Origin: a virus
Direction: 5' to 3' (one strand)
DNA length: 31,972 nt
Virus record (IMG/VR): IMGVR_UViG_3300030118_002271
Coordinates: 472-32,443 of that record
The translations under genes were made by a program, and so were the position numbers. Below the pieces are notes generated by a model. That model saw only the letters and a program-made list of their open reading frames with translations, was not told the origin of the DNA and searched no databases. This document shows, one piece after another, positions 1 to 31,972 of this stretch. Position 1 is the stretch's first letter, and each line of letters opens with the position of its first letter.

Positions 1-55
1 GAGGATTGAGTATATAGTTTGTATCTGGTAGGTTTGGTAAGTATATTTCGTCCAT
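1..55 (-). CDS. partial unknown gene running off the left edge
   Basis: An ATG at 55-53 opens a leftward frame with no stop before the window edge; the 18 visible residues begin MDEIYLPNLPDTNY. Function is not recognisable. It has the same direction as the two - strand genes at 188-455. Its start lies only 3 bp from the start of the + strand membrane gene at 59, so one of the two could be spurious. Confidence 0.35.
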   Translation of the reverse strand, partial: MDEIYLPNLPDTNYILNP

Positions 56-58
56 ATT

Positions 59-187
59 ATGAGAGAAGCTTTTGCTAAAGCCTTAGTGCCTGTAACCATA
101 ATAACTTTTGTAGGAATTATGGCACTAGCTCCTTTGTACGTCACCATGTCTATGATGACAAGGCAGATGCAGCATAAAAATAATTAA
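59..187 (+). CDS. small single-helix membrane protein
   Basis: A 42-residue frame beginning MREAFAKALVPVTIITF with one hydrophobic stretch of about 22 residues (roughly 8-31) and a polar, basic C-terminus (TRQMQHKNN). It was missed by length cut-offs but is well formed, and it ends exactly where the - strand gene at 188 ends. Small one-helix proteins near tail genes in T7-like phages can be holins or inner-membrane accessory proteins; nothing here proves a lysis role. No clear Shine-Dalgarno sequence precedes it. The sequence shows a membrane helix; the holin idea is only a possibility. Confidence 0.5.
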   Translation: MREAFAKALVPVTIITFVGIMALAPLYVTMSMMTRQMQHKNN

Positions 188-364
188 CTATTTACCTTTA
201 GTTTTCATAGCAGCGTTATGTGCTTGAGTAAAAGTTTTACCTTTCAACATAAGCTTTTTCATTTCATCTATATGTTTTTTTGTATGACCATGTGTTTTCT
301 TATGACGAGCTAAAGCGTCAAGCTGTCTTTTTGTTAGTTCTTTTTTTTGTTTTGTTTTTAGCAT
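188..364 (-). CDS. small basic conserved phage protein
   Basis: A 58-residue lysine- and histidine-rich frame beginning MLKTKQKKELTKRQLDALARH and ending with the segment KTFTQAHNAAMKTKGK. I recall similar short proteins (LTKRQ, then H-H-T-K-H, then GK-F-T-AH) from marine phages, where they are small separate genes of unknown function; this is memory, not a search. It overlaps the EF-hand-like gene (318-455) by 47 bp in another frame. The overlap contains an A8 run, so a one-base indel could in principle split one longer gene in two. It ends directly against the + strand gene ending at 187. Confidence 0.6.
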   Translation of the reverse strand: MLKTKQKKELTKRQLDALARHKKTHGHTKKHIDEMKKLMLKGKTFTQAHNAAMKTKGK

Positions 365-455
365 TTTTTTTGTTTCTTAGTTTAGCAAGATCACTACTAT
401 CAATTCTATTGTTTTTATTTTTATCTAATTTTCTTTGTTTAGGAGTAAGTGGCAT
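318..455 (-). CDS. small protein with an EF-hand-like calcium-binding loop
   Basis: A 45-residue frame, MPLTPKQRKLDKNKNNRIDS and onward, ending KKRTNKKTA. Residues 11-22 (DKNKNNRIDSSD) fit an EF-hand loop: acidic or amide residues at loop positions 1, 3, 5, 9 and 12, and Ile at position 8, although the usual Gly at position 6 is Asn. The rest is very lysine-rich. Similar short 'LTxKQxKLDKNKxG' proteins occur in marine phages with unknown function. It is oriented away from the capsid gene at 633 and overlaps the next - strand gene by 47 bp. Calcium binding is inferred from the loop alone. Confidence 0.6.
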   Translation of the reverse strand: MPLTPKQRKLDKNKNNRIDSSDLAKLRNKKNAKNKTKKRTNKKTA

Positions 456-555
456 AACGATTTTTAGTTATATTAACTTTACCTTATATAAGTTTTTGTT
501 ATAATTCAACTAACTTCACTTCCATTTTGACTCTTAGCAGAGTTGATTTGTAAGT

Positions 556-588
556 TAAAAGTGCCAGATACGTCTGATAACACTTTTA
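556..588. promoter_or_regulatory. two-tier hairpin upstream of the capsid gene
   Basis: The outer arms TAAAAGTG (556-563) and CACTTTTA (581-588) enclose an inner CAGA-TACG-TCTG hairpin (565-576). On either strand the stem ends in TTTT, so it could be a weak bidirectional terminator between the divergent units 318-455 and 633 onward, or a leader hairpin of the capsid mRNA. The gap 456-632 shows no other gene. A TTGACT about 18 bp before TAAGTT lies just upstream on the + strand but is too weak to call a promoter. Confidence 0.4.
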
Positions 589-632
589 CGTCATGGATAA
601 GAAGTCTGTAAACCCTTACTATTACTAGAAAA

Positions 633-1619
633 ATGGCTAATGCCACAGTATCAAGGCTAGGACTTGTTAACAATACAGGTACAGACTTTGATGCGTTATT
701 TTTAAAAACGTTTTCGGGAGAAATTCTAACAGCTTTTGCTGAAAATAATATTTTCAACGAAGCAATGCATACCGTTAGATCTATCGCAAGCGGAAAATCA
801 GCACAATTCCCTGTCTTGGGTACAGCTACAGCAGCGTATCATACGGTCGGCACTCCTTTGGTTGGGGCAAACCAAATTAAAGCCAATGAAAAGATCATAA
901 ATATTGATGATCTATTAATATCACAGGCTTTTGTAGCGGACATAGATAGTTTGAAGAACCACTATGACGTTAGACAAACCTATAGTGCGGAGCTTGGAAA
1001 GGCACTTGCCAGAACTTTCGATCAAAACGTAGCGAAGGTAATCGCTAATGCGAGTCGTGCATCTACTACTCTTAGCGGTGGTAATGGCGGTCTAGTGTTA
1101 ACTCTTGCTTCTGGTAATACTGCATCTGCAAACGTTACTGGTGATGAGTTAGCTGCTGCTATTTATGACATTGCTCAGACATTTGACGAAAGAGACATTC
1201 CTACTACAGATAGATTTGTAGTTTTACCACCTGCTGAGTATTACAAACTTGCAGAGTCAGCAACAAGAACAATAGATGTTGACTTTAATCCAGGAGGTAA
1301 CGGTTCTTTTGCATCAGGTAGAGTACAGCAAATTGCTGGTATGCCTGTAATGATGAGTAACAATGTTCCACAGTCAAACGTTGGATCTAACCCATCAGGT
1401 GCAAACAACACATACTCAGGTGACGATAGTAAAACTATTGGACTTGTATTCCATAAATCTGCTGTAGGCACAGTTAAGTTGATGGATATGACAACTGAAA
1501 TCTCAGGTGCAGACTACAACTTAATGTATCAAGGAACATTGATGGTTGCTAAGTATGCTCTCGGTCATGGAATCCTAAGACCAGAAGCAGCAGCAACAAT
1601 TAAATTATCTGCTTCCTAA
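633..1619 (+). CDS. major capsid protein, T7 gp10-like
   Basis: A 328-residue protein starting MANATVSRLGLVNNTGTDFD, followed by LFLKTFSGEILTAF, IASGKSAQFPVLGTA and HYDVRQTYSAELGKALA. This is the typical N-terminal pattern of HK97-fold capsid proteins in T7-like marine podoviruses. It is the shell subunit, assembled around the scaffold into a procapsid attached to the portal. It is the first gene of the + strand virion module and is followed directly by a terminator, as gene 10 is in T7. Portal and scaffold, which normally precede it on the same strand, are instead on the - strand at 19907-22466. No strong Shine-Dalgarno sequence is visible; the start is chosen from the conserved N-terminus. 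Confidence 0.95.
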   Translation: MANATVSRLGLVNNTGTDFDALFLKTFSGEILTAFAENNIFNEAMHTVRSIASGKSAQFPVLGTATAAYHTVGTPLVGANQIKANEKIINIDDLLISQAFVADIDSLKNHYDVRQTYSAELGKALARTFDQNVAKVIANASRASTTLSGGNGGLVLTLASGNTASANVTGDELAAAIYDIAQTFDERDIPTTDRFVVLPPAEYYKLAESATRTIDVDFNPGGNGSFASGRVQQIAGMPVMMSNNVPQSNVGSNPSGANNTYSGDDSKTIGLVFHKSAVGTVKLMDMTTEISGADYNLMYQGTLMVAKYALGHGILRPEAAATIKLSAS

Positions 1620-1631
1620 ATTACTAAAATG

Positions 1632-1662
1632 GGGTATCTTATTACTAGATACCCTTTTTTTT
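1632..1662 (+). terminator. rho-independent-type terminator after the capsid gene
   Basis: A perfect 8-bp stem, GGGTATCT (1632-1639) with AGATACCC (1647-1654), a 7-nt loop and a run of eight T (1655-1662). It lies 13 bp after the capsid stop codon, the same place as T-phi after T7 gene 10, and probably makes capsid mRNA more abundant than tail mRNA. The next gene's ATG follows the T run immediately, so downstream genes rely on read-through. Confidence 0.88.
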
Positions 1663-1761
1663 ATGCCAAAAGGAATAGGTTACGGTAGTTCCAAGACAAA
1701 ACCTAAGTCTAAAAAAAAGAAAACTACTAAGAAAAAGAAAACCACAAAAAGAATGATGTAA
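1663..1761 (+). CDS. very small lysine-rich protein
   Basis: A 32-residue frame: MPKGIGYGSSKTKPKSKKKK, then two short TTKKKK-like blocks, ending RMM. More than a third of the residues are lysine. It starts on the first base after the terminator's T run and stops 2 bp before the next small basic gene. Short GYGSSK-type basic proteins are found near capsid genes in marine phages; function is unknown, and DNA or capsid binding is only a guess from the charge. Confidence 0.55.
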   Translation: MPKGIGYGSSKTKPKSKKKKTTKKKKTTKRMM

Positions 1762-1763
1762 TT

Positions 1764-1919
1764 ATGGCTAAGAAAAAACTTGGTTTATACGCAAACATCC
1801 ACGCAAAAAGAAAGCGTATTAAGGCTGGATCTGGTGAAAGAATGAGAAAGCCAGGTAGTAAAGGTGCTCCTACCGCAGCAAATTTTAGAAGAGCAGCTAA
1901 GACTGCGAAGAAAAGATGA
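1764..1919 (+). CDS. small basic phage protein between capsid and tail genes
   Basis: A 51-residue frame, MAKKKLGLYANIHAKRKRIK onward, with GSGERMRKPGSKGAPTAANF and a basic C-terminus. Its ATGA overlaps the start of the tail tubular A gene (stop 1917-1919, start 1916), suggesting coupled translation. The segments GLYANIHAKRKRI and KPGSKGAPT recur in small proteins of marine phages and are well conserved there as far as I recall. The biochemical role is unknown. It resembles in style the basic 85-residue protein encoded at 19650-19907. Confidence 0.7.
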   Translation: MAKKKLGLYANIHAKRKRIKAGSGERMRKPGSKGAPTAANFRRAAKTAKKR

Positions 1920-2524
1920 CAATAGCAGCTACAACAGAATTAGAAGCTATTAATGTTATGTTAGGTGCGATAGGAGAAGCACCTATTAACTCTCTTACAG
2001 GAACTTTGCCAGTAGATGTAAGAAATGCACAAAGTATTTTAAACGAAGTAAGTAAAGAAGTACAAAGTGAAGGCTGGTCATTTAATTATGAATATGATGT
2101 AGTGCTTACAAAGGATGCTGGAAATAGTGTTGCATTACCTACAAATGTTCTACGTGTAGATGTAAGTGTTGCAAACCATCCTGATATAGATCCTGTACAA
2201 AGAGGATTAAAATTATACGATAGAAAAAATCATACTTTTTCTTTTACAGAAGATTTAAAAGCTGAAATAGTATATTTTATAAAATTTGATGAGTTACCAG
2301 AACCAGCAAGAAGATATATAAATATAAAAGCTGCAAGAATGTTTGTAGATAGAACTATAGGTGATGATGGTTTACGTACTTATACACAACAGGACGAAGT
2401 AAGAGCTAGAGCAGTATTATTAGATAGTGATGCTAGTATTGCAGACCATAATGTTTTAACAGGAGATCCATCAATCTCAGGTAAGTTTGGTACATTTATG
2501 CCACATAAAGCATTAATTAGGTAA
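1916..2524 (+). CDS. tail tubular protein A, T7 gp11-like
   Basis: A 202-residue protein starting MTIAATTELEAINVMLGAIG, with INSLTGTLPVDVRNAQSILN, EVQSEGWSFN and later ARRYINIKAARMFVDRTIG. This matches the gp11 (tail gatekeeper) family, whose twelve copies sit under the portal and join it to the nozzle. Length is close to T7 gp11 (196 residues). It overlaps the preceding small gene by 4 bp and is followed 2 bp later by tail tubular B, the T7 order. It stays in the virion. Confidence 0.93.
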   Translation: MTIAATTELEAINVMLGAIGEAPINSLTGTLPVDVRNAQSILNEVSKEVQSEGWSFNYEYDVVLTKDAGNSVALPTNVLRVDVSVANHPDIDPVQRGLKLYDRKNHTFSFTEDLKAEIVYFIKFDELPEPARRYINIKAARMFVDRTIGDDGLRTYTQQDEVRARAVLLDSDASIADHNVLTGDPSISGKFGTFMPHKALIR

Positions 2525-2526
2525 TT

Positions 2527-4989
2527 ATGGGTGTTGTATCAAGAGCTATACCTACTTTATTAAGAGGTATATCGCAAGCTGCTGATGCTACAAAGCAAGC
2601 GGATCATGCAGACTTACAAGACAATGCAAATAGTAGTCCAGTACAGGGATTAACAAAACGTAGTGGATCACATTTTATTACTGCAATAAGTAATTCAACA
2701 TTAGGAAATGTTCATGTACAAACTATAAATAGAGATACAACAGAAAGATATATAGCAGTATTTAGTAACGGAAATGTAAAAGTCTATGAATTAGATGGTA
2801 CGGAACTTACAGTAAACAAACCAGATGGTACAACATATTTAAATACATCTAATCCTAGAGATCAAATAAAAACTGTTACGATTGCAGATTTCACTTTTGT
2901 TGTAAATACAACTATTACTGCTGCAATGGATAGTGCCTTATCTCCTGGCAACATTACACAGGCTATAGTATTTGTTAATCAAGTTTCAGATAAAACTACA
3001 TATAAGGTAACTGTAAATGGTTCTACAGCGTCACACGATACCTCTTCTGACGATCCATTAAGTACAACAACAGTAGCAACACAATTAAAAAATTCATTAA
3101 ATTCTAGTTTGTCTGGATTTACGATTGCACAAAATGGTGCAGTATTACATATAAAGAAAAATGATGGTAGTGATTTTTCTATAGATGGTAATGACACACA
3201 AGGTAATACACAGCTTACTATTGTAAAAAATTCAGTACAGAGATTTACAGATCTTCCAAGAGTTTCACCACATGGATATGTAGTAGAAGTAAAAGGTGAT
3301 GAAACTACAAATTTTGATAATTATTACGTAAAGTTTGTAGCTAATAACAGTACTGTTGATGGCACGTTAGAAGAAGGCCAATGGGAAGAAACTGTAGAAG
3401 CTGGTATTACATTTAAATATGATTATGCAACAATGCCACACGTTCTTGTAAGACAGGCAGATGGTAACTTTAGATTTGCAAGAGTTGATGGTGATACATA
3501 TACGATAAGTGGTACTGATTTTACTTTACCTAAATGGGGAGAAAGAACTGTAGGAGATTTAGAGTCAGCACCAAACTCTTCTTTTATAGGTACAAAAATA
3601 AACAATGTATTTTTCTTTAGAAACAGATTAGGATTTTTAGCAGATGACAATGTAGTGTTATCAAGAGTTTCAGAGTTTTTTAATTTTTTTCCAGAAACAG
3701 TTATTACAGTAGTAGATTCAGATCCTATAGATGTAGCTGCATCACATACAAAAGTAGCGATATTAAAAAATGCTGTAACAATGGGAGAACAATTAATATT
3801 ATTTTCAGATCAAACTCAATTTGTATTAGCTAGTTCTTCTGATACATTAACTCCAAAAACTGCAAACATTATTGTTGCTACAGAATTTGAAAGTAGTGAT
3901 TTAGTTGCACCTGTTGGTAGTGGTGCATCTATATATTATTTAACTGATAAAGGACAATTTGCAGGTGTAAGAGAATATATAACACAAGAAAAAGCAGCTA
4001 TAAAAGATGCTGCAAACATTACTATTCATGTTCCTAGACTTATACCAGCTAATATATTTAAATTTGCAGTATCAACTAACGAAGATGTTTTAATATTACT
4101 AGGTGCAGATGAGCCTAATAAATTATATGTAAATAGATGGTTGATAGGTGATAACAATAGAAAGATACTTAATTCTTGGTCAACATATACCTTTAATGCA
4201 AACAGAAGTATAAAAAATATAGATTTTATAGGTACAGATTTATTTATTTTATTTGAAGAAGCCAATAAGGTGACGTTAGAAAAAATACCTTTTGAAGCAA
4301 ATTTCAGAGAAAATTTTGCAGAGTTTGAGTTTCATTTAGATCATAAAGTAACAGAAGCCACTACTGGTGTAAGCGTGTCTTATAACTCAGGTACAGATGT
4401 TTCTACATTTACAGTTCCTTATCGTTTAAGAGCAAAGATGACGGTAGTGGGAAGATACTTAAATACAGGAGAAACAAGTACATTTGTAGATACGCAAGGT
4501 AATACAAAAACATTAAAACCAGGACAAGTATTATTAACTTCTAATGCTGTAGATGGATCTACATCAACAATTACTATTAGTGGTGATTATAGAAATAGTA
4601 AATTTATAATAGGTGAATCATATGAAATGCATTATAGATTTAGTCAACAACGTCTTACACAATCAGGTAATAATAATCAGGGAGAAATAATTAGTGGTCG
4701 TTTACAGCTACGTAATTTTTATCTTAAATTTGAAGATACTGGATTTTTTAAAGTAGAAGTTACACCAGAAAATAGAGATACAAGTATTCATAAATTTACA
4801 GGTAGATTTTTAGGTGCTGCATCTAGTTCTATTGGTGACATAAAATTAGAAACAGGTACATTTAGATTTCCTGTTATGAGTAGAGCAGATAGGGTAACTA
4901 TAGATGTGAAAAATGACACGTTTTTACCTACACAATTAGCAAGTGCAGAATACGAAGCACAATTCCACATAAGGAGTAAAAGGATTTAA
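2527..4989 (+). CDS. tail tubular protein B, T7 gp12-like nozzle
   Basis: An 820-residue protein with the characteristic N-terminus VSRAIPTLLRGISQAADATK, then SSPVQGLTKRSG, and central motifs FRNRLGFLADDNVVLSRVSE and ILFSDQTQFVLAS typical of gp12-family nozzle proteins. Six copies normally form the tail nozzle that carries the fibres. T7 gp12 has 794 residues, so the length is ordinary. Residues about 140-235 look like an immunoglobulin- or carbohydrate-binding-type insertion (serine- and threonine-rich, TTYKVTVNGSTAS); that domain guess is weak. The stop codon overlaps the start of the gp13-like gene. Confidence 0.94.
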   Translation: MGVVSRAIPTLLRGISQAADATKQADHADLQDNANSSPVQGLTKRSGSHFITAISNSTLGNVHVQTINRDTTERYIAVFSNGNVKVYELDGTELTVNKPDGTTYLNTSNPRDQIKTVTIADFTFVVNTTITAAMDSALSPGNITQAIVFVNQVSDKTTYKVTVNGSTASHDTSSDDPLSTTTVATQLKNSLNSSLSGFTIAQNGAVLHIKKNDGSDFSIDGNDTQGNTQLTIVKNSVQRFTDLPRVSPHGYVVEVKGDETTNFDNYYVKFVANNSTVDGTLEEGQWEETVEAGITFKYDYATMPHVLVRQADGNFRFARVDGDTYTISGTDFTLPKWGERTVGDLESAPNSSFIGTKINNVFFFRNRLGFLADDNVVLSRVSEFFNFFPETVITVVDSDPIDVAASHTKVAILKNAVTMGEQLILFSDQTQFVLASSSDTLTPKTANIIVATEFESSDLVAPVGSGASIYYLTDKGQFAGVREYITQEKAAIKDAANITIHVPRLIPANIFKFAVSTNEDVLILLGADEPNKLYVNRWLIGDNNRKILNSWSTYTFNANRSIKNIDFIGTDLFILFEEANKVTLEKIPFEANFRENFAEFEFHLDHKVTEATTGVSVSYNSGTDVSTFTVPYRLRAKMTVVGRYLNTGETSTFVDTQGNTKTLKPGQVLLTSNAVDGSTSTITISGDYRNSKFIIGESYEMHYRFSQQRLTQSGNNNQGEIISGRLQLRNFYLKFEDTGFFKVEVTPENRDTSIHKFTGRFLGAASSSIGDIKLETGTFRFPVMSRADRVTIDVKNDTFLPTQLASAEYEAQFHIRSKRI

Positions 4990-5441
4990 TGGGATATTTA
5001 CGTAAATCAAATAATAAAGATTTAGATCATGTAATAAAAAACATGAGAGTGATAGATAAAATAGAAGCTTATTATCAAAGTGGTCAAACACCAGAAGATG
5101 CAGTAGCTTATAGTTATTTATGTAGTAAAATCACAATGACTGTTGCAGGGGATCAAGATCAACCAATGGGATTATGTGGAGTAGCACAAGATAAATGCAT
5201 ATGGTTTGTAGCTACAGAAGAATTATATGCAACAAAAAAATACAGAATACAACTTATTAGAAAAGGTAGAGAATGGGTTAATAGTTTATTAAAAGATCAC
5301 GATTATTTATATAATTATGTTTATAAAGAAAATAAGAGTGCTATTAAATGGTTGAGATCTATGAATTTTAATTTTATTAATTTACATGAAAATTATGGAC
5401 ATAAACAACAACCGTTTTATGAATTTATGAGGATCGTATAA
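4989..5441 (+). CDS. T7 gp13-like virion protein with acyltransferase-type fold
   Basis: A 150-residue protein with DLDHVIKNMRVIDKIEAYYQ, PMGLCGVAQDKCIWFVATEEL, a long helix KKYRIQLIRKGREWVNSLLK and AIKWLRSMNFNFI. This layout fits the gp13/DUF2833 family, related to GNAT acetyltransferases; the usual 'IKWLxSxGF' ending of the fold is visible. In T7 gp13 is an internal virion protein needed for proper assembly, and enzymatic activity has not been shown there. It sits between nozzle and gp14-like genes with 1-bp overlaps at both ends, the T7 position. Confidence 0.82.
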   Translation: MGYLRKSNNKDLDHVIKNMRVIDKIEAYYQSGQTPEDAVAYSYLCSKITMTVAGDQDQPMGLCGVAQDKCIWFVATEELYATKKYRIQLIRKGREWVNSLLKDHDYLYNYVYKENKSAIKWLRSMNFNFINLHENYGHKQQPFYEFMRIV

Positions 5442-6208
5442 TGTGTATTTTTGCTGCTCCTTTAGCTGCGGGTGCTGCGGGTGCTGGTGCTGGACTTAGT
5501 TTCGGTGCTGCTGCTGCATTACCATCTTTAGGTGCTGCTGCTGCAATTCCTACATTAGCTGCTCCTGGTTTATTTACTGCTGCGAGTGCAATTCCATTAG
5601 CAAGTACTTTTGCTTTACCAGCTTTAGGTGTTGCAAGTAGTAGTTTTTTAGGGTTAGGTGCTGCTGCAAAGCCATTTTTAGGCAGACAAGTATTAAATTT
5701 AGGTACAAATTTATTAAAAGGTTTTGCACAAAGAAGAGCACTAAACGCACAGGCACAGTACGCATATGAAGCTGCTAGAAAAGGTGCTATAGCTGCTGAC
5801 TTGGCATTTCAAAGAGAGGTAGAAGCTACAGCAGCAAGGTTAAAAGAAGAAAGGGCTTCTGCTGCACAAGAAAAACTTACAGCTACTATAAAAGGACTTA
5901 AAGCAAAGGCAACTATAAGAGCAACAGAAAGAGCAGGTCTTACAATAGATTTACTATTACAAGATGCAGAGAATCAAGCTGCTAACTTAAGGGAAGCAAT
6001 ATCACAAACTATGGAATCACAAACTAATCAATATTCTAGGGATGTACAAGCATTAGAAGCAAAGAGAGATAGTAGATTTAATCAACAAGAAGATATACAA
6101 AATCAAGCATATGTAAATGCACAGAAAGCACCTACACTATTAGATACGGTTGCACAAACAACTAATCAAGGACTACAAGATTACACAACCCTACGACTTT
6201 TAGCATGA
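5441..6208 (+). CDS. internal virion protein, T7 gp14-like
   Basis: A 255-residue protein in two parts. Residues 1-85 are Ala/Gly/Leu-rich and strongly hydrophobic (MCIFAAPLAAGAAGAGAGLS onward), and residues about 90-230 are predicted helical or coiled coil, rich in Ala, Glu, Lys and Gln. T7 gp14 is the ejected protein that forms the outer-membrane pore at the start of DNA entry, and the hydrophobic N-terminus fits that role. The assignment rests on composition and position between gp13-like and gp15-like genes; residue conservation is low. It overlaps the next gene by 4 bp. Confidence 0.8.
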   Translation: MCIFAAPLAAGAAGAGAGLSFGAAAALPSLGAAAAIPTLAAPGLFTAASAIPLASTFALPALGVASSSFLGLGAAAKPFLGRQVLNLGTNLLKGFAQRRALNAQAQYAYEAARKGAIAADLAFQREVEATAARLKEERASAAQEKLTATIKGLKAKATIRATERAGLTIDLLLQDAENQAANLREAISQTMESQTNQYSRDVQALEAKRDSRFNQQEDIQNQAYVNAQKAPTLLDTVAQTTNQGLQDYTTLRLLA

Positions 6209-9200
6209 CCGACTCTTACATAGGAACAGAATTTAAACCTGCTGCAAGGCCAAGAGACACCTTTGTAACTCAAAGTAGGATTGCACCAGTTAATACACAA
6301 GATGCTATAGGTCAATTAGCTAGTGCATTATCAACAATAAATCCTGGATTAAATAAACTAATAGAGCAAAATATAAAAGAAAAAATTGCAGAAGATCAGG
6401 CAGAAGGACAAAGGCAAGCTATAGAAGAAGTTGTAGATAGTGGTGGATTTTTAAATGTTGTAGATAATTACAGAAAGAAAAATGGTGATGTAGCTGCTAA
6501 TAATTTGATTGGTGGAAGTATGTTTATACAAGGTCAATATGAAAGAACAAAAGCAAAGTTAGGAGAGCAGTCATTAAAAAATGCATTAGATAATGGATAT
6601 ACAAACACTTTATTACCCTATGTAGATCCAGAAACAGGAGAGACAAAAGAAAAACCTATAAATGCTTTTGCTCCTAATGATCCTGTTGTACAGGCTTGGA
6701 GGGATGGCATAGTTAAAAAACATACAGATAAGTTAGGTGATGTAAGACCATCATTTCTTAATAAGCATTTTTATCCAAAGATGCAAGAACACGTTTTTAA
6801 TAATGCAAATCATCATATAAAAGAGCATAGAAAATATAACATTACAAGAATACAAACACAGTCAACACAAGTAGTTACATCATTTGCAGCAACATATTCT
6901 AAATATAGAGGTATAGAACCTTATACAGCAGCAGAATTAGAACAAATAGAAAATGGTAGTTTTGAAGGTGAAGTAGATCCTAATCGTAAGTCATATGCAG
7001 AGTCATTACAGTTAGTACAAGGTTATGCAGAAGGACTAAGAAATTTAGGTCTTACAGGAGATAACGCAAGAAAAACATTTGATATATTATCTAAATCTAT
7101 TATTAATAATGCAAAAATATTAGCTGCTAGTGGTAATCCAGCAGATCAACAAGTAGCAAGAGATTTTCCTGTTGTAATGGCAAGCCTTATAAGGTATGGA
7201 AATGATGGTGGTACTTTAATAAACCATCCAGAATTTAAAGAAGAGTATGCAAAATTTCAATACAACTTTGATGACCAGGCAAGAAAAAGAATAGAAGGCA
7301 GACAAAAGCTAGGTAATACCTTTGCTAATCAAGAGTTCGATAAAGACATGAGAAATATATGGTATAAGACAGAAGAGGTAAATGGAAAAACAGTTGTAAC
7401 TACTAGGTCACGACAAGAAGTACAACAAGAATTTATGAAACTACAAACAAAATATAGAACTATTATTGATAAAGTAAACGAAAGAGGTTATGCCGATAAT
7501 ATAGAACTAAAAACAGATTTAGAAAAACTTAAAAGTTATATGAAGTATGGTTACGGAGCAGAAGATACAACTCTTTTACTTCAACTCTTAGGAGAAATAC
7601 AAGCAAACCATCCTACATTAGATGATAAAGCATATAAAATGATAGATCTAGTACGAGAAGATATAGCAAAACATGAAACTATTGCAGACAGGATAGAAGA
7701 TACAAGGACAGAAATATATAAAATCACTAACCCTTATTTTGGTATTTTAGGTTTTGGTCAATATGGCAAAAATTTTAGTCAACAACGTCTTAATAAATTT
7801 ACTATTGAGACAGATAAATTAATTAGACAATACTACAATAGTCGGTTAAAAGTTAAAGAAGATAATCAGGGTTTATATTTTTACGGACATGATGCAGTTG
7901 ATTTTGATACTTTTAAACAAAATATAATAGTATCAGCACAAGTAGCGACAGGGAATATTACATTAGCAGAAGCGTTAGAAGATAATCCTAATTTTGTATA
8001 TATGTATGATGTCACTAAAATATCACCTCAAGCTAATTTTGCTACAACAAATGAGAAAGGAATACTTAGTGTTGTTAGACCAGGAGAAGAGGATAAACGA
8101 ACAAGAGTACCAGAATTTACAGGAGTAGGATCTAATACTATTAGAGATCAAAATACAGCTAATATTGCAGCAGAAAGAGGTCTTACATTAAATCCAGAAG
8201 CAAGTCAAAAAGAAGGTAGAGCAGTATTTGATAATCAAACAAGAACAAACAACAATACAGATGGTGTATTTAATGATGGATTAAGTACTGAAATAGAAAA
8301 TGACAATAGTGAAATTAATAATGTTGTTAATAATGGAGAGAATGTAGAAGAAGAAACTAATTTAGATGTAGAAGTAGAACCAGTAGATACAAATAAAGCG
8401 AATAGGGTGTCTGGTGCAGTATTGAAGAAACTGATAGATAGTAATGTTGTTACATTTAGTGCTGGTAGTTATGTAGATGATGACGGTTTCGTATATATAC
8501 CAAATGAACCTATAACAGTAGAAACAAAAGTAGGAAACAAACCATTAATAGAAAATAATAAAAATGTATTTGAACAAGATCCTATAGATGAAGGTGGTTA
8601 TGTAAAGAGTATTTCACCGTCAGTATTTGAAAGATTACAACAACAAAATCTTATAAAGACTGTAGAAAAAGATGGTAATACTTTATATGAAAATGTAATG
8701 TCAGGTGAGTTGTATCAGGTACGAGGTGAATTACAAAACCAAAATATTAAAAGCGATATACCTGACGAAGTAAAAACAGCACCAGGTTTTGATGTAAATG
8801 CTATACAAAACAAATCGCAAGTAGAACCTTCAGTAGCGAGTCCTATTACACAGGAAGATATAGATAGAGAAAAAAGAAGAGATTTATACGATAGTAAATC
8901 AATAAAATATACTGTTAAATCAGGAGATAATTTATCTGTAATAGGTAATAGATATAATGTTACAGCAGAACAAATTATGGATAGAAATAATTTAACAACA
9001 GATGTTATACAACCAAATCAAATACTAGAAATACCATATAATCCTGTTAATGAAAAATTTGATTTTAAATCAAAAAACATTAAAAAATTTGAAGATTTTG
9101 GAGGTTTAGCAAAATTGATTAGAGGAGGTGAAAGTAGCAATAGATATAATGTAGTTAATGATGGCACTACTGAATCAGCAAGGATAATTAATAACCTAGA

Positions 9201-9594
9201 AAATATGACTATCAACGAAATAATTGCAATGCAAGATCGTAAAGAAGTTAATGCTGTAGGTGCATATCAATTTATAGGACAAACCCTAAAAGAAGTAGTT
9301 CCAATAGCAGGTTTAACAGGTAATGAGAAATTTAGCAAAGATGTACAAGATCGTTTATTCTGGGCTATTGTTGTAAATAGTAAATATAGAATAGATTTAG
9401 AAGATTACTTATTTGGTCTTTCAGATGATGTAATTGGTGCAGTAGATGATTTAGCAAAAATATTTGCAGCAGTTAAGAAATCAGACGGAACTGGTGAATA
9501 TGATAATGACGAAGGTAGAAATAAAGCTAATATAGATTATAAATTAACTGTAACAGCATTGCAAAATGCACGTAAAAAATTACTAGGTCAATAA
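6205..9594 (+). CDS. internal virion protein with LysM and lysozyme-like domains (gp15-like position)
   Basis: An 1129-residue protein, longer than T7 gp15 (747). The first 600 residues are helical and gp15-like by position. Residues 650-890 are polar, rich in Asn, Glu and Val. A LysM domain covers about 900-943 (YTVKSGDNLSVIGNRYNV, QPNQILEIPY). A lysozyme or transglycosylase-like domain follows from about 965: LIRGGESSNRYNVVN with candidate catalytic Glu976, MTINEIIAMQ, and AVGAYQFIGQTLKEVVP near 1017. In T7 the muralytic domain is at the N-terminus of gp16, so its place here at the C-terminus of the preceding protein is a different arrangement. The role is probably local peptidoglycan opening during DNA ejection. 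Confidence 0.85.
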   Translation: MTDSYIGTEFKPAARPRDTFVTQSRIAPVNTQDAIGQLASALSTINPGLNKLIEQNIKEKIAEDQAEGQRQAIEEVVDSGGFLNVVDNYRKKNGDVAANNLIGGSMFIQGQYERTKAKLGEQSLKNALDNGYTNTLLPYVDPETGETKEKPINAFAPNDPVVQAWRDGIVKKHTDKLGDVRPSFLNKHFYPKMQEHVFNNANHHIKEHRKYNITRIQTQSTQVVTSFAATYSKYRGIEPYTAAELEQIENGSFEGEVDPNRKSYAESLQLVQGYAEGLRNLGLTGDNARKTFDILSKSIINNAKILAASGNPADQQVARDFPVVMASLIRYGNDGGTLINHPEFKEEYAKFQYNFDDQARKRIEGRQKLGNTFANQEFDKDMRNIWYKTEEVNGKTVVTTRSRQEVQQEFMKLQTKYRTIIDKVNERGYADNIELKTDLEKLKSYMKYGYGAEDTTLLLQLLGEIQANHPTLDDKAYKMIDLVREDIAKHETIADRIEDTRTEIYKITNPYFGILGFGQYGKNFSQQRLNKFTIETDKLIRQYYNSRLKVKEDNQGLYFYGHDAVDFDTFKQNIIVSAQVATGNITLAEALEDNPNFVYMYDVTKISPQANFATTNEKGILSVVRPGEEDKRTRVPEFTGVGSNTIRDQNTANIAAERGLTLNPEASQKEGRAVFDNQTRTNNNTDGVFNDGLSTEIENDNSEINNVVNNGENVEEETNLDVEVEPVDTNKANRVSGAVLKKLIDSNVVTFSAGSYVDDDGFVYIPNEPITVETKVGNKPLIENNKNVFEQDPIDEGGYVKSISPSVFERLQQQNLIKTVEKDGNTLYENVMSGELYQVRGELQNQNIKSDIPDEVKTAPGFDVNAIQNKSQVEPSVASPITQEDIDREKRRDLYDSKSIKYTVKSGDNLSVIGNRYNVTAEQIMDRNNLTTDVIQPNQILEIPYNPVNEKFDFKSKNIKKFEDFGGLAKLIRGGESSNRYNVVNDGTTESARIINNLENMTINEIIAMQDRKEVNAVGAYQFIGQTLKEVVPIAGLTGNEKFSKDVQDRLFWAIVVNSKYRIDLEDYLFGLSDDVIGAVDDLAKIFAAVKKSDGTGEYDNDEGRNKANIDYKLTVTALQNARKKLLGQ

Positions 9595-12500
9595 TGACTA
9601 ATTCAAATCCAAACTTTAACCCAAACATAGACGAGACAGATACAGAAGAAGCTAACATAGCACCTATAGGTGATTTAGTAGAAGATAATACTGAAAATAT
9701 AGAACTTAATACTTTACAGACAGATGGATTAGACCCTAAAGGTAAGCCCATAAAAAACAGAAGAGGTAGGATTGTTGGTTATGAAAATGATAAAGAAGAA
9801 GGTTTTGATAAAGATGCATATTTTGATTTTAAAAACAATAACTATACGAATCCACAAATAGGTAGGTCTGTAGTAAGGAACAACGAATCAGATATTATTA
9901 GAGGTGAATTTAATCAAAAAGATTTATTTGCAGAGTTTGAACAAAAGATAAGACCATTATCTATATTTGAGAAATCATTTCCTAGTAATTTACGTTTTGA
10001 ATTAACACCAGAAGAGAGAAATAAATTTGCTGTTAGAAAAGAAGATGGAACTATAGACCATGCAGCTACAGATAGAAAGTTTGCTGTATTAGGTGAAAAC
10101 AAATATGCAAGAGCAGCAGCAGCAGGTGTATTAAATATTCCTAACGAGATCTATAAGATAGGTCGTTATATAGGTGGAGATAGGACACCTGATAATTTGT
10201 ATTCTTTACAGGAGTTAGGTTTAGAGTTAGAAGATGACAAGGATGATTTTGCATATCAAACTACAAAATTCTTATCAGGCTTCTTATTGCCATATGCAGG
10301 TCTAAGTAAAACAGGTAAGGTTTTAAGTGGTTGGAAAATGCTTAAAGGTGTAAATGGTCTAGGACTTGCTAACCCTGCCTTTAGATCCTTTGTAGCAGGT
10401 AGTGTAGCCGAGACTATAGCTATAGATGCATATGACGAAAACTTTTTTAATTTTCTTATAGATGTAGATACACCATATTTAGATTTTGCAAAACCATTAT
10501 TTGAAGTTTTAGCTGCTGATGAAACAAGAACAGAAGATTTAGGTGTTGCAAAATTAAGACAATTTTTAGCAGGTGGTGTATTTGGTGAAGTCTTAGGATA
10601 TGGAGGTGCAAAGGTTGGACAGAAACTTATATTAGAACCTATAGGTTATGGAGCTAGAGCAACAGGTAATGGAGCTTTGTTTTTAGCAGATCAAGGAAGT
10701 CAAGTCATAAGACGTACAATGGATGAGTTTATGCCACCTACTATTCTTAGTAGAGAGCAGATAAGAAGTAGGACTATACAATTACTAAAAGATATAAAAG
10801 CAAATCCAAAAAGATTAGAGTTTTTTAGAAAACAAATAGATATTTTAAATAATGCAAATATTACTGAGACTGCTGATTTTGTGCCAGCACCTATGGCAGA
10901 AGAACTTACAGAATTAGATAGAGTCGCAAGAAGAATAGAAGATTTAGAAGTAAGAGGTGATTTGGTATTTGCTGAAGAGGGTATAGGACTAGAACCAGAT
11001 ATTGATTCTATGGAGTATTACACTCAAAAAATATATCAAGAATTAAGTGAAGGTACATTAAACAATCAACGATTAGATGATTTATTAAGGCAAGAACCAT
11101 TGCTTACTACTAGACAAAAGAAAGATCAAGCATTTACTAGAGTTTCAGAACGTATAGAAGGATTACGTAAGTATAGAGGTATAGAACGTACAGAAAGATA
11201 TTTAAATAACTTAGCAAGAGATAGAGTTATAGGTCTTGATGAAGTAGATGAAATTAGAGATTTTTTAAATTTTATAGGTAGAGAAGCATTTGACGATATT
11301 GTTTTAGAACAAGATGCTACTCTTAGCAAAGCAACATTAGGTAACTATAACTTTAATAAATCACTTATAAAACTTAGGAATACGACTATAAAAGAAGGTC
11401 GTTTAAGTGAAGTGCTAATACATGAGTTATGGCATAGTCTTAGTAGAAACTTACCGCAAAAAGAACTAAGAAAACTAACAGGAGAGTTTGCTAGGAATAG
11501 AAATAAGTTTTTACAACAACATGAAGCAGCAAAAAAAGCGTTTATAAATAAAACAAGTATTAAAGAAATGCAACTGATAAAAGATTTAGAAGCATTTAAT
11601 AGAGGAGGTAAAGCAGCAAAAATTACAGCAGAAAATTTTAATGCAGTAGCTTCTAAGTATTACGATAAAGAATTTAAATTTGTAGGAGACAGTTATCAGT
11701 TTTTAAATATTGATGAATATTTTGCAGTTAATATGACAAAGATGTTTGAAGATTATGCATTTGAGTTAGAAACATTAGCACCGAAAGGAACATTTAAATA
11801 TTTAACACAAATAGTATCAGAAATGTTTAGAGATACATTGGCAAGTATTAGGTCTGTATTGGGATTAGAGCAAACAAAAAATATATTTAATATGTATAAA
11901 AGAAGAATGTTTAAACAAAGGTTGAGTAATTATCCATTAGAGTTTCGTAATTTAGACAAAATGCCAACAGAGTTAGAAGCAACTCTTAATGCAAAAATGC
12001 CAGGAGATAAAGGATATAAAAGACCAAGAATAAAAGCTAGGTTCAATCGTAGGTTATATGGAGAAGGACAAGATATTACTATTGCAGAAAGGATAGCAGA
12101 TGAATTATTAGAAGTAGATCCTAAAGCACCTTTTAGGATGACTAATGCAGAAGTTATAGGTTATGCACACGATAGATTACCAAAACAAGTTTATAAAGAT
12201 ATACTTGCTGCTGCTGGTGCTATGAATACAGGTAATCCACAAAAAAGATTAAGAGTTAAATTATTAAGAGCATTAAATTTGCAAAAAGAAATTATAGATA
12301 ACATGAAAAATAATATACCTTTGTTAGAAAAGTATGCACTAACAGGGGCAGAGATACCACAAGAAATAATAGATGAAGTCGCTATAGATACTTATCAATG
12401 GATAAAATTTAATACACCTACAAAACAGGTTGTTAGTGAAGTGGCAGGTACTTTAAATTCAATAAAACTTGTAGGAGCAGAACCAGCAGAGGGAGCAATA

Positions 12501-15068
12501 TCCACACAAACAGGAAGAAGAGCAAGAGCCAACAAAAAATTAAAAGGAAATATCAAAAAACAGGTACAAAATACTTTAGACAGAATAGAAGAAGAAGAAC
12601 TATTACCATCACCAGAAGAAATATCAAAAGCTATTAGTGATATGCAGAACAATGGTGATGTAGAAGGGATTTTGACATATGCAAGAAGAATGATGATATT
12701 AGCAGATAATCCTAAACAAGCAGGTAATTTTATAACAAAAGCACCATTAACACAGGCTTTATTTAAAACAGGAAGTATTGCAAATGAATTATTTATAAAT
12801 AGTATTTTGTCTGCACCAGAAACACAAATAGTTAATACTATAGGTTCATTATTTAATGTTGCATTAGCTCCTGTAGATTTATTTTTAGGTAGTGGTATTG
12901 CTGATGCTGCACTAAAAGGTAGAGCAATGAAAGAATTTATAACTATGTTTTCGACATTAGATCAAAGTTTTAGATTAGCAGCAAGAGCATTACAAGGTGG
13001 TGAAAGTATTATTGATCCTCATCATATGCTTGGTTTGCAAGATGGAATGAGAGGTCGAAATAGATATGCTATGCAGTTTGACAACGAAATGAGCAATCCA
13101 TTATTAGCAGGTATAAATTTAATAGGTTCTGTATTAAGATTACCTTCTAGGTTTTTAATAGCAGGTGATGAGCTTATAAAAAACGTTGCATTTAGAAGCC
13201 ATGTAACAGGAGAGTTTTATGAACAGGCTTATAGACAAGGTTTAAAAGGTAAAGAAATGGAAAAATATATACAACATAAAATAGAAAAAGTTTTTGATAT
13301 TGTAGAAAAACATAAATTTAGTACAGATAAAAAGAACAAAGATATTTTAGAAGCATATTTAAGAGGTATAGATTTTGCACAAGATAAGACTTTCACTTCA
13401 CAAATAGGTGGTAATGGTATTACAAATATTGGTGGTGGAAATTTTACCAATAACATTGCAAGAGCAATGAAACATCCAATAATGAAACCTATAGCACCTT
13501 TTGTCACTACACCAATAAATATAGGTAAGAGTGTTCTTAGAAGGACTCCTACTTATGCTATACCAGGTCAGCCACAAATGAACCGTACTATTGGAAGGCT
13601 AATGGCTGAACATAATGACAGATTAATTAGTCCTGATATAGCTACAAGAAATAGAGCTAATGGTGAAAGTATGACAGGTGGATTATTAATTGCATCTTTT
13701 GTGAGTTTAGCAATGGCAGCAAATAATCCAGAAGCACCTATAGCACTTATAGGAGGTGGCACTACATATAATCCTGACAAACGTAGGCAGAACCAATATG
13801 GCTTTAGAGAATTACCTTATAGTATTAGATTTTTAAAACGTACAAATGGTGTATTTGGTGAAGTGGTAAGAAATGAAGATGGTTCACCACAATATACATA
13901 TATAGATTTTATTTCTAGGTTAGAACCAGTAGCATCATTACTTATGATTTCTGCTGACTTTGCAAATATAAGTAAGTTTCAAGCGGAAGAAGATGATAAT
14001 AAATTAGCAGCAGTTTATCGTGTTTTAGTAGGTAATAATTTAAGTAATAAATACTTTATACAAAGTGTTGGAAATTTATTTGAATTAATGAATAATCCAG
14101 GAAAATTAGAATCATGGTTACGACAACCTGCGAATTATGCAGCAGCGATTTGGTCTTATCCTATAGGTCTTAAAAAGAGTTTACGTAGAGCTAGAGGTGA
14201 AGATTGGACATCTACATTAGGTCAAGTATATGAGAATGGTAAATTTATTGGTAAAGGTATGGGTATAGAAAAAGGTGAATTAGATCCACAAGAAATAAGT
14301 AAAGTAGATGCTGGTAATTATGAAGAAGATTTTTATATGTTTGAAGGTAATGATTTAGGAAGTTTAAAAACAAAACGTAAACCATTCTTAATGAACTCAA
14401 TCGACATATTTCTTACTATGTTCAATCATACCGTTAATAACGATTTAGCACCTAGATTAGATCCTTTAACTGGTTTACCTTTTGAAAATTTTGGAACGAT
14501 ACCTTTTGTTGGTGGTGTTAGATATAGTCAAAGTAGTTCAGACCCTAATCAAATATTATTAAAGAAATACGATTTAAAATTAGTACCTGTATCAGATGTC
14601 TTAAGTGAGAATAGTAAAAATGTTGTTAGTAATGTAAATTTAAAATATAAAGAATTACATACATTACAGAATTTAACTGCAAGTATTAAGATAGATACAC
14701 CCTTTGGAAATAATTTACAATTTAACCAGGCATTATATAAATTACAGCAAACAAGAGAGTTTAAGTCTTTAATGAAAGCATTTAATACACCACAAGATGA
14801 AAGATTTCCTGATAATGAAGCGTATGTAGAATTTCAAAATCAACAAAGAAGGTATATGAATAATATGATAAATCAACTATATAGAGCATATAAAGAACAG
14901 GCAGTAAATGTATTAATAGATAGAAAACGTGGACTTTTATCAGATGACTTTTATGATAGGGTTGAAGCTGGTAATAATCGTGAACGTATGCGTATTATGA
15001 ACGAGCAATCAACCAACGCTAGTGTACAAAACATTAGTGGATTAGAAGATTTACTTAGGACTGTCTAA
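9594..15068 (+). CDS. giant internal virion (ejection) protein with HELWH zinc-peptidase signature, gp16-like position
   Basis: An 1824-residue protein, the largest in the window (T7 gp16: 1318). Its position between the gp15-like protein and the tail fibre marks it as the gp16-type ejection protein. No transglycosylase motif is visible. Residues 606-617 (EVLIHELWHSLS) contain the HExxH zinc motif H610-E611-L-W-H614. About 94 residues later NIDEYFAVNMTKMF offers Glu708 as a third zinc ligand, the spacing and 'E-x-F-A' context seen in gluzincin peptidases. Hydrophobic stretches include the Ala-rich FLLPYAGLS region and GGLLIASFVSLAMAANN near 1365. Peptidase activity is inferred from motif only; the virion role is fairly secure. 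Confidence 0.85.
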   Translation: MTNSNPNFNPNIDETDTEEANIAPIGDLVEDNTENIELNTLQTDGLDPKGKPIKNRRGRIVGYENDKEEGFDKDAYFDFKNNNYTNPQIGRSVVRNNESDIIRGEFNQKDLFAEFEQKIRPLSIFEKSFPSNLRFELTPEERNKFAVRKEDGTIDHAATDRKFAVLGENKYARAAAAGVLNIPNEIYKIGRYIGGDRTPDNLYSLQELGLELEDDKDDFAYQTTKFLSGFLLPYAGLSKTGKVLSGWKMLKGVNGLGLANPAFRSFVAGSVAETIAIDAYDENFFNFLIDVDTPYLDFAKPLFEVLAADETRTEDLGVAKLRQFLAGGVFGEVLGYGGAKVGQKLILEPIGYGARATGNGALFLADQGSQVIRRTMDEFMPPTILSREQIRSRTIQLLKDIKANPKRLEFFRKQIDILNNANITETADFVPAPMAEELTELDRVARRIEDLEVRGDLVFAEEGIGLEPDIDSMEYYTQKIYQELSEGTLNNQRLDDLLRQEPLLTTRQKKDQAFTRVSERIEGLRKYRGIERTERYLNNLARDRVIGLDEVDEIRDFLNFIGREAFDDIVLEQDATLSKATLGNYNFNKSLIKLRNTTIKEGRLSEVLIHELWHSLSRNLPQKELRKLTGEFARNRNKFLQQHEAAKKAFINKTSIKEMQLIKDLEAFNRGGKAAKITAENFNAVASKYYDKEFKFVGDSYQFLNIDEYFAVNMTKMFEDYAFELETLAPKGTFKYLTQIVSEMFRDTLASIRSVLGLEQTKNIFNMYKRRMFKQRLSNYPLEFRNLDKMPTELEATLNAKMPGDKGYKRPRIKARFNRRLYGEGQDITIAERIADELLEVDPKAPFRMTNAEVIGYAHDRLPKQVYKDILAAAGAMNTGNPQKRLRVKLLRALNLQKEIIDNMKNNIPLLEKYALTGAEIPQEIIDEVAIDTYQWIKFNTPTKQVVSEVAGTLNSIKLVGAEPAEGAISTQTGRRARANKKLKGNIKKQVQNTLDRIEEEELLPSPEEISKAISDMQNNGDVEGILTYARRMMILADNPKQAGNFITKAPLTQALFKTGSIANELFINSILSAPETQIVNTIGSLFNVALAPVDLFLGSGIADAALKGRAMKEFITMFSTLDQSFRLAARALQGGESIIDPHHMLGLQDGMRGRNRYAMQFDNEMSNPLLAGINLIGSVLRLPSRFLIAGDELIKNVAFRSHVTGEFYEQAYRQGLKGKEMEKYIQHKIEKVFDIVEKHKFSTDKKNKDILEAYLRGIDFAQDKTFTSQIGGNGITNIGGGNFTNNIARAMKHPIMKPIAPFVTTPINIGKSVLRRTPTYAIPGQPQMNRTIGRLMAEHNDRLISPDIATRNRANGESMTGGLLIASFVSLAMAANNPEAPIALIGGGTTYNPDKRRQNQYGFRELPYSIRFLKRTNGVFGEVVRNEDGSPQYTYIDFISRLEPVASLLMISADFANISKFQAEEDDNKLAAVYRVLVGNNLSNKYFIQSVGNLFELMNNPGKLESWLRQPANYAAAIWSYPIGLKKSLRRARGEDWTSTLGQVYENGKFIGKGMGIEKGELDPQEISKVDAGNYEEDFYMFEGNDLGSLKTKRKPFLMNSIDIFLTMFNHTVNNDLAPRLDPLTGLPFENFGTIPFVGGVRYSQSSSDPNQILLKKYDLKLVPVSDVLSENSKNVVSNVNLKYKELHTLQNLTASIKIDTPFGNNLQFNQALYKLQQTREFKSLMKAFNTPQDERFPDNEAYVEFQNQQRRYMNNMINQLYRAYKEQAVNVLIDRKRGLLSDDFYDRVEAGNNRERMRIMNEQSTNASVQNISGLEDLLRTV

Positions 15069-16384
15069 TGGCTACTAACACTACAGCAACAGTTACAAAT
15101 CATACTGGTAACGGAAGTACAAATAATTTTGCAATATCGTTTTCTTTTCTAGCTAATGATGAAGTAGATGTAACAGTTGGAGGTGTATTAAAAACATTAG
15201 ATACACATTACACTATTAGCGGATCAACAGTTACGTTTACGAGTGGTAATACACCTGGTAATGGTGTTGCTGTAAAGTTTCAAAGAGATACAAATATAAG
15301 TACAAAGAAAGTAGATTTTACAGATGGAAGTGTTTTAACAGAAACAGATTTAGATGCTAATGCAGACCAGGTTATATTTGCTCAACAAGAAATTACAGAT
15401 AAATTAAATGGAATAGAAGAAAATGCCACCGCAGATCAGACAGATGCAGAGATAAGAACTGCTGTAGGTAATGCAAGTGACAGTAATATTTTTACAGATG
15501 CACTAAAAAGTAAATTAGATGCAATAGAAGCTAATGCAACCCAAGATCAAACAGCTAGTGAAATAAGAACACTTGTAGAGAGTGCTAGTGATAGCAACGT
15601 GTTTACTGATGCAGACCATACTAAATTAAATAATATTGAAGCTAATGCAACTGCCGATCAAACTAACGCTGAAATAAAGACAGCTTATGAAGCAAACTCC
15701 GATACAAATGCTTTTACTGATGCAGAGAAAACAAAACTAGCAGGTATATCGGCTAGTGCAGGTGCAACTTCATTTGCTGGATTAACAGATACCCCTGCAA
15801 ACTTTAGTGGTGCAGGTGGTAAAACAGTTAAAGTTAACAGTAGTGCAAATGCTTTAGAGTTTGTAGATCAAATATCAGACGTTGTAGGAGATACTACACC
15901 GCAGTTGGGAGGAGATTTAGATGTACAGGCAAGAGAAATAAATACATCTACATCTAATGGCAATATAAAATTAAATCCTAATGGCTCTGGTGCGGTAGAA
16001 GTAAAAGGTGATGGTAGTAGTAATAATGGTAAGTTACAACTTAACTGTTCACAAAATAGTCATGGTGTAAAAGTAGAATCCCCAGATCATTCTGCTGGAC
16101 AGTCTTATACTATGAAGCTGCCTGATAACCAGATAGCAGCAGATAAATTTTTAAAAGTAAAAAGTATTAGTGGATCAGGTGCTACTGCTGTAGGACAATT
16201 AGAATGGGCAGATGGTGGAGGTGGAGCTACAGGTGGAGGTGGTGAAAAGATTTTTCACGAATCTGAGAATCAGATGGATAATGATTATACGATTAGTACA
16301 AATCATAATGCGGTCGTGCCGACACCTCTTACAATCAATGCTACACTTACTGTAGGTTCTGGATCAGTAGTTACTTTTGTATAA
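15068..16384 (+). CDS. tail fibre with T7 gp17-type N-terminal domain
   Basis: A 438-residue protein. Residues about 5-110 (FAISFSFLANDEVDVTVGG, HYTISGSTVTFTSGNTPGNG, VAVKFQRDTNI, LTETDLDANADQVIFAQQE) match the T7 tail-fibre N-terminal domain that attaches to the nozzle. Residues 113-223 are three tandem 37-residue repeats. The distal part has FAGLTDTPANFSGAGGKTVK and a glycine-rich stretch (GGGGATGGGGEK), ending with a short beta segment. The fibre binds the host receptor. It is short compared with T7 gp17 (553), and the following genes probably supply further tip proteins. Confidence 0.92.
   Translation: MATNTTATVTNHTGNGSTNNFAISFSFLANDEVDVTVGGVLKTLDTHYTISGSTVTFTSGNTPGNGVAVKFQRDTNISTKKVDFTDGSVLTETDLDANADQVIFAQQEITDKLNGIEENATADQTDAEIRTAVGNASDSNIFTDALKSKLDAIEANATQDQTASEIRTLVESASDSNVFTDADHTKLNNIEANATADQTNAEIKTAYEANSDTNAFTDAEKTKLAGISASAGATSFAGLTDTPANFSGAGGKTVKVNSSANALEFVDQISDVVGDTTPQLGGDLDVQAREINTSTSNGNIKLNPNGSGAVEVKGDGSSNNGKLQLNCSQNSHGVKVESPDHSAGQSYTMKLPDNQIAADKFLKVKSISGSGATAVGQLEWADGGGGATGGGGEKIFHESENQMDNDYTISTNHNAVVPTPLTINATLTVGSGSVVTFV
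15404..15736 (+). repeat. three tandem 37-residue repeats in the tail fibre
   Basis: Three 111-bp units encode residues 113-149, 150-186 and 187-223. Each has the pattern L-x-x-I-E-x-N-A-T-x-D-Q-T, E-I-(R/K)-T, then S-D-(S/T)-N-x-F-T-D-A ending in K. They diverge at the DNA level, so the duplication is not recent. Such units are found in many phage fibres, probably forming a helical or beta shaft, and can vary in copy number. Confidence 0.9.
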
Positions 16385-17002
16385 ATGGCAATTTCATTAA
16401 ACGGATCTACAAATGTAATAACAGGAGTAGCGGTAGGAGGACTACCAGACGGTATTGTTGATACTGATATGTTAGCTAATAGTGCAGTAAACGCAGCTAA
16501 AGCTACAGGTGGTCGTGATATAAAAATGGCAGATCAATGGAGATATACAGCAGAATTTACTCAAAGTAATACAAGTAATTATTTGGCTACAACTAATTCT
16601 TGGGAAAGACCAGATAGTAAGTTAGGAATAAATTCAAATCCTTTAGGAACTGGGATGACTCAAAGTGGCGGAATATTTACATTTCCTTCAACTGGTTATT
16701 ACTTTATTTTGTTTCATGGTCTTGCAAAAGTTGATAATGATTCTTGTGAAACAAGCGTTTTTATAAGAGCTACAGAGAATAATAGTTCTTATGATAATGT
16801 AGCAAGATCCTTATTCACTATTGCAAATCAATGCACTCCAAACTACGCTGCAAATAGTATTAGTTATTTAGCTAGAGTAACAGATATTTCTAATTATAAA
16901 ATACAATTTAGAGTTAGTAATTCTGGAATTAGCGTTACTTGGATGGGAGAAACTAGTGAAAATAGAATTGCAGCTACTTTTTTAAAATTAGGAGATATTT
17001 AA
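16385..17002 (+). CDS. fibre-associated protein with C1q/TNF-like C-terminal domain
   Basis: A 205-residue protein. The N-terminus MAISLNGSTNVITGVAVGGL is a common attachment segment of marine phage fibre proteins. Residues about 70-205 look like a C1q/TNF-type jelly roll: GGIFTFPSTGYYFILFHGLA, paired short strands, TSVFIRATENN and a final strand RIAATFLKLGDI. Trimeric jelly rolls of this kind often cap fibres and bind receptors. It starts immediately after the tail fibre stop and is overlapped by 1 bp by the next gene. The C1q-like assignment is from pattern recognition only. Confidence 0.72.
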   Translation: MAISLNGSTNVITGVAVGGLPDGIVDTDMLANSAVNAAKATGGRDIKMADQWRYTAEFTQSNTSNYLATTNSWERPDSKLGINSNPLGTGMTQSGGIFTFPSTGYYFILFHGLAKVDNDSCETSVFIRATENNSSYDNVARSLFTIANQCTPNYAANSISYLARVTDISNYKIQFRVSNSGISVTWMGETSENRIAATFLKLGDI

Positions 17003-17361
17003 TGATTTATACAAAATTTAATGCTGTTGATTCATTAAGACCTAAAAAAAGTTGGGTTTGGGAAGGCACAGATTATAGTGGATTTAATTATCAAGGAGAA
17101 GATGCTGCACCAACGGAATCTGAAATAGATGCTGAGGTTACTAGATTAAATAATGAAGAACCTATGAGATTGTTAAGGGTGGAAAGAGATAAAAGGTTAT
17201 CTGTTACTGATTGGAGAGCTAGTTCTGATCTAACACTTTCAGATAATTGGAAAACATATCGTCAAAGTTTGCGTGATTTACCAGCTAGTGCATCGCCTAA
17301 ACTTGATTCAAATGGTAATTTAGATATATCATCTGTTACTTTTCCAACAGAGCCTACATAA
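17002..17361 (+). CDS. tail fibre assembly chaperone-like protein
   Basis: A 119-residue acidic protein. The C-terminal half has LLRVERDKRLSVTDWRASSD and WKTYRQSLRDLPASASP, the signature of the phage tail assembly chaperone-like family (Phage_tail_APC): R-x-x-RD-x-x-L-x-x-TDW, then W-x-x-YRQ-x-LRDLP. Such proteins are common between fibre genes in marine phages and are thought to help fold or attach fibres. It lies between two fibre-type genes with a 1-bp overlap upstream and a 1-bp gap downstream, which fits. Confidence 0.82.
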   Translation: MIYTKFNAVDSLRPKKSWVWEGTDYSGFNYQGEDAAPTESEIDAEVTRLNNEEPMRLLRVERDKRLSVTDWRASSDLTLSDNWKTYRQSLRDLPASASPKLDSNGNLDISSVTFPTEPT

Positions 17362-17362
17362 T

Positions 17363-17965
17363 ATGAGTTCTATTAAACTAAAACATAGCGGTGGTAATTC
17401 AGTAATCATAGCTGCACCAGATAGCAACCCTGCATCTGATCGCACTCTTAAATTACCTAGTAATGCAGATGGAACAGTTTTAACTACAACAAATCCAAAA
17501 TCAGGAAATATTATTCAAGTTGTTTCTACTACAAAAACTGACGCATTTTCTACAACTTCTACTTCTTATACAGATATAACTGGATTATCAATAAATATAA
17601 CACCTTCATCAAGTTCAAATAAAGTATTAGTTGATTTTGTTATAGCTTGTGGAAATAATGCAAGTACACAAAATCGCTTTCAGTTAGTAAGGCAAGTTAG
17701 CAGTTCAGATACAGTTATTAATCCAAGTGCTATGGATTCATCAACTGCAATGTTTGCTGTTGAAGCAGAAGATAATAATAATAATTATAGTAGAGCGCAA
17801 GTTATATACAGATTTTTAGATTCACCTAGCACAACTTCTCAAGTTAATTATAGATTAAGAACTTTAATGTTCAGTAGCAGTTATACTCAATATGTAAATC
17901 GTGCTGCATTTAGTACAAACACTATAGGTTCTTCAACTCTTACAGCACAAGAGGTAGCAGCATAA
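17363..17965 (+). CDS. fibre-type virion protein
   Basis: A 200-residue protein. The N-terminus MSSIKLKHSGGNSVIIAAPD with RTLKLPSNADGTVLTT is a widespread leader of fibre and spike proteins in marine podoviruses and myoviruses. After IIQVVSTTKTDAF, residues 55-200 form a serine- and threonine-rich beta domain (TSYTDITGLSINITPSSSS) that probably trimerises and contacts the host or another fibre. The receptor-binding role is inferred from this context. It ends TAATGG, and a six-codon frame starts within its stop codon (17965-17985). Confidence 0.78.
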   Translation: MSSIKLKHSGGNSVIIAAPDSNPASDRTLKLPSNADGTVLTTTNPKSGNIIQVVSTTKTDAFSTTSTSYTDITGLSINITPSSSSNKVLVDFVIACGNNASTQNRFQLVRQVSSSDTVINPSAMDSSTAMFAVEAEDNNNNYSRAQVIYRFLDSPSTTSQVNYRLRTLMFSSSYTQYVNRAAFSTNTIGSSTLTAQEVAA

Positions 17966-17996
17966 TGGCTATCTCTTATAATTAAGGTAAAACACT

Positions 17997-18326
17997 ATGG
18001 CACTAGATCACGAAGCGATTTATAAAGCATACGCAGGAACAGTTGTTACTATTGATGACTCTGCAGGTGCGTTTGATAAAGATGGTAAGTCAGTCAGCTT
18101 GGATGATAGCCTTGTGGCAAAAGCAAGAACTGATCTAGATGAAGAAGCAGCTAAAGTAAAATACAAAACCGATAGAACAACAAATGGTTCTAAAACGTAT
18201 GACACAATCGGTAATCAATTGGACATGTTGTTTAAAGCAATTGATGCTGATTCAGATTTAAAAACTAAATTTGCTACATGGCACACTCACATAACTGAAG
18301 TAAAAAACGCTAATCCAAAACCATGA
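17997..18326 (+). CDS. conserved virion-associated protein in the fibre cassette
   Basis: A 109-residue protein. The N-terminus MALDHEAIYKAYAGTVVTID is followed by VAKARTDLDEEAAKVKYKTD, TYDTIGNQLDMLFKAID and a C-terminus WHTHITEVKNANPKP. The 'Y-x-x-IG-(D/N)QLDML' and 'VK-x-x-x-PKP' motifs recur in small proteins encoded among fibre genes of marine phages; function unknown, possibly fibre attachment or chaperoning. An AAGG lies about 10 bases before the ATG, one of few visible ribosome sites. It overlaps the next gene by 4 bp (ATGA). Confidence 0.75.
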   Translation: MALDHEAIYKAYAGTVVTIDDSAGAFDKDGKSVSLDDSLVAKARTDLDEEAAKVKYKTDRTTNGSKTYDTIGNQLDMLFKAIDADSDLKTKFATWHTHITEVKNANPKP

Positions 18327-19465
18327 GTGAAATTAAAGTAAATTCGATAAAAGGGGTAGGAGCTAGTACTGCTGCTATTACTGTCAACAATACTGATGGA
18401 ACGTGTACTGCCAATATTACTAATAATCTTAGTAATAGAAACAAGATAATTAATGGTTCGATGATTTGTAGTCAAAGGGGAAGCAGTTTTACTTCTGATG
18501 GATATACTTTAGATCGCTTTGAAAGACAACAAAGCAGCGATGGTGCTTTTACAGTGACACAATCTACTACTTCTCCTGATGGTTTTGCTAACAGTCTAAA
18601 GGTAGATGTGACAACTGCTGATACAAGTTTATCTGCGGCTCAATATGCACAAATTAAATATAAAATCGAAGCACAAGATTTACAAGACTTAGCATTTGGA
18701 ACAAGTGCAGCTAAAAGAATTGTATTGTCATTTTATGTAAGATCAAATAAAACCGGTAATTACGCTTTTGCAATAATGCAAAGTGATAATAGTTTTAAAA
18801 TGGCAAGTTTTCAATATACGATAAATTCTGCTGATACTTGGGAAAGAAAAACAATAATTATTGCTGGAGATACTTCTGGTGTTATTAATAATGATGTTGG
18901 CGATGGATTACTACTTCAATGGGCTTTAGCTGCTGGTAGTAACCTTACAAGTGGTTCATTAAGGTCAACATTTACAACACGAGTTGCTGCTGATCAGTAT
19001 GCTGGACAAGGAGTTAATTTATTAGATTCGACTTCAAACGAATGGTATATAACAGGAGTTCAATTAGAAGTAGATCAAACTGGGTCAGGCGTGGCAACAG
19101 ATTTTGAGCATAGGTCATTTGCTGAGGAGATTCAGTCTTGTTACAGGTATTATTATCATATAAAAGACAGTCAGTTGTTTGGCGGAAGAGCTGCAACAAG
19201 TGGTACGAGAGCAAAATGGACTATGATGACACCTGTTCCGCTTAGAGCAAGTCCTACTATAAATACTTCGCCCTTTGGTGACACTTGGAGTGCTACAGGA
19301 TATAAGTATAACAACAGTTCTACTTCTACTACTGTGCCAACTGTTAATGAATATCTTCAAAATTCCTGTCATATTTGTTTTAGTCAATTAGGACATTCTT
19401 TAGACGATGATCGAAATTTTACATGGCAAGCCAATGTTGATCTGGCGTTAGACGCTGAACTTTGA
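18323..19465 (+). CDS. fibre or tip protein with jelly-roll carbohydrate-binding-like domain
   Basis: A 380-residue protein. It starts MSEIKVNSIKGVGASTAAIT, then SNRNKIINGSMICSQRG and YTLDRFERQQ, a strongly recurring motif of marine phage tail proteins. Residues about 75-250 form a beta-sandwich resembling carbohydrate-binding modules (RIVLSFYVRSNKTGNYAFAI, NEWYITGVQLEVDQTGSGVA), followed by FEHRSFAEEIQSCYRYYYHI and a C-terminal beta domain to residue 380. It probably binds surface glycans at the fibre tip. It overlaps its upstream neighbour by 4 bp. The tail role is well supported by motif memory and context; ligand unknown. Confidence 0.78.
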   Translation: MSEIKVNSIKGVGASTAAITVNNTDGTCTANITNNLSNRNKIINGSMICSQRGSSFTSDGYTLDRFERQQSSDGAFTVTQSTTSPDGFANSLKVDVTTADTSLSAAQYAQIKYKIEAQDLQDLAFGTSAAKRIVLSFYVRSNKTGNYAFAIMQSDNSFKMASFQYTINSADTWERKTIIIAGDTSGVINNDVGDGLLLQWALAAGSNLTSGSLRSTFTTRVAADQYAGQGVNLLDSTSNEWYITGVQLEVDQTGSGVATDFEHRSFAEEIQSCYRYYYHIKDSQLFGGRAATSGTRAKWTMMTPVPLRASPTINTSPFGDTWSATGYKYNNSSTSTTVPTVNEYLQNSCHICFSQLGHSLDDDRNFTWQANVDLALDAEL

Positions 19466-19476
19466 TTTTTAAGATT

Positions 19477-19653
19477 ATGATTTTTACTTACAAATTTTTA
19501 GCATACGATTCATCAGATCCTAATGAAGATAAATTTCCATCTGTCCTAAGAAAAGAAGATGGTGCTTGTATTCCATGTGATCCTGATAACAGCGACTATC
19601 AAGAGTACCTTAAGTGGGTAGAAGAGGGAAATACAGCCGAAGCTGCTGATTAA
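19477..19653 (+). CDS. small fibre-cassette protein, possible assembly chaperone
   Basis: A 58-residue acidic protein starting MIFTYKFLAYDSSDPNEDKF. The core VLRKEDGACIPCDPDNSDYQ and EYLKWVEEGNTAEAAD follows a pattern (IP-x-D-x-x-NSDY-x-x-YL-x-W-x-x-EGN) found in small proteins and C-termini near phage tail fibre genes. A TTG at 19462 could extend it by five codons; the ATG at 19477 is preferred. It is the last gene of the + strand module, and its stop codon overlaps the stop of the - strand gene at 19650. Confidence 0.68.
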   Translation: MIFTYKFLAYDSSDPNEDKFPSVLRKEDGACIPCDPDNSDYQEYLKWVEEGNTAEAAD

Positions 19654-19907
19654 TTACATTTCCATTTTTTAAGAGCTAACCCTTTTCTTGTTAGCTTACC
19701 GCCTTTACTGGTTGCACCTTTAACACCTTTCATTCTTGCACAAAAAGATTTACGTCTTTTAGCAGCTTTACTACCAGGTTTAACTTTTCCTGTTACTGGT
19801 GCTTTAAGGTTACTACCTGTTTCTCTATTAATTTTATCTCTACCTTTTTTAGTAAGACCACCAGTTTTACTTTTGTGTTCTTTACGTAGCCTTACAGATT
19901 TAGCCAT
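19650..19907 (-). CDS. small basic conserved head-region protein
   Basis: An 85-residue very basic protein with SKTGGLTKKGRDKINRETGS, LKAPVTGKVKPGSKAAKRRK and SFCARM-KGVKGATSKGG, ending LALKKWKCN. I recall this sequence pattern as a conserved small protein (DUF6321-type) of marine and freshwater phages, often next to structural genes; function unknown. Its start overlaps the scaffold stop codon, so it is co-transcribed with portal and scaffold. It is the last gene of the - strand run and abuts the + strand module with no room for a separate terminator. Confidence 0.8.
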   Translation of the reverse strand: MAKSVRLRKEHKSKTGGLTKKGRDKINRETGSNLKAPVTGKVKPGSKAAKRRKSFCARMKGVKGATSKGGKLTRKGLALKKWKCN

Positions 19908-20740
19908 TAGTTAGATATACCAAATACGTTACTTTCAGCTAATCTTCTTTGTACTTCATGTTGAAAAGCAATATCAGTTTTATATCTAGGATCTCTCATA
20001 GCAGCTACTACTTCAGCATTAGATCTAAATACCTTTGTATTAGGACTAGAAGAAGTCTGACCACTAATTAATTTAGGTTCTACACCCATTGCATTTCTAT
20101 ACCTGGTAAACATTTTTTGCACAGCAAGAGTAACTTGTGGAATGTTTCTTTTTTCAGCATCTACAATTTTATCAAACTCTTGTAATTCTTCTTTAGGTAT
20201 ATTGCCATCCATCCATTGCAGCATTTCTAAATATTTTTCTTCACCACCTGCAATACCTACAATATCTTCATACTCAGGAAAAGAAGGATCAGCAGCAGGT
20301 TGTGTGCCCTCTTGTGGCTGCAAGCCATTAAGATAGCTATCTATAAGGTTACGAGGTAAACCTGTCTGTTCTAGCTGCTTGTAGTGCTCTTCTGTAATAG
20401 TTCCGTTGTTTTCCTGGTAATGTTTATTAATAGCAAAAGGATCTATTTCACTTTGTTCAAATAGTTCTCCTAATTTTTCTCCATACTGTTGTCTTGCAAG
20501 GTCATAATTTACAGAACCATCTTCCTTATATTCAACTACTTCTTCTGCTACTGGTTCTTCTTTAGTCTTTGCAACATCACCTAGCTTACCTTCTAACTCT
20601 TTATAGCTTGCAGCTAGATCTTCTACACTATTAAACTTACCTAAAATCTTACCGTTCTCAGATGTGTTTTCATCAGCATACTTCTGCAAGTCATCTTGTG
20701 ACATTGGAGGAGTTTCGTTTGATTGTAAAGATGCTTTCAT
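19907..20740 (-). CDS. capsid scaffold (assembly) protein, T7 gp9-like
   Basis: A 277-residue acidic, helical protein. Residues 8-60 include MSQDDLQKYADENTSENGKI and ILGKFNSVEDLAASYKELEG, typical of T7-like scaffolds. The middle is Glu- and Gln-rich (EDIVGIAGGEEKYLEMLQWM). The C-terminus is basic (PRYKTDIAFQHEVQRRLAES), the end that contacts the shell in this family. It directs capsid polymerisation and leaves the head before DNA packaging. It follows portal in T7 order, but the capsid gene that should come next is on the other strand at 633. Confidence 0.92.
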   Translation of the reverse strand: MKASLQSNETPPMSQDDLQKYADENTSENGKILGKFNSVEDLAASYKELEGKLGDVAKTKEEPVAEEVVEYKEDGSVNYDLARQQYGEKLGELFEQSEIDPFAINKHYQENNGTITEEHYKQLEQTGLPRNLIDSYLNGLQPQEGTQPAADPSFPEYEDIVGIAGGEEKYLEMLQWMDGNIPKEELQEFDKIVDAEKRNIPQVTLAVQKMFTRYRNAMGVEPKLISGQTSSSPNTKVFRSNAEVVAAMRDPRYKTDIAFQHEVQRRLAESNVFGISN

Positions 20741-20746
20741 AATTTT

Positions 20747-20905
20747 TTAGTTCATAGTAATAGTATTACCATTAGCAGTAATTTTTTCAACTGGCTCGCT
20801 AGGTTCTGGTGTATCGTTAACACCTAAACTACTTACAATAGCTTTTGCTTCTGTAGTTTCTTTAGACGGTTTGTTGTCCTTCTTGGGTGATTTGCTGGTT
20901 GGCAT
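20747..20905 (-). CDS. small acidic protein between portal and scaffold
   Basis: A 52-residue frame beginning MPTSKSPKKDNKPSKETTEA and ending KITANGNTITMN. It starts inside the portal gene in another frame (44-bp overlap) and ends 6 bp before the scaffold ATG, filling the gap exactly. The N-terminal half is basic and the C-terminal half acidic. No homologue is recognised. The tight fit between two structural genes supports it being real, but chance is not excluded. Confidence 0.5.
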   Translation of the reverse strand: MPTSKSPKKDNKPSKETTEAKAIVSSLGVNDTPEPSEPVEKITANGNTITMN

Positions 20906-22466
20906 TTGGTGTTACCTCATTTTGTAATAGTTGTGCTTCTGCTTGATTTTTAGGATCAAGTAATTTATGACCCTGTAATGCAGATGGAGCTAAGTCCTTG
21001 AGTAGTTGTTGCTGTTGTTCAGCTTGCAACTCTTGGGCTATTTCTTCTTTTGATTTTATCAAATTTAAAGTTTCTATACCAACGCTATTAGCTAACCTAA
21101 TAATTGCTTCATCTATATTCATATATCTTCTCATTACATCTACACCTAATGCTTGAGCTATCGTGCCTATAAACTCTATAAGTTTCTGTTTATCAGCATC
21201 CCTTCCTAAGCCATTTATACCTGTAACTATTTTAGGTCGTACTAATTTATCAGGTAATTTCGGTGCTTTACCTGCCCTTATAAGTAGATGTAATTTTCTA
21301 CGTAAATATTTTATTTGAAACTCACTACTTAATACAGAATAAATCCCTCCTAACGTAGCTTCTAAAGCATTACTCATTATCTGTATCTCAGTACTGGTAA
21401 CACGTTCTGCATCCCTTTGTATGCTCTTTGTCATAAGAAAAGCATCTTCTAATCTTTTTTCTATAGTTTGTTTTGCCTGGAAAGCTACAGCAAAATCATT
21501 ACCTTTGTTTGTTTGCAAGGTAGTAACATCAGTAGATAGTCCTTCTCTTACTGCACCATTAGGTGCATGACTTACAGCTTTAGCAGAAGTTACACCATTA
21601 GGATTTATAAAATATACTGTACGTGCAGATGCAGCAGCACCTTCTATTATTGCTTGCATCAATGCTTCTAAGCTAATTAGATCTCCTTTATATTCATTTA
21701 CATATGAAGTACCATAATTAGTATCAGTTTGAGTCCAACGTAAAACAATAAAAGGTGATACATCAACAGGAGAGATACCATCAGTACCAGGTATTTTTTC
21801 ACCCCTGCACTCTTGAAACCATACATGATTATTACCTTGACGTTCTACTTTTGTATATATATCTATTTCTGCATCTTCCATTGAATCTGCGTCATAGTTT
21901 TCTTTTTGTTTTATTTGTTCAAAAAATTCTGGATCTAATGCTTTTGTAGATACAGACTCCTTTGTAATTATTGTCAATACATTACCTACCTCATCCCTTT
22001 GTACGACATAACGATCTAAATAATAAACCTTTAATCCATCTTCAGTTATGTATAACAACACATTACCTACAACAATTAAATGTTTTAGAGCTTCAAACAT
22101 AGCTACTCTATCGTTGCTGGTTTCTATATCTGCCATCACAGCATTTTCTAAACTACGTAAACCTTTATCTATCTCAGCCATTATTTCAGACTGTCCACTT
22201 TTTTGTAGTTCTAATTCATCAATTATTAATTTAAAGAATGGTGTGTTAGGTGGTATTAAAGCCATCAACATTTTTGCTGCAAGGCTATTAGTACCAGCAG
22301 CACCAAGAGCTTGGTATGGTGTTTTTATTTTTTGTTTTTTTGCAGAATTATTATTAAATAAACTAGGTATTGTTAATTTTGCACAGTCATCACCATCACG
22401 TTCATATGATGATCTATCAACTGTCAGAATGTTATATAAACTTTCTGCTGTTTTTTGTGTTTCCAT
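20862..22466 (-). CDS. portal (head-tail connector) protein, T7 gp8-like
   Basis: A 534-residue protein, close to T7 gp8 (536). Recognisable segments are LGAAGTNSLAAKMLMALIPP near residue 52, LYITEDGLKVYYLDRYVVQR, TSYVNEYKGDLISLEALMQA, and the conserved DAERVTSTEIQIMSNALEAT stem near residue 352. The C-terminus is Gln-rich. Twelve copies form the DNA channel at one capsid vertex. It is transcribed leftward toward scaffold, as in T7. An additional small frame begins in its last 44 bp. Confidence 0.95.
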   Translation of the reverse strand: METQKTAESLYNILTVDRSSYERDGDDCAKLTIPSLFNNNSAKKQKIKTPYQALGAAGTNSLAAKMLMALIPPNTPFFKLIIDELELQKSGQSEIMAEIDKGLRSLENAVMADIETSNDRVAMFEALKHLIVVGNVLLYITEDGLKVYYLDRYVVQRDEVGNVLTIITKESVSTKALDPEFFEQIKQKENYDADSMEDAEIDIYTKVERQGNNHVWFQECRGEKIPGTDGISPVDVSPFIVLRWTQTDTNYGTSYVNEYKGDLISLEALMQAIIEGAAASARTVYFINPNGVTSAKAVSHAPNGAVREGLSTDVTTLQTNKGNDFAVAFQAKQTIEKRLEDAFLMTKSIQRDAERVTSTEIQIMSNALEATLGGIYSVLSSEFQIKYLRRKLHLLIRAGKAPKLPDKLVRPKIVTGINGLGRDADKQKLIEFIGTIAQALGVDVMRRYMNIDEAIIRLANSVGIETLNLIKSKEEIAQELQAEQQQQLLKDLAPSALQGHKLLDPKNQAEAQLLQNEVTPNANQQITQEGQQTV

Positions 22467-22467
22467 T

Positions 22468-22710
22468 TTAGTAATTTAGATTGCCACTTGCTGTACCACT
22501 AGCAAATAATGGTATTCGTAACGAGCTAGTACCTAACCTTCTTCTTGAAGTAGCAGCACCAGTTCTATTAGAACCTAAAGGATTTGTTGTCTTTGTTTCT
22601 TTTCTCTTACGACCAGTAACAGGAGCATCCGCAGTCCTTTCGGGCATTGGTGGTGTAGGTCTTGGTTCTGGTAATGGTGGTGGTGACGGTGGCTTCGGGA
22701 AAATACACAT
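22468..22710 (-). CDS. proline-rich small virion-region protein
   Basis: An 80-residue protein with an N-terminal proline-rich tract (MCIFPKPPSPPPLPEPRPTP) and a basic C-terminal half (GRKRKETKTTNPLGSNRTGA, RRRLGTSSLRIPL). Similar 'proline tract plus RKR/LRIPL' proteins lie beside portal genes in marine podoviruses; function unknown. Its start overlaps the stop of the gene at 22710-22919, and it ends 1 bp before the portal start, so it belongs to the portal transcript. Confidence 0.72.
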   Translation of the reverse strand: MCIFPKPPSPPPLPEPRPTPPMPERTADAPVTGRKRKETKTTNPLGSNRTGAATSRRRLGTSSLRIPLFASGTASGNLNY

Positions 22711-22919
22711 TAAATTTGACCCTCTAATACTGGTTCACTAAGCATTGTTTCTTTTTGTCGTTCTTGATGTTTCTTTAGGAAATCTACAACTGATCTTTGA
22801 CCAGCTTTGTACCATACTTCTCTATCAGTCCAACCTAAATCTGGTGGTTTGCTAGGGTAAATAGAATCTAAAGCATCTAGCAATTCATCAGTAAGTACTG
22901 GTAAATCACTAGCAGACAT
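22710..22919 (-). CDS. conserved small phage protein upstream of portal
   Basis: A 69-residue acidic protein, MSASDLPVLTDELLDALDSI onward, with a distinctive KPPDLGWTDREVWYKAGQRS and VVDFLKKHQERQKE. The 'P-x-LGWTDREVWYKAGQRSVV' pattern recurs in small phage proteins near head genes as I remember it; its function is unknown. It is the first gene after the only sizeable gap of the late - strand block (22920-22983), where transcription of the head genes may start or be boosted. Confidence 0.75.
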   Translation of the reverse strand: MSASDLPVLTDELLDALDSIYPSKPPDLGWTDREVWYKAGQRSVVDFLKKHQERQKETMLSEPVLEGQI

Positions 22920-22927
22920 AAAAAAAA

Positions 22928-22949
22928 CTAAATAACTTTACTTTAATAT
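22928..22949 (-). promoter_or_regulatory. AT-rich leader element before head genes
   Basis: Read on the - strand, ATATTAAAGTAAAGTTATTT lies 9 bp before the start at 22919 and is followed by a T8 run. It resembles ATTAAAAAAGTTAGTCA before the gene at 30486 and ATTAAAAAGTTAGTCA before the clamp-like gene at 31604. The rest of the 64-bp gap shows no gene. Whether this is a promoter, leader or translation enhancer cannot be told by eye. Confidence 0.35.
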
Positions 22950-22983
22950 AACGTGCAACCGCAAAATATCACACTCTTGGTTC

Positions 22984-23736
22984 TCAAAACGTAGGATTCC
23001 ATAGCTTAACTTCTCCTGTAGTGTAGTCATAATCACCCTCTCTTAGTATTCTTACAAGTCGAGCATTTAATATAGCATCAGAAATACCATTACCTTTCTT
23101 TTCATAAGTTTTTACAACTTGATTCCACATAGATTCTAAGTCTTTACTACTGTCTAAAAGTTTATTAGCTGATACCATACCTAAACCTTTTATACCTGGA
23201 ACACCATCTGTAGCGTCACCTGCTATTGTCATAGCCATAAAATTTCTATCCGCTTGTGATTTTGTTATTAGTTCTAATGTGTCACCTGCCAATAGTAGTC
23301 CTGGTATAGTTCTCATGTCTTTATCTACAGAGACTATAACTGGTTCATCATATCTACCATTTGTACTGAGCAAACCTAATACGTCATCACCTTCTAAATT
23401 AGGATAACTAATAGATTTATAAGTATCTTTTACTTCTTTAATAACATTATGTAAACCTAACGGATGTCTTTTATCTATTCTGTTTAATTTGTATTCTGTA
23501 AATATTTCATGTCTAAAAGTTGGGTAACTTGTAAAACACATAATAAGATCATCACTACCTTTATAACCTTCTGTCTGTAAGACATTTAGATAATATTTTA
23601 TTTTAAAATCTATCATGCTCATTGCTTCACGTTCATCCATTATTAGTTGATGGTTATATCTGTCGTATCTAATATCATGTTGAGCAGCACAGCAACAAGA
23701 ATAGATTAAGTAATCTGCGTCAATAAGTAATGTCAT
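22984..23736 (-). CDS. 5'-3' exonuclease, T7 gp6-like (flap endonuclease family)
   Basis: A 250-residue protein with the metal-binding motifs of the FEN/5'-3' exonuclease family in order: TLLIDADYLIY (2-12), YPNLEGDDVLGLLS (about 111-124), VIVSVDKDMR (about 133-142), and GDATDGVPGIKGLGMVSANK (about 173-192), the last being the helix-hairpin-helix region. In T7 gp6 removes RNA primers and degrades host DNA to nucleotides. Its start overlaps the helicase stop codon (TAATG), leaving no space for the DNA polymerase gene normally found between them. Confidence 0.93.
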   Translation of the reverse strand: MTLLIDADYLIYSCCCAAQHDIRYDRYNHQLIMDEREAMSMIDFKIKYYLNVLQTEGYKGSDDLIMCFTSYPTFRHEIFTEYKLNRIDKRHPLGLHNVIKEVKDTYKSISYPNLEGDDVLGLLSTNGRYDEPVIVSVDKDMRTIPGLLLAGDTLELITKSQADRNFMAMTIAGDATDGVPGIKGLGMVSANKLLDSSKDLESMWNQVVKTYEKKGNGISDAILNARLVRILREGDYDYTTGEVKLWNPTF

Positions 23737-25358
23737 TAGAAAAAATTAGGTAGTGCTCTAAGTCGAGAAGTTTCAGAGTCGTACAACAACTTATCTACTT
23801 CTCCTGTCATTCCTGTATGCCTGGATTTTAATATCTTCATTTGCAGTTGTGACCTTTCATCAGCAGAGTTAGATAACTGATTTCTTACTAGAGATATGCA
23901 TAAATCACTCATCTGTACTAATCCATGAGATCCACGAAAATCTCTTAAACTTACCTCCGCACCTTCTTCATGTCCTTTACCATCAGGTCTGCGTAAGTGA
24001 GTGACTACAAGTAAACAGATATTAGTTTCTTCTATAAGACTACGTAGTTTTGTAGATAATATGTCTAAACTTTTTCTCTCGTCATTATTTTCTATGCCAG
24101 AAACAACTATAGATATATGGTCTAGTATCACTACATCTACACCATCTGTAGTAGCTAGGTTTCTTATCTGCGATAGTAATATATCAGGTTCTATACTGCC
24201 AAAATGATTATATAAATAAAGACTTCGTGTACCTGTTAATTTATCAAATGCAGCTTTTACAGCAGTTTTATCTATAGCGTCCTGTTTTAGATGTAGAGGT
24301 GTGTTTAAGTCAATAGAAACTAATCTCATTAGTGACCGTTGTACTGACTCTTCTAGGGCTATATAACCTACTTTTAGACCACTCTTAAGAAAGTGACTAG
24401 CAAACTCTCCGCATAATGTAGATTTACCTGCACCACTACCTGCTGCTATAGCAACCATTTGCGTAGGAAATAAACCGCCAGTAAATTTATTCAATTCTGG
24501 ATATGGATAATCACATATAGGTTTACTTGTCTCTTTACTAAATAAATCCCAAGCATCAGCAGCATTTATAATATGATCTGTTCTACAAGGTTGTGCTTTC
24601 CATAAAATATCTTTTAGTTCTTCTCCACGTTTTGCTACTAATAAATCATTAACGTCATTTATATCATCAGGTAATCTTGCTATCGCAGCTTTACCTTTAG
24701 GTAATACTTTTAGTGCTTTATCTGCACCAACTTCACCAGCATTATCATTATCAAAACAAATTACAGACCTACAAAATTTATTTATAAATTCATATTCTTT
24801 TGATAAATATTTAGCTGCTGACTGTACACCAGAAGGAACTGATACACAAGGAAAGCGGTGATTAAAAATTTGACTAGCTGCCATGCAATCAATTTCGCCT
24901 TCAAAAATTGATAAGAAAATATCTCCTGTATTTTGTATTCTGCAATTTATCTGACCATATAACTGCACCTGACTTATATCACCTATCCATATAAATTTTT
25001 TGTTAGCAAACCTTATATGTTGAGCTATATCTATACCTTGACTATTTTGATATGTTGCTACCTGGCATTGCTGACCTTTGTATTCACTAACACCATATTT
25101 GAATAGTTCGCAAGTCTCTTTAGTGATTCCACGTTTAGGTAAGTCGGTGTATGTAACAGGTAATAGTTTCACTTCTTTTTTAAATACTGGTTGTTGTATA
25201 GGTTTTGGAATAAATTTTTTTTGTGGTTTTTTATCTGGGTAATAACTGTAATCACAGTCAACAGAAAAACAATAAGCATGACCATCATCAAACCAAGCTA
25301 AATTATCTTTTGATTTACATTGTGGGCACTCAGTTTTTTTTACATACTTGCTTTGCAT
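23736..25358 (-). CDS. DNA primase/helicase, T7 gp4-like
   Basis: A 540-residue fusion. An N-terminal zinc ribbon has Cys11, Cys14, Cys30 and Cys35 (CPQC...CFSVDC). A TOPRIM primase core follows with IFEGEIDCMAAS near 155 and VICFDNDNAGEVGADK near 200. The RecA-type helicase domain begins near 275, with Walker A GSGAGKST (Lys312), VILDHISIV as Walker B, and LLVVTHLRRPDGKGHEEG and DFRGSHGLVQMSD further on. The length is close to T7 gp4 (566). It unwinds DNA and makes RNA primers at the fork. The gene order is endonuclease, small frame, helicase, exonuclease. Confidence 0.95.
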   Translation of the reverse strand: MQSKYVKKTECPQCKSKDNLAWFDDGHAYCFSVDCDYSYYPDKKPQKKFIPKPIQQPVFKKEVKLLPVTYTDLPKRGITKETCELFKYGVSEYKGQQCQVATYQNSQGIDIAQHIRFANKKFIWIGDISQVQLYGQINCRIQNTGDIFLSIFEGEIDCMAASQIFNHRFPCVSVPSGVQSAAKYLSKEYEFINKFCRSVICFDNDNAGEVGADKALKVLPKGKAAIARLPDDINDVNDLLVAKRGEELKDILWKAQPCRTDHIINAADAWDLFSKETSKPICDYPYPELNKFTGGLFPTQMVAIAAGSGAGKSTLCGEFASHFLKSGLKVGYIALEESVQRSLMRLVSIDLNTPLHLKQDAIDKTAVKAAFDKLTGTRSLYLYNHFGSIEPDILLSQIRNLATTDGVDVVILDHISIVVSGIENNDERKSLDILSTKLRSLIEETNICLLVVTHLRRPDGKGHEEGAEVSLRDFRGSHGLVQMSDLCISLVRNQLSNSADERSQLQMKILKSRHTGMTGEVDKLLYDSETSRLRALPNFF

Positions 25359-25434
25359 TTTGCCAATCTTTAATAAGTCGTTTTAATTCAGAAATGCGTT
25401 TCCTAGCATATTTAATTTTATCTTTAGTTTGCAT
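25330..25434 (-). CDS. tiny basic helical protein between endonuclease and helicase
   Basis: A 34-residue frame (MQTKDKIKYARKRISELKRL, then IKDWQNAKQVCKKN). It overlaps the endonuclease end by 11 bp and the helicase start by 29 bp and fills the only gap between them. It is predicted as one basic amphipathic helix. No family is recognised. Translation could serve to couple the two larger genes, but the frame may also be fortuitous. Confidence 0.45.
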   Translation of the reverse strand: MQTKDKIKYARKRISELKRLIKDWQNAKQVCKKN

Positions 25435-25792
25435 ACCAATCGTCAGGAATAAATTTATCGCAATATTTAAACCCATGTCTCGTACACCATTTGGCATACG
25501 AGATAGAGTTTTTAGCTTTAGATAATTTAGTTTTGCTGTTTTGAAAACAGAATCTAATATCTAGTTCGGGTCTAGCCTTCTTGATAATAAGATGCTTTCT
25601 TCTGTCCTCTTTTGAGAAGTACCCCTTTGTTTCAACAATAAAATTGTCGAGGATAAAATCAGGCTTGTAGCAGCAAGTAATTTCATAATCTATTTCAAGA
25701 GATTCATAGGTAAATACAATTTTGTTTTTGTTTAGTTTAGTAGCAAATTCTTTTTCAAACTTGCTTTTGTACTTATTACCAATCACTTGCAC
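25424..25792 (-). CDS. endonuclease I (Holliday junction resolvase), T7 gp3-like
   Basis: A 122-residue protein with the PD-(D/E)xK core: SKFEKEFATKL (candidate Glu15), CCYKPDFIL (Asp45), and NFIVETKGYF (Glu54, Lys56), in the order and near the spacing of T7 gp3 (Glu20, Asp55, Glu65, Lys67). The C-terminal part has NSISYAKWCTRHGFKY, also seen in this family. T7 gp3 resolves branched DNA and helps break down the host chromosome. It overlaps the SSB gene by 17 bp and lies just after it, as in related phages. Confidence 0.9.
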   Translation of the reverse strand: MQVIGNKYKSKFEKEFATKLNKNKIVFTYESLEIDYEITCCYKPDFILDNFIVETKGYFSKEDRRKHLIIKKARPELDIRFCFQNSKTKLSKAKNSISYAKWCTRHGFKYCDKFIPDDWYAN

Positions 25793-26477
25793 TTGCTGGT
25801 TGTTTTATAGGTTGACCTGGTTCATCATCATGGCTATTAAAAGTTACATTTTGTGTAACAGGTTTAAATCCCATATCTTCTGGTGATGACATTCCATCCC
25901 AAGCTACAAAGTTTCTAACTATTACAGAAACAGGTTGTATTCTTAAACCTACTTCATCTAATTCAAAACCTTGCACACGTAAATATGCTTGACCTCTTGA
26001 CTCAGGACTTATTTTATCAAACTTTGCTGACTCATCCCTTGTAAGAAAAACTACTTTATCACCTACTTGTTGTGCAAATTTTGGTGGTGGTAATTCAAAT
26101 TCAGCACCTTGTTTATTAGTTCTTTTACCACTAGGCATACGACAATATACTTCTAATCCTTGTTCTGTTATTTTCCAATATTCTTTAGGTGCTCCATCTT
26201 TTGTACGTGACCAGGTAAATTTTTTATCTGGATTTTCTCTACGTAATTGGTCTTTCCAATCAATTTTATATTGTTCTAATTTATTAACCATAAACTCTAC
26301 TGAGTTTTGTGGTTCTGTTCCTGGCAATCCTATATCAGCAGGTATAAATGTATCGTCTGGTTTAAATACAAGTGTTAGCTGATAGTATCCATACTTAGGT
26401 TCTGGTTTATATAACCATGCATAAGTTAAGTTTGCATAAGGTGTTGTCAACATTAAAGTTGGTGCTTTGCTTCCCAT
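25776..26477 (-). CDS. single-stranded DNA-binding protein, T7 gp2.5-like
   Basis: A 233-residue protein with an OB-fold-like body (TPYANLTYAWLYKPEPKYGY, YQLTLVFKPDD, KDGAPKEYWKITEQGLEVYC, VRNFVAWDGMSSPEDMGF) and a polar, acidic tail ending DEPGQPIKQPASASDW. T7 gp2.5 also ends in acidic residues plus a terminal aromatic residue that contacts polymerase and helicase; here the last residues are Asp-Trp. The assignment is by layout and position directly after RNA polymerase. It is the first gene after a gap holding a candidate phage promoter and a hairpin. Confidence 0.87.
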   Translation of the reverse strand: MGSKAPTLMLTTPYANLTYAWLYKPEPKYGYYQLTLVFKPDDTFIPADIGLPGTEPQNSVEFMVNKLEQYKIDWKDQLRRENPDKKFTWSRTKDGAPKEYWKITEQGLEVYCRMPSGKRTNKQGAEFELPPPKFAQQVGDKVVFLTRDESAKFDKISPESRGQAYLRVQGFELDEVGLRIQPVSVIVRNFVAWDGMSSPEDMGFKPVTQNVTFNSHDDEPGQPIKQPASASDW

Positions 26478-26502
26478 TGAGATTCATTGAATGTATTTTA
26501 AG

Positions 26503-26521
26503 AAACGTCTTATAGACGTTT
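26503..26521 (-). promoter_or_regulatory. 8-bp hairpin in the SSB leader
   Basis: AAACGTCT (26503-26510) and AGACGTTT (26514-26521) form a perfect stem with a 3-base loop in the 85-bp gap between RNA polymerase and SSB. It lacks a clear T run on the - strand, so a processing or stabilising hairpin is likelier than a terminator. A near-palindrome TATTGACGTTAATA (26527-26540, 12 of 14 symmetric) lies next to it. TTGACG and TATAAG separated by 18 bp within this region could also be a host-type promoter. Confidence 0.4.
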
Positions 26522-26540
26522 AAGTATATTAACGTCAATA

Positions 26541-26552
26541 CATATAGTGTCT
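26541..26552 (-). promoter_or_regulatory. candidate phage RNA polymerase promoter
   Basis: On the - strand the sequence AGACACTATATG lies about 75 bases before the SSB start and directly after the RNA polymerase gene. It shares GACACTATA with the SP6 promoter core and CACTATA with the T7 promoter. This is where T7-like phages often place a promoter for the DNA metabolism genes. A single site in an AT-rich genome is weak evidence, and recurrence could not be shown. Confidence 0.33.
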
Positions 26553-26562
26553 AGGTATATCT

Positions 26563-28896
26563 TCAACTAAATACATATGGTGCATTGATTATATGATTTA
26601 AATCAAAGTTACCTAATGGTTTTAGGTTTTTATATAACTCACATCTATTAGACCAGGTATATAAATTTACTAAATTTTTCTTTACTTGTTTTATAAATGG
26701 TTCTATTTCTTGTGCGTTAGCAGCAAAACTATCATGTATAGTAACTAAACTTTTAAATCCTTTTGCTTTATATACTTCTGATAATGCTAAATGTACGTTA
26801 GCTGCGTCATAACTATGTACAAAATTAGGTGTAATACTATTTCTTATTTTCTTTTTATCTAATGTTTTAGTGTCGTATGTATAACATAACCATAAACTAG
26901 ACTCATTAAATTTTGTTCTTACCTGTTTAGATTCTTTTATATAATAATTTTGTTCAACAATAAAACCTGATGGTGTAGTCCATGTTGTAGCTTGACTATC
27001 TTTTAAATAATCCATTACATATTTACAAGAAGGAAATATTTGATCTAATGCAGTTCTTATTTGTTTTACTAAAAAATGTAAATGACTATTTGTTATATTG
27101 TCATTCCATTTTTTTGTTTCTAAATAATTAATCATACCAAAATCTGTTCCACCGTAAGGGATCATAAGAATTGGTTTTTTTATTCTGTTTCTATCTAAGT
27201 TTTTATCATTTAATAAATCCTTACATTTTCTTGTATCAGAAAAATTAAATCGTGACATATAATTTAAATTATATCTTAGTTTTTCTAACACTAAGCTATA
27301 AAGATCTTGTCTATTGCCTTTAGTTAGGTTAGTAGCTACAGCTAACTTCTCATCTTTTGTAAGGCAAGCTATATGTTGATAAGCATTATTAGTACCATCT
27401 AAATGTATAGGTAAACCAGTTTTATAATTACTATCATCCATATATTTTTTATATTCCAAACACCATGCAAGAAACTGAAATGGTTTATTTGCTTTACTCC
27501 ATAAGGTTACGTTACCTATAGGATCACTAGCAATTTGTTTTGCATATCTACTACCAGTATTTCTTACCCATGCACTACGTTCCATAAAAGATGCACCATC
27601 ATTAGTCCATAAGTTATAACCTGCTATTTGAAACCATTTCATACTGTAGTCTGTATAGCTTAGAGAAACAGGCTCATCAAACAAATGTAGTGACCTGGCT
27701 AAATCATTACCTTGTGGATTTAGATGTGGTGTAACGCAATATAATCGTCCTCTAAAGTCCGATTGAAATACATGGTAGAAAGTTTTATCTATATATTTTT
27801 CAGCAATATTAATAATAGATAATATCAATAATCTCTTAGATCTTATGCTTGCGTTATAGTCATGTACTTTTGCAGCTTCGTATCTATATTTATCTCTAGC
27901 TACTTTATTTGTATCTATATCATGCGGTTTTGGTGGCAATGGCATAGGTTCGCAGTCAAGAATATCACTTTTGTTATCAAACAATTCTTTTACTATCTTT
28001 AAAATATCTTTATTTATGATCCAACCTACTTCTTGCAATGCATTTACAGCATTATAAAAATCTACAGGATTAGCTTTATCTAATTTATGCAAAAAGTTTT
28101 TATTTTTAGTCTTAACAATATCTAATTTAGATAAACGTGGTGTATGATAACCACCATCAAAAGGATTAGTCCATTTTCTAGGTTTTATAATGCATGGTTG
28201 ATAATAAGGTACAGCAATATTTTTATTCATTTTTTGATTATTAATCCATTCAATAGCACTATCAGTAAGTTGTAGATATTTATTTGTGCTCTTACTACTA
28301 CCTTTAGTTCTAACAACAGTTGTAGTTAATTTTATAGATGACTGTATAATCTCTACTAATTTTGCCCCTATGCGTAATTTATCTTCCTGTTTCCAACCTT
28401 CAAAAATATGATTTGATTTATTCATATGGTGTATTAATACTTTACGTCTATATCTGCTATGCCTGGTATCTCTTAAATGATGTTTTATATCGTGAAAATA
28501 TTTTTTATCACATTCTTCATAAAAACAATACCTTAATTCGTCTTCTAATCTAGTTCCTATTTGTATTGCTACTGAATTGAATGTTCTTTTATTCCATGCT
28601 GTAGCACCATCTAGTATTACTTTTAAAGCTATAAAACTTACTACATATAAATCATCAAACTCACTTAATAAATTTGCAGTTCTTGACTTACGACCTGCTT
28701 TACCTGACTTTGCATATTTTATAAATGCACTTAATTTTTTTGTTACCTTTTCTATTCCACAATAAATAATTCCTCTGCTGTAATCATTTTCACTTTCTTT
28801 ACCTTGCTTTTTATTTGTTTCTCTTATTTTATTTAATCGACTTATACCTAAATCGACCATACTGTTTTCTAGTTCTACTTGATCTTCATAATTCAT
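26563..28896 (-). CDS. single-subunit DNA-dependent RNA polymerase, T7 gp1-like
   Basis: A 777-residue polymerase of the T7 class. Catalytic motifs are intact: motif A LPIHLDGTNNAYQH with Asp500 (T7 Asp537), motif B KKPILMIPYGGTDFG with Lys573 and Tyr581 (T7 Lys631, Tyr639), and motif C VTIHDSFAANA with Asp722 (T7 Asp812). It ends PYVFS, recalling the conserved aromatic C-terminus FAFA of T7. It is about 100 residues shorter than T7 RNA polymerase, mostly in the N-terminal region. It transcribes the middle and late genes from phage promoters. Its start overlaps the integrase gene by 11 bp, so the two share a transcript. Confidence 0.97.
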   Translation of the reverse strand: MNYEDQVELENSMVDLGISRLNKIRETNKKQGKESENDYSRGIIYCGIEKVTKKLSAFIKYAKSGKAGRKSRTANLLSEFDDLYVVSFIALKVILDGATAWNKRTFNSVAIQIGTRLEDELRYCFYEECDKKYFHDIKHHLRDTRHSRYRRKVLIHHMNKSNHIFEGWKQEDKLRIGAKLVEIIQSSIKLTTTVVRTKGSSKSTNKYLQLTDSAIEWINNQKMNKNIAVPYYQPCIIKPRKWTNPFDGGYHTPRLSKLDIVKTKNKNFLHKLDKANPVDFYNAVNALQEVGWIINKDILKIVKELFDNKSDILDCEPMPLPPKPHDIDTNKVARDKYRYEAAKVHDYNASIRSKRLLILSIINIAEKYIDKTFYHVFQSDFRGRLYCVTPHLNPQGNDLARSLHLFDEPVSLSYTDYSMKWFQIAGYNLWTNDGASFMERSAWVRNTGSRYAKQIASDPIGNVTLWSKANKPFQFLAWCLEYKKYMDDSNYKTGLPIHLDGTNNAYQHIACLTKDEKLAVATNLTKGNRQDLYSLVLEKLRYNLNYMSRFNFSDTRKCKDLLNDKNLDRNRIKKPILMIPYGGTDFGMINYLETKKWNDNITNSHLHFLVKQIRTALDQIFPSCKYVMDYLKDSQATTWTTPSGFIVEQNYYIKESKQVRTKFNESSLWLCYTYDTKTLDKKKIRNSITPNFVHSYDAANVHLALSEVYKAKGFKSLVTIHDSFAANAQEIEPFIKQVKKNLVNLYTWSNRCELYKNLKPLGNFDLNHIINAPYVFS

Positions 28897-29734
28897 TAGC
28901 CATACCTACATACTTATGTAAATCGTCAGGTGAAAAGTGTGCATATGCCATAGTTTGCTCTAATTTGTTATGACCTACCCATTTACTAACTATAGGTATT
29001 GGTATTCCTTTCATAATCATTCTTTTTATTGCAGTATGACGCAATATATGAATAGTAAAAGTCTTATCTTTACCTTTACCTAGATCAGTTCTAACCTTAT
29101 CCCATCCTTTATCTAACCAAAACCAGTTATAAGGAAATATACGTTCATTATCTTCCTTCCATTCTGCATACAAACTAATAATTTCCATACATTTATCAGT
29201 CATAGGTACAGCAATAGGATTATTACATTTTCTTTTTTCAAATAATATCTGTTTTCTATCAAAATTAATATCTCTTTTTTTTAAACCTAATAGTTCTCCT
29301 GATCTACATCCTAGTTCTAACAATACCTGGCATATATCTTTATGCTCTATAAAACCTAATAGTTTAAATTTATTCCATAGTTCAATAATTTCATTATCAT
29401 TCAAATGTGGAATAACTCTTTTAGTTCTAGGTAAATTGCGAGGAAAAGTTATATTAGTTTTATAACCTTCTTCGGCCATAGTTTTTAAAGTGGATTTTAA
29501 ATATCCAGTTCGCATATTTATAGTATCGTTAATATTTTTTTCTACGTTTTTACCGTAGTCTATTAACTTACTTACATCCTTAGATGTAATTTGATCTATC
29601 TTTTTATTACCTAAGATAGCTATGCATTGCTTTATCAGTCTTATGTACTGACTAGCGGATTCCTGACCGTTTTTATATCGGCCATAATGAGTCATCATTG
29701 CTTCATGCAATGTAGGGATTTTAGTTTTTGGCAT
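28886..29734 (-). CDS. int: tyrosine site-specific integrase
   Basis: A 282-residue tyrosine recombinase. The N-terminal SAM-like core-binding domain covers about 10-100 (SASQYIRLIKQCIAIL). The catalytic domain shows ELGCRSGELLGLKKRD with Arg144, HILRHTAIKRM with His229 and Arg232, VGHNKLEQTMAYAHF with His255 and nucleophile Tyr264. All visible key residues are present, so it should be active. It implies integration into the host chromosome. Its position directly upstream of RNA polymerase matches integrase-carrying pelagiphages and some cyanopodoviruses. No attP with tRNA similarity could be identified nearby. Confidence 0.95.
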   Translation of the reverse strand: MPKTKIPTLHEAMMTHYGRYKNGQESASQYIRLIKQCIAILGNKKIDQITSKDVSKLIDYGKNVEKNINDTINMRTGYLKSTLKTMAEEGYKTNITFPRNLPRTKRVIPHLNDNEIIELWNKFKLLGFIEHKDICQVLLELGCRSGELLGLKKRDINFDRKQILFEKRKCNNPIAVPMTDKCMEIISLYAEWKEDNERIFPYNWFWLDKGWDKVRTDLGKGKDKTFTIHILRHTAIKRMIMKGIPIPIVSKWVGHNKLEQTMAYAHFSPDDLHKYVGMANEL

Positions 29735-29906
29735 TTAGTAACCTGTTTAGTTGTTGCTGAGTTTTATCAAATTCGACAATATATTCCTTCATAGTAATTT
29801 GATTAGCTTCATCTTCCCAGACTCTAGTTAGTTCAGCTAATTTAGCTTCTAACTTTTCTATCTTGGCAAGTCTAGCTTTTTTAAAATCTTCATTTAAGTC
29901 GTTCAT
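29721..29906 (-). CDS. small coiled-coil protein
   Basis: A 61-residue protein with a long heptad-like helix (LAKIEKLEAKLAELTRVWED) and a second helix (EYIVEFDKTQQQLNRLLNAK). It overlaps the zinc-ribbon gene upstream by 17 bp and the integrase gene downstream by 14 bp, so it is part of one compact operon. It could dimerise and act with the integrase or regulator, but nothing in the sequence says so directly. No family recognised. Confidence 0.65.
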   Translation of the reverse strand: MNDLNEDFKKARLAKIEKLEAKLAELTRVWEDEANQITMKEYIVEFDKTQQQLNRLLNAKN

Positions 29907-30132
29907 CTTTTTCTACTGCAAGTTTTACTAATTCATTTAAATGATAAAAATGTAAATCTTTTTTATACTCTTCTTCACTTATCTCCCTTGTACTGAAGCT
30001 AAAACCGCACTTAAGGCACTTTCTACGTCTATAGGTATAGTTAAGGTCAGTTCTAACTTCATTAGCACCTCTACCGGTACGTGTAATCGTTACCTGGTTT
30101 TGAGTGCTGCTACATTCTGGACATTCAATCAT
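29890..30132 (-). CDS. zinc-ribbon transcription-factor-like protein
   Basis: An 80-residue protein with a C4 zinc ribbon: CPEC at residues 4-7 and CLKC at about 39-42, framed by TYRRRKCLKCGFSFSTREIS. The arrangement, CPxC, then a basic RRR, then CxxCgxxFsT, resembles the NrdR N-terminal ribbon and phage Ogr/Delta-type activators. It lies in the early operon just before integrase and RNA polymerase, so a role in switching gene expression or controlling lysogeny is plausible. DNA binding is inferred from the zinc ribbon alone. Confidence 0.78.
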   Translation of the reverse strand: MIECPECSSTQNQVTITRTGRGANEVRTDLNYTYRRRKCLKCGFSFSTREISEEEYKKDLHFYHLNELVKLAVEKDERLK

Positions 30133-30292
30133 TACTTTCCTCTTTTTTTATTTGCAAGTATTTACTATCTAACTTTTCTACACATAAATCCCATGCATCT
30201 TCATGGGATATGTCTAATAATTTAGCTAGTTCTTTAGATAAATCTCTTAGATGACTAGCTATTGCACTTAAATTGTAAGGATAATCACTCAT
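30125..30292 (-). CDS. small acidic helical protein in the early operon
   Basis: A 55-residue frame, MSDYPYNLSAIASHLRDLSK onward, with ELAKLLDISHEDAWDLCVEK and a charged tail. The start shares one base with the stop of the preceding gene (TAATG), and it overlaps the zinc-ribbon gene by 8 bp, which argues for a real translated gene. LSKELAKLLDISHEDAWDL could form helices like a small DNA-binding or adaptor protein. No family recognised. Confidence 0.6.
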   Translation of the reverse strand: MSDYPYNLSAIASHLRDLSKELAKLLDISHEDAWDLCVEKLDSKYLQIKKEESND

Positions 30293-30486
30293 TAATCTAC
30301 CTCTATTTCTAAAAGTGTTTTAACACATTCTCTTTTTAATAAAGATATGCACTCTTTTTTATCTAATTGTTTACGTGAAACATTAGGTAAAAGTTGTGGT
30401 ATGTTACTACTTCTACCTAAAATCCTACATAACCTTTCATGTATGCACTCTAACTCTATTAAAGTTGCATAATCCTTTCTTTTCAT
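30292..30486 (-). CDS. small basic early protein
   Basis: A 64-residue protein, MKRKDYATLIELECIHERLC onward, with RILGRSSNIPQLLPNVSRKQ and a helical C-terminus with three further cysteines that do not form an obvious zinc motif. It is the first gene downstream of the complex regulatory gap at 30487-30651, with AAGG about 12 bases before the ATG, and thus the first gene of the regulator-integrase-polymerase run. No family is recognised. A regulatory role is possible from position only. Confidence 0.62.
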   Translation of the reverse strand: MKRKDYATLIELECIHERLCRILGRSSNIPQLLPNVSRKQLDKKECISLLKRECVKTLLEIEVD

Positions 30487-30501
30487 AATAAAAAACCTTA
30501 A

Positions 30502-30605
30502 TGACTAACTTTTTTAATTTTGCCAGGATGACAAAAATATTGATCCTGTTTTGCCAGGATGCTATATACAATAATCTATAATGCTATAAAAAACAATAGA
30601 TTATT
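30502..30605 (-). promoter_or_regulatory. operator-like cluster upstream of the integrase-polymerase operon
   Basis: The gap contains several repeats. TTTTGCCAGGATG occurs at 30518-30530 and 30549-30561, 31 bp apart (three helical turns). The second copy is half of an 18-bp dyad ATCCTG-N6-CAGGAT (30543-30560). ATGCTATA occurs at 30559 and 30581, 22 bp apart. AATAATCTAT (30570-30579) and ATAGATTATT (30596-30605) form a perfect 10-bp inverted repeat. ATTAAAAAAGTTAGTCA (30502-30518, - strand) is shared with the clamp gene leader. This looks like a regulated promoter region; no single -10/-35 pair stands out. Confidence 0.6.
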
Positions 30606-30615
30606 ATATATTCAG

Positions 30616-30642
30616 TAAAAAATACCTGGTATTTCTACCAGG
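30616..30642 (-). terminator. terminator with GAAA tetraloop
   Basis: On the - strand CCTGGTA-GAAA-TACCAGG (30642-30625) forms a perfect 7-bp stem with a GAAA tetraloop, followed by TATTTTTTAC. It ends the transcript of the small genes 30652-31604 before the regulatory gap. Confidence 0.82.
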
Positions 30643-30651
30643 CATATTAAT

Positions 30652-30789
30652 TTAATCGTCATTCTCATCATGTCGATAAAATTTATAAGTAGATGAATCA
30701 TCATCACTTGCTAGTCTTACCCAATTATTAGGGCAGTTTTCTAACCAATTATGAAATTCATCATCCATTAAACTACGATCATATGTCAT
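30652..30789 (-). CDS. small acidic protein
   Basis: A 45-residue frame, MTYDRSLMDDEFHNWLENCP onward, with NNWVRLASDDDSSTYKFYRH and an acidic end DENDD. It is very acidic (about a quarter Asp or Glu). The start lies 4 bp after the stop of the HTH-like gene upstream, and its stop is 10 bp before the terminator hairpin stem. Small acidic early proteins of phages sometimes inhibit host enzymes by mimicking DNA; this is only a thought. No family recognised. Confidence 0.6.
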   Translation of the reverse strand: MTYDRSLMDDEFHNWLENCPNNWVRLASDDDSSTYKFYRHDENDD

Positions 30790-30793
30790 AGTC

Positions 30794-30946
30794 TTAATCC
30801 AATAGATACTTACGTTTTAATTTATCGTAAGTTGATTGACTACAACTTGCTAGTTTGCAGTAGCTAGTTTGTTTAATCATCCAATCATGCTCTAATAAGA
30901 TAGGGATCATTCTCTGATCCCTTATTGGTGTATTAAATAAAGACAT
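30794..30946 (-). CDS. small helix-turn-helix-like protein
   Basis: A 50-residue basic frame, MSLFNTPIRDQRMIPILLEH onward. Residues about 28-47 (SYCKLASCSQSTYDKLKRKY) resemble a helix-turn-helix: helix with Leu-Ala, a turn around SCSQS, and a basic recognition helix TYDKLKRKY. The start codon lies one base after the stop of the clamp-like gene (TAATATG), so both are on one transcript. Possible small repressor acting on the operators at 30502-30605; this link is inference. Confidence 0.58.
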   Translation of the reverse strand: MSLFNTPIRDQRMIPILLEHDWMIKQTSYCKLASCSQSTYDKLKRKYLLD

Positions 30947-30947
30947 A

Positions 30948-31604
30948 TTACTTATTACCTAAATAGTTAGCATTAACCTGTACAGGCATAATTAAAAAGG
31001 TTACGTTAGTTTCCTCTAACCTATTAAAATCTAATTCTGATTTAAAGATAACCGGTGATGTAGGTTTATTAGAAAATAAAGTGCTAACTTTATTACTACC
31101 TAAATACTTATGAATAGCATTAAAGTATAAACCTAAGTACTGACTATTAAAGCCAATACCATTACCAGGCAAGCAATCTAATTTGTCAGGTATTAACTGA
31201 CTTGTATCAGGATAAGTAGCATTAACCTTTTCATAAGTACTAAATGACTTATTAGTAGCATGCCACACTTGAAAAGTATTATCACTATAAAAATCTACAT
31301 TAGTAGCTTTTATATCTGATTTATTAAAATGATCCTTATGTATCAAGATAGATTTATCATAAGAAAAATCATAAAAATCATTTATACTACCTTCCCATCT
31401 AAATAAATAGTGCCCATTAGTTGACTCTATAACAATAGAATTAGTTTTTTCTACTTTATAGCAGTTAATGTACTGTAAAACGTGCCTACTTTCATCCTTA
31501 CTTGCAAACTTACTAGCTAGATGTAGCACTTGATAAGGCAATTTGGCCTGGATGATAGCTTTATCATTAATAGAGACTTTATTCTCTAATACTGTTGAAG
31601 TCAT
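30948..31604 (-). CDS. sliding-clamp-like protein (DNA polymerase III beta-related), shortened
   Basis: A 218-residue protein that matches motif by motif the second half of bacterial DnaN. Residues 38-46 ESRHVLQYI followed by STNGHYLFRW (61-70) correspond to the domain II pattern 'TR-x-VL-x-G ... ATDGHRLA'. FSTYEKVNATYPDTSQLIP (121-139) corresponds to 'KLIDGxFPDYxRVIP'. GIGFNSQYLGLYFNAIHKYL (149-168), SPVIFKS (183-189) and FLIMPVQV (203-210) correspond to the domain III end 'GFNxxYLxDxLxAL ... PV ... YVxMPMRL'. Domain I and the first half of domain III appear absent. Bacterial clamps have about 370 residues. A role as phage clamp, or as a decoy for host clamp partners, is possible. Confidence 0.72.
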   Translation of the reverse strand: MTSTVLENKVSINDKAIIQAKLPYQVLHLASKFASKDESRHVLQYINCYKVEKTNSIVIESTNGHYLFRWEGSINDFYDFSYDKSILIHKDHFNKSDIKATNVDFYSDNTFQVWHATNKSFSTYEKVNATYPDTSQLIPDKLDCLPGNGIGFNSQYLGLYFNAIHKYLGSNKVSTLFSNKPTSPVIFKSELDFNRLEETNVTFLIMPVQVNANYLGNK

Positions 31605-31632
31605 AATAAATAAAAAATTGACTAACTTTTTA

Positions 31633-31661
31633 ATAGGATTAACTTATTAAGAAAATCCTAT
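31633..31661 (-). promoter_or_regulatory. 29-bp near-perfect dyad upstream of the clamp-like gene
   Basis: Arms ATAGGATTAACTTA and TAAGAAAATCCTAT around a central T pair at 12 of 14 positions. It lies 29 bp upstream of the clamp-like ATG, next to the shared ATTAAAAAGTTAGTCA element (31619-31634). It could be an operator or a leader hairpin. The surrounding gap 31605-31709 holds no gene. Confidence 0.45.
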
Positions 31662-31691
31662 ATAAATAAACCAGGTATATTAAATACCTGG
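31658..31691 (-). terminator. terminator-like hairpin
   Basis: CCAGGTAT (31671-31678) and ATACCTGG (31684-31691) form a perfect 8-bp stem with a 5-base loop. On the - strand it is followed by TTTATTTATATAGG, a broken T tract. It lies 18 bp after the stop of the small gene 31710-31829 and probably ends that transcript. Confidence 0.6.
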
Positions 31692-31709
31692 AATATTTAT
31701 AAAGGACTA

Positions 31710-31829
31710 TCAATAACCAATTAAATATAAAAACTTTTTATATGTAATTTTGTTATCAAAGTATAAAGCTATGCAGTCATAAAGGTGTAAATCAGAATAA
31801 CCTATTAAATCTAGTTCTAATTGTTTCAT
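31710..31829 (-). CDS. very small protein of unknown function
   Basis: A 39-residue frame, MKQLELDLIGYSDLHLYDCI onward, ending KKFLYLIGY; rich in Leu, Tyr and Ile. It starts 2 bp after the stop of the partial gene to its right and is followed by a terminator hairpin, which supports translation as the last gene of an early transcript. No family recognised. Confidence 0.5.
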   Translation of the reverse strand: MKQLELDLIGYSDLHLYDCIALYFDNKITYKKFLYLIGY

Positions 31830-31831
31830 AA

Positions 31832-31966
31832 TTAAGCATTAACTAAATTCTTAGTACATATATAAGGTTTTTCCCTACTTCTACCTACGTCTATATAGCA
31901 ATAATAAGCAATGTGATGATAATCAGTCATAATATCCGATTTATCAAACCATTTATCACCTTTCAT
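31832..31966 (-). CDS. small unknown protein at the right edge, possibly partial
   Basis: A 44-residue frame from the ATG at 31966: MKGDKWFDKSDIMTDYHHIA, then YYCYIDVGRSREKPYICTKN and LVNA. The frame stays open to the window edge (31972), so the true start could be outside. It ends 2 bp before the next small gene. No family recognised. Confidence 0.5.
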   Translation of the reverse strand: MKGDKWFDKSDIMTDYHHIAYYCYIDVGRSREKPYICTKNLVNA

Positions 31967-31972
31967 AGCTTT

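Follow-up and report, generated by a model that had tools for sequence, protein, structure and literature searches.

T7-like phages carry gene 5, encoding the DNA polymerase gp5, between the primase/helicase and exonuclease genes. The stretch of viral DNA analysed here (the window; 31,972 nucleotides, bases 472-32443 of the linear-classed, 32,443-bp IMG/VR record IMGVR_UViG_3300030118_002271) has nothing at that spot, which raises the question of what copies this phage's genome. A sequence-only reading had proposed that the gene either lies outside the window or is truly missing, and that in the latter case the phage would depend on a host polymerase, in keeping with a clamp-like protein encoded at 30948-31604.

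Helicase and exonuclease genes abut in the window and its relatives

Positions 23734-23738 read CATTA on the plus strand and TAATG on the minus strand, and the helicase open reading frame (ORF; 25358-23736) and exonuclease ORF (23736-22984) overlap there by the one base 23736, the helicase stop running into the exonuclease start as first read. The identities of both genes also held: the gp4-like primase/helicase (23736..25358, minus strand; 540 aa with Toprim and DnaB_C domains) matches phrog_239 (E 3e-150), and the gp6-like 5'-3' exonuclease (22984..23736, minus strand; 250 aa) matches phrog_107 (E 2e-49).

Scanning IMG/VR with the window helicase returned 33 loci, of which 2 are without the exonuclease end and 31 hold both genes. 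The helicase directly abuts the exonuclease in all 31, with junctions of -4 to +2 bases (+2 in P-SCSP2, -4 in P-SCSP1u), compared with helicase-exonuclease distances of 2.2-4.3 kb in 6/6 polymerase-bearing T7-like phages (for T7 the start was extrapolated; with the annotated one the distance is about 4.2 kb). Four separate records (L001-L004), with helicases 99% identical to that of the window, have the identical TAATG. The 31 tight junctions, these four included, exclude an assembly deletion at 23736.

Absence of a DNA polymerase gene

The family A polymerase domain (PF00476) was not found anywhere in the 32,443-bp record, in agreement with the earlier statement that no A-type frame appears in the 32 kb, and families B and C (PF00136, PF07733) are absent from this record and were found in 0/8 records searched. 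The PF00476 result is informative because the same search matches all six polymerase-bearing phages (T7, P-SSP7, HTVC119P, Bylgja, CRP-227 and S28-C10) of an 18-record panel; it matches 0/12 of the remaining panel records. Among the 21 records behind the related loci, P-SCSP2 and P-SCSP1u included, PF00476 was likewise detected in none; many of these are fragments, so this negative counts mainly for the longer records, namely G001 (35.2 kb), G002 (38.6 kb) and the two isolates. Hence gp5, the DNA polymerase of the T7-like gp4-gp5-gp2.5 replisome, was not found in the window's record. The sole polymerase gene detected in the window encodes a T7-like single-subunit RNA polymerase (26563..28896, minus strand; 777 aa; phrog_414, E 8e-176; PF00940, E 3e-61).

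Two relatives cover the part of the genome that the window lacks. The first, G002, is probably a complete genome, although labelled linear, since its ends share an exact direct repeat of 79 bp. Its genes include those for terminase, integrase, RNA polymerase, helicase, exonuclease, portal and capsid; PF00476 was not found in it, and the unassigned ORFs between terminase and integrase reach 202 aa at most. The second, the contig G001, is nearly identical to the window; there the terminase gene (L053:12137-13858) lies about 1.2 kb past the clamp gene (L053:10296-10955), and no other ORF >151 aa follows from there to the contig end. Judged from G001, the terminase sits just beyond the window's right end, which bears out the earlier view that the terminase is missing and the window is not the full genome. 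The proposed relocation of the polymerase gene to the missing part is not supported by the comparison: G001 and G002 hold the terminase, but neither has PF00476, and neither has in that part an unassigned ORF large enough for a polymerase. The same profile check, negative for PF00476 in G002 and for families A, B and C in the record itself, supports the other branch of the proposal, true absence, as do the 31/31 junctions and a published hallmark of the lineage described below. An assembly deletion or a polymerase gene beyond the window is thus extremely improbable; the record is indeed incomplete, with no terminase anywhere in it, but the junction recurs identically in L001-L004 and similarly in 27 further loci, and the probably complete G002 has no polymerase.

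A phage-encoded polymerase that has diverged beyond the reach of every profile is also very unlikely. This option is left open in PMC9860041, and several window ORFs (16385-17002, 17363-17965 and 17997-18326) matched no Pfam family. Against it, the unassigned early ORFs between the window's assigned genes are at most 80 aa, the corresponding maximum in the terminase-integrase stretch of G002 is the 202-aa ORF, and two very large window ORFs lie at the internal virion protein position and are partly similar to P-SCSP2 proteins there.

An incomplete genome of the MPP-C kind

Apart from the polymerase, the early region retains a T7-type gene set. The minus strand encodes, in order, the clamp-like protein, small ORFs, a tyrosine integrase (28886..29734; 282 aa; PF00589, E 2e-18), the RNA polymerase, a probable gp2.5-like single-stranded DNA-binding protein (SSB; 25776..26477; 233 aa), a gp3-like endonuclease I (25424..25792; 122 aa; PF05367, E 1e-35), the helicase, the exonuclease, a portal (20862-22466) and a scaffold (19907-20740; portal and scaffold together, 19907..22466). 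The SSB, with the C-terminus SASDW, is a homologue of a P-SCSP2 gene matching phrog_112, and itself had no PHROG match. The overall early and replication gene order is shared with T7, P-SSP7, HTVC119P, Bylgja, CRP-227 and S28-C10; unlike the window, T7 and these marine relatives have gene 5 between gene 4 and gene 6 (6/6), and no clamp gene (0/6).

The plus-strand capsid-to-fibre block (633..19653) occupies the same place as in P-SCSP2 but in the opposite orientation, and early and late genes therefore point towards each other near 19650 (block 633-19653 versus 19650-31604). Because the same opposed orientation occurs in G001, G002, L020 and L027, the inversion is not an artefact of one assembly. 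A 1129-aa protein at a virion position (window 6205-9594) contains a LysM domain (residues 902-944).

Cyanopodoviruses without a DNA polymerase gene were described in 2022 as MPP-C (Prochlorococcus phages P-SCSP2 and P-SCSP1a-u; PMC9860041), and several lines of evidence place the window among them. Like MPP-C phages, it has a T7-like gene set without a DNA polymerase and an exonuclease directly after the helicase. Nearest named records to its helicase are an uncultured Mediterranean phage (61.4% identity), P-SCSP2 (58.7%) and the P-SCSP1 phages (48.7%); compared with P-SCSP2, the capsid is 89.9% and the helicase about 59% identical (59.3% or 58.7%), and both phages have an integrase. In a tree of concatenated portal, capsid and two tail-tube proteins (14 genomes, 1,731 columns, with MPP-A/B represented by P-SSP7 alone), the window, G001, G002 and P-SCSP2 grouped with 100% bootstrap, and the node adding P-SCSP1u as sister had 63% support. 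Published MPP-C traits include genomes of 37.3-37.9 kb, no auxiliary metabolic genes and Prochlorococcus MED4 as host (PMC9860041). The window's incomplete record is 32.4 kb and G002, at 38.6 kb, is slightly larger than the published range; no auxiliary metabolic genes were found among 19 window proteins scanned with Pfam; and a Prochlorococcus host would follow for the window phage from kinship only. The window thus comes from an uncultured, T7-like ocean cyanophage, its genome covered in part, of the polymerase-less MPP-C kind described before, and the absence of the polymerase is itself a published trait of MPP-C rather than a new one. MPP-C phages account for almost half of surface-ocean cyanopodovirus reads according to PMC9860041, which leaves their replication mechanism open among host Pol I, host Pol III and an unrecognisable polymerase.

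Two differences separate the window from the isolates: the block inversion relative to P-SCSP2, and a clamp gene detected by profile in the window and in neither P-SCSP2 nor P-SCSP1u. We note that P-SCSP2 (L034) contains an unannotated endonuclease I ORF (5206-5628) 83.6% identical to that of the window; section 6 of PMC9860041 states that P-SCSP2 is without a recognisable endonuclease. P-SCSP2 also encodes an ArdC-type anti-restriction protein (L034, 35301-36251; PF08401 and PF18818) between terminase and integrase, and G002 has a homologue (3737-4720); this gene lies roughly at the position of the clamp gene in the window's clade.

A clamp-like protein with the predicted fold of DnaN

The proposed clamp-like protein (30948..31604, minus strand; 218 aa) was confirmed as such by predicted structure. 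An AlphaFold2 model built from 16 homologues (mean pLDDT 68.8, which is middling; pTM 0.74) was matched by Foldseek to bacterial DnaN clamps in 50/50 listed PDB rows, with probability 1.00, and by VIA-align to DnaN clamps with Z scores up to 14.7 (193 residues, 4.2 A), including Z 12.5 to E. coli DnaN residues 118-366 (180 residues, 3.9 A). The protein is thus predicted to fold like a bacterial DnaN clamp, and its predicted strands are consistent with three beta-alpha-beta repeats. No phage clamp loader was found among the proteins scanned.

Sequence profiles agree at lower strength. The dnaN profile TIGR00663 matches at E 4e-7, with 29.5 bits against a curated cut-off of 137.65, so we call the protein clamp-like, without claiming DnaN orthology. 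It also matches phrog_3007 (E 2e-17) along almost its entire length; this family in turn matches 9/14 control genomes, all nine of them bacterial and the matched genes presumably dnaN. The family is named 'RusA-like resolvase' in PHROG, yet it behaves as a DnaN clamp family, and the name looks wrong. Plain sequence comparisons were not significant, which leaves TIGR00663, phrog_3007 and the fold as the basis of the clamp assignment: a PDB sequence search with the single protein gave no match, a PDB search with the clamp profile gave unrelated weak matches only (best E 0.26), a profile comparison against E. coli DnaN gave a probability of 0.4%, and pairwise scores of the window protein against E. 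coli DnaN fell within shuffled noise (reached by 76 and 116 of 500 shuffles). Pfam PF02767 was detected in just 2/16 family members (best E 0.053). For the N-terminal half of the homologous clamp of Synechococcus phage S-SRP02, 5/500 shuffles reached the score against E. coli DnaN.

In the TIGR00663 alignment, residues 30-141 map to positions 141-251, and residues about 150-209 to 318-366. By this alignment the protein would comprise domain II and the second half of domain III, and lack domain I and the first half of domain III, in contrast to the three domains of bacterial DnaN. MAFFT placed the C-terminal part at the start of DnaN domain III; the TIGR00663 placement, with which a local match (IGFN..Y; not significant alone) agrees, was tentatively preferred. 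With the DnaN pocket residues listed in PMC11139829, 9/18 E. coli residues are identical in the window protein in the MAFFT alignment, which is doubtful in domain III; in the same alignment T172, G174, H175, P242, M362 and P363 are identical in 17/17 aligned phage sequences. The fold and the T-x-G-H and M-P motifs are shared with bacterial DnaN and with short clamps of Burkholderia phage AH2 and Pantoea phage LIET2.

Shortening of this kind could also suit a decoy, a protein that occupies the clamp-binding motifs of host proteins and shuts down host replication or redirects its enzymes, with no ring formed round phage DNA. A decoy would be consistent with pocket residues kept while domain I and half of domain III are missing by profile alignment, and the host clamp is a known target of phage proteins such as Twort Gp168 (PMC11139829). 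It is nevertheless an unlikely role: the best viral-library matches are phage proteins of about 180-215 aa, several of them named Pol III beta subunits, and a phage without its own polymerase has no gain from disabling that of its host.

Distribution of the clamp and of SSB ends

TIGR00663 recovered the clamp in G000 only among 22 records, missing G001 and others, and phrog_3007 was used instead. With this family the clamp was detected in 9/18 panel records (the window, G001, S-SRP02 and G020-G025), corresponding to 9/12 polymerase-less versus 0/6 polymerase-bearing records; this is an association and not a statistic, as it stems from about two lineages and several fragments (G021-G024, 11-21 kb), and as the S-SRP02-type contigs were gathered via their clamp, their share of the nine says nothing on clamp frequency. 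A profile built from the clamps gave the same split over 12 phage genomes; it did not reach the E. coli dnaN control gene. By phrog_3007, no clamp was found in G002, P-SCSP2 or P-SCSP1u. The clamp gene sits between terminase and integrase in both lineages that have it.

The second of these lineages is represented by the freshwater phage S-SRP02 (PMC8790148), whose clamp is 29.7% identical to that of the window over 94%. Its placement in the tree was poorly supported (43% and 29%). Like the window, S-SRP02 is without a family A polymerase. Its record (L047) has a gene at 22389-23129 annotated as 'DNA polymerase I', a product also listed in PMC8790148; the 246-aa protein has two 5'-3' exonuclease domains only, and PF00476 is absent from the genome, so we rejected it as a polymerase. 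Unlike the window, S-SRP02 is also without a DnaB_C helicase, and both DnaB_C and family A polymerase are absent from six further contigs with similar clamps. Truncation is an unlikely cause in G020 and G025, since these are 43 kb, near the size of S-SRP02, and carry terminase, capsid, portal and RNA polymerase genes.

The ends of the SSB proteins differ between these groups. In bacteria, the SSB tip DDDIPF is a docking site for replication proteins, and the end EEIPF or EDIPF of the four S-SRP02-type records read (EEIPF in S-SRP02; also G020, G025 and L060) resembles it. The SSBs of the window's clade end in SDW, among them those of all 8 records that showed both a clamp and an SSB end; those of clamp-less polymerase-less relatives end in DF or EEF.

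A host polymerase as the probable copying enzyme

Dependence on a host polymerase is reached by elimination, from the absence of a polymerase gene. We consider it probable that this MPP-C-kind, T7-like phage has lost gene 5 and has its DNA copied by a host polymerase, most likely polymerase III, tethered by the phage clamp. The phage keeps its RNA polymerase, probable SSB, endonuclease I, primase/helicase and exonuclease, the last two now abutting. The primase/helicase would open and prime the DNA, the SSB would help to ready the template, and host polymerase III, or possibly another host polymerase, would synthesise phage DNA. The clamp, with several kept DnaN pocket residues for clamp-binding peptides, would tether the host enzyme to phage DNA, and clamp-less members would use the host clamp. 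In this scheme we infer the use of a host polymerase, its identity, ring formation and the role of the clamp. Loss of an acidic helicase tail would be expected with loss of the partner, but no clear contrast was seen: the last 20 helicase residues carry a net negative charge of 0-2 in 8 phages without a polymerase and of 1-7 in 6 with one, and these ranges overlap. The earlier suggestion that the clamp fits dependence on a host polymerase stands in part; the predicted fold supports a clamp, but P-SCSP2, P-SCSP1u and G002 are polymerase-less without one, and the clamp is therefore not strictly needed.

The polymerase borrowed might instead be host DNA polymerase I, modified for processive synthesis, with the clamp-like protein tethering it or doing otherwise. 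Pol I belongs to family A and is homologous to gp5, it is among the three options in PMC9860041, and one clamp pocket can bind several polymerases (PMC11139829). We regard Pol I as improbable, somewhat more so than the decoy role, because it is chiefly a repair enzyme according to PMC9860041, and because loss of both helicase and polymerase in the S-SRP02 group, with a bacterial-type SSB tip, points to the whole host replisome and not to Pol I alone.

More tentatively, host polymerase III tethered by a phage clamp could reflect a direct exchange, in which the polymerase was swapped for a minimal three-repeat clamp that recruits host Pol III, and the S-SRP02 group came to rely on the host replisome entirely, dropping the helicase and adopting a bacterial-type SSB tip; this extended version is a possibility we hold with considerable doubt. 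At three beta-alpha-beta repeats per subunit, four subunits would reach the 12 that make up a normal clamp ring.

In the articles searched, we found neither a clamp in this sister group nor the joint lack of polymerase and helicase in S-SRP02-type phages. The word 'clamp' has no occurrence in PMC9860041 and one in PMC10575957, about the portal valve.

As reinterpreted here, S-SRP02 suggests that the polymerase, and even the helicase, can be lost from T7-like phages, and it calls for caution, as an annotation of 'DNA polymerase I' may mean a 5'-3' exonuclease only. For MPP-C, a phage clamp in a close sister group offers a concrete, testable handle on the hypothesis that host Pol III copies the DNA of these phages.

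Follow-up and report, generated by a model that had tools for sequence, protein, structure and literature searches.

We describe a sliding clamp homolog encoded in a 31,972-nucleotide stretch of viral DNA (hereafter the window; part of a 32,443-bp virus record), which corresponds to domain II and the C-terminal half of domain III in DnaN, the bacterial beta clamp, and preserves the peptide-docking cleft lying between them; domain I, the N-terminal half of domain III and all the dimer-interface residues that we checked have been lost. We put at about one in two the probability that this protein, here termed the mini-clamp, works as a ring-incompetent, cleft-only clamp that binds the clamp-binding motifs of host proteins as a competitor or an adaptor. 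The gene is carried by a T7-type cyanophage that appears to be devoid of a DNA polymerase of its own.

Homology and architecture of the mini-clamp

The mini-clamp ORF (30948-31604, minus strand) begins with an ATG and codes for 218 residues. As a single sequence it matched the NCBIfam dnaN profile TIGR00663 with E = 3.6e-7 and 29.5 bits, which lies below the curated cut-off of 137.65 bits, the best stretch pairing residues 30-141 with profile positions 141-251 of 367. Among the PHROGs families it recovered phrog_3007 over its full length (E 2.4e-17; profile 3-187 of 190) and phrog_947, annotated as 'DNA polymerase processivity factor' (1.9e-6). Single-sequence searches of Pfam, and of PDB with phmmer, gave no match, and profiles were needed to reach solved structures: a profile of 19 relatives recovered solved beta clamps (best 6deg, 2e-8) in two stretches, with profile positions 29-143 corresponding to clamp residues 152-268 (domain II) and positions 152-213 to residues 331-381 (second half of domain III), residues 269-330 being skipped. 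Widening the profile to 26 sequences brought the beta-clamp match to E = 1.4e-9. The AlphaFold2 model of the monomer (mean pLDDT 76.8, pTM 0.78) is confident for domain II and moderate for the second half of domain III (IIIB; block pLDDT about 69-78), and the best PDB matches of this model in Foldseek were all beta clamps (4.2e-9, probability 1.00). With an earlier model of the mini-clamp as the query, BFVD yielded many phage proteins of 163-215 residues with a similar shape. The mini-clamp is homologous to DnaN and is predicted to adopt the clamp fold. A preliminary description made from the letters alone had assigned to the ORF about three of the six DnaN repeats, those of domain II and of the closing half of domain III, and the two-stretch profile match and the fold bear this out; it had also named a lack of DnaN profile matches, or an unlike fold, as what would speak against it, and both the profiles and AlphaFold2 with Foldseek returned beta clamps.

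To locate what has been deleted, we aligned E. coli DnaN and the full-length clamp of phage S-H1 with 13 mini-clamps, taken both from the clade of the window and from phages unrelated to it. Domain I is absent from all 13, and 55-59 residues of domain III are missing in the mini-clamps of Synechococcus, Vibrio, Acinetobacter, Salmonella and E. coli phages, such that the equivalents of P242 and I317 stand 15-19 residues apart in the 13 mini-clamps as against 74 in E. coli. By this alignment the deletion is clean and common to the mini-clamps of diverse phages. The domain-II equivalent spans residues 18-146 (31165..31553, minus strand; delimited by DSSP of the AlphaFold2 model, the profile match to clamp residues 152-268 and the alignment), and comprises the strands and helices of repeat IIA (residues 18-73, with the TNGH motif at 62-65) and the strands of repeat IIB (residues 86-123), whose helix is shortened to residues 90-93. 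It is followed by IIIB at residues 149-209 (30978..31160, minus strand; profile match to clamp residues 331-381 and alignment), which supplies the FNSQYL (N153, Y156) and MP (206-207) parts of the docking cleft. Thus, relative to the three domains and six beta-alpha-beta3 repeats of the 366-residue DnaN (TIGR00663, PF02767/PF02768), the mini-clamp shares the fold, domain II, the second half of domain III and the cleft, but not domain I, the first half of domain III or the dimer interface: in the alignment the E. coli interface residues I78, F106, I272, L273, E298 and E304, as named in PMC11139829, all fall within the deleted segments.

Relatives in phrog_3007 are annotated inconsistently, as a beta clamp ('DNA pol III beta subunit'), as hypothetical or as RusA. 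The last stems from the label 'RusA-like Holliday junction resolvase' on phrog_3007, and it has spread to GenBank/RefSeq entries of the phages Skate, AB4P2 and Bas77-79. Taken at face value, this label and the strong match to the family would make the mini-clamp a resolvase, but no Pfam RusA match was obtained up to E 10, and sequence and predicted structure alike match beta clamps. Moreover, the phrog_3007 profile hits within the full-length protein annotated as DnaN in phage S-H1 and gives matches, counted at the level of whole genomes, in 9 of 14 controls, and Synechococcus phage S-SRP02 encodes RusA separately from its mini-clamp homolog. The resolvase identity is refuted at the level of homology by the match to clamps in both sequence and fold; we give it a practically negligible probability, and the label appears to be an error.

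Docking cleft, selection and the question of a ring

All 18 positions of the peptide-binding cleft (as listed in PMC11139829) are retained in the mini-clamp, 11 of them identical to E. coli; the DnaN residues with cleft equivalents are L155, T172, G174, H175, P242, N320, Y323, M362 and P363. Cleft positions share a mean identity of 0.68 with E. coli, the remaining positions 0.16, and none of 20,000 random position sets reached the cleft value, a test that speaks to which positions are conserved, the cleft being needed by ring and non-ring clamps alike. Across the 13 mini-clamps, 10 positions are at least 90% identical to E. coli, and 9 of these belong to the cleft. The window gene displays a dN/dS of 0.13-0.21 against eight relatives (Nei-Gojobori), from which it is clear that it is maintained under purifying selection; a decaying pseudogene is ruled out by these values along with the shared deletion.

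To our knowledge, the well-known sliding clamps are all rings of twelve repeats, and T4 gp45 and PCNA are clamps with subunits of similar length to the mini-clamp. Those two assemble as trimers of two-domain subunits (PMC9690074) with four repeats per subunit, whereas the mini-clamp has three repeats and a DnaN-derived sequence. Four mini-clamps would again supply twelve repeats, and the protein could on this count be a re-engineered sliding clamp, a tetramer with new interfaces at the free IIB and IIIB edges that confers processivity on the host polymerase on phage DNA. The fold is predicted to be intact, and 26 mini-clamps all share K95, a lysine beside the shortened helix of IIB. Yet both natural interfaces are deleted, the DNA-contact residues of domain I are missing and no clamp loader was noted in the window. 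Further, the family-wide invariants are mostly in IIA and the cleft, and repeat IIB itself, which would have to provide a new edge, contains only K95 among them. We consider such a ring unlikely. Between the two readings offered in the preliminary description, a miniature ring and a decoy, the evidence leans to a cleft-binding protein, be it decoy or adaptor, because the ring interfaces are gone while the cleft is conserved.

The phage and the neighborhood of the gene

With Prochlorococcus phage P-SCSP2 the window shares ~89% identity in the capsid protein and 58.7% in the primase/helicase, for which identity to pelagiphages is about 40%. The window record is incomplete, with the terminase region missing; the terminases of its mini-clamp-bearing relatives are 82-84% identical to that of P-SCSP2. 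By these similarities the phage is an MPP-C-like cyanopodovirus with P-SCSP2 as its nearest cultured relative, and its host, judged from relatedness, is most likely Prochlorococcus; no tRNA gene for host assignment was found. The SAR11/pelagiphage setting assumed in the preliminary description is accordingly unsupported, while its T7-type assignment holds, with a T7-like RNA polymerase (26563..28896, minus strand), a T7-type DNA primase/helicase (23736..25358, minus strand), a capsid and a portal all found.

In T7-type phages the DNA polymerase usually lies between the primase/helicase and the exonuclease, as it does in pelagiphage HTVC120P. In the window the 3' end of the primase/helicase ORF overlaps the ORF of the T7 gp6-like 5'-3' exonuclease (22984..23736, minus strand) by 1 nt at 23736, which leaves the interval without a DNA polymerase gene. 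PolA, PolB and DnaE domains were absent from the window record, from a 35-kb sister record that includes the terminase and from S-SRP02, with HTVC120P giving a PolA match as the positive control; for the window record, absence of a polymerase rests partly on the sister contig and the 1-nt overlap. The phage thus appears to be without its own DNA polymerase, and the contrast with T7 and its thioredoxin drawn in the preliminary description does not apply, as no T7-type DNA polymerase was found. This combination of T7-like core genes without a DNA polymerase is that of the MPP-C clade, which includes P-SCSP2 and was published as having no DNA polymerase gene, its replication mechanism being stated as open (PMC9860041).

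The mini-clamp gene sits in a short cluster with terminator-like hairpins at both bounds, all on the minus strand. Right past its stop begins a 50-aa ORF (30794..30946), which has no PHROGs match and whose homolog is found directly downstream in 8 of the 12 relatives examined; the third gene is a 45-aa ORF (30652..30789) with a homolog in 3 of the 12. A terminator-like hairpin followed by a T-run (30622..30645) marks the downstream end of the cluster, and a terminator-like palindrome, CCAGGTATTTAATATACCTGG (31671..31691), lies upstream of the mini-clamp; 6 terminator-like sites were found in this region vs 0.3 expected. Just upstream of the mini-clamp, a 39-aa ORF (31710..31829, minus strand) starts MKQLELDL and so displays a consensus clamp-binding motif (QLxLxL). 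It is kept in only one other relative (L010), and the QLELDL motif could be due to chance; the phage's own proteins contain 5 clamp-binding motifs vs 4.5 expected, which is no enrichment. Downstream of the cluster lies a tyrosine integrase (28886..29734, minus strand). An 80-aa protein (29890-30132, minus strand) has an NrdR-like zinc ribbon (Pfam 2.2e-6, just above the cut-off); S-SRP02 has a longer gene annotated as NrdR. Genes run on the plus strand over 633-19653 and on the minus strand over 19650-31966, so that the genes from capsid to tail form an inverted block when compared with P-SCSP2, in which all run in one direction. As the separate contig G001 has the same arrangement, this inversion is probably real and no misassembly.

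Distribution and proposed function

In IMG/VR we recovered 15 close relatives of the mini-clamp and a dozen more at 26-47% identity. Beyond these, a Vibrio mini-clamp matches 195 phage records, many of them annotated as beta clamps, and a homolog is listed, annotated by similarity only, in the paper on S-SRP02 (PMC8790148); the earlier statement that no case had been described was hence too strong. A literature search, with most subscription papers outside it, found no published function or reduced architecture for the phage mini-clamps, which as far as found belong to an existing but functionally unstudied phage family. The S-SRP02 homolog (ORF14, QTP86370.1) is 30% identical to the window protein over 94%, and lies in the terminase-integrase interval of a phage likewise without a detectable DNA polymerase, although S-SRP02 is a freshwater phage of 63% GC. 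The phrog_3007 proteins called 'DNA polymerase III beta subunit' in Skatevirus, Dhillonvirus and Vibrio phages, a family of which the window protein is a member, have the same size class, architecture and deletion, but differ in sequence (about 20-30% identity), in belonging to other tailed-phage groups and in that at least one such phage has its own polymerase. A scan of genome contigs yielded no prophage copies of the mini-clamp, and a scan of viral contigs with the Vibrio protein as the sole query gave none either.

Eight cultured phages bearing a mini-clamp were searched for PolA, and seven (S-SRP02, Vibrio 1.087.A, R20L, K249, 1.029.O, AB4P2 and Skate) gave no match. The eighth, Dhillonvirus Bas14 of the BASEL collection, has both a mini-clamp and a family-A polymerase, which rules out a strict link between the mini-clamp and polymerase loss. 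In Bas14 the mini-clamp (L047 5007-5525, minus strand) has spanin and capsid genes around it and lies on the opposite strand. A DnaN-like clamp with all three domains is encoded by Synechococcus phage S-H1 (L017 14635-15684), in which PolA gave no match.

Within the window's clade the slot between terminase and integrase, anchored on the terminase, is occupied by the mini-clamp in 13/13 contigs of the window's subclade that reach it, none of which has ArdC, and by an ArdC-like gene in all 14 such contigs of the sister subclade, none of which has the mini-clamp. Among 45 wider P-SCSP2-like contigs extending at least 2.5 kb downstream of the terminase, the mini-clamp occurs in none and ArdC in 28; as these slot counts follow phylogeny, they amount to few independent events. 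The ArdC-like anti-restriction gene (ArdcN plus metallopeptidase; L015 35301-36251, L174-L187) never occurs alongside the mini-clamp. No distant mini-clamp was detected in P-SCSP1u, P-SCSP2 or the 10-kb fragment MedDCM S08-C159. With P-SCSP2 and P-SCSP1u polymerase-less and lacking it, the mini-clamp is dispensable for host-dependent replication in the clade; the distribution shows it to be an accessory gene there, and no general need of polymerase-less replication. Since sister phages without a polymerase also lack it and have the ArdC-like gene in its slot, an accessory role in take-over or against the host is suggested, less so that of an obligatory replication factor.

The alternation with ArdC could be taken to mean that the mini-clamp is likewise an anti-host gene, its cleft binding clamp-dependent anti-phage factors of the host. 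However, the pattern tracks phylogeny, and neither gene is present in 14 of 34 closed intervals of wider relatives; PADLOC, a library of defence rather than counter-defence systems, gave no match. We regard counter-defence as improbable on this evidence. Another possibility is that the mini-clamp takes the place of thioredoxin as a processivity aid and, as an adaptor, holds a host polymerase on the phage primase-helicase, be it Pol III or Pol I, the latter being of family A like T7 gp5. The phage retains the primase-helicase, an SSB-like gene and the exonuclease with no detectable polymerase, and recruitment of host Pol I or Pol III has been named among the open possibilities (PMC9860041); but sister phages manage without the mini-clamp, no second binding surface was identified on it and, as Bas14 illustrates, it is not strictly tied to polymerase loss. 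This tethering role, too, seems doubtful to us.

The cleft-only reading given at the outset supposes that, with the docking cleft kept and the ring-closing parts gone, the mini-clamp would act on its own or within a small assembly that is not a ring, and would then bind QLxLF-type motifs in Pol III alpha, the delta subunit of the clamp loader and other clamp partners of the host, and by competing for or diverting these partners would turn host replication capacity toward a phage that lacks a polymerase. A free cleft is a plausible competitor because a monomeric mutant of the E. coli clamp binds delta about 50 times tighter than the dimer does (PMC11139829). Another phage product directed at the host's clamp machinery is Gp168 of phage Twort (PMC11139829), though Gp168 targets the DNA channel of the clamp and is no clamp fragment. 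Against the cleft-only reading, conservation of the cleft fits ring formation equally well, as any clamp needs it, and sequestering the clamp loader could harm the phage itself if host Pol III is used.

More broadly, and only tentatively, a widespread phage family may have pared the sliding clamp down to a free-standing docking cleft, which would seize replication proteins of the host through the clamp-binding motifs that these contain and, in cyanophages without a polymerase, might help to redirect the host replicase. Exposing the RusA mislabel on phrog_3007 bears on the many phage annotations into which it has spread, and the mini-clamp should be easy to study experimentally, since the BASEL collection includes E. 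coli K-12 phages with relatives of it. Its presence in relatives of abundant marine polymerase-less cyanophages provides a concrete handle on their replication, described as an open matter (PMC9860041). That a conserved phage family has dropped the ring-closing parts and kept the docking cleft suggests a clamp-derived non-ring protein; if true, this would be a clamp whose function requires no ring.
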